From Ruminococcus sp. (GTDB taxonomy: Bacteria > Bacillota > Clostridia > Oscillospirales > Ruminococcaceae): DNA of 50,078 nucleotides. The stretch spans positions 1-50,078 of the forward strand of contig NZ_JAILMR010000074.1 of assembly GCF_024692365.1 (NCBI RefSeq), read 5' to 3'. Made by a program: the position numbers and the translations under genes. The notes under the pieces are model-generated. The model saw only the letters and a list, made by a program, of their open reading frames with translations, ran no database searches and had not been told where the DNA came from. Positions 1 to 50,078 of this stretch are shown piece after piece (the stretch's first letter is position 1; each line of letters opens with the position of its first letter).

Positions 1-909
1 TTCCAGCATACCTGCGTAGATAACATCGGGCTTAGCGCCTCTGTCGAAGTATGTGAACTCATCGCCGCCGTCGAATGCCATAGAAAGCTCGATAGCTCTG
101 TCGCCGCGGAAGTTGAAGAGTACAACGCTGTCGCCGTCAACGATCTTGCCAACAGGAGCGCCGTTCTCAGCGATAACGAATGCAGGAAGATCCTGGTCGA
201 TAGCGCCTGTCTCGTTTCTGAGAGTCTCAACAGCTTCAAGAGCGTTTGCGAACTGTCTGCCCTCGCCCTTTACGTGAGTTTCCCAGCCGAGCTTTACCAT
301 ATCCCAGTCAGCCTGATATCTGTCCATTGTGACCTTCATTCTTCCGCCGCCGGAAGCAATCTTAGCGTCGAATGTTGCGTCATTCAGCTCAGCCATGCAC
401 TTCTCCAGATCCTCGATGTAGATGGGAGCGCTTGTTGCGGGAACATCTCTGCCGTCCAGAAGTACGTGTACTCTTACCTTAGCAGCGCCCTGCTCCTTAG
501 CCTTAGCGATCATCTTCTTCAGGTGAGAGATGTTGGAGTGAACGTTACCGTCAGACAGCAGACCGATGAAGTGCAGTGTGCTGCTCTTAGCCTTAACGTT
601 GTTTACCAGCTCATTCCAGGTCTCGGAAGCGAACATCTTGCCGCTCTCGATGGACTCGTTAACGAGCTTAGCACCCTGAGAATAGATCTGACCGCAGCCA
701 AGTGCGTTGTGACCAACCTCAGAGTTACCCATATCGTCATCAGTAGGCAGACCAACTGCGCTGCCGTGAGCCTTCAGAGTGGTGTAGGGGCACTCTTTTC
801 TCAGTCTGTCCAGTGTGGGAGTGTTAGCCTCGGTAACAGCATCACCGAGATTTGTAACGGAGATACCGATACCGTCCATTACAACGAGAACGATTTTTTT
901 GTTAGACAT
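1..909 (-). CDS. gpmI: 2,3-bisphosphoglycerate-independent phosphoglycerate mutase, C-terminus missing
   Basis: Cytoplasmic glycolytic enzyme interconverting 3- and 2-phosphoglycerate. The minus strand reads open from an ATG at 907-909 to the window edge, giving the first 303 residues of a family usually about 510 long. The N-terminus KKIVLVVMDGIG supplies the first metal-binding Asp of the alkaline-phosphatase fold, and MGNSEVGHNALG carries the phosphorylated Ser. LLSDGNVHS, LDGRDVPATSA and DRYQADWDMV follow in the family order. The 3' part lies beyond base 1, so the gene is cut by the window, not broken. tpiA lies 0.7 kb upstream on the same strand, but a terminator separates them. Confidence 0.95.
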   Translation of the reverse strand, partial: MSNKKIVLVVMDGIGISVTNLGDAVTEANTPTLDRLRKECPYTTLKAHGSAVGLPTDDDMGNSEVGHNALGCGQIYSQGAKLVNESIESGKMFASETWNELVNNVKAKSSTLHFIGLLSDGNVHSNISHLKKMIAKAKEQGAAKVRVHVLLDGRDVPATSAPIYIEDLEKCMAELNDATFDAKIASGGGRMKVTMDRYQADWDMVKLGWETHVKGEGRQFANALEAVETLRNETGAIDQDLPAFVIAENGAPVGKIVDGDSVVLFNFRGDRAIELSMAFDGGDEFTYFDRGAKPDVIYAGMLE

Positions 910-985
910 AATAAATACGTCCTTTCTATTTTAGATGTTTGTATAATAAACCTTAGGATTTATTACCGTATCAATAATTGCCTGC

Positions 986-1480
986 TCAATCGAGATCGGA
1001 GAATCTCTGTCTGCAAACAGCATAAGCCATCAGCATGAAGATAAATGCCGCAAGGTTCGCCCAGCCGCAGTATTCCAAAATGCGGAAATGTGTCTGGGTA
1101 AAGGCTTTGACATCAGCACCAAGTTCAGCCGCCGATCTCACTGACTTTGAGAAAAGCAGTCTTGAAACAATGGTAGATGCAGGAAGCATAAGGAAGGACA
1201 GCACACCGATAAGCTGCGGGTCCATATCCTTATCCATCATCAGTTTGAGCAAGAACCAGAATATAAAGTAGAGTATAATGCCGCCGAGAAGTACGGCAGC
1301 AATTGTCATATCGGGATTATTTGCGGGGATATCGCTGATTTTTATATCGAAGAATTTTATCAGCGCATCGTCATAAAATGCGGGTCGAAAGATCAACAGT
1401 ACAGTTGTTAATAGCATATAGACAACTTCGGATACTATCGAAAGTGTCATAAGTCGGCGCATTAGCCTGCTTCTTTTCAT
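986..1480 (-). CDS. Hypothetical multi-spanning membrane protein
   Basis: Unrecognised 164-residue membrane protein. After a short basic N-terminus (MKRSRLMRRLM) there are about four hydrophobic segments, roughly residues 10-30, 60-80, 95-110 and 135-155, with a short soluble loop (SAAELGADVKAF) before the last. The start at 1480 was chosen over an upstream in-frame ATG because GAGGTG stands seven bases before it; the upstream start has no ribosome binding site. It sits between tpiA and gpmI on the same strand but after tpiA's terminator, so co-transcription with gpmI is possible and with tpiA less likely. No function is inferred. Confidence 0.65.
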   Translation of the reverse strand: MKRSRLMRRLMTLSIVSEVVYMLLTTVLLIFRPAFYDDALIKFFDIKISDIPANNPDMTIAAVLLGGIILYFIFWFLLKLMMDKDMDPQLIGVLSFLMLPASTIVSRLLFSKSVRSAAELGADVKAFTQTHFRILEYCGWANLAAFIFMLMAYAVCRQRFSDLD

Positions 1481-1574
1481 TTTTACACACCTCATGAATA
1501 ATATCAAACGGCGGATATTTACCGCTGAATATACTTATTGCAAGAATTCCCCAAAATTCCCCAATTACTCTATG

Positions 1575-1603
1575 AAAAAAGGGAGCGGGCTGACCCGCCC
1601 CCC
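1575..1603 (-). terminator. Rho-independent terminator after tpiA
   Basis: On the minus strand a GC-rich stem (GCGGG, loop TCAG, CCCGC, extended by flanking G/C pairs) is followed by six T residues, 25 bases after the tpiA stop. Confidence 0.8.
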
Positions 1604-1627
1604 GATGTGTTTACTGTATCAGAGATA

Positions 1628-2404
1628 TTAGCCGTTAACAGCTGCCTGTACGATGGTGTTGAAGTCAGCAGCCTTGAGGGAAGCGCCGCCGATAAGACCG
1701 CCGTCAACGTTCTCCTTGCTGAGCAGCTCAGCAGCGTTGCCTGCGTTCATGGATCCGCCGTACTGAATTGTTACTGCCTGAGCGGTAGCCTCGTCATACA
1801 GCTTAGCAAGTGTAGCTCTGATGAATGCGCATACTTCCTCTGCCTGGTCAGCAGTAGCAGTCTTGCCTGTGCCGATAGCCCAAACAGGCTCGTAAGCGAT
1901 AACAGTCTTCTTAACGTCCTCAGCGGAAACGTCGAAGAGGTCAAGCTTGATCTGACGTGCGATAACTTCCTCAGTGATGTTGCACTCACGCTCCCACAGC
2001 AGCTCGCCAACGCAAACGATAGGCTTCAGACCTGCAGCCAGAGCAGCCTTTGTTCTCTTGTTTACAGTCTCATCGGTCTCGCCGAAGTACTGTCTTCTCT
2101 CGGAATGACCAAGAACTACGTACTCAACGCCCAGCTCGGTCAGCATATCAGCAGAGATCTCGCCGGTGAAAGCGCCGCTCTTCTCGAAGTGAACGTTCTC
2201 AGCGCCAACCTTTACGTTAGAACCTGCGGTAGTATTAACAGCAGTCTCCAGATTGGTGAAAGGTACACACGCGATAACTTCAACATTGCCCTCAGCGTTA
2301 GCTACGAGAGGCTTGATAGCTTCCAGAAGCTCCTTGGCTTCAGGACGGGTCTTGTTCATCTTCCAGTTGCCTGCAATGATAGCTTTTCTTACGGATTTCT
2401 TCAT
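1628..2404 (-). CDS. tpiA: Triosephosphate isomerase
   Basis: Glycolytic TIM-barrel enzyme interconverting dihydroxyacetone phosphate and glyceraldehyde 3-phosphate in the cytoplasm. The 258 residues match the usual family length. Catalytic residues are visible: Lys15 in NWKMN, His100 in VVLGHSERR and Glu172 in AYEPVWAIGTG. The phosphate-binding end reads YGGSMNAGNA and GLIGGASL. The start ATG follows AAAGGAG at good spacing. The gene has its own consensus promoter (2453-2481) and terminator, so it looks monocistronic. gpmI nearby makes a loose lower-glycolysis neighbourhood. Nothing is unusual in the protein. Confidence 0.98.
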   Translation of the reverse strand: MKKSVRKAIIAGNWKMNKTRPEAKELLEAIKPLVANAEGNVEVIACVPFTNLETAVNTTAGSNVKVGAENVHFEKSGAFTGEISADMLTELGVEYVVLGHSERRQYFGETDETVNKRTKAALAAGLKPIVCVGELLWERECNITEEVIARQIKLDLFDVSAEDVKKTVIAYEPVWAIGTGKTATADQAEEVCAFIRATLAKLYDEATAQAVTIQYGGSMNAGNAAELLSKENVDGGLIGGASLKAADFNTIVQAAVNG

Positions 2405-2452
2405 TTTAAAAACTCCTTTGTATAGAAAATAAGATTAAAACCTACATAACCA

Positions 2453-2481
2453 ATTATACAACAATAGCAGACCAATGTCAA
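2453..2481 (-). promoter_or_regulatory. Consensus sigma-A promoter of tpiA
   Basis: Minus strand TTGACA (2476-2481), exactly 17 bases, then TATAAT (2453-2458), about 50 bases upstream of the tpiA start. A perfect match at both hexamers suits a highly expressed glycolytic gene. Confidence 0.9.
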
Positions 2482-2526
2482 TGCTTGCAGATAAATTTTT
2501 AACAATTGCGGAGCAGTATATTCAAG

Positions 2527-2558
2527 CAAAAAAGGCACTCCTTTTTCAGAAGTGCCTC
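2527..2558 (-). terminator. Terminator of the 2566-3974 operon
   Basis: Stem AGGCACT/AGTGCCT with an 11-base loop; on the minus strand it is followed by a run of Ts just after the stop of the 2566-3120 gene. It shares its stem core with the terminators at 27454 and 31999. Confidence 0.8.
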
Positions 2559-2565
2559 TTTGGTA

Positions 2566-3120
2566 TCATGAATTAAGATAAAGTGCTACGCCGCCGAGAA
2601 TTACCAGCACACCAAGTATGCCGAGGATAAATCCTGTCATTTTGCTCTTGCTGCCCTCGTCGGAAGTATCTTCGCTTTCGGAAGCTCCATCTTCTTCCTC
2701 TGCAATATAATATGTAGCGGGCTTGGCAGGGTCGTATTTGATCTTTATACTGTCGCCCTCGTGATAGCCGTCATCTGGGATAACCTGTAAGTATTCCTCA
2801 CCGTTAACGGTGTAGACTATCTTCCATTCCACGAACTCTCTGTCCGCACCGCCGTTGAGGTCGGGCATGGCGGTAACTATCTTTTCGACTGCCTTTGCTG
2901 TGCCATCAACATAGTTGTCCTCTTTAACGACAGTCTCACTGCCGAGGGTAGGGATAAAGCTGTATCCCTTTGCGACCTTTACAGCTATGTATATCAGGAG
3001 AAGTCCCGTAATGATAAGCACTATCCCCACGATATGTCCCGTACCGCTGAACAGACCGTCAAAGCTTTTGTCGGTATCGTCTGCAAGGGCGAGTAGTTTA
3101 TACATTTCCATCTTATTCAC
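2566..3120 (-). CDS. Membrane protein with DUF3592-like extracytoplasmic domain
   Basis: 184 residues. A hydrophobic segment at about residues 28-50 (IVGIVLIITGLLLIYIAVKV) and one at the C-terminus (about 162-182) flank a soluble beta-rich domain with VEWKIVYTVNGEEY and IKIKYDPAKPATYYI. The pattern 'structure of a typed equation: V.YTVNG.EY, then D.I.I.YDP..P...Y' is that of DUF3592 proteins, whose role is unknown. The linker before the last helix is acidic and serine-rich (EEEDGASESEDTSDEG). The start overlaps the end of the upstream gene by eight bases, so translation is probably coupled. It is the last gene of a three-gene operon and ends at a strong hairpin terminator. Confidence 0.75.
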   Translation of the reverse strand: MNKMEMYKLLALADDTDKSFDGLFSGTGHIVGIVLIITGLLLIYIAVKVAKGYSFIPTLGSETVVKEDNYVDGTAKAVEKIVTAMPDLNGGADREFVEWKIVYTVNGEEYLQVIPDDGYHEGDSIKIKYDPAKPATYYIAEEEDGASESEDTSDEGSKSKMTGFILGILGVLVILGGVALYLNS

Positions 3121-3607
3121 TCCTCAGCATGGGGTTTTCATACCCGTGCTTTTCATAATTGTTGTTCAGCATAGTTATCAGCTTGGTGCTTTTTATGCCG
3201 AGGTAAAGTTTCAGGGGTCTGCTGTCCTTGTAGTAGATGTTGAGTGTCTCTTTGATGACCTTGCCCTGTGAATAATCGTAGCTGTAATCAGCGGCTGGTC
3301 GCAGACAGTCCTTTTTTATCTCGGGGACGATTATGCCCTCGGGGGTGACTATCGTGAAAGCACAGGGGAAGAACAGCACGGTGACTATCAGCGAAAGCAC
3401 GTATACAGGCAGGGACATATTCCCGTTGAAATAACAGCAGGTCACGCCGCCCGCGAAAAGTATCATGCTGAGGATATCGCCTATCTCTGTCAGCGTGACT
3501 TTGTCCTTGGCTGACTTCCATGCCTTTATCACCCTGATATCTGTCACGGTGAGTGCCGCCGCAACTATCGCCAGGCATACCAGCATTACAATATCAAGAG
3601 AATTCAT
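3113..3607 (-). CDS. Hypothetical membrane protein
   Basis: 164 residues with three hydrophobic stretches (about residues 5-25, 45-62 and 68-90), the first being MNSLDIVMLVCLAIVAAALT, followed by a soluble C-terminal half containing TIVTPEGIIVPEIKKDC and LNIYYKDSRPLKLYLGIKS. The arrangement of N-terminal helices plus a C-terminal beta-rich domain with 'TPEGI' recalls PH-like membrane proteins, but I cannot assign a family. It lies five bases after the 3612-3974 gene and overlaps the next gene by eight bases, so it is the middle gene of an operon. Confidence 0.65.
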   Translation of the reverse strand: MNSLDIVMLVCLAIVAAALTVTDIRVIKAWKSAKDKVTLTEIGDILSMILFAGGVTCCYFNGNMSLPVYVLSLIVTVLFFPCAFTIVTPEGIIVPEIKKDCLRPAADYSYDYSQGKVIKETLNIYYKDSRPLKLYLGIKSTKLITMLNNNYEKHGYENPMLRSE

Positions 3608-3611
3608 GATA

Positions 3612-3974
3612 TCACTCCCTTACATAGGCAAGTTCAAGGTCGCCGTCAACGAAGCCGAAGCCTACTGCACGGAAGTTTTTGAGCATATCTGCGAATCTGC
3701 CCTTTTCAAGATAAGCGGATATAAGTTCACGGACATCTTCGTGGGCTTCTTCCCAGCTGTATTCCTTTTCCCAGTAATAGAGGTCTTCCTGCGAGGAATA
3801 AACTTCAAAGCAAGCCCATTCATCGTCCTGTGCATCAAATCTGTCAGAAGCTACCAGCTGAACAGTCCAGCCGTTATTTTCCTCTTCGTAGATATTGAAA
3901 TTAACTGCCACTGCTGTATCGGGCAGACCGTTCTCCAGTTTTTCATCGAGCCAAGCTGCGAATTCTTCGTACAT
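3612..3974 (-). CDS. Small acidic cytoplasmic protein, unknown function
   Basis: 120 residues with no signal or membrane segment, strongly acidic and rich in Trp, Tyr and Glu (EEENNGWTVQL, DAQDDEWACFEVYSSQ, YYWEKEYSWEEAHEDV). The composition and beta-then-helix pattern resemble small immunity or SMI1-like proteins, but no diagnostic motif is visible and no toxin is adjacent, so this remains a guess. The start follows AGGAGA at good spacing. A good promoter lies at 4013-4040, so this is the first gene of the three-gene operon with the two membrane proteins downstream. Confidence 0.65.
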   Translation of the reverse strand: MYEEFAAWLDEKLENGLPDTAVAVNFNIYEEENNGWTVQLVASDRFDAQDDEWACFEVYSSQEDLYYWEKEYSWEEAHEDVRELISAYLEKGRFADMLKNFRAVGFGFVDGDLELAYVRE

Positions 3975-4012
3975 AATGATTCTCCTTTCGTGTGTAGGAC
4001 TATTTACAGATA

Positions 4013-4040
4013 TTATAACACATCAGCGGAGTTAGGTCAA
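4013..4040 (-). promoter_or_regulatory. Promoter of the 3974-2566 operon
   Basis: Minus strand TTGACC (-35) and TATAAT (-10, at 4013-4018) with about 16-17 bases between them, roughly 40 bases upstream of the first gene of the operon. Confidence 0.75.
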
Positions 4041-4049
4041 CCGTTTTCT

Positions 4050-4480
4050 AATTCATAATTGCCCTCGGCCGGGCGGGCCGTTTCCGCCTATTTAAAGTTT
4101 TGTGGAGACGGGGCAATTGCAAAACGGCGGGTCAGCACATTGTGAGTAACCTGCCAAGGAAACAAAGCGCGCGGTCAAGCCTCGCGCTAGCAGGCTTGCG
4201 GAGAGCTCGAGAGGCAGAGCCTCTCGGTCAAGGCGAAGAAGCGACGTGGCAACAGTTCCGTCAATAGCAGACTATCTTCCGACCACATGGCGCGGACAAT
4301 CCCAAACAGTACGAGCGTGTACCAAAGTATACCACCGTATCTTTTGGTATGCGGAGATATTGCCCGCGCACGCCGTCAAACAGCGAAGCGTTTTTGACGG
4401 CTCGACCCGAGGAACGAGGGGCGACCCACCCGCAGTACGTAATAAGAAAACAAACCCGCAGTTCGTCCGCCAAAAAAGAA
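4050..4480. other. GC-rich, hairpin-rich non-coding block of unknown nature
   Basis: About 430 bases between two minus-strand genes with no credible gene: several overlapping 60-100-codon reading frames exist on both strands, none with a ribosome binding site. The block is visibly richer in G+C than its flanks and full of inverted repeats: AATTGCCC/GGGCAATT (4057-4064 and 4111-4118), CAAGCCT/AGGCTTG (4176-4182 and 4192-4198), CGAGAGGC/GCCTCTCG with a three-base loop (4208-4215 and 4219-4226), ACCAAA/TTTGGT (4321-4326 and 4343-4348), and GCCGTCAAA/TTTGACGGC (4372-4380 and 4393-4401). It ends next to the parS-like site. It may be a repeated intergenic element, a structured RNA, or the remnant of a mobile element; sequence alone does not decide. 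Confidence 0.5.
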
Positions 4481-4500
4481 AATGTTCCACGTGGAACATT
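4481..4500. promoter_or_regulatory. parS-like chromosome-partitioning site (ParB/Spo0J binding)
   Basis: TGTTCCACGTGGAACA at 4483-4498 is a perfect 16-base palindrome, extended to 20 bases by flanking AA/TT. It fits the bacterial parS consensus TGTTnCACGTGnAACA bound by ParB/Spo0J. Such sites usually cluster around the replication origin, so this one suggests an origin-side location. It lies in non-coding sequence, and no parA or parB gene is in the window. Confidence 0.85.
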
Positions 4501-4566
4501 TGTTTTGAACATCGACCCGAAAGCAAAATGCACATACCCTCACCGATGAATTTGTGACATCTGCAA

Positions 4567-4597
4567 GAAAAAAGGAGCCGTCCGAAAACAGCTCCTT
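4567..4597 (-). terminator. Terminator after degV
   Basis: Minus-strand stem AAGGAGC/GCTCCTT with a 12-base loop, followed by a T run, eight bases after the degV stop. It ends the long pdxY-to-degV gene run. Confidence 0.85.
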
Positions 4598-4604
4598 ACT
4601 ATTA

Positions 4605-5477
4605 TCACTTGTTCTGTGACTTGAATATCACACCGATTACCTTGGGGCCTGCATTTACTGCGATCTCGGAACCTATCTGATAGCAGTCAGCGGGGGGATA
4701 GCCTAACTTTTTGGTCATTGCCTGTGCCATCTCGTCGCGGATTTCGGTGTCATTGCCGTATACTATGCAGTAGGGTGTCTTGGGTATCTGCTCGCCTGCG
4801 GTGAGTTCGATTATCTTGGGGATAAGCGCCTTGTCGCCGCGTACCTTGGCTTCGGTGGTTATCTGGTTGTGCTGTATGCGGGATACGGGGCGGAGTCCCA
4901 TTATCTCACCCACAAATGCAGCTGCCGCAGGGATACGTCCCGATTTCTTGGCATACTGGAGAGAGTACATTCCGAAGAATATAACGCAGTTGTCTACCCA
5001 GTCGCGTATGAAAGTCTCTATCTCGGCAACAGATGCGCCTTTCTGCGCTTTCTTGGCAGCTTCAACAACTGCATAGCCGTAGCCGCCTGTGTAGCCCTTG
5101 CCATCTATGTTGATCACGCGGAATTTACCCTTTGCTTCGGGAACTTCCTCATAGAACTGCTCGACCGCCATGACAGAATTGTTGTATGTCGCGGAACCCT
5201 TTGAGTTTATGCTGACATAGATAACATCGGTATAACCTGCATTGTAAAGCTCCTTGTAATTCTCTGCGAACTCAAAGGCGGTTATCTGCGATGTCAGGGG
5301 TATGCCGTCATACTCGTCCATCATTTTGTAGAATTTCTCGTTGTCGAAATCAACACGGCTGGTGTAGCTCTTGTCACCCATGCTCATCTTGAAAGGGACT
5401 ACGTGGATCTCATACTTCTTCTCGTTCTCGATAGAGATGTCGCTGGCTGAATCTGTCATTATTTTTATTTTAGACAT
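4605..5477 (-). CDS. DegV family fatty-acid-binding protein
   Basis: 290-residue cytoplasmic protein with the DegV signature. The N-terminus KIKIMTDSASDI leads the first domain, VPLTSQ-type motif IPLTSQITAFEF follows, and the lid region reads YVSINSKGSATYNNS. The second domain has IFFGMYSLQYAKKSGRI and GLRPV. In characterised members (FakB) this fold holds a fatty acid that the kinase FakA phosphorylates for phospholipid synthesis; no fakA is visible here, so the role is inferred from the family. Length is typical. The start overlaps the last codons of the upstream PH-like membrane gene by eight bases, so it is the last gene of that cluster and ends in a terminator. Confidence 0.92.
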   Translation of the reverse strand: MSKIKIMTDSASDISIENEKKYEIHVVPFKMSMGDKSYTSRVDFDNEKFYKMMDEYDGIPLTSQITAFEFAENYKELYNAGYTDVIYVSINSKGSATYNNSVMAVEQFYEEVPEAKGKFRVINIDGKGYTGGYGYAVVEAAKKAQKGASVAEIETFIRDWVDNCVIFFGMYSLQYAKKSGRIPAAAAFVGEIMGLRPVSRIQHNQITTEAKVRGDKALIPKIIELTAGEQIPKTPYCIVYGNDTEIRDEMAQAMTKKLGYPPADCYQIGSEIAVNAGPKVIGVIFKSQNK

Positions 5478-6480
5478 TTGATCTTCCTCCTTGGATTGTA
5501 TCCATTTTACTTTCTATGAATCGCTTTAAATGCGAAAATAAACTGTTGTTTATTTCGTCTGTTATCTCGGTGAGATCATCACTGCATTTCCGCAGGTCTA
5601 TACCTATATTATCCTGCGTGTATCTGACCGAACCGCCTGACATATGAAAAATGATAGTTTCCTCTATCCGTGATTCGCCCCGTGAGTTGATATACTCTCT
5701 TGTAAGCTCAATGCTTTTTATATCGGAGTAGTATATCCTTCGCTTTCGGGGCGGGATAAGCTCTTTGAAAACCACACTGCTTTCATCAGCCTCAAAGCGG
5801 AACGGCGCATATAGCGAAAGCAGCAGCCCAATACAGCTCAGCAGGAAAATACCCAGATGTAAGCCGAATTCGCTGTATGGTCTTACATCGATAACTGCAT
5901 ACTCCGCAAGGAACAATGATCCTAACATCGGCAGTGTAAACAAATATATCGCCAAAGATGTGTGCTTGAATTTCCCTTTTATACCATTGCTTATCTGTAC
6001 ATCTTCCGGGCAAATAGACGATATGTACTCTTTCAAGCCTATCCTCTCATCGATGTAGTCTTTGAGTTCTGCCATACAGCCCCTGCCGCTGAAGTCTCTC
6101 AGCTTTGCACAGAATACATACCGCTTTGTATAGGTCTGTATCACAAGCTTTTCATAAGGGAATACAAAGGTAATCGTCTTATCTACAGGACGTCTGTTCT
6201 CTCCGCAGCTGACTTCCACGGACTGTATATCGCGGTAGTCGATACGGGTCTTTTTGCCGAGTATGCTGAAAGTTACCGAGGTCTCTCCCGCATCATAATA
6301 GCAGGGGATAGTCAGATCTATGGCGATAACACCTATTAGCGTCAGCAGCCACAGCCCCATTGCGGAAACGCTGTCAAATACGGCAGCCATCACGAACCAG
6401 ATCATTAATGGTATGAACAATATGACCGATACTACGGTCGGCCATCTGCCATTGCCCTTGAATTCATATTTTCTTTTCAT
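5470..6480 (-). CDS. Double-unit PH-like membrane protein (paralog array member 1)
   Basis: 336 residues made of two copies of the unit that forms the next six genes. Unit 1 (about residues 1-147): basic start MKRKYEFKG, two membrane helices, YYDAGETSVTFSILGKKTRIDYRDIQSVEV, ending ELKDYIDERIG. Unit 2 (about 166-326): KGKFKHTS, two helices, RFEADESSVVFKE with YYSDIKSIEL, ending SLFSHLKRFIESKM. The helix pair plus a beta domain with 'I.Y.DI.S(V/I)' resembles bacterial PH-domain membrane proteins; that family link is an inference. It overlaps degV by eight bases and lies 17 bases after the next paralog. Confidence 0.75.
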   Translation of the reverse strand: MKRKYEFKGNGRWPTVVSVILFIPLMIWFVMAAVFDSVSAMGLWLLTLIGVIAIDLTIPCYYDAGETSVTFSILGKKTRIDYRDIQSVEVSCGENRRPVDKTITFVFPYEKLVIQTYTKRYVFCAKLRDFSGRGCMAELKDYIDERIGLKEYISSICPEDVQISNGIKGKFKHTSLAIYLFTLPMLGSLFLAEYAVIDVRPYSEFGLHLGIFLLSCIGLLLSLYAPFRFEADESSVVFKELIPPRKRRIYYSDIKSIELTREYINSRGESRIEETIIFHMSGGSVRYTQDNIGIDLRKCSDDLTEITDEINNSLFSHLKRFIESKMDTIQGGRSNV

Positions 6481-6497
6481 GAGTTGTCATTCTTTCA

Positions 6498-7025
6498 TTA
6501 TATTTTTTCAGCACTCATGATCGGGATGCGCTCCTCGATGTAGCGCTTGAGGCGTTTGAACTTGCTGTTAGCTATGTCCTCATCGGACACACCTGACGGT
6601 TTACTAGCGTTATGATATGGTATCAGTACGCACGCGAATGAATGGTCGCCATCATCACAGTGGAAAGTTATTATTTCGATGACACCTGTATATGTGACAG
6701 TTTTGTACCTTGTCTCGTTTCTCTTGGCCGATCTTGTTTCGGTGCGTAGGTCGATGCTTTTTATTGAAGAATATGCTATCTTTTTTCTGAAGACTCTGTA
6801 AAATGTAACAGAGTTTTCGTCAGCGATAAAGCGCACATAAACTGCGATACGTCCGAAAAATAATGCCAGTGCAGAACCCGATATAAATGCTAATATCCAG
6901 AATGTTCGTCTTTCAAGTTCGGAACCGCTCCCGAGTAAATATATAATCAGTCCAAGCCCAACCAAAAATAGTAAACCATCCATTACAGAGTTTTTGACAG
7001 TGTCATATTCGTATTTTTCTTTCAT
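6498..7025 (-). CDS. PH-like two-TM membrane protein (paralog 2, subfamily A)
   Basis: 175 residues. MKEKYEYDTVK is followed by two helices (about residues 14-31 and 42-60), then a beta domain beginning VRFIADENSVTFYRVF with KIAYSSIKSIDLRTETRS, the stretch VTYTGVIEIITFHC, and a C-terminal amphipathic helix NSKFKRLKRYIEERI. It is a close paralog of the 7569-8087 gene (shared SSIKSIDLRTETRS and the following TYTGV.EIITFHC.DGDHSFA). Function unknown; the topology suggests a membrane-anchored cytoplasmic PH-like domain. It lies 16-17 bases from its neighbours on both sides, consistent with an operon. Confidence 0.72.
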   Translation of the reverse strand: MKEKYEYDTVKNSVMDGLLFLVGLGLIIYLLGSGSELERRTFWILAFISGSALALFFGRIAVYVRFIADENSVTFYRVFRKKIAYSSIKSIDLRTETRSAKRNETRYKTVTYTGVIEIITFHCDDGDHSFACVLIPYHNASKPSGVSDEDIANSKFKRLKRYIEERIPIMSAEKI

Positions 7026-7041
7026 TTTTTCATTTCCTTTA

Positions 7042-7533
7042 TCAGGTTGTCTTTATCATGTCCTCAATGTAAGTTTTCAGCTGTGAGAATTTGCTGTCAT
7101 TGAAATCACGCTTTAGATCGCAGGGGTGATGTATCAGGTTTTTATAATTGATATCAAGCCTGCGGCGGTAAATATAGCGTTTACCATATTTTGTTTCTAT
7201 GGTGAGTATTTCATTGTAGTGATCCTGATCACCGCGTATCATCGCCGTTTGAAACTCTTGTTCAACTGATATTTCTGATATATCGCGGTATCTTATTCTG
7301 GTCTTCTTAAAGAATACCTTTATAAGCACCGAACGTTTTCGGGCGTGCATACTCACAGGTACAACTGACAGTATAATAAGCAGTACTATGTATACTGCTA
7401 TGGATATAAGGATGATGCCTGCGTCTTCTTCCCGCAATCTCACGCCTGAATATGCCAGCAAGATCATGAGAACTATGCCGCCATAAAACAAAACGTAAAA
7501 TAACGGACTCCTGTATTTATATTTTATCTTCAT
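7042..7533 (-). CDS. PH-like two-TM membrane protein (paralog 3, subfamily B)
   Basis: 163 residues. MKIKYKYRSP precedes two helices (about residues 11-29 and 38-60), then VSMHARKRSVLIKVFFKKTRIRYRDISEISVEQEF in the shared beta-domain pattern, the stretch RGDQDHYNEILTIETKYGKRYIY, and the C-terminal motif DSKFSQLKTYIEDMI. Its closest relative is the 9272-9817 gene (both have RG(D/E)(Q/H)DHYNEILTI). Two non-adjacent copies of one subfamily show that the array did not grow only by simple neighbour duplication. Function unknown. Confidence 0.72.
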   Translation of the reverse strand: MKIKYKYRSPLFYVLFYGGIVLMILLAYSGVRLREEDAGIILISIAVYIVLLIILSVVPVSMHARKRSVLIKVFFKKTRIRYRDISEISVEQEFQTAMIRGDQDHYNEILTIETKYGKRYIYRRRLDINYKNLIHHPCDLKRDFNDSKFSQLKTYIEDMIKTT

Positions 7534-7568
7534 TTGTTGTTTCCTCTTTATATGTTATTTTTCTCTTT

Positions 7569-8087
7569 TTATATATTTATATAAATGCGCTCCTCGATGT
7601 ATTTTTTGAGGCGTGAGAACTTGCTGTTTGCTATGTCCTCGGCTGATACACCTGACGGTTTGTTCTCTTCATGGGATGGGACAAGTATGCTCGCGAAAGA
7701 ATGATCGCCGTCTTCACAGTGGAAAGTTATTATTTCGGTGACACCTGTATATGTGACAATTTGGTACTTCGTCTTTTTTTTCTTGAAAGATCTTGTTTCG
7801 GTGCGCAGATCGATGCTTTTTATTGAAGAATAGGGTATCCGTTTCCTGAATATCCTGCTGAATGTGACAGAGGTTTCGCCAGCGGAAAAGCGTACACTGA
7901 CTAAGATTCGTCCGATAAAGAATGCCAGCACGGAACCTGATATAAAAACTAATATCCAGAATATCCGTCTATCGAGATGGTCACCTTTCATGAATAAATA
8001 TATCATCAGTCCAACCGCGGAGAAAAATATTAAACCTTCCGTGGCAGAAGTATCGTTGACAGTGTCATAGTCGTATTTTTCTTTCAT
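7569..8087 (-). CDS. PH-like two-TM membrane protein (paralog 4, subfamily A)
   Basis: 172 residues, near-copy of the 6498-7025 gene: MKEKYDYDTVN, two helices, RFSAGETSVTFSRIF, IPYSSIKSIDLRTETRS, TGVTEIITFHCEDGDHSFAS, and NSKFSRLKKYIEERI. Its last residues (IYINI) and about 40 bases of its 3' end match those of the subfamily B gene at 9272-9817, not those of its own subfamily partner, which suggests recombination between paralogs. Its start overlaps the stop of the upstream paralog by four bases. Function unknown. Confidence 0.72.
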   Translation of the reverse strand: MKEKYDYDTVNDTSATEGLIFFSAVGLMIYLFMKGDHLDRRIFWILVFISGSVLAFFIGRILVSVRFSAGETSVTFSRIFRKRIPYSSIKSIDLRTETRSFKKKKTKYQIVTYTGVTEIITFHCEDGDHSFASILVPSHEENKPSGVSAEDIANSKFSRLKKYIEERIYINI

Positions 8088-8638
8088 TTCGTGTGTTCCT
8101 CGACGTAGCTTTTGAGGCGTGAGATCTTTTTATTTGTGTCCAGATTGTCCTCTATGTAGTGTTTTAGGCGTGAGAACTGGCTGTTTTCAAACTGTTCATT
8201 AAGATATGCTGGATTCATAGCGATTTTGTCGTAGTCGATATCCATCTTAGCAGAGAAGCAGTATGTGTCCCCGTCTGAAGTAATTATTTTCAGGGTATCC
8301 ACATAGCATCTCTGAATGCCGCTTTTTGTTCTTAGCTCATTATGACGTCGTTCAGTTAACAGATTTTCTATCTCATCATAGCTTATGACAGTGTATTTGC
8401 CGAAATATGAGAATGTGACCTGAGTATCATCTGCTTCAAAGCTTGCGTGTTGCAACGCTTTGCTTAAAATGATTATAATGATCATCAGTATTGAAAATAC
8501 CAGAACTTCCAGTGTTTTGGCGTTCGGTGTATTTACCGTTGATATGATAGTCGTAGGTATTATGATCATTGCAAGTGCAACACCACTGAGCACCCAAATT
8601 TTAGTATTGTCAATGAAACGTGTATATTCTTCTTTCAT
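8084..8638 (-). CDS. PH-like two-TM membrane protein (paralog 5, subfamily C)
   Basis: 184 residues. MKEEYTRFIDN, two strongly hydrophobic helices (about residues 15-35 and 43-62), then ASFEADDTQVTFSYFGKYTVISYDEIENLLTERRHN and a beta region with TLKIITSDGDTYCFSAKMDIDYD. The C-terminal helix motif occurs twice: SRLKHYIEDNL and then SRLKSYVEEH, so the end carries a small internal duplication. Closest relative is the gene at 8679-9227. The sequence is visibly more A/T-rich than the trmL-pdxY side. Function unknown. Confidence 0.72.
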   Translation of the reverse strand: MKEEYTRFIDNTKIWVLSGVALAMIIIPTTIISTVNTPNAKTLEVLVFSILMIIIIILSKALQHASFEADDTQVTFSYFGKYTVISYDEIENLLTERRHNELRTKSGIQRCYVDTLKIITSDGDTYCFSAKMDIDYDKIAMNPAYLNEQFENSQFSRLKHYIEDNLDTNKKISRLKSYVEEHTK

Positions 8639-8678
8639 GTTTATCTCTCTTTCTTTTGTCGATTTTTCTTTGCTTGTT

Positions 8679-9227
8679 CTATAATTTCATTTGTTCTTCG
8701 ATGTAGATGTGCTGTGGAAACATGATGTTTGAATTCAGACTGTCCTCTATGTAATGTATAAGGTGTGAGAACGGGCTGTTTTCAAACTGTTTCGTAAGTT
8801 GTGCGGGGTTCGCGGCTACCTCGTCATAGTCGATATTCATTTTAGCAGAAAAGTGGTATGTGTTTCCGTTTGAAGTAATTATTTTTATGGTCTCGAAATA
8901 GCATCTATTAGTGACGCCTTTTATGCTGCGCACATTATGACGTCGTTCAATCAACAGTTTTTCTATCTCATCATATCCTATGACTGTGGTATTACCGAAA
9001 CTTGAGAATTTTACCTGTGTATCATCGGCTTCAAGTCTTGCTTTCGATTTCAGGGATTCACAAGCCATCACGATCAACCCAAGCAGAATAGATATGGGTA
9101 TTAAAACAACCGTGCTTTCTAATACTAAAGAGGACCAAACCAATATTATAATAATTATAATTTCATAGCCTAACTCATGTAATAGTTGTGTTTCATTGTC
9201 AAAGAAACGATTATATTTTTCTTTCAT
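8679..9227 (-). CDS. PH-like two-TM membrane protein (paralog 6, subfamily C)
   Basis: 182 residues, sister of the 8084-8638 gene: MKEKYNRFFDN, two helices, ARLEADDTQVKFSSFG, VIGYDEIEKLLIERRHN, TIKIITSNGNTYHFSAKMNIDYD, FENSPFSHLIHYIEDSL. In the second C-terminal motif the SRLK core is lost and only YIEEQM remains. The ribosome-binding leader (AAAGAAAGAGAGATAAAC before ATG) is identical to that of the sister gene, so the duplication included the leader. Function unknown. Confidence 0.72.
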   Translation of the reverse strand: MKEKYNRFFDNETQLLHELGYEIIIIIILVWSSLVLESTVVLIPISILLGLIVMACESLKSKARLEADDTQVKFSSFGNTTVIGYDEIEKLLIERRHNVRSIKGVTNRCYFETIKIITSNGNTYHFSAKMNIDYDEVAANPAQLTKQFENSPFSHLIHYIEDSLNSNIMFPQHIYIEEQMKL

Positions 9228-9271
9228 GTTTATCTCTCTTTCTTTTGTTACTTTCTTTTGTCTGTTCTCTT

Positions 9272-9817
9272 TTATATATTTATATAAATGTGCTTCTCGA
9301 TGTAGCGTTTCAGCTGAGAAAAATCGCTGTTCTCAAACTGCTTTTTAAGCGAATCGGGATTCATGGCAATCGCATTTTGATCCAGATTTATTGGTCGGCA
9401 ATAGACATATTTCTTTTTATTGATATCGGTTATTGTCAGTATCTCATTATAATGGTCATGTTCGCCGCGGAGTTCTGCTGTTCTGAATTCATGGTTTAAA
9501 TTTATACTTTCAATATCGGAATAGCTTATAGCGGTTTCTCGTAAAGGCACCTTGACGGTCAGTGTGTTTTCATCTGCAACCATCTCTAAAGGCAAATGGC
9601 TGAACAGTGAAAAGCAGAAAAGCCATGCGAGAATGGGCATTAAATAAACAAGCAAAAAAATCAAGAAAACTAATGAGGCATCGTTTGGCACGGGTATTGC
9701 GGCTTCAGGAATGTGTGTCACGATATGTTTAAAAATAATAGGATGGAATACTACTACCACTCCTAATATCTTGATAACCGAAAGAAATTTGCTTTTGTAA
9801 TTATATTTGATTGTCAT
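9272..9817 (-). CDS. PH-like two-TM membrane protein (paralog 7, subfamily B)
   Basis: 181 residues. The start at 9817 was chosen over an ATG six codons upstream because that upstream codon overlaps the GGAGG that serves this start. MTIKYNYKSK is followed by two helices (about residues 12-32 and 48-72), then MVADENTLTVKVPLRETAISYSDIESINLNHEF, RGEHDHYNEILTITD, and a C-terminal NSDFSQLKRYIEKHI. It is the paralog of 7042-7533. It lies 37 bases after trmL, making it the first array gene if transcription comes from the pdxY promoter. Function unknown. Confidence 0.72.
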   Translation of the reverse strand: MTIKYNYKSKFLSVIKILGVVVVFHPIIFKHIVTHIPEAAIPVPNDASLVFLIFLLVYLMPILAWLFCFSLFSHLPLEMVADENTLTVKVPLRETAISYSDIESINLNHEFRTAELRGEHDHYNEILTITDINKKKYVYCRPINLDQNAIAMNPDSLKKQFENSDFSQLKRYIEKHIYINI

Positions 9818-9854
9818 TTTGTTATCCTCCTTCATGGTGTTTATATCTTATCTG

Positions 9855-10496
9855 TTACCATGTATATTTTGTCAGCTTTCCTTCTCTGCCGAGGTCGGGG
9901 TAATCCCACTGTCGGAGAACCTCATAGGTGGCTATTGCCACGGAGTTTGAGAGGTTCAGACTTCGGAGTGTGTTGCGCATTGGTATGCGGACACATTCGT
10001 TGGGGTGGGCGTAGAGGAGTTCTTCGGGGAGTCCTGCGTCTTCGCGCCCGAATATGATGTATACGGGTCTGTCTTCGGGGTAGGAGGCTTCGGAGTGTAC
10101 CTGTCTGCCCTTTGTGGTGAAGAAGTAGTAGGCGCCGTCGTTCTTGGCGAAGAAATCTTCTATATTATTATAATAGTATATATCCAGTTTATCCCAGTAA
10201 TCAAGACCTGCGCGTTTGAGTTTTCTGTCGTCTATTTCAAAGCCGAAAGGTCTGACCATGTGCAGGGCTGCGCCCGTTACTGCGCAGGTGCGGGAGATGT
10301 TGCCTGTGTTCTGGGGAATACGGGGTTCTACGAGGACGATGTTCAGTCGGTGAGTGCGGTCCGCTTTGGGGTGTTGTTCTTTCGGGGGAAGCTGTTGTTC
10401 TTTTTCACACAGGCTTTCCCGCCCCCCCGCCCGCAGGGTGTCTGTCATTGAACTGTCAAAAATTTCCATATTATCCATATTATCCATATTACTCAT
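9855..10496 (-). CDS. trmL: tRNA (cytidine(34)-2'-O)-methyltransferase, SPOUT family
   Basis: Methylates the 2'-O of the wobble nucleotide of some leucine tRNAs, using S-adenosylmethionine and a trefoil-knot fold. The core starts at about residue 51 with LNIVLVEPRIPQNTGNISRTC. The SAM-binding knot shows YIIFGREDAGLPEELL and IPMRNTLRSLNLSNSVAI. The core length is typical, but about 50 extra N-terminal residues are low-complexity and start with a repeated Asn-Met-Asp from a 9-base tandem repeat. The true start could be further downstream; no clear ribosome binding site decides it. The start overlaps the pdxY stop by four bases (ATGA), suggesting translational coupling. Confidence 0.9.
   Translation of the reverse strand: MSNMDNMDNMEIFDSSMTDTLRAGGRESLCEKEQQLPPKEQHPKADRTHRLNIVLVEPRIPQNTGNISRTCAVTGAALHMVRPFGFEIDDRKLKRAGLDYWDKLDIYYYNNIEDFFAKNDGAYYFFTTKGRQVHSEASYPEDRPVYIIFGREDAGLPEELLYAHPNECVRIPMRNTLRSLNLSNSVAIATYEVLRQWDYPDLGREGKLTKYTW
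10465..10491. repeat. Three tandem copies of a 9-base unit at the trmL 5' end
   Basis: TCCATATTA is repeated exactly three times in a row, overlapping the first codons of the annotated trmL frame. Copy-number change would keep the frame. Confidence 0.85.
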
Positions 10497-11353
10497 AGCA
10501 CCGAATACCCGTCAAGCTGCTGGTAGCTTGTCAGCCAAGGCAGCTGGCTTTCAAGCATAAGACCCTCTGTCCAGGGCTGCTGATAGCTGTACGTCACCTT
10601 GACATTGAGTTCCGCGAAAGCTGTTGCCCTGTTCATCGCGATTGGGAGACTGTCGCCTTTCAGGATAGAGCCTATCAGCACGCTGGCGAAGATATCGCCT
10701 GTGCCCGAATAATGGGCGCCGCGGACGTAGTCGTTGCGTATCTTCCAGAAACTGTTGGTAGCCCTGTCGTATCCGATTGTATGCATACCGCCGCCTGCAA
10801 GATTCACGCTGGTGATGACAACTATTCTGGCGCCCTGCTCGGAGAGCCTTACCAGCCATGATCTTGCATCGCTGCTGCCAAGGGGCATTGAGGGGTATTC
10901 CTCACCTAAAAGTATGGCAGCTTCGGTAATGTTGGGTGTGATTATATCAGCCACGGCTACAAGTTCGCTCATGCGTTTGCAGAGTTCCCCTGTGTAGGTG
11001 GCATAGCTTTTTCCGTCATCGCCCATAACAGGATCGACTACTTTGAGCGCATCGGGATATGCGGCGAAAAATTCGAGACAGTGATCTATCTGTTCGGCGG
11101 AAGCCAGAAAACCGCTGTATATACAATCAAAATGGGTGTTCATGCGTTTGTAGTGTTCCAGTGCGGGGTGAATGAAATCCGTGAGATCGCGGATAACGAA
11201 TTCACTGTAACCCGTATGTGCTGAAAGTACCGCCGTCGGCACAGGGCAGACCTGCACCCCCATTGCGGATAGCGTGGGTATTATAACTGTCAGCGAACAT
11301 CTTCCCAGTCCTGACAGATCCTGTATTGCGGCAACTCTTTTGCAGCCATTCAT
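10493..11353 (-). CDS. pdxY: Pyridoxamine/pyridoxal kinase
   Basis: Cytoplasmic ribokinase-superfamily kinase that phosphorylates B6 vitamers to feed pyridoxal phosphate salvage. 286 residues, normal for the family. RVAAIQDLSGLGRCSLT forms the substrate-binding start, VVDPVMGDDGKSY at about residues 105-117 is the typical PdxK/PdxY block, ITPNITEA follows, and GTGD at 217-220 holds the catalytic Asp and anion hole. PdxY and the bacterial PdxK/ThiD-like class are hard to separate by eye; the QDLSGLG and SAHTGY context favours pyridoxamine kinase. It heads the minus-strand gene run with trmL and the membrane array, and a promoter is visible at 11391-11419. Confidence 0.88.
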   Translation of the reverse strand: MNGCKRVAAIQDLSGLGRCSLTVIIPTLSAMGVQVCPVPTAVLSAHTGYSEFVIRDLTDFIHPALEHYKRMNTHFDCIYSGFLASAEQIDHCLEFFAAYPDALKVVDPVMGDDGKSYATYTGELCKRMSELVAVADIITPNITEAAILLGEEYPSMPLGSSDARSWLVRLSEQGARIVVITSVNLAGGGMHTIGYDRATNSFWKIRNDYVRGAHYSGTGDIFASVLIGSILKGDSLPIAMNRATAFAELNVKVTYSYQQPWTEGLMLESQLPWLTSYQQLDGYSVL

Positions 11354-11390
11354 TTTACTGATCCCTCTTTATAATAATTATTTTCAAATA

Positions 11391-11419
11391 ATTATAGCAC
11401 ATCTTTACCCAAAAGTAAA
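11391..11419 (-). promoter_or_regulatory. Promoter of pdxY
   Basis: Minus strand TTTACT (11414-11419), 17 bases, TATAAT (11391-11396). The -35 region sits within a CTTTAC/GTAAAG inverted repeat and is back to back with a plus-strand promoter. Confidence 0.65.
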
Positions 11420-11423
11420 GACC

Positions 11424-11452
11424 TTGACCCCGCCCGACAGACAGGGTAAAAG
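11424..11452 (+). promoter_or_regulatory. Putative promoter of the 11482 pseudogene
   Basis: TTGACC, 17 bases, TAAAAG. The -10 is weak. It lies five bases from the divergent pdxY -35 element. Confidence 0.45.
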
Positions 11453-11481
11453 TTAACTTTTTCGGAGTTTGAGGAAGAATT

Positions 11482-12147
11482 ATGCAGAGAACAAAAATGA
11501 GGCTTATGAGCCTGACAACAGCGATTTTAATGGTGCTTACACTGTTTGTGTATCTGCCTTACAGTGCGATTATCGTTAATGCGCAGGGGATAGGACCGAA
11601 AAAGACCCAATTATCGTCAAGACCTATGATGAACTCCGTGCAGCCCTTGACAGGTCAGCTGCAACAAAAGACGGCGAAGTGTTTGTAAAGCTGGGAAAGG
11701 ATAGCACTCGATAATAATGTACACCCGATGAGCGAAAATGAAATCTTTGACCTTGAAAAATATAATTGCAAGTGCTTGACAAATATAAAGTCCGACAATA
11801 TGGTATTTTTCAAAAAAGCAAAGATAACCATGAACGGCAAGCAATGTATTGTCAGCGATAACACATTAACCGAAAAACAAGTATCTTTAGTCTTTGGCTC
11901 CATCCCTACCGAAACCATAACGAGCGTAGCTTTTAATGTTACCGAGCCCAAGGCAGGCGAGAAAGCTGATTTTAATGCGACCACTGACAACGAGAATATC
12001 AGTATTAATGGTATTATGTGGAATGATTCGAGAGAACCTATTACATTTGAAGCGGGCAAGGATTACACTGTATCTATTTTCATTTTGCCAAAAAACAATG
12101 CGAAGTTCCCAAAATATGGCGAAGAACTTATTACCAGCACACATTAA
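11482..12147 (+). pseudogene. Frameshifted secreted/cell-surface protein
   Basis: Reading passes through all three frames. Frame 1 (from 11482, after GAGGAAG) gives a signal peptide, MQRTKMRLMSLTTAILMVL to about VNAQG. At about 11590 the sense moves to another frame, reading TEKDPIIVKTYDELRAALDRS and on to a double stop at 11712. At about 11700 it moves again to IALDNNVHPMSENEIFDLEK and onward, including KAGEKADFNATTDNENISINGIMW and FEAGKDYTVSIFI, a repeat type common in clostridial surface proteins. Each segment looks like real coding sequence, so this is a decayed gene or a gene with two base-calling errors. Original function unknown. Confidence 0.75.
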
Positions 12148-12182
12148 GGGCAAGAAGCTGCTCAACTGATATAAATAAAACC

Positions 12183-12217
12183 AAAGCCGGACTGTTTTTC
12201 GCGACAGTTCGGCTTTT
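12183..12217 (+). terminator. Terminator after the pseudogene
   Basis: AAAGCCGGACTGT and ACAGTTCGGCTTT form a long, nearly perfect stem (one G-T pair) ending in TTTT. Confidence 0.8.
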
Positions 12218-12264
12218 CAGCGCAATTATAGTATTATATAAAAAATTTTTTCGCATTATATGGC

Positions 12265-12293
12265 TTGACGTTTATTGGAAAATAATGTATAGT
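12265..12293 (+). promoter_or_regulatory. Promoter of the LRR-dockerin gene
   Basis: TTGACG (12265-12270), 17 bases, TATAGT (12288-12293), about 80 bases upstream of the start. Confidence 0.75.
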
Positions 12294-12375
12294 GTTAAAA
12301 GTTTATACTTATTAGTTTTGTATAGGTCATTTGGTATAAGTATAAATAATAATGAAATGGAAAGTGAGTGGTATT

Positions 12376-13623
12376 ATGAAAATGAAGAGGATAGCAACAG
12401 GTCTTTGTGCGCTGATGATGGTGTTCGGGGGGACAGTTTGCCCTGCGGCTCCCATAGGTACGAGTGTGGTCGTTACTGCAAGCGCGGCTACCTACGGTGA
12501 TTACGAATACACGGTATTTGGTGACAACACTGTGGAGATAAGCAAGTATAACGGCGAAGCTTCAAAGGTCAGTGTGCCTGCTTCCATAGGCGGAAAGACT
12601 GTTGTCAGCATTGGCAAGTATGCTTTTGACGGAAATCATTCGGTAACGAGTGTTACTCTGCCAAGCTCTATAAAGAGCATAGGTACTTGCGCATTCTTCT
12701 ACTGCTCGAATTTGCAGAGCATAAATCTGCCAAATGGTCTTAAAGAGATCAAGGACGAGGCTTTCATGAACTGCTTATCACTGCGCTCGGTTTCGATGCC
12801 TAAGACTGTTACTTCGCTTGGAAGCTGTGCTTTCAGCGGTTGTGAGGCACTTACGTCCCTTACCATAAGCAGCGGATTAAAGGCGATACCCGACTATGCT
12901 TTCAGCGAGTGCAAAGCTATCAGGAGCATTACCGTGCCAAGCGGCGTGACAAAGCTGGGCGTTCATGCATTTGATGACTGTGAGGCAATGGAGAGCATAT
13001 CTCTGCCAAGCGGTCTGACTAGCATAGGTGCAAATGCTTTCTATCGCTGTTACAGATTGAAGAGCATATCTCTGCCCGATGGCATCACCGAGATACAGGA
13101 TAATACTTTTATCGACTGTATCGGTCTTGCAAGTGTAAAGTTCCCCTCAAAGCTGAAAGAGATAGGCGGCGATGCTTTTAACGGCTGTGTACGCCTTACA
13201 AATGTACAGCTGCCAAGCAGCCTGAAAACTATCTGGTATGATGCTTTCTATGGCTGTACTGCTATGGGTACTGTAACTATCCCGAAGAGCGTTACAAAAA
13301 TCAGTCCCGATGCACTTGGTTTTTATGATGGCGGCAAGATAAAGGGCTTCAAGATGAAAGTTTACAAGGGTTCTGAGGCTGAAAAGTATGCCAAGGAGAA
13401 CGGTCTTGCTTATGAGGTCATAGTTACTGCGTCATCGGGCAAGGGAGATATAAATGGTGACGGCGTTGTGAACGTTACGGATATCACACGTTTGGCTGCG
13501 CACATAAAGAACAAAAAGAAGCTCAGAGATACCTCGAAGGCAGATATCAACGGTGACGGAAAGATCAACGTTACGGATATTCTCCGCCTGGCAGCTTTTA
13601 TCAAGGGCAAAATCAAGCTTTGA
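12376..13623 (+). CDS. Secreted leucine-rich-repeat (BspA-type) protein with C-terminal type I dockerin
   Basis: 415 residues. The signal peptide (MKMKRIATGLCALMMVFGG, cleavage probably near ASA) is followed by about ten LRR_5/BspA-type repeats of 23 residues with the pattern 'L.SI..P.(G/S)(L/V)..IG..AF..C', then a linker and a dockerin. The dockerin has two calcium-loop repeats: GDINGDGVVNVTDITRLAAH and ADINGDGKINVTDILRLAAF. In ruminococci dockerins bind cohesins of a cellulosome or amylosome scaffold on the cell surface, so this protein is probably displayed there and mediates protein or host/glycan contact; that role is inferred. An upstream ATG at 12352 lacks a ribosome binding site; the start at 12376 follows GAGTGG. 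Confidence 0.9.
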   Translation: MKMKRIATGLCALMMVFGGTVCPAAPIGTSVVVTASAATYGDYEYTVFGDNTVEISKYNGEASKVSVPASIGGKTVVSIGKYAFDGNHSVTSVTLPSSIKSIGTCAFFYCSNLQSINLPNGLKEIKDEAFMNCLSLRSVSMPKTVTSLGSCAFSGCEALTSLTISSGLKAIPDYAFSECKAIRSITVPSGVTKLGVHAFDDCEAMESISLPSGLTSIGANAFYRCYRLKSISLPDGITEIQDNTFIDCIGLASVKFPSKLKEIGGDAFNGCVRLTNVQLPSSLKTIWYDAFYGCTAMGTVTIPKSVTKISPDALGFYDGGKIKGFKMKVYKGSEAEKYAKENGLAYEVIVTASSGKGDINGDGVVNVTDITRLAAHIKNKKKLRDTSKADINGDGKINVTDILRLAAFIKGKIKL

Positions 13624-13648
13624 TATAAGAAGTAAGATGTAAAAAATC

Positions 13649-13684
13649 AAAACCGGATTGTCGGAAAGACAGTCCGGTTTTTTA
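13649..13684 (+). terminator. Terminator of the LRR-dockerin gene
   Basis: AAACCGGATTGTC and GACAGTCCGGTTT pair around a five-base loop and run into six Ts. Confidence 0.88.
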
Positions 13685-13938
13685 TGACTATGAATTTATG
13701 AAATTTTGACTAAATTAACACGATTATTTTGTGCATAACAGAGTTTGAAATACTATTGTGATTTTATACAAAGATTTTTGGAAAATAATTGTGAATTGCA
13801 AATATGAAAACGTTACAACAGTGCAAAAATTGCGAATAAATGACGCAAAATGCATAAAAATTGCGGTGAACGATTGTGCAGTACGGCGAAAGCTGAATTA
13901 TAGCTTAAATTTAAGGTTGCGTAAACGTTTTCTGCCGC

Positions 13939-13967
13939 TTGACAAATTGTCGGTTAATTGTTATAAT
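13939..13967 (+). promoter_or_regulatory. Perfect-consensus promoter upstream of the transport locus
   Basis: TTGACA (13939-13944), 17 bases, TATAAT (13962-13967). The first gene starts about 200 bases later, leaving a long leader. Confidence 0.88.
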
Positions 13968-14174
13968 AAATGATAGTAAAGTATGCCATTTTGGCTAATT
14001 TCGATAAATCGTGTGGCATAGTGCACTTCACTTAACTAATATTTTTGAACACATTGTACAGCAAATACTGTATATTGTATGGATAAAAATGAATATATCA
14101 CAAGATGTGAAAATTGCACAAATCGATAACAACAATTGATTAATATCAAAGCTGCTGAAGGGAGGGAGAGCCCC

Positions 14175-14852
14175 ATGGACGTAATACTCAGGACAGAGGA
14201 GCTTTACCGTGACTTCAAGATCGGCGATGGCAGTACAGTTTCTGCCTTGAAAAATGTTAATATCGAGATCGAAAAAGGCAAGCTTACCGTGCTGAGAGGA
14301 CGCTCGGGAAGCGGCAAGACTACGCTGATAAATATTCTCGGGGCGCTTGACCGACCTACCAAGGGTAAGGTGCTGTTCGATGGTAAGGATATCACAAGGC
14401 TTTCCGAGGGCGCAAGAGATAATTTGCGCAGGTACGATATGGCTTTCGTTTTCCAGTCGGTGGCGCTGATGTCGGGAATGACGGCGCTTGAAAATGTGAA
14501 TTTCGGGCTCAGGCTCGCGAAATACCCTTACGATAAGCGGGACGCACGTGCAAGAGAATGTCTTGCGGCGGTGGGGCTTGAAAAGAGAATGAGCCACAGA
14601 CCCGGCGAGATGTCGGGCGGTGAACAGCAGAGAGTTGCGATAGCAAGGGCGATAGCCCACGAGCCTCGGCTGATATTCGCTGATGAGCCCACGGCGGAAC
14701 TTGATACCAATACTGCCCTACATATAGTCAAGCTTTTCAAAGAGCTTGTGGCGAAGCAGAACATGACAATAATCATGACGACCCACGACCCCAGCATGAT
14801 GGACGTGGCTGATAAGGTGTATACATTGGAGGACGGTGAGATAGTTGAGTGA
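14175..14852 (+). CDS. ABC transporter ATPase, LolD/MacB-like
   Basis: 225-residue ATPase; the start follows GGGAGGGAG, and a longer in-frame start at 14136 was rejected because it has none. Walker A GRSGSGKT is at 42-49, the Q-loop in VFQS near 94, signature MSGGEQQR at 146-153, Walker B LIFADE at 166-171 and the H-loop His204 in TTHD. The 'SGGEQQRVAIARA' form is that of the LolD/MacB/FtsE class, not of the sugar-importer MalK/MsmK class, and there is no MalK-type regulatory C-terminus. No FtsX-like permease is nearby. The next gene overlaps it by eight bases, and sugar-type permeases follow. It may energise them as half of a heterodimer. Confidence 0.9.
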   Translation: MDVILRTEELYRDFKIGDGSTVSALKNVNIEIEKGKLTVLRGRSGSGKTTLINILGALDRPTKGKVLFDGKDITRLSEGARDNLRRYDMAFVFQSVALMSGMTALENVNFGLRLAKYPYDKRDARARECLAAVGLEKRMSHRPGEMSGGEQQRVAIARAIAHEPRLIFADEPTAELDTNTALHIVKLFKELVAKQNMTIIMTTHDPSMMDVADKVYTLEDGEIVE

Positions 14853-15780
14853 TGATACTATTATAAAGTCAGCCGATGATGAATACATGATAAGATGTGA
14901 GAATCTTGTAAAAATCTATAAAACATCCGATGTTGAAGCGGTGGCACTGCAGGGGCTCGACCTTGATGTGAAAAAGGGAGAGCTTATGGCTATCGTGGGC
15001 AATTCGGGCAGCGGAAAATCAACGCTGCTGAATATGCTGGGGGGACTGGACAGACCCTCGGCGGGAAGCCTGACGGTGGACGGCAAGAATCTGCTGAAAT
15101 TTACGGATAAGGACTACATGGAGTACAAGCGGGACACCGTGGGCTTTGTGTGGCAGAACAATGCGAGAAACCTTGTGCCTTACTTGACTGCGGTGCAGAA
15201 TGTGGAACTTCCCATGCTGCTGAAAGGCAAAAAGGGAAGGCGTGCAAGGGCGCTGGAGCTTCTTAAAAAGGTAGGGCTCGAAAAGCGAAAGAACAGCAGG
15301 CTCGACCAGATGTCGGGCGGTGAACAGCAGAGGGTGGCTATCGCGATAGCTATGGCGAACGACCCGAAGCTTCTGCTGGCGGACGAACCTACGGGTTCAG
15401 TGGATACAAAGACCTCGGCGATGATACTTGATATATTCAAGGAACTGAACAGGAGCGAGGGGGTCACGGTGGTGATAGTCACCCATGACCTGAAGCTTGC
15501 AGACCATATCGACAGAGTTGTGGCGATAAGGGATGGCAGGACGAGTTCGGAGATAATCAGGAAGAAGTCGTACAGGGAAGACCTTGACGAGATGGGAGAG
15601 GTCATCACGAAAGAGGAAGAAGCTACACATGAGGAGCTGGCTGTGCTGGACAGATCGGGCAGATTACAGCTTCCCAAGGACTATATGCATTCGCTGGGCA
15701 TAAAGGGCGGCGGCAAAGTCAGGGTGGAGCTTGACGAAGAACGGGGCGGGATAATCCTTTTCCCCTCGGATGACAGTTAG
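14845..15780 (+). CDS. ABC transporter ATPase with C-terminal AbrB-like domain
   Basis: 311 residues, TTG start overlapping the previous gene. ATPase core: Walker A GNSGSGKST at 52-60, signature MSGGEQQR at 156-163, Walker B LLLADE at 176-181, H-loop His in VTHD near 214. About 60 residues follow the core. The last 40 (about 267-308) read LDRSGRLQLPKDYMHSLGI then KVRVELDEERGGIILFP, the swapped-hairpin pattern of AbrB/MazE/SpoVT domains that usually bind DNA. A fusion to a transporter ATPase is uncommon and might serve dimerisation or regulation. The partner ATPase lacks the extension, so the two may form an asymmetric pair. Confidence 0.88.
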   Translation: MSDDTIIKSADDEYMIRCENLVKIYKTSDVEAVALQGLDLDVKKGELMAIVGNSGSGKSTLLNMLGGLDRPSAGSLTVDGKNLLKFTDKDYMEYKRDTVGFVWQNNARNLVPYLTAVQNVELPMLLKGKKGRRARALELLKKVGLEKRKNSRLDQMSGGEQQRVAIAIAMANDPKLLLADEPTGSVDTKTSAMILDIFKELNRSEGVTVVIVTHDLKLADHIDRVVAIRDGRTSSEIIRKKSYREDLDEMGEVITKEEEATHEELAVLDRSGRLQLPKDYMHSLGIKGGGKVRVELDEERGGIILFPSDDS

Positions 15781-15908
15781 TATATTCGGTCTGGTTTACA
15801 GACTCAGGATAGATGGGATCTCTTTACAGTTTAAATGACTATGCGTCGGTGCAGTGAGGATCTCAGGTTTTTTTCACAGCATTATTTTTAGAAAGGGTGG
15901 ATCTAATA

Positions 15909-18848
15909 GTGAAAAACACAATGTTTAGGCGTGTTGTTTGCTCTGCTATGGCGCTCACACTGAGTGTAAGCTGCTTTGTTCCGACGGCTTTTGCAGAAAC
16001 AGGCAACTCTCTAGGCACCGCCGATGAAAGCTCGGAGGGTCTGACAGGTACGGATAGTGTACGTCAGAACTCTTACAGCAAGTATCTGAAAAAATATGAG
16101 GATACCGCAAGACCTATGATCGATGAGATCGTGATCAAGGGTTCGGATTATTTGCCTGACTCGGTGAGTGCTGATCTTATTATGGAACCCGAGACCAGTT
16201 ATGATGGCGTTAATGATGTATTCATCTGGGCGAATCAGCAGGGTTCTGTATCCTATGAGGTTGTTATCCCTCAGGACGGCAGATACAATCTTAAAATGTC
16301 CTACTACGCTCTTGCAGGAACTACAAATGATGTAGAGTTCTCTCTGCTTATCGACGGTGAGAGCCCCTATGGTACGGCACAGCGTATCACTCTTGACAAG
16401 GTTTGGATCAATGACGGTGATATTGGTGAGGATGCCAAGGGTAATGATATGCGTCCCGGACAGATAGAATATCCCACATGGCAGATGGACAAGCCTCTGG
16501 CAGATGTTGACGGTCTGTATAACGAGCCTCTGCAGTTCTATATGACCGCAGGCAAGCACGTGCTTACACTTGATTCAGACAAGGCACAGTTCGTTATAGG
16601 TGATATAAAGGTATACAATTATGAAGAGCCTGAAAAGTACAGCGCTCCTTCTTCTTCCGAGATAAATCAGTCTTCGGGACAGAAGATAGTGCTGGAGGGC
16701 GAAACTGCTACATACAAGTCTTCAAAAACACTGTATCCTACATCTGATAAGACATCTTACATGACTTCCAGCACCAAGGATTACAGCCCTACTAAGACAA
16801 GGTACAATACCATCGGCGGCGGTGGAAACTGGAACCAGTCAACACAGGCTGCCACCTGGGAATTCAATGTTCCCCAGGCAGGATACTATAAGCTGGGCAT
16901 ATTCAGCAGACAGGATCAGATGAGAGGTATGTACTCCAACAGAAGGCTGTACGTTAACGGCGTTGTTCCCAACAAGGAATCCGATCAGATCAAGTTCTAC
17001 TATGATACTGACTGGAACGTGGTAACACCTGCCGATGAGTCGGGCAACACCATGTACTACTTCCTTGAAGCAGGATCCAACACACTCACACTGGAAGCTG
17101 TTCCCGGTGAGATAGGTGAGATAATGGGTGAGCTTGATGATGTCGTTTTCGATATCAACAGCTATTATCGTCAGATAAGACAGATAACAGGTCCTTCTCC
17201 CGATGAATACAACAACTACATGATAGATGTTGCTATACCAACTATCATCGATGATTTCAAAAATAATGCCGCACTCCTCAGAGAGGAGAAGGAAAAGATC
17301 GAGAAGCTTTCGGGTTCAGGCGGAACAGAAGCCGAAACTCTTGAAAAAATGGCAATTATACTTGATAAATGTGTGAAGAAGCCTGATATAATCCCTGAAA
17401 TGATGGGACAGATCAAGGATAACATAACTGCGGTATCGACCTTTATCAATACTTACAGAATGCAGCCCCTTGAAGTTGATAAGCTTGAACTTTGCTCGGA
17501 TAATGTGGATTTCTCCGACTGCGAGCAGACTTTCTTCGGAACTGTCGGACATGGTTTCCAGTCCTTTATAGGTTCGTTCTTTGAGGATTACAACTCACTT
17601 TCTGACGATGAAGATGCAACAGCACAGGAGTGCTGGGTAACTCTCGGACGTGATAATGCCGTAGTTATCAAGGAACTTATCGACAGTGACTACAATGCAA
17701 ATTCCGATAACAAGATAAACCTCAAGCTGGTACAGGGCGGTATCACCGAGGCTACGTTCTCGGGCAAGGGTCCTGATATGGCACTCTTCCTGGGCGGTGA
17801 CTACCCAATTCAGCTGGCGGTAAGAGATACGCTGGTAGACCTGACACAGTTCAGCGACTATGAAGAAGTTACCAAGCGATTCGCTCCCGATATCATGACA
17901 CTGTATACATACGACGGTGGCGTTTATGGTCTGCCTTGTACACAGAACTTCCCGATGCTGTTCTACAGATCGGATATTCTGGAACAGTACGATATCGACC
18001 CCGATACAGATCTGGCAACATGGGACAGCCTGATAAACTGCCTGCCCACTCTCCAGAGAAACTACCTTGAAGTAGGTCTGAGACTTCCCGCTACTGCTAC
18101 CGCAGGTGTTACACTGGTATCAGCCGTTACCGAAAACGGAAGCACCTTCGCTATGATGCTTCTCCAGAAGGGTCTCAACTACTACAACGAGGATCAGACA
18201 AAGACCACATTCAGTGAACAGCCTGCTATCGAAGCTTTTGATACATGGACAAAGTTCTATACCACATACAGCTTCCAGCAGCAGTATGATGCACTGACAA
18301 GATTCAGACAGGGCGATATGCCTGTACTGGTAAACGACTATTCATTCTACAATCAGCTGACAGCTACTGCTCCCGAGATCAAGGGATGCTGGAGCTTCAG
18401 AGCTGTTCCCGGTACCAAGGACGAAAACGGCAATATCAATCATACTGCTAACTCCGAAAGCACCGGCTGCGTTATCTTCAACAAGGCTCCCGACAAGGAA
18501 GCTGCATGGGACTTCATCAAGTGGTTCACCAGCACCGAGACTCAGACCAAGTACGGCAACAATATCGAATCCGTACTCGGACCTATGGGACGTTACTGCA
18601 CTGCTAACCAGGAAGCGCTGAGAGGTCTTTCATGGACAACCAAGGAAGCAGACAAGCTGCTCGATCAGATGAACACTCAGGTCGAGATACCGATAATCCC
18701 TGCTTCTTATGGCGTAACAAGAAACGTTATGAACGCATTCAGAAAAGTTGTTAATGAAAATGAAAATGCAAGAGATACCCTGTTCTGGTACAACAAGGAT
18801 ATCAACGATGAGATCACACGTAAGCGCGCAGATCTCGGATTAGACTAA
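15909..18848 (+). CDS. Secreted modular solute-binding protein with carbohydrate-binding-like domains
   Basis: 979 residues, GTG start after AAAGGGTGG (an upstream GTG overlaps that site). Signal peptide with likely cleavage after AFA at residue 29; no convincing lipobox. Residues about 60-220 and 250-430 look like two beta-sandwich carbohydrate-binding modules (VSYEVVIPQDGRYNLKMSYY, and TWEFNVPQAGYYKLGIFSR). A helical linker of about 130 residues leads to a type 2 periplasmic-binding domain: GPDMALFLGGDYPIQLA, VYGLPCTQNFPMLFYR, ATWDSLINCLPTL, KEAAWDFIKWFTS. That C-terminal half matches extracellular binding proteins of CUT1 sugar importers. It probably captures an oligosaccharide for the permease pair that follows 20 bases downstream. 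Substrate unknown. Confidence 0.9.
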   Translation: MKNTMFRRVVCSAMALTLSVSCFVPTAFAETGNSLGTADESSEGLTGTDSVRQNSYSKYLKKYEDTARPMIDEIVIKGSDYLPDSVSADLIMEPETSYDGVNDVFIWANQQGSVSYEVVIPQDGRYNLKMSYYALAGTTNDVEFSLLIDGESPYGTAQRITLDKVWINDGDIGEDAKGNDMRPGQIEYPTWQMDKPLADVDGLYNEPLQFYMTAGKHVLTLDSDKAQFVIGDIKVYNYEEPEKYSAPSSSEINQSSGQKIVLEGETATYKSSKTLYPTSDKTSYMTSSTKDYSPTKTRYNTIGGGGNWNQSTQAATWEFNVPQAGYYKLGIFSRQDQMRGMYSNRRLYVNGVVPNKESDQIKFYYDTDWNVVTPADESGNTMYYFLEAGSNTLTLEAVPGEIGEIMGELDDVVFDINSYYRQIRQITGPSPDEYNNYMIDVAIPTIIDDFKNNAALLREEKEKIEKLSGSGGTEAETLEKMAIILDKCVKKPDIIPEMMGQIKDNITAVSTFINTYRMQPLEVDKLELCSDNVDFSDCEQTFFGTVGHGFQSFIGSFFEDYNSLSDDEDATAQECWVTLGRDNAVVIKELIDSDYNANSDNKINLKLVQGGITEATFSGKGPDMALFLGGDYPIQLAVRDTLVDLTQFSDYEEVTKRFAPDIMTLYTYDGGVYGLPCTQNFPMLFYRSDILEQYDIDPDTDLATWDSLINCLPTLQRNYLEVGLRLPATATAGVTLVSAVTENGSTFAMMLLQKGLNYYNEDQTKTTFSEQPAIEAFDTWTKFYTTYSFQQQYDALTRFRQGDMPVLVNDYSFYNQLTATAPEIKGCWSFRAVPGTKDENGNINHTANSESTGCVIFNKAPDKEAAWDFIKWFTSTETQTKYGNNIESVLGPMGRYCTANQEALRGLSWTTKEADKLLDQMNTQVEIPIIPASYGVTRNVMNAFRKVVNENENARDTLFWYNKDINDEITRKRADLGLD

Positions 18849-18868
18849 GGAAAGGAGAGTGTTGTGTT

Positions 18869-19804
18869 ATGGCTAGAAACAATAACGGCCCTATGAACAA
18901 ACAGGGTAAATGGGCTTATACCTGGCACATGGTAAAAGCCAACAAAGGCTGCTATATCATGCTCATTCCTTTCATGATATTCTTCATCACCTTTACGGTA
19001 GTGCCCGTTATAATGTCACTGCCTATGGGCTTTACAAACTTCAACATGATCCAGATGCCCAAGTGGGTCGGTCTTTCAAACTTCTATACACTGTTCGTCA
19101 ATGACGACGTGTTCCTTATCGCGATAAGAAATACTCTGATATTCGCGATATTCACAGGTCCGTTCTCCTACGTGCTCAGCTTCCTTATAGCGTGGCTGAT
19201 AAACGAGATGAACCCGTTCCTGAAAACATTCTTTACATTCGTATTCTATGCTCCTTCCATGACAACATCGGTATATGTTACCTGGCAGCTGATCCTTTCG
19301 GGCGACTCCTACGGTTACCTGAACGCTGTACTTATGGATCTGGGCATACTGAAATCACCTGCACAGTGGATAACAGACACCAAGTACATCCTGACGGTAG
19401 TTATCATCGTTCAGCTGTGGATGTCGATGGGTGCAGGCTTCCTTGCGATACGTGCAGGTTTCCAGAACATAGACAAGTCCATGTACGAGGCAGGCGCTAT
19501 CGAGGGTATCAAAAACAGATGGCAGGAACTCTTCAAGATCACTATCCCCTCTATGGGACCCCAGCTTCTGTTCGCTGCAGTTATGCAGATATCCACTTCG
19601 TTCACTGTTGGTATGGTAGGTCAGAACCTGGTAGGTCTGCCTTCCACCGACTATGCTGCACATACCATAATGAACCACGCTACTGACTACGGCTGGGTGC
19701 GTTATGAGATGGGTTATTCGTCAGCGATATGTTTCGTTCTGTTCGCTGCGATGCTTCTTGCCAACAAGGGTGTTAACTGGATACTCGGCAAGTATCTTGA
19801 TTAA
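18869..19804 (+). CDS. CUT1-type sugar ABC permease, MalF-like (pair 1)
   Basis: 311 residues, six membrane segments beginning near residue 28 (GCYIMLIPFMIFFITFTVVP). The cytoplasmic EAA loop that contacts the ATPase is visible: YEAGAIEGIKNRWQELFKIT with PSMGPQ after it. It matches the MalF/UgpA class without the extra large periplasmic loop of E. coli MalF. The neighbours are the solute-binding protein 20 bases upstream and the MalG-like partner 18 bases downstream. An ATPase of the usual MalK type is absent from the locus. Confidence 0.93.
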   Translation: MARNNNGPMNKQGKWAYTWHMVKANKGCYIMLIPFMIFFITFTVVPVIMSLPMGFTNFNMIQMPKWVGLSNFYTLFVNDDVFLIAIRNTLIFAIFTGPFSYVLSFLIAWLINEMNPFLKTFFTFVFYAPSMTTSVYVTWQLILSGDSYGYLNAVLMDLGILKSPAQWITDTKYILTVVIIVQLWMSMGAGFLAIRAGFQNIDKSMYEAGAIEGIKNRWQELFKITIPSMGPQLLFAAVMQISTSFTVGMVGQNLVGLPSTDYAAHTIMNHATDYGWVRYEMGYSSAICFVLFAAMLLANKGVNWILGKYLD

Positions 19805-19822
19805 AAGGGGGGAATATTTCAA

Positions 19823-20725
19823 ATGGCTGGAAGAAAGAAAAAGAAGCAGTCTATCGAGAAGCTCAAAGTCTCTGATAAGAAAAAGTCTATCAACGGCTCA
19901 AGAGCGGGCGATGTCTGCATATTCATATTTTTGGTACTTCTGGGTGCATTCATGGTATTCCCGCTGTACTACTCGGTGATACAGTCGTTAAAGCCTGTTG
20001 AGGAACTCTTCGTGTTCCCGCCGAAGCTTTACGTTATCAATCCCACGGGAAGGAACTTCTCGGATATGTTCAGAGTTGCGGCTAACTCATGGCAGGTGCC
20101 GCTTTCCAGATATATCTTCAACAGCTTCTTCATCACCATCGTTATCTGCGGTGCGAACCTGTTTGTTTGCTGCTGTGCGGCATTCGTGCTTTCAAAGTGC
20201 CGTTTCCCCGGTGATAAGTTCATCAACCAGGTCATAGTACTTGCGCTGCTGTTCGCTTCAAACGCAACATGGATCATGCAGTTCATGGTAATGGCTAAGC
20301 TGAGAATGATAGATACTTACTGGGCACTGATACTCCCCAGCATCTCCACATCTATCGGTCTGTACCTGATGAGACAGTCGATGTCCACGATACACGATGC
20401 GATGGTAGAGGCTGCAAAGGTGGACGGCGCAAGTCTGTTCAGGATATGCTGGCAGATCGTCGTTCCAAACTCAAAGCCCGCACTGATGACCCTGATAATC
20501 TTCGCATTCCAGGGCGCATGGAATATGCAGGGCGGCGCTCTGATATATTCGGAAGAACTCAAAACACTACCTACTGTTGTACAGCAGATCTCCGCAGCAG
20601 GTCTTGCCCGTCAGGGCGTTACCTTCGCTTCGAGCGTTGTACTTCTCATTCCTCCGCTGGCGGTATTCCTGGTTGCACAGGGCAACGTAATGGAGACCAT
20701 GGCGAATTCCGGTATGAAGGATTAA
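19823..20725 (+). CDS. CUT1-type sugar ABC permease, MalG-like (pair 1)
   Basis: 300 residues with a lysine-rich N-terminus (MAGRKKKKQSIEKLKVSDKK), six membrane segments and the EAA loop VEAAKVDGASLFRICWQIV followed by PNSKPALMTL, typical of the MalG/UgpE class. The start follows a run of Gs at good spacing. With the upstream MalF-like gene it should form the heterodimeric channel of a carbohydrate importer in the membrane. Confidence 0.93.
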   Translation: MAGRKKKKQSIEKLKVSDKKKSINGSRAGDVCIFIFLVLLGAFMVFPLYYSVIQSLKPVEELFVFPPKLYVINPTGRNFSDMFRVAANSWQVPLSRYIFNSFFITIVICGANLFVCCCAAFVLSKCRFPGDKFINQVIVLALLFASNATWIMQFMVMAKLRMIDTYWALILPSISTSIGLYLMRQSMSTIHDAMVEAAKVDGASLFRICWQIVVPNSKPALMTLIIFAFQGAWNMQGGALIYSEELKTLPTVVQQISAAGLARQGVTFASSVVLLIPPLAVFLVAQGNVMETMANSGMKD

Positions 20726-20770
20726 TAGGTATCCGACATGAGAACTAGAAAAGGAAAAAGGTGATAAGTA

Positions 20771-22372
20771 GTGTTGAGAATAAAAAATTCTTTTAAAAAG
20801 ATTCTCTGCGCAGGACTGGCTGCCGTCGCTGCAATGTCGATGACGCTGAACACTTACGCAGCAGAACCCTACAAGTCCTATATATACGATGCCTGGGGCG
20901 ACCCGATACCTTCGCAGAATGCTTATCGTATCGATAAAGCCGTTACCGGATTCGATATGGGACTGGACAGGCTTTCAGATCCCGCAGATCCGCTGTTTAT
21001 CGGCGAGAATGCTTCTGCAAGGCTTGCAAATGCAAAGGATATGTACTTTGATCCCGAGCTGAAACAGTTCTGGGTAGCGGATACCGATAACAACCGTATC
21101 CTCAGACTTGACGAAGAACTGAAACTCGTGGGCGCTTATACAGGCGCTTCGGACGGCAAAAACTTTGCCGCTCCCTCGGGAATTTATGTAAAGCGCAGTG
21201 TAATTGACAACAAGCTTTACATATACATTGCAGACTATGAAAATTCAAGAGTTGTAAAGGCTTCGGTAGAATCCAATACAGAACTTGAGCTTGTGATGGA
21301 ATACACAAGACCAGAGACTGACCTCTACACCGTTGAGACCTTCAACCCCTCAAAGGTCGTAGCAGATAAGGCTGAGAACGTGTATGCAGTTTGTACCTCT
21401 GTTAACCAGGGTGCGGTGCAGTTTACAAAGACGGGCAAGTTCCAGGGCTACTTCGGCGCTAACCGAGTTGAGGTAACGGCAGCCGTTATCGCACAGAAAC
21501 TCTGGAGAAAGTTTGCTTCAAACGAGCAGATCTCAGGTATGCAGAGAAACGTTCCTGTTGAGTATGCAAACTTCGATATCGACGACGGCGGTTTCATCTA
21601 CACCGTTACCGAAGCTGCAAACGCTACCACGGACGCTGTTAAGAAGCTGAACCCCGCAGGTTACAACATCTGGAACAACTCCACAGGTGATACCTACGTC
21701 TTCGGTGATATGGCTTCGGAGTACGATGCTACTGCGAACCAGACTTATTCCACCAGACTTACAGATATATGCATATCCGATAACGGTCTGATAAATGTAC
21801 TGGACTTCGCAACAGGACGTGTGTTCCAGTACGACAGAAATGCTGAGCTGCTTTGTATCTTCGGTACAAAGAACTCTAAAAACGATCAGCGCGGAAGCTT
21901 CTCGAGCCCCAATGCGGTAGAAGCTTACAACAATAACATCTACGTTCTGGACGGCGCGAAGAACGATATAACTATCTATTCCGAGACTACATTCGGTTCG
22001 CTGATGCATGAAGCTATCGAACTTTACGATCAGGGCAGATATTCTGAAGCTAAGCCTATCTGGGAGAACGTCCTTGCAAGAGACGGCGGCTATCCTATGG
22101 CGTATATGGGTCTCGGCAAGGCTGCGCTGAATGAAGGCGAGTACAAGAAGGCTCTGGATTACTTTGAGACAGCTTACGCTCAGAAATCTTACGACAGGGC
22201 ATTCAAGTACGCAAGAAACGAGTTCATTGAGGAATACTTCAATGTTATCGTAACTGTACTTGCTGTACTGATAGTATGGCTGATAGTACTTTCCAAGCTG
22301 CACAAGAGAAATATCTTTATCATCAAGGGCAAGCTCGGAAAATTATTCCAAAAGCAGAAGGAGGGAAGATAA
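20771..22372 (+). CDS. Secreted NHL-repeat protein with TPR segment and C-terminal membrane anchor
   Basis: 533 residues, GTG start after AAGGTG (a TTG one codon later is an alternative). Signal peptide with cleavage near TYAA. Residues about 75-415 form a beta-propeller of NHL type: KDMYFDPELKQFWVADTDNNRIL, YIYIADYENSRVV, INVLDFATGRVF, NNIYVLDGAKNDITIYS. Residues about 420-485 are a tetratricopeptide pair (ALNEGEYKKALDYFETAY). A single membrane helix (about 495-515) and a short basic tail end the protein, so the propeller should face outside. It probably acts as a binding or scaffold part of the surface complex; no enzymatic motif is seen. YIP1 starts three bases later. Confidence 0.85.
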   Translation: MLRIKNSFKKILCAGLAAVAAMSMTLNTYAAEPYKSYIYDAWGDPIPSQNAYRIDKAVTGFDMGLDRLSDPADPLFIGENASARLANAKDMYFDPELKQFWVADTDNNRILRLDEELKLVGAYTGASDGKNFAAPSGIYVKRSVIDNKLYIYIADYENSRVVKASVESNTELELVMEYTRPETDLYTVETFNPSKVVADKAENVYAVCTSVNQGAVQFTKTGKFQGYFGANRVEVTAAVIAQKLWRKFASNEQISGMQRNVPVEYANFDIDDGGFIYTVTEAANATTDAVKKLNPAGYNIWNNSTGDTYVFGDMASEYDATANQTYSTRLTDICISDNGLINVLDFATGRVFQYDRNAELLCIFGTKNSKNDQRGSFSSPNAVEAYNNNIYVLDGAKNDITIYSETTFGSLMHEAIELYDQGRYSEAKPIWENVLARDGGYPMAYMGLGKAALNEGEYKKALDYFETAYAQKSYDRAFKYARNEFIEEYFNVIVTVLAVLIVWLIVLSKLHKRNIFIIKGKLGKLFQKQKEGR

Positions 22373-22375
22373 GTC

Positions 22376-23005
22376 ATGTATGAATTTACACCCATAGGCT
22401 GGTTGAAGCACTGTATCTTCCACCCTGTTGAAGGTTTTGAGGATCTGAGATGGAAGAAGCAGGGATCTATGAAGATATCTGCTGTGATAGTATTCATGCT
22501 CTTCGTTGCAATGGTCGCTGACAGACAGCTGACAGGCTTCCAGTTCAACGGCAACTACGTTAAGATCTTCAATGTCGTTCCGCTGATAGTTCAGTCGGTG
22601 GTATACTATATTACATGGTGCATCGGCAACTGGTCGATATGTACTCTGCTGGAGGGCGAGGGTACATTCAGAAAGATCTGTATCTACTCCGCTTATTCTC
22701 TGGTGCCTTACATAGTATGTACACTTATAAGCGTACTTCTCTCAAACTTCCTGGTACAGGAAGAGGCTATATGGCTGATCGCCCTGTATTATCTGGGCTA
22801 TGGCTGGTCAATAGTACTTATGATACAGGCAATGAGAGCCTGCCACCAGTATTCATTCGGCAAGACACTTATATCTATGCTGTTGACCCTGGCAGCAATG
22901 TTGCTGATACTGTTCCTGGCAATACTTCTGCTCTCTCTGTTCCAGCAGGTTTACGTATTCTTCTATCAGATCTACACTGAGATCGCGTATAGGATCCGAG
23001 GCTAA
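22376..23005 (+). CDS. YIP1 family membrane protein
   Basis: 209 residues, five hydrophobic segments. The N-terminal HPVEGFEDLRWKKQGS and central GEGTFRKICIYSAYSLVPYI are the bacterial YIP1-domain signatures. Function of bacterial members is unknown. It starts three bases after the NHL gene and precedes the DUF5696-like gene, a neighbourhood suggesting that these three proteins form one membrane assembly with the transporters. Confidence 0.85.
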   Translation: MYEFTPIGWLKHCIFHPVEGFEDLRWKKQGSMKISAVIVFMLFVAMVADRQLTGFQFNGNYVKIFNVVPLIVQSVVYYITWCIGNWSICTLLEGEGTFRKICIYSAYSLVPYIVCTLISVLLSNFLVQEEAIWLIALYYLGYGWSIVLMIQAMRACHQYSFGKTLISMLLTLAAMLLILFLAILLLSLFQQVYVFFYQIYTEIAYRIRG

Positions 23006-23025
23006 TTAGAAACGGTGGTGTTAAA

Positions 23026-25413
23026 ATGCATAATAGAAATTATAAAAAAGCGATTGTCTTTGGTTTGTGTCTTACTATGCTGATGCCTCTGGGTTCTATG
23101 GCTGTTACTTCGGCAGATTCCGAGGAGGATACCGCCGCGGTCGAAGACGCTGTGGAAGCAGCTGATGAGATCACCTCGGGCGATGAGGATACTACGGGAA
23201 GTGAAGACGAACTCCCCGAAAAGATCACTGATGAGCAGGCTGCCGCTATGGCTGAAAAGCTCAGCGAGAACAACAACTTCATTCTTTACGGCGACGAAAA
23301 GAATGGTAGACTTGGTCTTTATGTAAAGAGCAGCGGTGCTTACTGGTGGACTTCACCTATAAATGTAGCCTCAGAGGATCAGGTAGTCGATCCTGAAAAG
23401 GGCATGGCAATGAAAAAAGCGCTGAGAAAGCAGATCGCTTCAAGCTGCGCTATCAAGGTCGGTGACCTCAGACAGGAAAAGAGGACAGAGTCTGCGGCTC
23501 CTATTTACTCAAACAAGGCAACTGCCAAGTGGACGAAAAATGACAAGGGCGCTGTTATCGAATACAATTACAAATCCGATGGCGTAAAGCTGAAAGTTCA
23601 TTATGAGCTTTGCGAGGACAGTCTGTACGTTTACATGAATTCTTCCGAAGTGGAAGAGGCGAACACTTCTCTGGTAGACGGCAAGATACTTACCAAACTC
23701 CAGCTTTGTCCTTACTTTGCAGCTGCTCCTGCTGTGGACTACAACGGCAATCCTACAAGCGGCTACATGATAATCCCCGACGGCAGCGGTGCTGTTATCA
23801 ACTACAACAACGGCAAGGGAACTTATCCCGATTATGAGCAGCAGGTATACGGCAGAGATTACACTATGGTTCCTCTGCAGGCTCCCAGAGTTACAGAGCA
23901 GGCTTATTTGCCTGTACTCTCAACGGTAAACGGCAGTAACGGTATCGTTGCGGTGGCTACTGACGGTGATGCCAACGTATACGCAAGGGCACAGGTCAGC
24001 GGTCAGAACAAGCAGGTCTACAACAACTGCTATTTCGAGTTTGAAACACGTTCTTCCGATGCGTTCTATATGAGCGGTGTTGCCAACAAGCTGAACGTAT
24101 TTGAAAAGGGCGATATCAAGACCGAGCGCTTCGGTGTACACTACTATCCCGTTACAAGCAAGGACGGCGGCACTGTAAACTACGCTGACTGCGCTGAGGT
24201 TTACAGAAACTACCTTATTGATGAGAAGGGTCTGAAAAAGCAGAACTCTCTCGGCAACAAGCTTTATATGGATCTCTACGGCGGCGTGCTGAAGAGAACT
24301 TCCATTCTGGGTCTGCCTTTCAATCTCAAAACCGAGATAACAGGCTTCGACCAGGCAGGCAAGATAGTTGAAGCCCTCAAGGGCAAGGGCGTAAACAGCT
24401 TCAACGTTAACTATAACGACTGGACAAACGCCTCCATAAAGGGTAATATCTCTACTAAGGCAAAAGCTTCAGGCACACTGGGCGGCAACAGCGCGTTCAC
24501 CGATTTTATCAATACTGACGGCGTTCAGGTGTACCCATCGATGAACAACTTCACTATGGACAGATCTTCCGCCGGTTACTGGACACTGACAAGCACAGCG
24601 ATAAGAATATCCAACGCTTATTCAAGACAGTCCTCTTACAGCCTGTCCTTCGGTGTTACAAAGAAGGGCGTAGCTCCCGCACTGCTGTCTCCCGACAAGT
24701 ATTCAAAGACCTTTGAAGAGATGATAAGCAGCTATCAGGATAAGGGTATTGACAGAGTTGGTTTTGGTTATCTGTCTTCCAGACTGGTAGGAGATTATAC
24801 CAAAAAGAAAACCTATTGCAGAGATAAGACCATGAATGTACTGGTAGATGAGTACAAGAATGCAAACAGCAATATGGGTGCGGTACTGGCTGATGAAGCT
24901 AATGCTTATATCCTGCCTTATGTTTCAACTGTATCCAGCATTCCTGTTTCTTCCAGCGGATACGATATCACTGATTTCGATATCCCGTTCTATCAGATGG
25001 TAATACACGGCTATGTGCCTTATGCTTCAAGTGCTATCAACAAGAGCTCAAATACTGATGAGACCTTTATGCTGGCTCTTGCTTCGGGTTCGCAGATGCA
25101 CTACGATTTCACCTATGTTGACAGCGATGTGCTTCAGGACACTGATTACAACGACCTGTATTACACCAATTACAAGGGCTGGACAGCTGCGGCAGCCAGC
25201 CAGTACAAGGCGGCAAAGAACGTTATCGGCGGTGTTGCCGATTATACCATCAGCAAGTATGAAGTAAGCGGCGACGGAAATGTCCTCACGACCACCTATT
25301 CCAAGGAAGGTAAGGACGATGTTATTGTAGAGATCGACAAGAAGAACGCTACCGCGACAGTTGACGGCAAGAACGTCAACATATCAAATTGTATTGAAGG
25401 AGGTTTGAAATAA
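23026..25413 (+). CDS. Secreted DUF5696-like protein, possible non-classical glycoside hydrolase
   Basis: 795 residues. Signal peptide (MHNRNYKKAIVFGLCLTMLM) then an acidic Glu/Asp-rich linker to about residue 75. A beta-rich region (about 85-400) includes NGRLGLYVKSSGAYWWTS, SGYMIIPDGSGAVINYNNG and KDIKTERFGVHYYPV-type strands. The 410-720 region alternates helix and strand like a TIM barrel: YMDLYGGVLKRTS, GKIVEALKGKGVNSFNVNYN, VQVYPSMNNFTMD, VLADEANAYILPYVS. A short C-terminal beta domain ends it. DUF5696 assignment is from this pattern and the neighbourhood; catalysis is only inferred. Candidate acids include the Asp/Glu of ADEANAY. The stop overlaps the next start by one base. Confidence 0.75.
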   Translation: MHNRNYKKAIVFGLCLTMLMPLGSMAVTSADSEEDTAAVEDAVEAADEITSGDEDTTGSEDELPEKITDEQAAAMAEKLSENNNFILYGDEKNGRLGLYVKSSGAYWWTSPINVASEDQVVDPEKGMAMKKALRKQIASSCAIKVGDLRQEKRTESAAPIYSNKATAKWTKNDKGAVIEYNYKSDGVKLKVHYELCEDSLYVYMNSSEVEEANTSLVDGKILTKLQLCPYFAAAPAVDYNGNPTSGYMIIPDGSGAVINYNNGKGTYPDYEQQVYGRDYTMVPLQAPRVTEQAYLPVLSTVNGSNGIVAVATDGDANVYARAQVSGQNKQVYNNCYFEFETRSSDAFYMSGVANKLNVFEKGDIKTERFGVHYYPVTSKDGGTVNYADCAEVYRNYLIDEKGLKKQNSLGNKLYMDLYGGVLKRTSILGLPFNLKTEITGFDQAGKIVEALKGKGVNSFNVNYNDWTNASIKGNISTKAKASGTLGGNSAFTDFINTDGVQVYPSMNNFTMDRSSAGYWTLTSTAIRISNAYSRQSSYSLSFGVTKKGVAPALLSPDKYSKTFEEMISSYQDKGIDRVGFGYLSSRLVGDYTKKKTYCRDKTMNVLVDEYKNANSNMGAVLADEANAYILPYVSTVSSIPVSSSGYDITDFDIPFYQMVIHGYVPYASSAINKSSNTDETFMLALASGSQMHYDFTYVDSDVLQDTDYNDLYYTNYKGWTAAAASQYKAAKNVIGGVADYTISKYEVSGDGNVLTTTYSKEGKDDVIVEIDKKNATATVDGKNVNISNCIEGGLK

Positions 25414-26357
25414 TGAGCAAAGATAATAAAGCAGTTCAGACTTCCGAAAAACAAAAAAGACACGTTCTTTCCTACGAAAAAAGAAAGGGACTTTACGGCT
25501 ACGGCTTCATAGGTCTCTGGGCGCTGGGCACGATATACTTCTTTATCGCACCTCTCATCATGTCTCTCATTTATTCCTTCAACGAAACATCAGTCGAAGT
25601 CGGCGGCATGAAGATGAAGTGGATAGGCATGAAGAACTATGTCAATGCTTTCCGTAAGGATCAGGATTACACTCTTGCGCTGGTTGATATGCTGAAAAAC
25701 ACAGCGCTGAGAACTCCTCTGATCATTATATTCTCGATATTCATCGCACTGGTGCTGAACCAGAAGTTCAAGGGAAGAACTTTCGCAAGAGCGGTATTCT
25801 TCCTGCCTGTTATCATAGCTACCGGTCCTGTTATGGATATCATCAACGGTAACATGAGCACAGGTGGATACTCGGGCGGTTCCGAGCAGTTCAGCACAAT
25901 GTTTGAAGCTAACCTTGTAGATCAGCTTCTCAACTTCCTGGGCATCTATAACATCAGTGACAAGCTGTCGAACATCATCAATTCGCTGACTACCGACATC
26001 TTCAATCTGGTGTGGAACTCGGGTATACAGATACTTCTGATACTCGCAGCACTCCAGGGCATCTCACCTGCTTCAAAGGAAGCAGCTCAGATGGAGGGTG
26101 CAACTTCGTGGGAATTCTTCTGGAAGATAACTCTCCCTACGATAAGCCCCATGATACTCGCAAGCGTTGTTTATACAGTAGTTGACTCCTTCGTTGACCC
26201 CGGTAACAAGGTAATGACCATAGTTCTTAACAAGTCTACGAACTGGCAGCACGGATATTCAGCTGCGATGGCTTGGGCATACTTCGCTATAATAGGTGTT
26301 TGCCTTGGTATCATAGTTGCTATCCTTAACAAGGTCATCTACTACGAAGTTGAGTAA
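25413..26357 (+). CDS. CUT1-type sugar ABC permease, MalF-like (pair 2)
   Basis: 314 residues, six membrane segments (first at about 30-52, GFIGLWALGTIYFFIAPLIM). The EAA loop reads KEAAQMEGATSWEFFWKIT followed by LPTISPMI. A longer extracytoplasmic loop rich in Gly/Ser (NGNMSTGGYSGGSEQFST) separates two of the segments, and differs from the pair-1 protein, so the two channels are not recent copies. It follows GGAGG and overlaps the previous gene by one base. Confidence 0.92.
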   Translation: MSKDNKAVQTSEKQKRHVLSYEKRKGLYGYGFIGLWALGTIYFFIAPLIMSLIYSFNETSVEVGGMKMKWIGMKNYVNAFRKDQDYTLALVDMLKNTALRTPLIIIFSIFIALVLNQKFKGRTFARAVFFLPVIIATGPVMDIINGNMSTGGYSGGSEQFSTMFEANLVDQLLNFLGIYNISDKLSNIINSLTTDIFNLVWNSGIQILLILAALQGISPASKEAAQMEGATSWEFFWKITLPTISPMILASVVYTVVDSFVDPGNKVMTIVLNKSTNWQHGYSAAMAWAYFAIIGVCLGIIVAILNKVIYYEVE

Positions 26358-26370
26358 AGGGGGGATAGAA

Positions 26371-27420
26371 GTGGCAACTAAAAAAGAAGAAAAGCAGTTT
26401 GAAAAAGAGCGTAAAGCTGCTATTAAAGCTCGTGAGAAGCGAATGAAGGAGGAAGGTCTTGAAAAGTTCCTTACTCCCGATCAGATAAAGTACAACAGAA
26501 GGCAGAAAGCCATGGGCGCTGTCTGGCCTGTATTCAGATTTCTGATACTATTCGGTCTGTGCTTTGTCATACTCTATCCTCTGATATTCATGCTTTCAAC
26601 AGCATTCAGACCCAATGAACAGATGAACGACCCTTCTATCATCTGGATACCCAAGAATTTCACTATGTCGAACATCAAGGATACCTGGAAGGTAATGAAG
26701 TTCGATAAGACACTGATAAACACAATTATCCTGAATCTGGTATCTTCTGTTCTTCAGGTAATTACCTGTTCGATAACAGGCTATGGTTTCGCAAGATTCA
26801 AGTTCAAAGGCAAGAATCTCCTGTTCGCCATAGTTGTTCTGATGATAATCGTTCCTCCCCAGATAACAACGATACCTCTGTATATGCAGTATGCATATTT
26901 CAAGCCTCAGTTCCTGGCTAAGATATTCACTCTTGGCAAATCTACTTCACTGATAAACAGCGGTTGGACGATGTATCTGCCTGCACTGTTCGCAAACGGC
27001 ATAAGAGCAGGTCTGTTCATCTTCATCTTCCGTCAGTTCTTCAGAGGACTTCCCAAGGAACTTGAAGACGCAGCTTATCTGGACGGCTGTTCACCCCTTT
27101 ACACTTATGTAAAGATAATGATACCCAACGCAAGGCAGTCATTCCTGACAGTTTTCCTGTTCTCCATCGTATGGTACTGGAACGACTACTATGTATCAAG
27201 TTCTTTCTTCACCAACAACGACACAGTTGCACTGATGCTGAAGAACCTGAATACCACCCTTGCAAAGACCCTCTTCAACAATCAGTCAGTATCTGTTCGT
27301 CAGATAATCGTTTGGCTGGAAGCAGGCTGTCTGCTTTCGATAACTCCTATACTGGTAATGTATGTATTCCTGCAGAGATACTTCGTAGAAGGTATCGAAA
27401 AGTCCGGTCTTGCAAACTGA
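26371..27420 (+). CDS. CUT1-type sugar ABC permease, MalG-like (pair 2)
   Basis: 349 residues from a GTG start after AAAGGGGGG; a longer in-frame start inside the previous gene was rejected. A charged cytoplasmic N-terminus of about 60 residues (KKEEKQFEKERKAAIKARE) precedes six membrane segments. EAA loop: EDAAYLDGCSPLYTYVKIM followed by IPNARQ. The long charged N-terminus is unlike the pair-1 MalG and could contact the ATPases. It is the last gene of the locus, followed by a bidirectional hairpin. No solute-binding protein dedicated to pair 2 is evident. Confidence 0.92.
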   Translation: MATKKEEKQFEKERKAAIKAREKRMKEEGLEKFLTPDQIKYNRRQKAMGAVWPVFRFLILFGLCFVILYPLIFMLSTAFRPNEQMNDPSIIWIPKNFTMSNIKDTWKVMKFDKTLINTIILNLVSSVLQVITCSITGYGFARFKFKGKNLLFAIVVLMIIVPPQITTIPLYMQYAYFKPQFLAKIFTLGKSTSLINSGWTMYLPALFANGIRAGLFIFIFRQFFRGLPKELEDAAYLDGCSPLYTYVKIMIPNARQSFLTVFLFSIVWYWNDYYVSSSFFTNNDTVALMLKNLNTTLAKTLFNNQSVSVRQIIVWLEAGCLLSITPILVMYVFLQRYFVEGIEKSGLAN

Positions 27421-27453
27421 TATCGGTATTGCGATGTAATAACGTTTCAAGAA

Positions 27454-27491
27454 AAAGGCACTTCTGTCGGAACATTGACAGAAGTGCCTTT
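27454..27491. terminator. Bidirectional terminator between the transport locus and capA
   Basis: AAAGGCACTTCTGTC and GACAGAAGTGCCTTT form a perfect 15-pair stem with an 8-base loop between convergent genes. Confidence 0.88.
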
Positions 27492-27518
27492 GCGCATTAA
27501 AGAGGGTACAACCCTTGT

Positions 27519-27558
27519 TAAAAAAGCGAACAGCGGTTAGTCGGGGACTTCGCTGTTC
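27519..27558 (-). terminator. Terminator after the capA-like gene
   Basis: Minus-strand stem GAACAGCG/CGCTGTTC with a 15-base loop, then GC and six Ts. Confidence 0.8.
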
Positions 27559-27568
27559 ACTGTATCAT

Positions 27569-28876
27569 CTATTCGTATGCGAGGAATTCTTCGGGGATAT
27601 AATTGATGTAGTTCTGCAGAACGTTTCTGTTTACACCTGCACGCTGATACATCATGTGGCGGGAAAGCATATCATCGGAGTAATCGCCGTAGGGGTATAC
27701 AGCACAGTTGTACCACATGGAATCCCAGCTGTAACCCTCATAATGGGATATGACGGGGATAGCCTTGACGTTCTCGAAAGATATCGCACCGCCGTTATCG
27801 TAGTCTTTAACTACGTCCAGCTTGCCGAATATGCCGATTATCGACCTGCCAAACTGACCGTCGGGATTGTCGCCATCGAACATGGTGGAGAAGAAATTTC
27901 CCAGACCGTAGTAGCAGAAAGCCTGACCGCCGTCGGGTTTGTCGAGGTAGGTGCAGGTGGAAAGTGCGTGTGCCTGAGTTCCTATTATAAGGTCAGCACC
28001 CCATTCTACCAGCTTGGGAGTGAGGGATAACTGCATATCGTTCAGGTCGTTGAGGACTTCCGTGCCATAGTGGCAGGACACCACAACAACGTCAGCCATT
28101 TTGTCGGCTTTTTCGATCTGGCGCTTGACAGTCTCCTCATCGGAGAGGTATACTACCTTTCCTGCATCACCGTCACCGAGGAATATGCCGTTGGTATGTT
28201 CCATGTATCCGAGGAAAGCAAAGGTTACACCGTTGACTTCCATTGTTCTTATGTTTTCCGAATCTGCTTCATCACGGTAAGCGCCGTAATGAACAACGCC
28301 TTTTCTGTCCCAGTAATCAAGGGAGGATATCAGCCCGTCGGAGAACTTATCAAGCACATGATTGTTCGACATGGAAATGACGTTGAATCCGAAATCCACC
28401 ACGGCATCACCGACTTCGGTGGGAGTGGAGAACATTGGGAAAGTCGAGGGCTCAAAAGCATCGTTTACAAGAGTCTCCTGATTGAGTATCGCGACATCGG
28501 TGCCCTCTATCAGCTTTTTGCAGGGAGCGTAGCACTTTGAAAAATCGTAGCTGCCGTCCTCCTGCTGTGCCTCGACGTAAATGTTATCGTGGATAAGGTT
28601 ATCGCCTGCACAGGCAAGATGCACTACGGTTTTGCCTGTCTTGTTCTCATCGGCAGATTTTTCCTCTGGGGCACTTTCGCTGACTGAACTTTCAGCATCG
28701 GTGATAGTATTCTCGGCGGTATCCTCGGAGGGCTTATTGTAATCTATAACTTCTATCCCTGCGACAGAGGTTTTCTCTGTTTCGGGTGCGGACTTTTCTT
28801 CTGTATCCGACAGCTTACCGCAGGAAGTTGTCAGCATCGCGGCTGCAAGAATGAACGGGAGAGTCTTTATCTTCAT
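27569..28876 (-). CDS. CapA-family (PgsA-like) cell-surface lipoprotein
   Basis: 435 residues. An N-terminal signal ends in LTTSCGK with a likely lipidated Cys19. An acidic Ser/Glu-rich linker runs to about residue 85. The CapA metallophosphatase-like domain follows: VHLACAGDNLIHD, VAILNQETLVND, FNVISMSNNHVLD, DVVVVSCHYGTEV, ADLIIGTQAHALS. His and Asp residues in these motifs correspond to metal ligands of the calcineurin-like fold. The family includes PgsA/CapA of poly-gamma-glutamate synthesis, but no pgsB or pgsC is adjacent, so its substrate is unknown. Own promoter and terminator; it is divergent from adhE. Confidence 0.88.
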   Translation of the reverse strand: MKIKTLPFILAAAMLTTSCGKLSDTEEKSAPETEKTSVAGIEVIDYNKPSEDTAENTITDAESSVSESAPEEKSADENKTGKTVVHLACAGDNLIHDNIYVEAQQEDGSYDFSKCYAPCKKLIEGTDVAILNQETLVNDAFEPSTFPMFSTPTEVGDAVVDFGFNVISMSNNHVLDKFSDGLISSLDYWDRKGVVHYGAYRDEADSENIRTMEVNGVTFAFLGYMEHTNGIFLGDGDAGKVVYLSDEETVKRQIEKADKMADVVVVSCHYGTEVLNDLNDMQLSLTPKLVEWGADLIIGTQAHALSTCTYLDKPDGGQAFCYYGLGNFFSTMFDGDNPDGQFGRSIIGIFGKLDVVKDYDNGGAISFENVKAIPVISHYEGYSWDSMWYNCAVYPYGDYSDDMLSRHMMYQRAGVNRNVLQNYINYIPEEFLAYE

Positions 28877-28913
28877 ATAATTCTCCTTAATAGTTTATTT
28901 AATTTCGGATAAT

Positions 28914-28942
28914 ATTATAACACTAATTTTGTGATTTGTCAC
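28914..28942 (-). promoter_or_regulatory. Promoter of the capA-like gene
   Basis: Minus strand GTGACA (28937-28942), 17 bases, TATAAT (28914-28919). The -35 lies in a GTGA-N4-TCAC inverted repeat. Confidence 0.75.
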
Positions 28943-29206
28943 CCGATTTTTGGATATTTGTGAAAATCAGACAAGGTCTGACGTGACAAAAGTCGGGAAT
29001 GTACCGAAATTGCTCATTTCTGTGATAATGCATAGTAATAAAGAAGGGAAGTTGTGGGATAATAACAAAGAAATATCGGAGGTGAAAAGTCGCTAAATAT
29101 AGCATAAAGTCGGAATAGTAGTGCATTGGCAGAAACCCTGCAAAATCGAGTGATCTGAGTTGCAGAACGTTCAGAAAAAGTTTAAAAAGATAGGTAAATA
29201 TGTACA
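28943..29206. other. AT-rich spacer between divergent capA and adhE promoters
   Basis: About 260 bases with no gene. The only clear structure is a small TCAGAC/GTCTGA inverted repeat with a three-base loop near 28966-28980. This may hold regulator sites for adhE, but none is recognised. Confidence 0.5.
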
Positions 29207-29235
29207 TTGACAAAAAAATAACAAACTGGTATAAT
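29207..29235 (+). promoter_or_regulatory. Consensus adhE promoter with an overlapping Rex-like box
   Basis: TTGACA (29207-29212), 17 bases, TATAAT (29230-29235), both perfect. The 18 bases at 29207-29224 match 11 of 14 defined positions of the Rex operator TTGTTAA-N4-TTAACAA, with an intact right half TAACAA. Rex, an NADH-sensing repressor, controls adhE in other Firmicutes, so binding here would block the -35 when NADH is low. The promoter is firm; the Rex site is a proposal. Confidence 0.8.
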
Positions 29236-29251
29236 AGGAATATAATTTAAT

Positions 29252-29290
29252 GGGTATCAGGTTCGGATATTCCGATAATACCTGTTTTTG
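29252..29290 (+). promoter_or_regulatory. Terminator-like hairpin in the adhE leader
   Basis: CAGGT, TCGGA, loop TAT, TCCGA, bulge TAAT, ACCTG, then TTTTT. It lies between the promoter and the ribosome binding site, where an attenuator or mRNA-stability element would be. Confidence 0.5.
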
Positions 29291-29330
29291 TGTGAAAATT
29301 CAACCTGAAAATGTTTGGAGGATAATATCT

Positions 29331-31967
29331 ATGGCTAAAACTACTGCTAAAAAGAACGAACCAATTTTCGTGGACAGCGTAGAAGCACTATCTGCCAAGA
29401 TCAAGGAAGTCAGAGCTGCGCAGGCTAAATTTGCGACCTATACTCAGGAACAGGTCGACAAGATATTCAAGGCTGCTGCACTGGCTGCCAACAAGGCACG
29501 TCTGCCTCTCGCTAAAATGGCTGTTGAAGAAACAGGCATGGGCATAGTTGAAGACAAGGTCATAAAGAACAACTATGCGTCTGAGCACATCTACAATGCT
29601 TACAAGAACGTTCAGACCTGCGGTGTTTTTGAGACTAATGAAGCTTACGGCACCACAAAGCTGTATGAACCAATCGGACTTATCGCTGCGGTAATACCTA
29701 CTACTAACCCCACATCTACCGCTATATTCAAGACACTTATCTCGCTGAAGACAAGAAACGGTATCATCATCAGCCCTCACCCCCGTGCAAAGAACTGCAC
29801 TATCGCAGCTGCCAAGATAGTACTTGATGCTGCTGTTGCTGCAGGCGCACCTGAGAACATCATCGGCTGGATAGATGTACCCTCACTGGATATGACAAAC
29901 CAGATAATGAGAGATTCCGACCTGATACTTGCAACAGGCGGTCCCGGAATGGTAAAGAGCGCTTATTCTTCCGGTACTCCTGCACTGGGTGTTGGCGCGG
30001 GTAATGCTTCCGCTATAATCGACGCTTCCGCTGATATCAAGGTAGCAGTAAGCTCGATAATTCACTCCAAGACTTTCGATAACGGTATGATCTGTGCTAC
30101 TGAGCAGACACTTATCGTTGACAAGAAGATATACAAAGAAGTTAAGGCTGAGCTGAAAGCACGCGGCTGCTATTTCCTTAACAATGAGGAAGCTGACAAG
30201 GTAAGAAATACCATGATCATCAACGGCAGCCTTAATGCAAAGATAGTTGGTCAGAGACCTGTAAATATCGCTAAGCTCTGCGGCTTTGAGGTTCCCGAGG
30301 ACGTAAAGGTATTGATAGGCGAAGCTACCAGCACCGACCGCGAAGAGGCTTTCGGTCATGAGAAGCTGACTACCGTTCTCGGTATGTACAAGGCTGAGGA
30401 TTTCGACGATGCCCTCAATAAGGCTGAAACTCTGCTGGAAAACAACGGCGGACTTGGTCACACCTCGGTACTGTGGATAGATAACGTAAACGAGCGCGAG
30501 AAGCTGCTGAAATTCGCTGAAAGACTGAAAACAAGCCGTCTTATCGTGAATACACCTTCTTCTCTGGGCGGCATAGGCGACCTCTACAACTTCAACTTTG
30601 CACCTTCACTGACACTGGGCTGCGGCTCTTGGGGCGGAAACTCCGTCAGCGAGAACGTTGGTGTAAAGCATCTGCTGAATATCAAGACAGTTGTGGAGAG
30701 GAGAGAGAATATGCTGTGGTTCAGAGCGCCCGAAAAGGTATACTTCAAGAAGGGCTGTCTGCCTGTTGCCCTTGACGAGCTGAAAAACGTAATGGGCAAG
30801 AAGAAGGCTTTCATCGTTACCGACCAGTTCCTGTACAAGAACGGCTACACCAAGCCTATCACTGATAAGCTGGATCAGATGGGTATCGCTCACAATGTAT
30901 TCTTCGATGTTGCTCCCGATCCTTCACTGGGCTGCGCACTTGAAGGCGTAAAGGCTATCCGTGCTTTTGAGCCTGATACCATCATCGCTATCGGCGGCGG
31001 TTCCGCAATGGACGCTGCAAAGATCATGTGGGTTCTGTACGAGCATCCCGAGGCTGACTTCATGGATATGGCTATGCGTTTCATAGATATCCGTAAGAGA
31101 GTATATACCTTCCCGAAGATGGGCGAAAAGGCTTACTTCATCTGCATACCTACCTCTTCCGGTACAGGTTCCGAAGTTACACCTTTCGCAGTTATCACTG
31201 ATGAAAAGACAGGTCACAAGTATCCTCTGGCAGACTATGCTCTGCTGCCTAACATGGCTATCGTTGATACCGACCTGATGATGAGCGCACCTAAGGGTCT
31301 GACTGCTGCTTCCGGTCTGGACTGCATGGTTCACGACCTTGAAGCTCTGGCTTCTGTCATGGCTACCGATTTCACTGACGGTATTGCTCTGCAGTCACTG
31401 AAGACTACATTTGAGTATCTGCCCGAGTGCGTTGACAACGGACAGACTGCATACAAGGCAAGAGAGAAGATGGCTCACGCTGCTACTATGGCAGGTATGG
31501 CATTTGCAAATGCTTTCCTGGGTATAGGTCACTCCCTTGCACATAAGCTGGGTGCATATCACCACCTGCCTCACGGCATCTGCTGCGCACTGGTTATCAC
31601 CAATGTCATGAAGTTCAACGCTAACCCTGTTCCTACCAAGATGGGTACATTCTCGCAGTACGAGTATCCCAAGACCCTTGAAAAGTATGCTGATGTTGCT
31701 CGTTCGCTGGGTCTGTTCGGCAAGGACGACAAGGCTTGCTTCAAGATGCTCTGCGATAAGGTAGAAGAGCTGAAAGAGCGCGTAGGCTGCAAGAAGACAA
31801 TTGCTGAGTACGGTATCAGCGAGGAAGACTTCCTTGCAACACTGGATCAGATGTCCGAGGACGCATTCGACGATCAGTGCACAGGCGCAAACCCCAGATA
31901 TCCTCTCATCGAAGAGCTGAAGGAGATCTACAAGGCTTGCTACTACGGCACCGAGTACAAGGGCTAA
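29331..31967 (+). CDS. adhE: Bifunctional acetaldehyde-CoA/alcohol dehydrogenase
   Basis: Reduces acetyl-CoA to acetaldehyde and on to ethanol, re-oxidising two NADH per ethanol; the family forms long cytoplasmic spirosomes. 878 residues, usual length. The N-terminal aldehyde dehydrogenase part has the catalytic Cys255 in NGMICATEQT. The C-terminal iron-dependent alcohol dehydrogenase part starts near residue 450 (VYFKKGCLPVAL) with NAD motif GGGSAMDAAKIMW and metal-binding GIGHSLAHKLGAYHHLPHG. The start follows GGAGG at 29331; an in-frame ATG 27 codons upstream lies in the leader hairpin and has no ribosome binding site. Confidence 0.97.
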   Translation: MAKTTAKKNEPIFVDSVEALSAKIKEVRAAQAKFATYTQEQVDKIFKAAALAANKARLPLAKMAVEETGMGIVEDKVIKNNYASEHIYNAYKNVQTCGVFETNEAYGTTKLYEPIGLIAAVIPTTNPTSTAIFKTLISLKTRNGIIISPHPRAKNCTIAAAKIVLDAAVAAGAPENIIGWIDVPSLDMTNQIMRDSDLILATGGPGMVKSAYSSGTPALGVGAGNASAIIDASADIKVAVSSIIHSKTFDNGMICATEQTLIVDKKIYKEVKAELKARGCYFLNNEEADKVRNTMIINGSLNAKIVGQRPVNIAKLCGFEVPEDVKVLIGEATSTDREEAFGHEKLTTVLGMYKAEDFDDALNKAETLLENNGGLGHTSVLWIDNVNEREKLLKFAERLKTSRLIVNTPSSLGGIGDLYNFNFAPSLTLGCGSWGGNSVSENVGVKHLLNIKTVVERRENMLWFRAPEKVYFKKGCLPVALDELKNVMGKKKAFIVTDQFLYKNGYTKPITDKLDQMGIAHNVFFDVAPDPSLGCALEGVKAIRAFEPDTIIAIGGGSAMDAAKIMWVLYEHPEADFMDMAMRFIDIRKRVYTFPKMGEKAYFICIPTSSGTGSEVTPFAVITDEKTGHKYPLADYALLPNMAIVDTDLMMSAPKGLTAASGLDCMVHDLEALASVMATDFTDGIALQSLKTTFEYLPECVDNGQTAYKAREKMAHAATMAGMAFANAFLGIGHSLAHKLGAYHHLPHGICCALVITNVMKFNANPVPTKMGTFSQYEYPKTLEKYADVARSLGLFGKDDKACFKMLCDKVEELKERVGCKKTIAEYGISEEDFLATLDQMSEDAFDDQCTGANPRYPLIEELKEIYKACYYGTEYKG

Positions 31968-31998
31968 TTTAAGCTCTATATAATAGAATAAATAATTC

Positions 31999-32040
31999 AG
32001 GCACTTCTGTCAGCATTGACAGAAGTGCCTTTGTGTTTTT
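31999..32040 (+). terminator. Terminator of adhE
   Basis: AGGCACTTCTGTC and GACAGAAGTGCCT pair over 13 bases with a six-base loop and are followed by TTTGTGTTTTT. The stem is the same as that at 27454. Confidence 0.9.
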
Positions 32041-32043
32041 ATA

Positions 32044-32766
32044 TCAGTTGGTACCGTCAAGATGATATATCCTGTTCATCTCGGGGGATAGTCCGCCGTC
32101 TGCGGAACGCACATAGAGCGGCTTTTCGATTTGTATAAAATTATTGCCGCCCATACGCCCCTCAACAAGTATCAGCCATGGGGCACAGTTGGGATTTTTG
32201 TGTACAGTCCGCAGACGCTTGGGTTCGATGCCGTTGGAACGCATAGCTGTCATGATATCGCAGAGCCTTTCGGGGCGGTTGCATATGCACAGCCTGCCGC
32301 CGTAGCGAAGATTTTTCTTTGCCGCTCTGCAAACGTCCTCAACGGTGCAGAGCATCTCGTGACGGGCTATGGACACCGCTTCGCTGTCGTTCTTTTCGCC
32401 TGTGTTGTTTATCTTGTATGGGGGATTGCAGGTTATAAGGTCGATGGGCTTTTCCGCACGCCAGTTTTTAAGGTCGCCGAGTACGGGGACGATATCATCT
32501 ATATCCGACTTTTTCAGTGAGATTTTCAGCTGCTCGTGGGCTTTCTCTTGTATCTCCAGAGCGTAGGTCAGCTTCGGCTTGTAATTCTTATGCAGCAGAA
32601 GAGCGATTATACCGCTTCCCGTGCAGAAGTCGGCGCATATATCCTTGTGTCTTGCCTGAGCAAAATCCGCCAGCAGGAAAGCGTCCGTACCGAAACGGTG
32701 CTCATCGGATATGCATATCTCTATGCCGTCCCCCAGGGATTCAAAGGTGAAGTCGGTGTATTGCAT
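32044..32766 (-). CDS. tRNA1(Val) (adenine(37)-N6)-methyltransferase-like protein
   Basis: 240-residue class I SAM-dependent methyltransferase. Motif I ADFCTGSGI is at about 45-53 and the N6-adenine motif NPPY at 114-117, preceded by DLITC. The N-terminal FRFGTD-type block is present as DEHRFGTDAFLLADF. This combination is that of TrmN6/YfiC, which methylates A37 of tRNA-Val; ribosomal-RNA or protein methyltransferases of the HemK type use the same motif and are the alternative. It has the minus-strand orientation of hom, whose terminator lies upstream at 32799-32829. Convergent with adhE. Confidence 0.85.
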   Translation of the reverse strand: MQYTDFTFESLGDGIEICISDEHRFGTDAFLLADFAQARHKDICADFCTGSGIIALLLHKNYKPKLTYALEIQEKAHEQLKISLKKSDIDDIVPVLGDLKNWRAEKPIDLITCNPPYKINNTGEKNDSEAVSIARHEMLCTVEDVCRAAKKNLRYGGRLCICNRPERLCDIMTAMRSNGIEPKRLRTVHKNPNCAPWLILVEGRMGGNNFIQIEKPLYVRSADGGLSPEMNRIYHLDGTN

Positions 32767-32798
32767 GAAATCTTCCTCTCGTATTTATACCGCGTTTT

Positions 32799-32829
32799 AA
32801 AAAGCCCCCGCTTATGCAGGGGCTTTTGT
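32799..32829. terminator. Terminator after hom (bidirectional)
   Basis: AAAAAGCCCCCGC, loop, GCAGGGGCTTTT: a GC-rich stem with A and T runs on each side, 10 bases after the hom stop. Confidence 0.88.
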
Positions 32830-32839
32830 GATCTTATTT

Positions 32840-34084
32840 TCAGAACATTCTTATCTTGCTTGCTATCTCAGCAGAATGTGAAAGGATAGTCAGGTTAGCG
32901 TCGATATCGCTTTCGACCATGTTGGGTGTGATGAATGCAAGCTCATCATCGGGACGGTTTGCACGCTCAATGTACATCAGCTTGCCGAACATCTCAGAGA
33001 TGGAAGGCTTGAGAGCCTGTACATCGTCGCCCTTAAGACGTACATACATGGAGCAGTTGGTGTCCTTGTAGCGTACAACGAACTTCTCGTCCTTTCTGGA
33101 TTCTTCCCAGTGGATACCAAGAGATCTGCCCTGATGTCTCAGGCAGTCGATAATATCGCCGACAACTGCGGAAGCGGTAGGCAGCTTGCCTGCGCCCTGT
33201 CCGTAGAACAGTACATCGCCTACGCCGTCGCCTGTAACGCTTACAGCGTTGTATACATCGTCAACGCTTGCCAGCATATTGCTCTTGGGAACGAGTCTGG
33301 GGCAAACGATAGCGCTGAGGCTGTTGTCCTCAAGTCTCTTTACAGAAGCTATCAGCTTGATAACGTAGCCTGCATTGTCTGCGTACTCAACATCGTCCAG
33401 AGTTATTCTTGTGATACCGCTCTTATGTACCATCTCGGGATAGATGTGCTTGCCGTATACCAGTGAACCCAGTATGCAGATCTTACGGCAGGCATCTTCA
33501 CCCTCAACATCGGCAGTGGGGTCAGCCTCGGCATAGCCCAGCTGCTGAGCCAGTTTCAGAGCGTCTTCAAAGCTCATCTGATCCTTTATCATCTTGGTCA
33601 GTATGAAGTTGGTAGTACCGTTGAGGATACCGGATATCTGCTGGATATCGTTACCTGCCAGACACTTGTTCAGAGGTCTGATTATCGGTATACCGCCGCC
33701 AACGCTTGCTTCAAACAGATAAGAGCAGCCATTCTCCTGTGCCAGCTGCAGAAGCTCTGCACCGTAAGCTGCAACAAGAGCCTTGTTGGAAGTTACCACG
33801 CTCTTGCCCTTTGCAAGCAGCTTCTTGGTGTACTCATATGCAAATGTGGTGCCGCCAACTACTTCGGCAACAACCTCTATCTCATCATCGTTGAGTATAG
33901 TATCAAAATCGTGAATTATAATATCGGCAAAAGGAGATTCGGGGAAATCCCTGAGATCGAGAACATACTTGATATCGCAGTCTCTGCCGATCTTCTTGCT
34001 GATGGCTTCCCTGTTCTTCATAAACAGCTCGACAGTACCCGAGCCTACTACACCGTATCCTATCACCGCTACATTCTTACTCAT
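32840..34084 (-). CDS. hom: Homoserine dehydrogenase
   Basis: Reduces aspartate semialdehyde to homoserine for threonine and methionine synthesis. 414 residues from the ATG at 34084, which has GAGG ten bases upstream; an upstream in-frame start was rejected. NAD(P)-binding VIGYGVVGSGTVE opens the protein, VTSNKALVA and FEASVGGGIPIIRPL follow, and GILNGTTNFILTKM is the substrate-site block. The last 80 residues form an ACT domain (KFVVRYKDTNCSMYVRLKGDD region), the usual threonine-feedback site of the long form. The ACT-domain gene lies 46 bases upstream. Confidence 0.96.
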   Translation of the reverse strand: MSKNVAVIGYGVVGSGTVELFMKNREAISKKIGRDCDIKYVLDLRDFPESPFADIIIHDFDTILNDDEIEVVAEVVGGTTFAYEYTKKLLAKGKSVVTSNKALVAAYGAELLQLAQENGCSYLFEASVGGGIPIIRPLNKCLAGNDIQQISGILNGTTNFILTKMIKDQMSFEDALKLAQQLGYAEADPTADVEGEDACRKICILGSLVYGKHIYPEMVHKSGITRITLDDVEYADNAGYVIKLIASVKRLEDNSLSAIVCPRLVPKSNMLASVDDVYNAVSVTGDGVGDVLFYGQGAGKLPTASAVVGDIIDCLRHQGRSLGIHWEESRKDEKFVVRYKDTNCSMYVRLKGDDVQALKPSISEMFGKLMYIERANRPDDELAFITPNMVESDIDANLTILSHSAEIASKIRMF

Positions 34085-34130
34085 AATAATCCTCATTCCC
34101 AAATTATATTTTTGTCTGTTAAGACCGAAC

Positions 34131-34577
34131 TCACTCGCCCGAGATTATTTTCGCTTCAACCACACCCGAAACCTTTGAAAGCTCCTCGGTGAGCTTCTGG
34201 GTGTTAAGCGCGTCTCTGTCGAACCTTACGGAGAACGTTACCGTAGCCACGGAATCCACAGGGATATTCTGGTTTATCGTCAGAATATTCGTACCCAGTT
34301 CGTAAAGTTTCGATATTATTGAGGAAAGCACGCCTTTTTCGTCACGCAGTGTGCAGTAGACGGAAACGATGTTGTTGGTGAGACGTTCCTCATAATTAAA
34401 AACAGAGTCCTTGTATTTGTAGTAAGCGCTCCTTGAAATGCCAACAGCCCTGCAAGCCTCGGTAGAGGTAGATACCTCGCCCCTTGCCCGCATACGCTTT
34501 GCGGCAAGCACTTTCAGCACGATATCAGGCAGTACATCTGCACTGACTATTACCAGACCAGACTCGTTATCAGCCAC
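34131..34577 (-). CDS. ACT-domain protein, PheB/UPF0735 family
   Basis: 148 residues from a GTG after GGAGGTG; the longer frame to 34622 would include that site. The N-terminal half has a helical segment with ISRSAYYKYKDSVF, which looks like a DNA-binding-type helix-turn-helix, and the C-terminal half is an ACT domain (SVYCTLRDEKGVLSSIISKL, NILTINQNIPV). The length fits the UPF0735/PheB family, which commonly neighbours hom. A role in sensing an amino acid and regulating threonine or aromatic metabolism is inferred. Co-transcribed with hom from a consensus promoter. Confidence 0.9.
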   Translation of the reverse strand: MADNESGLVIVSADVLPDIVLKVLAAKRMRARGEVSTSTEACRAVGISRSAYYKYKDSVFNYEERLTNNIVSVYCTLRDEKGVLSSIISKLYELGTNILTINQNIPVDSVATVTFSVRFDRDALNTQKLTEELSKVSGVVEAKIISGE

Positions 34578-34621
34578 GGAAAGTTCACCTCCGACAAACA
34601 AGTGTATTCGTAACAAATACA

Positions 34622-34650
34622 ACTATACCACGTTTTTGCGATTTTGTCAA
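34622..34650 (-). promoter_or_regulatory. Promoter of the ACT-hom operon
   Basis: Minus strand TTGACA (34645-34650), 17 bases, TATAGT (34622-34627). Confidence 0.85.
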
Positions 34651-34807
34651 GCACACTTTTTTAAATAAAAACGCGCAGTCAGGTGATATTTTGCGTGGAT
34701 ACGGGCAGTTTGACAGCATTTTCCTATCGGGATATGGTTATAATCAACGAAATTGATTTCGGGGGCTTGCAAGGATTGTTAAATATGTGGAAAAAGACAA
34801 GCCCGAC

Positions 34808-34836
34808 TTGAATTTTATGATAAAAAGATGTAAAAT
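34808..34836 (+). promoter_or_regulatory. Promoter of the V-ATPase operon
   Basis: TTGAAT (34808-34813), 17 bases, TAAAAT (34831-34836), about 60 bases upstream of the first gene. Confidence 0.65.
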
Positions 34837-34854
34837 GATAATGTATTTTTAGAT

Positions 34855-34876
34855 GTTTGACCATCGGTCATTAAAC
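34855..34876. promoter_or_regulatory. Inverted repeat in the V-ATPase leader
   Basis: TGACC-ATC-GGTCA, flanked by GTTT and AAAC, lies just after the expected transcription start. It could be a repressor operator of the TetR type or an mRNA hairpin. Confidence 0.4.
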
Positions 34877-34896
34877 TGCCGAAAGGAGTGAGCAGT

Positions 34897-35196
34897 TTGG
34901 ATATAATCAGTGAGATACTGGAAACAGACAGACTTGCCGAGGAAAAGCTTGAACAGGCTATGCAAAAGCGCAGCGAGATGTTGGAAGAATGTGAGAAAAA
35001 AGTCGAACGGATAAAGGAAAACGCCAAGTCCGAAGTCGAATTATACCGCTCTTTTCTTATCTCCGAGGAAGAACTGGAAAACTGCGAGAATGAGCTGAAG
35101 AAAAGCGAAACAGAACAGCTTGATGCCCTCGTTGCGGCTTATGAAGCTTGCCATGAGGACTGGGAAAATGATATAATCGCCGCGATAATAGGCTGA
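34897..35196 (+). CDS. V/A-type ATPase peripheral-stalk subunit (G/H-like coiled coil)
   Basis: 99 residues, TTG start eight bases after AAAGGAG (an upstream GTG overlaps that site). Almost entirely heptad-like charged helix: EILETDRLAEEKLEQAMQKR, EECEKKVERIKENAKSEVEL. It sits first in the V-ATPase operon and has the size and character of the G/H (AhaH) stalk subunit that pairs with subunit E. Direct sequence identity with the family is weak, so the identity rests on position and coiled coil. Confidence 0.75.
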   Translation: MDIISEILETDRLAEEKLEQAMQKRSEMLEECEKKVERIKENAKSEVELYRSFLISEEELENCENELKKSETEQLDALVAAYEACHEDWENDIIAAIIG

Positions 35197-35226
35197 TGAC
35201 CCTGCGGCTGAAAGGAGGTGCCCGAT

Positions 35227-36261
35227 ATGTTGGAGAATTATAGTTCAAATGCCACCACTGCGAAGATAAGAGCGAAATACGCTCAGCTTTTCACGCAGGA
35301 GGATTATCGGGAACTGGCGGCGCTGAGGACTGTGCCCGAAGCGGCGGAATACATCTCACGGTCGGCGCGTTTCAGGGAAGCTTTCGCGGAAGTAGACCCC
35401 AACACCATACACCGTGGTTTTCTTGAAGAACTGCTGTACAGGGAGAACTTCAAGACTTATATAAGACTGTGCAAATTCCAGGGACTTGATAAACAGCCGT
35501 TTTTCGGATTCCTGATAAGGCGCAGTGAGATAGACTGCATACTTTCTATCATAAACCGCATAAACTCGTCTCTTGACAGAACATTTCTTTCCGACCTGCC
35601 GGGATATCTTATAAAGTATCTGACGATACCCGTTATGGAACTCAGCCTTTCACAGACCTATGAAGATCTGGTGGCAGGGCTGAAGGGTACACGCTACGGC
35701 AAGGTGCTGAAAAAGATACCTGTCCGTGAGGATGGCAGAGCCGACTATACCGAGTGTGAGCTCAGGCTGAGGACAGCTTATTATGCGGAGCTTCTTGAAC
35801 AGGCTGATAAAGAGTTCACAGGCAGCGTTTCGGATGAGCTGAAAACTATCATACTCCGTGAGATAGACTGCCGAAATATAATAAATGCCTACCGTATGAA
35901 GTCCTACTTCGGGTATTCACCCGATGAGATAAAGCGGAGATCGCTGACATACTACGGCATAGGCAAAAAGAATATGGAAAGGCTGTATGAAGCAGCCGAT
36001 CCCGAGATCATGATGGATATGGTAAATCATACCATTTACGGGAAAAACTCCCCCGATACAGATAATATCGAGGTGGAGATAAACAGCGTAAAGATAAGAA
36101 GGCTCAGGCATTACCTTACGGGCAGCACTAACGCTCCCGTGGCGCTTTATGCTTTCATTATCCTTTGCGATATAGAAGTTTCCAATCTGGTGCATATCAT
36201 CGAGGGCATCAGATACGGCGTTGAAGCTGCTGCCATTGAGTCACAGCTGATAACGCTTTGA
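35227..36261 (+). CDS. V/A-type ATPase subunit C (d-like)
   Basis: 344 residues from ATG after AAAGGAGG. Rotary central-stalk cap that links the membrane ring and the D-F axle. Almost all helical and soluble, with the family motifs ARLRAKYAQLF-like AKIRAKYAQLFTQEDYREL, YFGYSPDEIKRR, and the end GTEVAAIES-like GVEAAAIESQLI. The size is typical of NtpC. A conserved 'EIDCRNIINAYRMK' block matches the subunit C signature of Arg- and Asn-containing helices. It lies 30 bases after the G/H-like gene and 35 before subunit I. Confidence 0.9.
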   Translation: MLENYSSNATTAKIRAKYAQLFTQEDYRELAALRTVPEAAEYISRSARFREAFAEVDPNTIHRGFLEELLYRENFKTYIRLCKFQGLDKQPFFGFLIRRSEIDCILSIINRINSSLDRTFLSDLPGYLIKYLTIPVMELSLSQTYEDLVAGLKGTRYGKVLKKIPVREDGRADYTECELRLRTAYYAELLEQADKEFTGSVSDELKTIILREIDCRNIINAYRMKSYFGYSPDEIKRRSLTYYGIGKKNMERLYEAADPEIMMDMVNHTIYGKNSPDTDNIEVEINSVKIRRLRHYLTGSTNAPVALYAFIILCDIEVSNLVHIIEGIRYGVEAAAIESQLITL

Positions 36262-36296
36262 TATCTTCCCGATGAAAGGAGTGCGAACACCTAAAT

Positions 36297-38246
36297 ATGG
36301 CGATTGAAAAAATGGCGCTTGTCAATATCATCGGCAGATTTGAGGATCTGGATGAGACCCTCATACGCTGCTGCGACAGCGGGTGCTTCCATATCGAACC
36401 GGCTTTCAAGAATGAAGCTAATTCAACAGTAAAGCTGCTCAATGAGAAGAACCCCTTCGGTGTGCCGCTTAAAGAATTTGCGTCCCTTGCCACTGAGATG
36501 GGCATTGAGCTGAAAGAGACAAAGGGGACAAGGTTCAATGGGTGGACAGCGGAACAGTTCAACGAACTTTCCGAGAATATCGACAGCGAGATAGAGGAAA
36601 AGAACGGCGAGAAACAAAAGCTCGCAACAGAGGTATCAGAGCTGGAGGGCGCTGTGCTGCAGGTAGACCACCTGAGGGGCATGAACAGCGATTTCAGCAA
36701 GATATTTGCCTGCAAGCATACTGCCTGTCGCATCGGACGTATGCCTGCGGATAATCTGGCAAAGCTTCAGTACTACGATCAGACATTCTTCTTTGTGCCT
36801 TTCGAGACTACAAAGGATTTCTGCTGGGGTATGTACTTCTGTGCAAATGGCGACAAGGAACTGGTGGACAGTATATTCCGTTCAATGTTCTTTGAGAGGA
36901 TACATCTTCCCGACTATGTATCGGGCAATACAGATGAAGCCATTGCAAAGCTGAATGACCAGATAAAGAACAAAAAGGCGGAGATAGAGGCTCTTGATAA
37001 AGAGATAGCCGTACTCGCCGAAAAGCATGACCAGACAATACTGGAAGCTTATACCGCGCTGAAAAAGCGCTACGATATCTTTGAACTGCGCCGCAAAGTC
37101 GGGGCTGTCAAGGAAAAGTTCTATATCAAGGGATTTGTTCCCAAAAAGCAGGCGGATAAATTCTCCGAAAGCTTCGATGATATGGAAGAAGTGGAAGTCG
37201 TGCTTCTGCCGCCTGATGCGGATGCATACTGCACTCCGCCTACGGTGCTGAAAAACGGCTGGTTCACAAGACCATATTCAATGCTTGTTGAGATGTACGG
37301 TCTGCCAAAGTACAACGGGTTCAATCCCACGGCATTCGTGGCTATAACCTATACTCTGCTGTTCGGTATAATGTTCGGCGACCTGGGACAGGGATTCCTG
37401 CTGTTTCTCGGCGGACTGATACTTGGCAGAAAGAGCAAGCAGGCGGGCGGTATCGTGGCAAGATGCGGTTTTTCCAGTATGATCTTCGGTACACTGTACG
37501 GTTCGGTATTCGGATTTGAAGAACTTCTCGACCCCGTGTTCGAGAATCTGGGGATAGATTTCCTGCCGCTGAAAGCCTTTGAACAGTCATCATTCATACT
37601 GCTTACCGCGGTGGGCATAGGTATATTCCTGATAGCGGTATCCATGCTGCTGAACATCTACATAGGTTTCAGAGAAAAGAACTATGAAAAGGCAGTATTT
37701 GGCTGCAACGGCATCGCGGGACTTATTTTCTACGGTTCACTGGTAACTTTCGTAGTAAGCAAGTTCATACTGAAGATAGAACTTGCAAGCAGTGCAGTGT
37801 TCGCGCTGCTGCTGGTGATACCCGGTATATGTATATTCTGCCGAGTACCTTTTGCGATAGCCGCAAAGTACAAGAAATGGAAGCTTTCCGAGGATGAAGA
37901 GGATATGACAGTCGGCGGATTCATCGTCGAGAACTTCTTTGAGATGTTTGAATTCCTGCTGAGTTATGTTTCAAACACCATGTCATTCCTGAGAGTCGGC
38001 GGATTTGTACTTTCCCACGCTGGTATGATGCTGGTCGTAATGACACTTCTGAATATGTCAGCAACGGCTGCCAAGCCCTTCACACTTGTGATAGGCAACC
38101 TGTTCGTTATGGCTATGGAAGGTATGATAGTTGCTATACAGATCATACGTCTGGAATTCTACGAGATATTCTCGCGTTTCTATGAGAGCGACGGCAAGGA
38201 GTTTGAGCCTATGAGCGTCAGCTTCGATACCGAAGTAAATATATGA
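36297..38246 (+). CDS. V/A-type ATPase subunit I (membrane a-subunit)
   Basis: 649 residues. The N-terminal 340 are a soluble stalk-binding arm with coiled coils (QIKNKKAEIEALDKEIAVLA); the C-terminal half holds about seven or eight membrane helices starting at TAFVAITYTLLFGIMFGDLGQG. The conserved ion-path segment reads LSYVSNTMSFLRVGGFVLSHAGMM, containing the essential Arg of subunit a. It forms the half-channel with the K ring. It ends a few bases before K. The ribosome binding site is somewhat distant (AAGGAG about 14 bases off), so the exact start is slightly uncertain. Confidence 0.95.
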   Translation: MAIEKMALVNIIGRFEDLDETLIRCCDSGCFHIEPAFKNEANSTVKLLNEKNPFGVPLKEFASLATEMGIELKETKGTRFNGWTAEQFNELSENIDSEIEEKNGEKQKLATEVSELEGAVLQVDHLRGMNSDFSKIFACKHTACRIGRMPADNLAKLQYYDQTFFFVPFETTKDFCWGMYFCANGDKELVDSIFRSMFFERIHLPDYVSGNTDEAIAKLNDQIKNKKAEIEALDKEIAVLAEKHDQTILEAYTALKKRYDIFELRRKVGAVKEKFYIKGFVPKKQADKFSESFDDMEEVEVVLLPPDADAYCTPPTVLKNGWFTRPYSMLVEMYGLPKYNGFNPTAFVAITYTLLFGIMFGDLGQGFLLFLGGLILGRKSKQAGGIVARCGFSSMIFGTLYGSVFGFEELLDPVFENLGIDFLPLKAFEQSSFILLTAVGIGIFLIAVSMLLNIYIGFREKNYEKAVFGCNGIAGLIFYGSLVTFVVSKFILKIELASSAVFALLLVIPGICIFCRVPFAIAAKYKKWKLSEDEEDMTVGGFIVENFFEMFEFLLSYVSNTMSFLRVGGFVLSHAGMMLVVMTLLNMSATAAKPFTLVIGNLFVMAMEGMIVAIQIIRLEFYEIFSRFYESDGKEFEPMSVSFDTEVNI

Positions 38247-38270
38247 TAATTAATTTTGGAGGTTTTAGAT

Positions 38271-38717
38271 ATGCTTAAAATCATGTTGCTGCCGCTGGCA
38301 GCTGTCGTACTGCTGACAGTACCCTTTATGTTTATGGCTAAGAAGATAAAGACAGGTGAGAAGTCTGCAAAGGCTGCTTTCATCGGAAATCTGTGCACAT
38401 TTGCAGGCATAATGCTGGTTGGTATGATAATACCTTTCACCGACCTTATAGCTTTTGCGGCTGAGGAAGGCTCTACCGTTAAGGAAGCTATCACAACAGG
38501 TGCAGGTATCGGTTATCTGGCGGCAGGTCTTTCTGTTGGTCTTGCTTGTATCGGTTCGGGTATTGCCGTTGGTTCGGGTGCGCCCGCAGCAATCGGTGCT
38601 ACATCCGAAGACCCCAAGAACTTCGTTAAGGCACTGATCTTCGTCGTACTGGGTGAAGGTATCGCTCTGTACGGTCTGCTGATCTCCATGCTGATAATCT
38701 CGGGCATCGGCGGCTAA
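38271..38717 (+). CDS. V/A-type ATPase subunit K (proteolipid ring)
   Basis: 148 residues from the ATG after GGAGG; the frame extends upstream to a TTG that overlaps that site. Four membrane segments. The second hairpin has GIGYLAAGLSVGLACIGSGI, then EDPKNF in the loop, then VVLGEGIALYGLLIS, with the ion-carrying Glu in the last helix. The first hairpin is diverged and lacks the Gly-rich repeat, so only one strong ion site per subunit is visible. The Gln-containing sodium signature of Enterococcus NtpK is not obvious, which leans to proton use, weakly. Confidence 0.93.
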   Translation: MLKIMLLPLAAVVLLTVPFMFMAKKIKTGEKSAKAAFIGNLCTFAGIMLVGMIIPFTDLIAFAAEEGSTVKEAITTGAGIGYLAAGLSVGLACIGSGIAVGSGAPAAIGATSEDPKNFVKALIFVVLGEGIALYGLLISMLIISGIGG

Positions 38718-38721
38718 TACT

Positions 38722-39030
38722 ATGAAATTCTATTTGCTCAGCGATAATATAGATACCCAGATGGGTATGAGGCTGGCAGGTATCGAGGGCAAGGTCGTAC
38801 ACGGTGAAAAAGAGGTAGCGCAGGCGCTGGATGAAGCGATGGAAATGAAGGACGTTGGAATAGTCCTGATGACAGAAAAGGCGCTGAAAGAGTGTCCTGA
38901 CAAGGTCATGGACTACAAGCTCAACCGTGCGACTCCCCTTATTGTTGAGATACCCGACAGACACGCCACAGCGAATATCTCAGATACGATATCAAAGTAT
39001 CTGGCTGAGGCTGTGGGCATAAAGCTGTAA
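38722..39030 (+). CDS. V/A-type ATPase subunit F
   Basis: 102 residues, the usual size. Small alpha/beta subunit of the central axle. KFYLLSDNIDTQMGMRLAGIEG at the N-terminus and VGIVLMTEKALKE in the middle match the 'IGIGD..T..GF.LAG' and 'I.L.TE..A' landmarks of the family; PLIVEIPD follows. It starts four bases after the K stop and is followed by E 17 bases later. Confidence 0.9.
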   Translation: MKFYLLSDNIDTQMGMRLAGIEGKVVHGEKEVAQALDEAMEMKDVGIVLMTEKALKECPDKVMDYKLNRATPLIVEIPDRHATANISDTISKYLAEAVGIKL

Positions 39031-39047
39031 AGCGTTGGAGGATTACA

Positions 39048-39641
39048 ATGACGGATCAGACACAAAAGCTGGAAAAATTCAAGCAGGCAGTATTCGATGA
39101 GGCTGCCGAAAAGGCTGCTGAGATAATAAAGGAGACCGAAGAGCAGTGTGCCGAAGTGCTGGCTGAGGCTGAAGCTGAGGCAAGAGATTTTGTCAAACAG
39201 AGCAGAGCTAAGGCTGAAAAGGAGCAGAAAGAGGCTGCACAGAGAACGGAATCCGCAGGAAAGCTGGCACAGCGTAGAAATGTGCTGAATGCCAGACAGG
39301 AAGTCATAGATAGAGTATTCTTTAATGTAAGGGGTAAACTGGAGGCTTTCAGAGAAAGTGCAGAATATGAAAAGCTCCTTGTTAGGCGCGTTAACGAATG
39401 CGCGGCACTTTATCCCAACAAAAAAGGCGAGGTGCGTGTATCTGCGGCTGATATGAAGTATGCTCCCGCACTGACCTGCGGCGGCAGATTTACTGTCTGT
39501 GAGAGTGCAGGCATATTTCTGGGCGGGATCATGGTGGTATTCCCCGAAGATAATCTGGCGCTGGACTGCACTTTCGATAATGAGTACGCCAGACAGAAGA
39601 GCGGCTTTGCAGGTAAAGCAGGGCTCGGCACTGACCTGTAA
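39048..39641 (+). CDS. V/A-type ATPase subunit E
   Basis: 197 residues. The N-terminal 100 are a long alanine- and glutamate-rich helix (AAEKAAEIIKETEEQCAEVL, AEAEARDFVKQSRAKAEKEQ) that pairs with the G/H subunit in the outer stalk; the rest is a small globular head (CGGRFTVCESAGIFLGGIMV, then CTFDNEYARQK), the GG(I/V).V pattern of the family. The start follows GGAGG. 120 bases separate it from subunit A, a longer gap than elsewhere in the operon, with no recognisable element. Confidence 0.92.
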   Translation: MTDQTQKLEKFKQAVFDEAAEKAAEIIKETEEQCAEVLAEAEAEARDFVKQSRAKAEKEQKEAAQRTESAGKLAQRRNVLNARQEVIDRVFFNVRGKLEAFRESAEYEKLLVRRVNECAALYPNKKGEVRVSAADMKYAPALTCGGRFTVCESAGIFLGGIMVVFPEDNLALDCTFDNEYARQKSGFAGKAGLGTDL

Positions 39642-39763
39642 TACAGTAAATGACATGATCTCCCGACTGATGCGGTGAGGGTTTATGTTGTTCACTGTGA
39701 TTCATCATATATACCGAATTCCCACGGGGCTTTGGTAGAGTTCACATAAAGGGCGTGAATAAA

Positions 39764-41533
39764 ATGAGTACGGAAACAATGGATAAGATATATTCAGTCA
39801 ACGGACCTGTCGTTACGGTGCGCAATACCAAGAGCTTTGCCATGCAGGAAATGGTTTTTGTCGGCGAGAAAAAGCTGATAGGCGAAGTTATCCGCGTAAG
39901 CGCCAAGGAAACTACTTTGCAGGTCTACGAGACTACTACGGGACTGAAACCCGGTGAACCTGTTTACGGCACGGGTGCGCCTATGGCGGCAACTCTGGGT
40001 CCCGGAATACTTGATAATATGTATGACGGCATCGAAAGACCTCTGAAAAAGCTGGAGGAAATAAGCGGTGCGTTCATATCCGAGGGCGCTAATGTCCCTG
40101 CGCTTGATCCCAAGCGTAAGTTCGATGTTACGGTGACAGTAAAGAGGGGCGATATACTTCGTCCCGGCGAGATATATGCCACCTGCCCCGAAACGGCGCT
40201 GATAACACACAAGTGTATGCTCTCGCCTTTATCTAAGGGCGGAAAGGTCGTATGGACGGCTGTTACGGGCAAGTATAATGTAAATGATGTTGTAGTAAGA
40301 CTGCATGACGAGTACGGCAATGAAGAGGAACTCACCCTCTGCCAGAAATGGCCTATAAGAACTCCCCGTCCCTGTGCGGAGAGAATGCCTATGTCAAGAC
40401 CACTGATAACAGGTCAGCGTATAATCGATACCGTAGTACCTGTGGCTAAGGGCGGTACTGCCGCTATCCCCGGCGGATTCGGTACAGGCAAGACCATGAA
40501 CCAGCACCAGATAGCTAAGTGGTGCGACGCTGATATCATCGTATACGTTGGCTGCGGCGAGCGTGGAAACGAAATGACACAGGTTCTTGAGGAATTCAGC
40601 GAGCTGATAGACCCCAAGACACAGCGTCCACTGACAGACAGAACTACCATGATAGCGAATACCTCGAATATGCCTGTTGCGGCAAGAGAGGCTTCCATAT
40701 ACACAGGTATAACTCTGGCAGAGTATTATAGAGATATGGGCTATCATATAGCTATAATGGCGGATTCCACTTCACGTTGGGCTGAGGCTCTGCGTGAGAT
40801 TTCGGGACGTCTGGAAGAAATGCCCGCAGAGGAAGGCTTCCCCGCATATCTGCCCTCGCGTATATCGGAATTTTACGAGAGAGCAGGCTATGTAAAGACA
40901 CTGGGCGGCAGTGAGGGCTCTGTTACCATAATAGGTGCGGTATCTCCTCAGGGTTCGGACTTCTCCGAGCCTGTTACACAGAACACCAAGCGTTTCGTAA
41001 GATGCTTCTGGGCACTGGATAAGGCTCTCGCTTATGCAAGACACTATCCTGCCATAAACTGGAATACAAGCTATTCCGAGTATACCGATGACCTCTCTGC
41101 TTACTATCGCAATAATGTCGCTCCTGATTTTATGGAGGTAAGACAGCAGATATCAAATATACTCGTTGAAGAAAACAGCCTGATGGAGATAGTCAAGCTG
41201 ATGGGTACTGATGTTCTGCCCGACGACCAGAAACTCCTTATAGAAGTTGCAAGAGTTGTCCGTGTAGGATTCCTTCAGCAGAATGCTTACCATAAGGACG
41301 ATACCTATGTTCCGCTGGAAAAGCAGTATCGCATGATGAAGGCTATCCTCAGATTCTTCGAGCTTTCAAAGGAAGCTCTGGCAAACGGCGTTGCTATCGA
41401 CAGGATAATGTCAAACGGCTGGGCTGACAAGCTCATCAAGATAAAGTACGATATCCCCAATGACAAGCTCGGTATGTTCGATGATTACGAGAGGGATATG
41501 AACGAGTGGTACAAGAACGCGGAGGTGGTCTGA
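39764..41533 (+). CDS. V/A-type ATPase catalytic subunit A
   Basis: 589 residues. Catalytic nucleotide-binding subunit of the V1/A1 head. The P-loop is GGFGTGKTM near residue 238, followed by [25 protein letters not shown] holds the catalytic Glu, and [19 protein letters not shown] and [13 protein letters not shown] follow. The A-type inserted 'bulge' domain is present at about 120-200 ([18 protein letters not shown]). The start at 39764 was preferred over an in-frame GTG three codons earlier because AAAGGG is better placed; both are possible. It overlaps nothing and is followed one base later by B. Confidence 0.97.
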
Positions 41534-41534
41534 G

Positions 41535-42923
41535 TTGAATATAAAATATATCGGTCTCAGCGAGATAAACGGACCTCTGGTCGTTCTCGATAAATGTAAG
41601 AACGTAAGCTATGACGAGATAGCCGATATCGAACTGGATAACGGCACCCACCGTCTTGCGCGTGTTGTTGAGGTCTATGAGGATAAGGCAGTATTGCAGG
41701 TGTTCGAGGGCACAAAGGGGCTTTCGCTGAAAAATACTACCACAAGCTTCGAGGGAAGACCTATGGAACTCCCTCTGGGCGAAGAGATGCTTGGACGTAT
41801 CTTCAACGGTGCAGGCAAGCCTATCGACGGTCTTGGCGAGATAGTTGCTGAGGAATACCGCGACATCAACGGCGAACCTCTTAACCCCGTATCCAGAGTA
41901 TATCCCAGAAACTATATAAATACAGGCATTTCGTCCATAGATGCGCTTATGACCCTTATCAGAGGTCAGAAGCTGCCTATATTCTCGGGTTCGGGTCTTT
42001 CGCATAATAAACTGGCTGTACAGATAGTTCGTCAGGCAAAGATAGCTGACGAAGCAGGTCAGGATTTCGCAGTAGTTTTCGGCGCAATGGGCGTTACCAA
42101 CGACGTTGCTGATTACTTCCGCAGAAGTTTTGAGGAAACAGGCGTTCTCCAGAGAGTATCCATGTTCCTTAACCTTTCAAATGACCCCATAATCGAGCGT
42201 ATACTTACCCCCAGATGCGCACTTACCTGCGCTGAATATCTGGCATTCAAGAAGAATATGCATATCCTTGTTATACTGACGGATATGACTTCATACGCAG
42301 AAGCACTGCGTGAGTTCTCGTCTTCAAAGGGCGAGATACCGGGAAGAAAGGGTTACCCAGGATACCTCTATTCCGACCTGGCTTCTATATATGAGAGAGC
42401 GGGCATCGTAAAGGGCGCAAACGGTTCTGTTACACAGATACCGATACTTACCATGCCCAACGACGATATCACCCACCCTGTACCCGACCTTACGGGATAT
42501 ATCACCGAGGGTCAGATAGTTCTGGACAGAAACCTTGATGCTACGGGCGTATATCCCGGAGTTGCTATACTGCCCAGCCTTTCAAGACTTATGAAAGACG
42601 GCATAGGCGAGGGCTATACCCGTGAAGATCATCAGATGTGTGCTAACCAGCTGTTTGCGGCTTATGCAAAGGTTCAGGACGCACGTTCGCTGGCTTCCGT
42701 TATCGGTGAGGAAGAGCTTACTGCCACCGATAAGGCTTACCTGAAATTCGGTGAACTGTTTGAAGCGCATTTTATCGATCAGGGATTTGAGACTAACCGT
42801 TCGATAGAAGAAACCCTTGACCTTGGCTGGAAACTTCTTTCGTCACTTCCCAGAACTGAACTTGACAGAGTCGATGATGAACATCTGGACAAGTTCTATA
42901 AGCCTGAAGAAGCGTATACCTAG
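41535..42923 (+). CDS. V/A-type ATPase regulatory subunit B
   Basis: 462 residues, TTG start after GGAGGTGG. Non-catalytic partner of A in the hexameric head; it lacks a true P-loop and shows [20 protein letters not shown] instead, as usual for B. The blocks [53 protein letters not shown] and [18 protein letters not shown]-like [17 protein letters not shown] are typical. The stop is 24 bases before a small membrane gene that is not part of the standard complex. Confidence 0.97.
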
Positions 42924-42947
42924 AGATAACAATGAGGAGAGATCTGT

Positions 42948-43157
42948 ATGTCATCGTATGAGCTCATAAAATTGGCTTTTGCCATTGCAGCAGTCATTCT
43001 GGGAGTTGGTATGCTTATAAAGCCCGAAAGGTTCCTAAAAAAGGGCAGTGAGGGCAGTGAAGCTGAGATAAGCAAGTATCGCAAAGTAGGTACTTTTGTC
43101 ACTGTGGTCGGTATACTGGCTGTTTTGCTGAATATCGTGCTTATAGTGAAATACTGA
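42948..43157 (+). CDS. Small two-helix membrane protein inserted in the V-ATPase operon
   Basis: 69 residues with two membrane helices (about 8-24 and 47-66) joined by a charged loop (KPERFLKKGSEGSEAEISKYRK). A good ribosome binding site (GAGGAGAG, six bases before ATG) and membrane-protein composition support a real gene. It is not a known V-ATPase subunit. The place between B and D suggests a small accessory or assembly protein of the ion-pumping complex, by position only. Confidence 0.75.
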   Translation: MSSYELIKLAFAIAAVILGVGMLIKPERFLKKGSEGSEAEISKYRKVGTFVTVVGILAVLLNIVLIVKY

Positions 43158-43214
43158 GTTATCAAAAAGTAAGCGAGGGTCTCGTTTCTTATTTCCGAAA
43201 GGAGTGAAAAAGCT

Positions 43215-43862
43215 TTGGCTGTACAGCAGGTGTTCCCAACAAATGGCAACCTCATAGCAACTAAGAAAAATCTCCAGCTGGCTGCACTGGGTTATGAACT
43301 TCTCGACAGAAAGCGTAATATACTTATACGCGAGATAATGACGCTGGTCGAAAAAGCCAAGGAACTCAGAAGCTCCATAGAAGATACCTATAAGGAAGCC
43401 TATGAGATGCTGAAACTGGCAAATATGTCCATGGGCGTTATCACCCCCTACGCCGAATGTATGCCCGTTGAGGACGGAATAGAACTTTCCTCAAAAAGCG
43501 TTATGGGCGTGGAGCTTCCGCAGGTAATATACCATGAAACACCCCGTGAAGTCTGTTATGGGTTCGCGAGAACAGATTCTCAGCTGGACAGGGCTTTCAT
43601 CGCCTTTGAAAAAGTTAAAAGGCTCACAGTGACCCTTGCCGAAGTTGAGAACAGCATTTACAGACTTTCCGTGGCTATAAAGAAAACACAGCGCAGAGCA
43701 AACGCGCTGCAAAACATAATAATACCCCGCTATACCGATACCGTGAAGTTCATCGCGGATTCTCTTGAAGAAAAAGACAGAGAGGAATTCTCGCGAATGA
43801 AAGTCATAAAGGCGGTAAAGCTGAAGAAAGAAACCGAAAACAACGGAGAGGGACAACAATGA
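43215..43862 (+). CDS. V/A-type ATPase subunit D (central axle)
   Basis: 215 residues, TTG start after GGAG. Antiparallel coiled coil that rotates inside the A3B3 head. The N-terminal LAALGYELLDRKRNIL and C-terminal RRANALQNIIIPRYTDTVKFI are the family landmarks; the latter is close to 'RVNALE...IP....T...I'. A possible seven-pair hairpin (AAGCGAG/CTCGTTT with a G-U pair) lies in the gap just upstream and could tune its translation. The stop overlaps the next start by four bases. Confidence 0.95.
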   Translation: MAVQQVFPTNGNLIATKKNLQLAALGYELLDRKRNILIREIMTLVEKAKELRSSIEDTYKEAYEMLKLANMSMGVITPYAECMPVEDGIELSSKSVMGVELPQVIYHETPREVCYGFARTDSQLDRAFIAFEKVKRLTVTLAEVENSIYRLSVAIKKTQRRANALQNIIIPRYTDTVKFIADSLEEKDREEFSRMKVIKAVKLKKETENNGEGQQ

Positions 43863-44452
43863 ATAAAATGAAAAAAATACTAGGCAACTTTACGGTGCTT
43901 TCTCTTTTCTGCATCGTAATGGGTGTGGCGCTGATAATCAGACCCGACCTGTTTACAAGGGTTGTAGGTCTTATAGTTGGCGGTATAATCACTACAATGG
44001 GCGCAGTTGCACTGATGAGGTACTTTATACGTACCAAGACCGACCCCGATAACGCAAGCGGTCTTGTAAGCGGAGTGGTACTTATCGTCGCAGGCGTGTT
44101 CGTCATGGTAAGACCCGATTTTATCCCGAAAGTTATAGCTTTCGTGTTCGGTGCCTATATGCTGATAAGCGGCATAACCAATATACAGGGCGCTATGAAC
44201 CTGAGAAAGAACAGCAGCACCCGCTGGACAAAAGCAATGGTCTCCGCAGTGCTGACAACACTGGCTGGTCTGCTGCTGGTCATCAATCCTATAATAGCTG
44301 TTGATTTTGCATTCAGACTTATGGGCGTTTGCCTGCTGATATCGGGACTTTCCAACATCACTGGCACATTGCTGACAGGCGGCAATAAGCAGGAACCTGA
44401 TATCAGGTTTGATAACAGGGATAATGGTCAGAAATTTATTGATATTGATTAG
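43859..44452 (+). CDS. DUF308/HdeD-like membrane protein at the end of the V-ATPase operon
   Basis: 197 residues, six membrane helices in three similar pairs: LFCIVMGVALIIRPDLF, VVLIVAGVFVMVRPDFI and TTLAGLLLVINPIIAV, each followed by the pattern 'G.....G...L....'. This triple 'G..L...P' layout is that of DUF308 (HdeD-type) proteins, reported to help bacteria under acid stress in enterobacteria. The start overlaps the subunit D stop by four bases (ATGA), and the hairpin downstream ends the operon. The link to ion pumping is by co-transcription only. Confidence 0.85.
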   Translation: MNKMKKILGNFTVLSLFCIVMGVALIIRPDLFTRVVGLIVGGIITTMGAVALMRYFIRTKTDPDNASGLVSGVVLIVAGVFVMVRPDFIPKVIAFVFGAYMLISGITNIQGAMNLRKNSSTRWTKAMVSAVLTTLAGLLLVINPIIAVDFAFRLMGVCLLISGLSNITGTLLTGGNKQEPDIRFDNRDNGQKFIDID

Positions 44453-44457
44453 AATTA

Positions 44458-44490
44458 AAGCAGTCCTTTGTGGGCTGCTTTTTGTTTGTC
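44458..44490 (+). terminator. Terminator of the V-ATPase operon
   Basis: AAAGCAGTCC and GGGCTGCTTT pair (one G-T) around a short loop and run into Ts. Confidence 0.85.
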
Positions 44491-44605
44491 TTGGTGATGG
44501 AACATACTACGCGGTGAGATATGTCAAGGAGAGGAGCTTTGGCATATCTTGCCATGTAGTGCGGAAAAATCCACACAAAATTGATTAAAGTGAACAATTG
44601 TACTA

Positions 44606-44635
44606 TTGACATCAAGGGCAGTTCTGTGATATACT
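44606..44635 (+). promoter_or_regulatory. Promoter of the DHHW-like gene
   Basis: TTGACA (44606-44611), 18 bases, TATACT (44630-44635), about 40 bases before the start. Confidence 0.75.
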
Positions 44636-44676
44636 ATAATTTGTCATGAATATGTTTTTGTAGGAGCGTGTTATAA

Positions 44677-45876
44677 ATGAAAATTAAGATATTTGCAGCC
44701 TGCGCCGCCGCTATGCTGATGCTTACAGGCTGTGGAAATACTATCGGACAGAATAAGGATATTGTGGTCGACCCAAAACCCAAGACCACCGAAGCTGTGC
44801 CAACTATCGATGAAGACGGCACAGAGTCCGAAAAGCCCGAAGAACCAACCGAATCTGCCGTTAAGGACGCTAAAGACGATAAGGATAAGAAAAAGACCTC
44901 GAAGGCTACCACGACAAAAACCCCCGAAACTACGACTAAAGCAACTACTACAACCGCTGCCCCCGAGGAAGGCACCTATGAGTACTTCAACGGCTGTATA
45001 CTCGCAAATTCGGGTACATCAAATGTCCGTGCTATGGAGGAATACTATTATAATTCCGAAAACGGCAGATATCTGGCGGACTGCGTTGATGTTTACGCCG
45101 ACAGCGTAGGCAGTGATGTCAATACCTATCTGATGATGATTCCTACTTCTCAGGAATTTTATATCCCCGATGACCTCAGAAGCAGCTATCCCGACCAGAA
45201 GGAATGTGCTGATGAGGTGTATTCAATGATGACATCTGGCAAGAGTGTGCCGATAAATTCCACACTTGAGGAACACAAGGGTGAGTACCTCTATTCCCGC
45301 AGTGACTACCACTGGCAGCCGCTGGCGGCTTACTATGCTTCAAAGGTCTTCGCTGATAAGGCAGGGGTCGATTTTGCATCACTTGACAGTTACGAGAAGG
45401 TCGTGCGCGAGGGCTATCTCGGCGCATTCTATTCGGTGAACGGCATCTATCCTCTGGAGGACGCTCCCGATACTTTCACCTACTACAAGCCCGCAAATCT
45501 TGATTCGCTGAGCGTGCTTTTCCACGATACCTATTTCGGCGAGGGTGTGCCCAGTTCGCTGTTCTTTGAGGACAACGATATCTCCGCAAGCTACACCGTG
45601 TTTGTCGGCACCGATGATACTATCCTTGAAGTCGATACCGATGTTGACAACGACAGAGTGCTGGTAATATTCAAGGACAGCTACGGCAACGCACTTGTGC
45701 CTTTCCTGACTTCCTCATTCTCGAAGATATACCTCTGCGATAACAGATTCTTCAATATCAACTCCGTGAAATTCGCGAAAGATGTTGGCGCAACAGATGT
45801 GCTTTTCGCACTGGGTGCGGCATCGTCAAGCAGCTATGATAAGATATCACTGATAGAATCTAACATGAACCAGTAA
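44677..45876 (+). CDS. DHHW-like surface lipoprotein (SGNH/AlgX-like)
   Basis: 399 residues. Signal with a clean lipobox LTGC (Cys near residue 20), then an Asp/Glu/Lys/Thr-rich linker to about 100 (TKTPETTTKATTTTAAPEE). The folded part has SRSDYHWQPLAAYYASKVF, the counterpart of the DHHW motif (here DYHW), and VLVIFKDSYGNALVPFL, the SGNH-like Asp/Ser block. Relatives include DHHW proteins next to MBOAT acyltransferases in exopolysaccharide acetylation. No MBOAT gene is adjacent, so the role here is unclear. It has its own promoter and a bidirectional terminator after it. Confidence 0.85.
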   Translation: MKIKIFAACAAAMLMLTGCGNTIGQNKDIVVDPKPKTTEAVPTIDEDGTESEKPEEPTESAVKDAKDDKDKKKTSKATTTKTPETTTKATTTTAAPEEGTYEYFNGCILANSGTSNVRAMEEYYYNSENGRYLADCVDVYADSVGSDVNTYLMMIPTSQEFYIPDDLRSSYPDQKECADEVYSMMTSGKSVPINSTLEEHKGEYLYSRSDYHWQPLAAYYASKVFADKAGVDFASLDSYEKVVREGYLGAFYSVNGIYPLEDAPDTFTYYKPANLDSLSVLFHDTYFGEGVPSSLFFEDNDISASYTVFVGTDDTILEVDTDVDNDRVLVIFKDSYGNALVPFLTSSFSKIYLCDNRFFNINSVKFAKDVGATDVLFALGAASSSSYDKISLIESNMNQ

Positions 45877-45921
45877 AAAAATACCGTCCGACTGATATTT
45901 ACATCTGTCGGACGGTTTTAA
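45876..45921. terminator. Bidirectional terminator between the DHHW-like and DagK-like genes
   Basis: ACCGTCCGAC/GTCGGACGGT, a perfect 10-pair stem with A and T runs on its flanks, between convergent genes. Confidence 0.92.
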
Positions 45922-45922
45922 T

Positions 45923-46939
45923 TTATTCTTTGTCTTCGTTGGGAAGATGTTCTTCTTCGTGGGTCTTGAAGTACTCTTCCGCACTCAGTTTCAGCAGACG
46001 TTCCGCAGGCGCCTGTAAACGCACGAATTCCTGTTCCGCGGTTATGGAGTTGAAGCCTATTTTCAGGCGGATAGCCTGTTTCAGGTTCACTATATCCACA
46101 TCGTCATGCACGCCGCCTGATTCACCATCGAGTGCCCATGCAAGGGGCTGCTTGCTCTTTATTTTCAGGTGGGATGTCTTGAATGTAACAAAGTTGGGAC
46201 CTGTCAGCTTGTTTATAGCAGCTTCTGCAAGGATACCGCTGAGTTCTATCGCATTGTTTGGTGTCTTGATAAGGCAGACCTCGAACAGACCGTCATCATA
46301 GCATACGCCGTCCTGAATGAAGTTCTTCATGCCCGCGATACTCTGGGAATTGGAAATAAGACCCAGTGCGAAGCTGCCCTCGATAACCTCGCCGTCATGC
46401 TCGATAGTGAGGTCGTAACCGCGTATCTCGTTTACACGGCGCAGAGCCTCAACGATGTAAGCAACATGACCAAAACGGTTCTTGTACTCTTGTGGAGTTT
46501 CATAGGATACCGCAGTGAACGCGCCGAATGCCGCTACATAAACGAAATTCTTGTTGCCGTTGAACAGACCGATATCGTAATCAAAGAATACGCCCTTGGC
46601 GATGGCGTTTGCGCAGTCCACGGGCTTGTTTGGCAGACCCAGTGACATACCGACATCGTTTGTTGAACCAGTAGGGATATATCCAAGCGGAACTTTCTTA
46701 TCCAGCGAAAGAAGTGCGCTCACAGCTTCGGAAAGCGTGCCGTCACCGCCGCTTGCCAGTACGAGGTCATATTTGTCGCCGTCTTCTTTTATTTTGCGGT
46801 AGCCGTCACCCGAACATTGGGTTGGATAAACAGTTACATCATAGTCCTCTTTGGTAAAGATATCGACGATATTGAACAGCTCATTCCTGATCTGACCTTT
46901 ACCCGCAAGGGGATTGAATACGAAAAGCAGTTTGCTCAT
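45923..46939 (-). CDS. Diacylglycerol/lipid kinase family protein
   Basis: 338-residue cytoplasmic lipid kinase of the DAGK catalytic fold. NPLAGKG starts the nucleotide-binding part and GGDGT at 64-68 is the ATP/phosphate motif; GYIPTGSTNDVGMSLGLP follows. The second beta-rich domain has FALGLISNSQSIAG and LAWALDGESGG, the typical 'DGE' ending. DgkB in B. subtilis, of this family, recycles diacylglycerol for lipoteichoic acid synthesis; YegS-like phosphorylation of other lipids is the alternative. It starts after CGGAGG. A promoter lies about 110 bases upstream, leaving a leader with a long hairpin. Confidence 0.93.
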   Translation of the reverse strand: MSKLLFVFNPLAGKGQIRNELFNIVDIFTKEDYDVTVYPTQCSGDGYRKIKEDGDKYDLVLASGGDGTLSEAVSALLSLDKKVPLGYIPTGSTNDVGMSLGLPNKPVDCANAIAKGVFFDYDIGLFNGNKNFVYVAAFGAFTAVSYETPQEYKNRFGHVAYIVEALRRVNEIRGYDLTIEHDGEVIEGSFALGLISNSQSIAGMKNFIQDGVCYDDGLFEVCLIKTPNNAIELSGILAEAAINKLTGPNFVTFKTSHLKIKSKQPLAWALDGESGGVHDDVDIVNLKQAIRLKIGFNSITAEQEFVRLQAPAERLLKLSAEEYFKTHEEEHLPNEDKE

Positions 46940-46984
46940 TTGTTCCTCCGATAGGTTTAGTATTTGTTCTTTGAAGATATTTTT

Positions 46985-47024
46985 CCCCGATGCAGCAAAT
47001 AGATGCGATCTGCCGTACTCGGGG
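46985..47024 (-). promoter_or_regulatory. Structured leader upstream of the DagK-like gene
   Basis: CCCCGA (46985-46990) pairs with TCGGGG (47019-47024), with an inner GCAG/CTGC pair (46992-46995 and 47010-47013). It lies in the transcribed leader. It is not a known riboswitch that I recognise. Confidence 0.45.
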
Positions 47025-47048
47025 ATAATTATTTTATTCTGCTATATA

Positions 47049-47077
47049 ATTTTATCACGCTGTATTTCTATTGTCAA
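47049..47077 (-). promoter_or_regulatory. Promoter of the DagK-like gene
   Basis: Minus strand TTGACA (47072-47077), 17 bases, TAAAAT (47049-47054). Confidence 0.85.
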
Positions 47078-47215
47078 TACCCTTTATGTTAATAAAACTT
47101 ACTTATGTTAGCCAAGCGCTGTTTTTGGTGGGAAAACGTTTGTGTCGGAGGTCGGTAAGTACTCAGCACTTGGGGTGGTTCACTTTTGAAGACCGTCACT
47201 GGAACAGATAAATCA

Positions 47216-47330
47216 CAAAAAAGACCCGCCGAGGTATATCCCCCGACGGGCGTGCCGCTTATGACCGAGCTTCTGCGGCGAAAGCTTTTCTGTCGTTCAC
47301 CTGTTATTGTAAATAAAAATCAGAGAAAAC
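47216..47330 (-). ncRNA. Putative small RNA (orphan promoter and terminator)
   Basis: Minus-strand TTGTTA-N16-TACAAT at 47331-47358 is followed about 80 bases later by a GC-rich stem (CCCGTCG/CGGCGGG with one T-G pair) and six Ts at 47216-47253. An AGCTT/AAGCT hairpin lies between. The transcript would be about 110 bases and carries only a 13-codon frame. The -35 is imperfect. Confidence 0.35.
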
Positions 47331-47453
47331 ATTGTACCTTACAAATAACGGATAACAAAATTTTAATAACCAATAAACTATACCATGTACCTGATCTCTA
47401 TACTATTAAAGAATAAATCTTTTTTGGGAACGGCAGCGGAAATCCAGCCCTTA

Positions 47454-47957
47454 TCAGGGCTCAAATTCCATTGTTACAGTGCTGTTGACCAGGTCAAGAG
47501 CAGTCTGCAGTTTTGCCAGCGTGTTGCGAGCCTGCTCGTAGTCAGCCTTTGCCTGAGCAGGGTCGTAGTTGGTATAGGTGTAGTCGATGATGTTGTTGTA
47601 GTTGCTCGTAGTGCATCTGCGCTTCGGCAGTACGTTCATCATGCGGAACAGCCTGTTGATACGGGCTGTCAGCTGAGGTATGTATACCAGCACCTGATCG
47701 ATTGTCATATCGAACCCGGGAACTTCGGTGGTGCTGTTGAAAATGTTTATTGTGTGCTTCAGCTTTCTTATTTTTCTGTCCAGCTCTTCAAGCTTCGCCT
47801 GAGTAGACGCATAGTCGTATTCGGGACGCAGTTCATCGGGGTCTTCACCCACAGCGGCGTTGTATTCCTTGCCATTCTGCTCGGCAATGCAGACATTGTT
47901 ATATTCATCGGTGTAGCCTCTCAGTATCTTAGCTGCTTCTGCTGATGTTATCTTCAT
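47454..47957 (-). CDS. Coiled-coil protein of unknown function
   Basis: 167 residues, no signal or membrane segment. Helical N-terminus (KITSAEAAKILRGYTDEYNN), then a long heptad-rich helix (TQAKLEELDRKIRKLKHTIN), a loop with EVPGFDMTIDQVLVYIPQLT, and a last helix (AQAKADYEQARNTLAKLQTA). The middle motif resembles the DIP1984/DUF6847-type coiled-coil proteins, a weak guess. The start follows GAGGAGGAG. Codon use matches the neighbours. Confidence 0.65.
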   Translation of the reverse strand: MKITSAEAAKILRGYTDEYNNVCIAEQNGKEYNAAVGEDPDELRPEYDYASTQAKLEELDRKIRKLKHTINIFNSTTEVPGFDMTIDQVLVYIPQLTARINRLFRMMNVLPKRRCTTSNYNNIIDYTYTNYDPAQAKADYEQARNTLAKLQTALDLVNSTVTMEFEP

Positions 47958-48064
47958 TATTATCTCCTCCTCGGTGATCTTTAAGTGTCCTCGTTGTTTT
48001 CTGTACTAAGTATAACACGCCTGAACGAAAATATCATATAATTTTTTCTGCAATGATCATTGGT

Positions 48065-48104
48065 CAAAAAGAGTGTACGAGGAAATTTCCTCATACACTC
48101 TTAT
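48065..48104 (-). terminator. Terminator of glnN
   Basis: AGAGTGTA and TACACTCT with a GAGG AAATTT CCTC core form one long, nearly perfect inverted repeat, with a T run on the minus strand, about 10 bases after the stop. Confidence 0.88.
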
Positions 48105-48114
48105 ATACGTGTTA

Positions 48115-50078
48115 TTACTTAACGTAGAACAGCAGCTGACCGTATGTAGGATAAGGCCAGTACTTCTCGCCGACCAGAGTTTCGATCTCGTCAGCAGATG
48201 CTCTCAGCTCACCCATTGCAACGAATACTGTATCGTGATAGTAGTTAGCCAGAGCTTCAACATCGTCGATATCCTTAGCTTTGATCTCAGCTTCTTCCAG
48301 TGCGGAAAGTCTGCGGTAGGTCTGTGCAGCCAGTGAGGAAAGTCTCTTTACCAGATCGTCCTCGAAAGAAGTATCTGCGCCGCAGTCCTTAGCCAGTGCG
48401 GAAGTCTGTGCCAGCTCCTTGATGTAGGTAGCAACAGCAGGGAGGATATCCTTCTTAGCCATATCTATCATGGTCAGAGCTTCGATGTTGATGGTTTTGC
48501 AGTATTCGTCCAGCAGGATCTCAACTCTCGATTTCAGCTCGGTCTCGCTGTAAACATTGTACTTCGAGAACAGCTCAACGTTCTTGGGTGCGAGATATGT
48601 GGGTATAGCCTCGGGAGTGCTCTTAAGGTTCAGCAGCCCTCTCTTTTCAGCCTCAGCTACCCAGTCAACGGAATAGCCGTCGCCGTTGAAGATGATGTTC
48701 TTGCTCTCCTTGATGGTGTTCTTGATGAGGTCGTCCAGTGCATCCTGGAAATTGTCAGCCTTTTCAAGAACATCTGCGAAATCGTCCAGTACTTTTGCAA
48801 CGATGGTGTTGAGAACAGTGTTTGGACCTGCGCAGGAAAGTCTTGAACCTGGGCTTCTGAACTCGAACTTATTGCCTGTGAAAGCAAAAGGAGAAGTTCT
48901 GTTTCTGTCGGTAGTATCCTTAGCAAAGTGGGGGAGTACGTCAACGCCGATCTCCATCTCAACGTGTTCGCCTTCGTACTTGTAGCCGTTAACGATAGAA
49001 TCCAGCACACCTGTCAGTTCATCGCCCAGGAATATGGAGATGATAGCGGGCGGTGCTTCGTTAGCGCCGAGTCTGTGATCGTTGCCCGCAGTAGCTACGC
49101 AAGCTCTGAGAACGTCCTGATAATCATGAACTGCCTTGATAACAGCAGTCAGGAACAGCAGGAACTGAGCATTCTCGGCAGGAGTCTTGCCGGGTTCAAG
49201 AAGATTGATGCCTGTATTTGTTGAAAGCGACCAGTTGTTGTGCTTGCCCGAACCGTTGATGCCTGCAAAGGGCTTTTCGTGGAGCAGGCACTTGAAGCCG
49301 TGCTTTCTTGCAGTACGCTTCATGATCTCCATGGTCAGCTGATTGTGATCGGTAGCGATATTTGTAGTGCCGTAGATGGGAGCAAGCTCGTGCTGTGCGG
49401 GAGCGACCTCGTTGTGCTTGGTCTTGGCATGAATTCCCAGTCTCCAGAGCTGTTCGTCCAGATCCTTCATATAAGCGGCAACTCTTGTCTTGATAGTGCC
49501 GAAGTAGTGATCTTCAAGCTCCTGACCCTTGGGTGCGGGTGCGCCGAAGAGAGTTCTGCCTGTGAAGATCATATCCTTTCTGTGAGAATACATCTCTCTG
49601 TCAACAAGGAAGTATTCCTGCTCGGGACCAACGTTTGAGATAACTCGAGTAGCATCGGAACCAAAGAGTTTCAATACTCTCAGTGCAGACTTGTTGATAG
49701 CTTCCATGGATCTCAGCAGGGGAGTTTTCTTATCCAGTGCTTCACCGTTGTAAGAGCAGAAAGCAGTGGGTATGCAGAGGGTCTTTTCCTTTATGAAAGC
49801 GTAGGAAGTAGGATCCCACGCGGTATAGCCTCTTGCTTCAAAAGTTGCTCTCAGTCCGCCGGAGGGGAAGGAGGAAGCATCAGGCTCGCCCTTTACGAGC
49901 TCCTTGCCCGAGAATTCCATAATAACATGACCGCCCTCAGCAGGTGTGATAAAGCTGTCCAGCTTTTCAGCGGTAAGACCTGTCATAGGCTGGAACCAGT
50001 GAGTGTAATGTGTGCAGCCCTTTTCAACTGCCCAATCCTTCATGGCATTTGCAACGATGTTAGCAACATCGGGTGCCA
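48115..50078 (-). CDS. glnN: Type III glutamine synthetase, N-terminus missing
   Basis: Joins ammonia to glutamate using ATP, the main nitrogen-assimilation step. The minus strand is open from the window edge (reading [12 protein letters not shown]) to the stop at 48115, about 654 of the roughly 700 residues. Family-specific landmarks are [47 protein letters not shown] and [14 protein letters not shown], the last two in the catalytic region. This GSIII class is dodecameric and is typical of Bacteroides, cyanobacteria and ruminococci. The first ATG inside the window is not the start because coding continues upstream; the 5' end and promoter lie beyond the window. Confidence 0.96.

Follow-up and report, generated by a model that had tools for sequence, protein, structure and literature searches.

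What would a run of ten co-directed genes accomplish together, if it encodes two ABC ATPases, a very large solute-binding protein (SBP), two pairs of CUT1 permeases and three proteins of obscure families, with no MalK-type ATPase among them? The locus occupies the + strand at positions 14175-27420 of a 50,078-nt stretch of Ruminococcus sp. DNA (NZ_JAILMR010000074.1), here called the window (Table 1). A sequence-only reading had taken all ten genes for a single extracellular glycan-capture and uptake machine, perhaps with a new hydrolase. Its ten ORFs and their domain assignments were borne out, P2a scoring slightly below the Pfam cut-off, as was its range of intergenic gaps, -8 to about 130 bases: the ends of A1 and A2 share 8 bases, 116 or 128 bases separate A2 from the SBP gene according to which start codon is taken, and the other gaps are tight. 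The locus is most likely composed of two modules, an eight-gene glycan cassette extending from the SBP gene to P2b, and the ATPase pair A1/A2.

Table 1. Features of the locus in window coordinates.
Feature	Position	Strand	Basis or remark
LacI-family-like operator, core AAACGTTT	13920..13934	+	AARCGYTT recurrence upstream of A1
Promoter TTGACA-17-TATAAT, 12/12 match	13939..13967	+	Consensus scan
A1: LolD/MacB-type ABC ATPase, 225 aa	14175..14852	+	Domain matches; adjoins FtsX in 6 genomes of other genera
A2: LolD/MacB-type ABC ATPase, 311 aa, C-terminal MazE/AbrB-like domain	14845..15780	+	
Modular solute-binding protein, 979 residues	15909..18848	+	Alternative start upstream at 15897
P1a: CUT1 permease, XloF-like	18869..19804	+	Domains, gene order
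P1b: CUT1 permease, XloG-like	19823..20725	+	Domains, gene order
NHL propeller/TPR protein, one C-terminal membrane helix, signal-like N-terminus	20771..22372	+	Hydropathy only
YIP1-domain multi-pass membrane protein	22376..23005	+	Pfam Yip1, 58.7 bits
DUF5696: secreted protein, GH129 fold, catalytic positions not conserved	23026..25413	+	
P2a: CUT1 permease, AxoF-like	25413..26357	+	BPD_transp_1 26.1 bits, cut-off 26.4
P2b: CUT1 permease, AxoG-like	26371..27420	+	GTG start after RBS-like AAAGGAGG, chosen by eye; ORF opens at 26317

The eight-gene set recurs across Bacillota, from rumen Ruminococcus to the thermophile Caldicellulosiruptor bescii. Among 60 loci, chosen around DUF5696 matches rather than sampled at random, the exact order SBP-P-P-NHL/YIP1-DUF5696-P-P on one strand, which is also that of the window locus, was found in 50 and a rotated version in 3 more; the core families were all adjacent in 53/60, with seven loci departing from the pattern. 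This conservation of order is far beyond chance. A second SBP is present in 20/60 loci, and flanking genes elsewhere include, among the matches listed, GH43, GH95, GH10, GH26, GH31, GH3, GH35 and pectate lyase (95 of 171 ORFs scanned, 25 commonest families per scan). The YIP1 and NHL/TPR proteins are fused into one protein in 21/60 loci; both domains were recognized by Pfam in all four long proteins tested, one of the Yip1 matches lying below the cut-off. This fusion, together with the constant company of two permease pairs, leads to the testable claim of a dedicated surface capture complex. The open-licence literature yielded no assigned function for the NHL/TPR, YIP1 or DUF5696 proteins, and nothing relevant on YIP1 with transporters or TPR among the matches listed. 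The co-occurrence test set by the sequence-only reading has a divided outcome: eight families co-occur elsewhere in order, but 24/46 genomes with near full-length DUF5696 have no A2 (match at E 1e-85 or better).

The SBP, a homologue of C. bescii XloE (Athe_0174), consists of two beta-sandwich modules, a helical linker and an MBP-like sugar-binding part (SBP_bac_8, 87.6 bits in Pfam), and its top structural neighbours are mostly sugar SBPs with many different sugars as ligands. It has no lipobox; a lipobox-like motif occurs in 1/129 cassette SBPs versus 12/26 second SBPs. All four window permeases carry, by eye, the EAA-type loop expected of CUT1 permeases, and an EAA-like motif was found in 126/128 P1a, 120/129 P1b, 113/138 P2a and 130/138 P2b sequences. 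A MalK-type ATPase is lacking in the locus but not in the genome: one OB_MalK protein, MsmK-like and cut by the contig start, is encoded outside the locus at G000:C86, so the idea of a genome devoid of any MalK-type ATPase was rejected. OB_MalK was found in 43/46 genomes with near full-length DUF5696 and not matched in three, of which one (G093) is 96% complete. Sharing of one MsmK/MsmX ATPase by CUT1 importers is described in PMC7658222 and PMC8579813; according to the latter, C. bescii CUT1 systems without an ATPase of their own are presumably served by MsmK, and msmK deletion hampers growth on di-, oligo- and polysaccharides. The missing MalK, offered earlier as a special feature, is therefore ordinary for CUT1 importers. 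The locus resembles such systems in its MBP-like SBP, its EAA permease pairs and the lack of a local ATPase, an MsmK-like gene being present elsewhere, and differs from ordinary ones in the very large SBP with N-terminal beta-sandwich modules and without lipobox, in having two permease pairs, and in the additional NHL/TPR-YIP1 and DUF5696 subunits.

To which transporter, then, do A1 and A2 belong? Walker A, signature, Walker B and H-loop are intact in both, and the MazE/AbrB-like C-terminal domain of A2 scores 20.4 bits, under the Pfam cut-off. Among 100 genomes, A2 was found in 27 and one particular FtsX in 28, and all 27 A2-bearing genomes have that FtsX. In 6/9 exporter-bearing genomes from other genera, the genes for A1 and A2 adjoin that for FtsX; the regions were picked because A2/FtsX searches had shown adjacency. 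The LolD-type ATPases are thus tied genetically to FtsX and HlyD proteins. The arrangement varies: HlyD-FtsX directly follow P2b in 3/16 loci with A1/A2, in the window genome, FtsX/HlyD are on a different contig, with no ATPases of this kind beside them; two genomes (G038, G043) have A1/A2 at the cassette and FtsX elsewhere; and in a further one (G018) A1 and A2 form a pair separate from both FtsX and any cassette. One could imagine an importer with exporter-type ATPases, in which A1/A2 power one CUT1 permease pair or both, considering that they share operon and promoter with the cassette in Ruminococcus and lie directly upstream of the SBP gene in all 16 sampled loci that have them. Against the exclusive occurrence of A2 with FtsX, the FtsX adjacency outside the genus, the 24 DUF5696 genomes that do without A2 and the presence of an MsmK-like gene, we consider this very improbable, and A1/A2 as importer ATPases were rejected on the first two of these grounds. 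Judging from sequence, A1/A2 are most likely the ATPase pair of an FtsX/HlyD-type exporter and not of the importer, and the notion of all ten genes as one machine is not supported at this point. The putative exporter shares with MacB, LolCDE and YknXYZ the LolD-type ATPases, an FtsX permease that has two FtsX stretches, and a HlyD-type fusion protein; it differs in having two distinct ATPases per FtsX and, in the window, in the placement of these ATPases apart from FtsX, inside a sugar-uptake operon.

Recurrent elements also lie ahead of A1. Upstream regions of A1 from the window and 75 other loci, some genomes being counted twice, contain AARCGYTT in 42/76 cases (24/48 once dereplicated), and 37 of the 42 sites sit 10-20 nt ahead of the -35 box; the background is 5.8% of random 400-mers from the same loci, mostly coding. 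For a slightly wider operator motif, 44/76 were observed versus 4.1/76 expected in shuffles. A promoter of the form TTGACA-17-TATAAT lies at most 400 bases upstream of A1 in 76/76 loci (48/48 dereplicated) and at most 350 bases in 72/76, compared with 1.6% of random, mostly coding, pieces. A consensus scan of the + strand between the ATPases and the SBP gene gave no terminator-like site, and a single promoter probably drives all ten genes. Among 18 HlyD-FtsX regions examined, 17 contained the HlyD gene (upstream sequence being short in L227 and L233), and an operator adjoining such a promoter was found in 0/17, which does not support co-regulation of HlyD-FtsX with the cassette. With A1/A2 on the cassette promoter and HlyD-FtsX without the operator-promoter pair, the ATPases would be regulated with the importer and not visibly with the exporter. 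In one locus (L243), the HlyD gene comes after the cassette.

These observations bear on a coupled machine, in which A1/A2, under sugar control, would power FtsX/HlyD so that the SBP/NHL/DUF5696 complex is assembled, released or mechanically gated. The shared promoter, the continuous run of A1, A2, cassette, HlyD and FtsX in three loci, and the association of DUF5696 with A2 (22 shared among 100 genomes, p 2.7e-5, phylogeny not corrected for) would all be expected of it; the cassette genomes without A2, five genomes with A2 and no cassette, and the missing operator-promoter pair at HlyD-FtsX would not, and on balance we regard such coupling as unlikely, if less so than ATPases working for the importer.

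We now turn to DUF5696, a name found in none of the open-licence papers searched. The claim that YIP1 and DUF5696 have no known role is nearly right for the latter, the C. bescii homologue being called GH129 in PMC8579813. The DUF5696 model matches GH129 best (E 1.5e-25), the sequence matches ZgGH129 (E 7e-11), and a profile match has probability 98.4, so that predicted fold and homology are shared with GH129 glycosidases such as NagBb and ZgGH129. The difference lies in the catalytic positions. In NagBb, we take D435 to be the catalytic nucleophile and E478 the acid/base of GH129; this Asp and Glu are invariant in 3/3 GH129-like controls, whereas the matching DUF5696 columns are variable. Programs placed the nucleophile opposite R586 and a motif shifted it to column 582, and because this remote alignment was adjusted by eye, loss of the catalytic residues is stated with moderate certainty. 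No barrel Asp/Glu of DUF5696 is invariant, the best column (D590) reaching 43/54 with no equally diverse active family as yardstick, compared to 54/54 for N672 and 53/54 for R599, and the Ruminococcus clade has Ala where 39/54 carry E686. DUF5696 is therefore read as a probable pseudo-glycosidase that would bind glycan, and the new hydrolase once suggested is not supported. Still, 18/54 proteins have D at column 582 and could be active. A divergent GH129-like enzyme trimming captured glycan at the cell surface would suit the fold, the signal-like N-terminus, the GH129 label of the C. bescii homologue and the partly kept D590; a GH129 and a CBM35 protein of Paenibacillus O199, of uncertain membership in the DUF5696 family, were found only on cellulose according to PMC4867992. 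Considering the variable barrel carboxylates and the Ala of the Ruminococcus clade, we hold this activity to be doubtful.

Clues to the substrate come from C. bescii. In one genome (G266), an exact match to the XynR operator probe given in PMC12285236 precedes the SBP ORF by 147 bases, and we infer from this match that the genome is C. bescii. As described in PMC8579813 and PMC12285236, the xylan degradation locus reads xloEFG-X-GH129-axoFG(E) from Athe_0174 onward, and its proximal genes are up about 10- to 100-fold on xylan (PMC8579813); Athe_0181 is named in PMC10492685. By sequence comparison, the cassette heads this operon, with the same families in the same order, the SBP at the place of Athe_0174 and X as an NHL/TPR-YIP1 fusion. 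The window differs in having separate NHL and YIP1 genes, in showing no second SBP and no xylanase beside the cassette, and in being led by two exporter ATPases. By analogy, the window cassette most likely serves plant cell-wall oligosaccharides of the xylan type. Extracellular glycan binding and uptake as originally proposed is supported by the conserved cassette, the C. bescii operon, the MBP-like SBP and the EAA loops; capture at the surface is plausible.

Putting these together, we somewhat favour the following scenario of importer cassette plus exporter ATPases. One promoter would serve the whole operon, which would respond to sugar and comprise two functional modules. In the first, a CUT1-type uptake kit, the large SBP would capture the oligosaccharide, two permease pairs would bring it in, and the MsmK-like ATPase encoded elsewhere would supply the power; NHL/TPR and YIP1 might form a membrane-anchored outer scaffold that keeps the SBP, itself non-lipidated, and DUF5696 close to the permeases, with DUF5696 binding or presenting glycan. 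The second, A1 and A2, would be the ATPase pair of a MacB/YknXYZ-like exporter whose remaining genes lie elsewhere. Such a scenario accounts for the lack of a MalK gene and for the unusual ATPases, both of which make the locus misleading. If correct, Gram-positive fibre degraders would capture hemicellulose through a dedicated surface complex with a dead glycosidase. More tentatively, the cassette could do in Gram-positive bacteria what the outer Sus machinery does in Bacteroides: DUF5696 as pseudo-glycosidase and NHL/TPR-YIP1 as membrane-anchored propeller scaffold would keep the non-lipidated SBP with its modules in a stable surface complex over two CUT1 translocators, and in Ruminococcus a sugar-regulated exporter of the FtsX type would be coupled to this complex.

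Lastly, the cassette is probably linked to an operon noted in RNA-seq of R. albus 7. According to PMC4300822, the ABC operon Rumal_3184-3187 (3184 and 3185 permeases, 3186 the SBP) is more than 4-fold up on cellulose versus cellobiose, as is the CapA gene Rumal_3179. In G022, taken as R. albus 7, the Rumal numbering is off by one from the gene order; when the numbering was calibrated through gene density on two chromosomal GH11 tags, 0908 fitted and 2739 did not. One of the two CapA genes of this genome adjoins the cassette.

All ten open reading frames of the locus are present at the positions reported in the sequence-only reading, each with its named domain; those observations stand, while the interpretation attached to them is partly right. 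Domain searches identify two LolD-type ABC ATPases (A1 and A2), a solute-binding protein (SBP) of 979-983 residues, two CUT1 permease pairs (P1a/P1b and P2a/P2b), an NHL/TPR membrane protein, a Yip1 protein and a DUF5696 protein. The genome (3.68 Mb, 140 contigs) includes the window as one complete contig, and among named organisms it is closest to Ruminococcus albus strains (the KH2T6 DUF5696 is 90% identical to the window's). The locus is a variant of the CUT1 uptake kind, and part of its design has already been published, since a similar cassette heads the xylan operon of C. bescii.

Features of the window and of loci from other genomes (L-numbers)
Feature	Sequence	Position	Strand	Remark
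BspA-type leucine-rich-repeat protein with type I dockerin	window	12352-13623		5' of operon; homologue adjoins operon in L048, L051, L070
12-of-12 promoter	window	13939-13967		5' of A1
Ten-gene locus	window	14175-27420	+
MazE/AbrB-like domain	window	15649-15768		C-terminal in A2; PF04014 20.4 bits, below cut-off
PGA_cap/CapA protein	window	27569-28876	-	faces cassette end; homologue at equivalent position in L048, L051, L070
905-residue ORF	window	29250-31967		resembles bifunctional acetaldehyde/alcohol dehydrogenase (by eye)
WD40 propeller-repeat protein	L063	1665-3983		3' of cassette
Relative of the L063 protein	L064	13607-15922		3' of cassette
A1-A2 pair	L228 (genome G018)	2789-4403
NagBb-like protein	L217 (same-family genome)	1071-2966		full-length NagBb match, E 3.4e-226

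Of 100 relatives, 50 have a DUF5696 match over the Pfam cut-off; in a sample of 398 genomes from the phylum, 42 do. Among 60 regions that we chose around DUF5696 matches for gene-order comparison, 50 carry SBP-P1a-P1b-NHL(+YIP1)-DUF5696-P2a-P2b on a single strand, with YIP1 as its own gene in 35, fused in 14 and as two ORFs in one. Three show the rotated order NHL+YIP1-DUF5696-P2a-P2b-SBP-P1a-P1b, three (L200, L201, L203) have NHL+YIP1-DUF5696-P2a-P2b only, one (L214) has P2b separated from P2a, and in three (L074, L202, L210) contig ends interrupt the cassette. In total, 21 of the 60 regions have YIP1 fused to NHL/TPR; all four fused proteins tested show both domains in Pfam (Yip1 in L075 at 24.3 bits, below cut-off), as does the C. 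bescii protein. Such fusions are good evidence that the two proteins function together. WD40 repeats occur in 2 of 46 flanking proteins of one domain scan.

A region of genome G266 contains the cassette together with a single occurrence, 147 bases 5' of the SBP ORF, of the 28-base XynR operator probe for Athe_0174 given in excerpts of PMC12285236, and we therefore take it to be the C. bescii xylan degradation locus, written xloEFG-X-GH129-axoFGE in excerpts of PMC8579813. There, a cassette like the window's heads the operon, and the DUF5696 counterpart is labelled GH129. According to the same excerpts, the proximal genes rise ~10- to 100-fold on xylan (PMC8579813) and XynR binds the operator with a Kd of 161 nM (PMC12285236). 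For the substrate, C. bescii points to xylan oligosaccharides. Cassette neighbourhoods elsewhere encode, among the commonest families listed for the 95 of 171 flanking ORFs scanned, GH43 (8 of the 95), GH95, GH10, GH26, GH31, GH3, GH35, apiosidase-like and pectate lyase proteins, a variety which argues that the cassette would serve plant-wall glycans of several kinds. RNA-seq of R. albus 7, as excerpted from PMC4300822, lists operons more than 4-fold up on cellulose; the cassette operon is probably among them, though the gene numbers do not match exactly.

The same C. bescii excerpts describe CUT1 systems without ATPases, presumably served by MsmK, whose deletion hampers growth on di-, oligo- and polysaccharides (PMC8579813). 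The window's genome has one MsmK-like protein, on another contig and cut off at the contig start, and among the 46 genomes whose DUF5696 is near full-length, 43 have an OB_MalK match, the search finding none in G025, G084 and G093. There is thus no reason to expect a MalK gene at the locus; the lack of a MalK-type ATPase, correctly noted for the locus, is ordinary rather than a special trait.

The notion that A1 and A2 form one machine with the cassette is not supported. Downstream of P2b, genes for an FtsX permease and a HlyD-type protein are found in 3 (L050, L068, L071) of the 16 sampled loci that carry A1/A2. In the window's genome, their best homologues (identity 69% and 64%) are neighbours on contig C135, where the 19.9 kb read around them contains no LolD-type ATPase, the sole ABC ORF being a 542-residue double protein, ECF-type-looking by eye. 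At E 1e-85 or better, 27 of the 100 relatives have A2, and all of them are among the 28 with FtsX (E 1e-30 or better). Of the 46 cassette genomes, 24 have no A2, and five genomes have A2 but no cassette (G018, G035, G066, G075, G090). Of nine extra-genus genomes with FtsX, six have FtsX-A1-A2 adjacent (G058, G066, G075, G082, G090, G097), these having been fetched because the two genes sat close or, for G058, because FtsX lacked a counted A2; an HlyD-like ORF stands beside FtsX in four and one ORF apart in two. G035 has FtsX-A1 running up to a contig end, and G038 and G043 have A1/A2 at the cassette with FtsX elsewhere. From the nested distribution, the adjacency and the A2-free cassettes, we conclude that A1/A2 are most probably the ATPases of an FtsX/HlyD exporter. 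In G018, which has no DUF5696, the A1-A2 pair lies apart from its FtsX (L227) and so is able to stand by itself. The MazE/AbrB-like ending of A2 is unexpected for a LolD-type ATPase.

A promoter of the same form as the window's lies within 400 bases before A1 in 76 of 76 loci, with a LacI-type core 10-20 nt upstream of the -35 in 37 (24 of 48 after dereplication; random control pieces were mostly coding). A1/A2 are thus predicted to be transcribed together with the cassette. No such operator-promoter pair was found in 17 HlyD-FtsX regions.

The SBP model (pLDDT 83.3, pTM 0.78) has beta-sandwich modules at ~78-240 and ~263-402, a helical stretch at 405-521 and then an MBP-like SBP domain, whose closest structural matches are for the most part diverse sugar-binding proteins. 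Among 129 family members (some with incomplete N-termini, some genomes counted twice), one has a lipobox-like motif, against 12 of 26 second SBPs near cassettes of other genomes (27 matches minus one large-SBP fragment). Since the family nearly always lacks the motif, the large SBP must be retained through an uncleaved signal helix or some partner, most obviously NHL/TPR-YIP1. A second SBP gene is present in 20 of the 60 chosen regions; by eye, none was seen among the neighbouring ORFs in the window, so P2 may share the large SBP or use a remote one.

For DUF5696, the suggestion of a new hydrolase was not borne out. Its AlphaFold2 model (pLDDT 84.9, pTM 0.86) best matches GH129, namely ZgGH129 3,6-anhydro-D-galactosidase (5opq, E 1.5e-25), then NagBb alpha-N-acetylgalactosaminidase (5wzq, E 2.4e-20), followed by GH36, GH31 and GH97 proteins. 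Profile searches are consistent with GH129 over partial stretches (7e-11 and 2.4e-4), and hhalign against three GH129-like proteins gives probability 98.4 and E 6.8e-15 over 423 columns. D435 and E478, which we take to be the catalytic residues of NagBb, are unchanged across those three controls. The programs align the nucleophile with R586; our motif-based adjustment places it at column 582. Among 54 DUF5696 representatives (<60% identity), the candidate nucleophile columns vary (D in 18 at 582 and in 6 at 586), as do those for the acid/base (E in 8 at 623 and in 4 at 624). Some members may be active as glycosidases. The best-kept barrel Asp/Glu is D590 (43/54), and N672 (54/54) and R599 (53/54) are better kept; E686 is found in 39, with Ala there in the Ruminococcus clade. 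We conclude that, taken across its members, the family probably does not retain the GH129 catalytic dyad; the more economical interpretation is that DUF5696 binds or presents glycan. The L217 protein is likely a true alpha-N-acetylgalactosaminidase.
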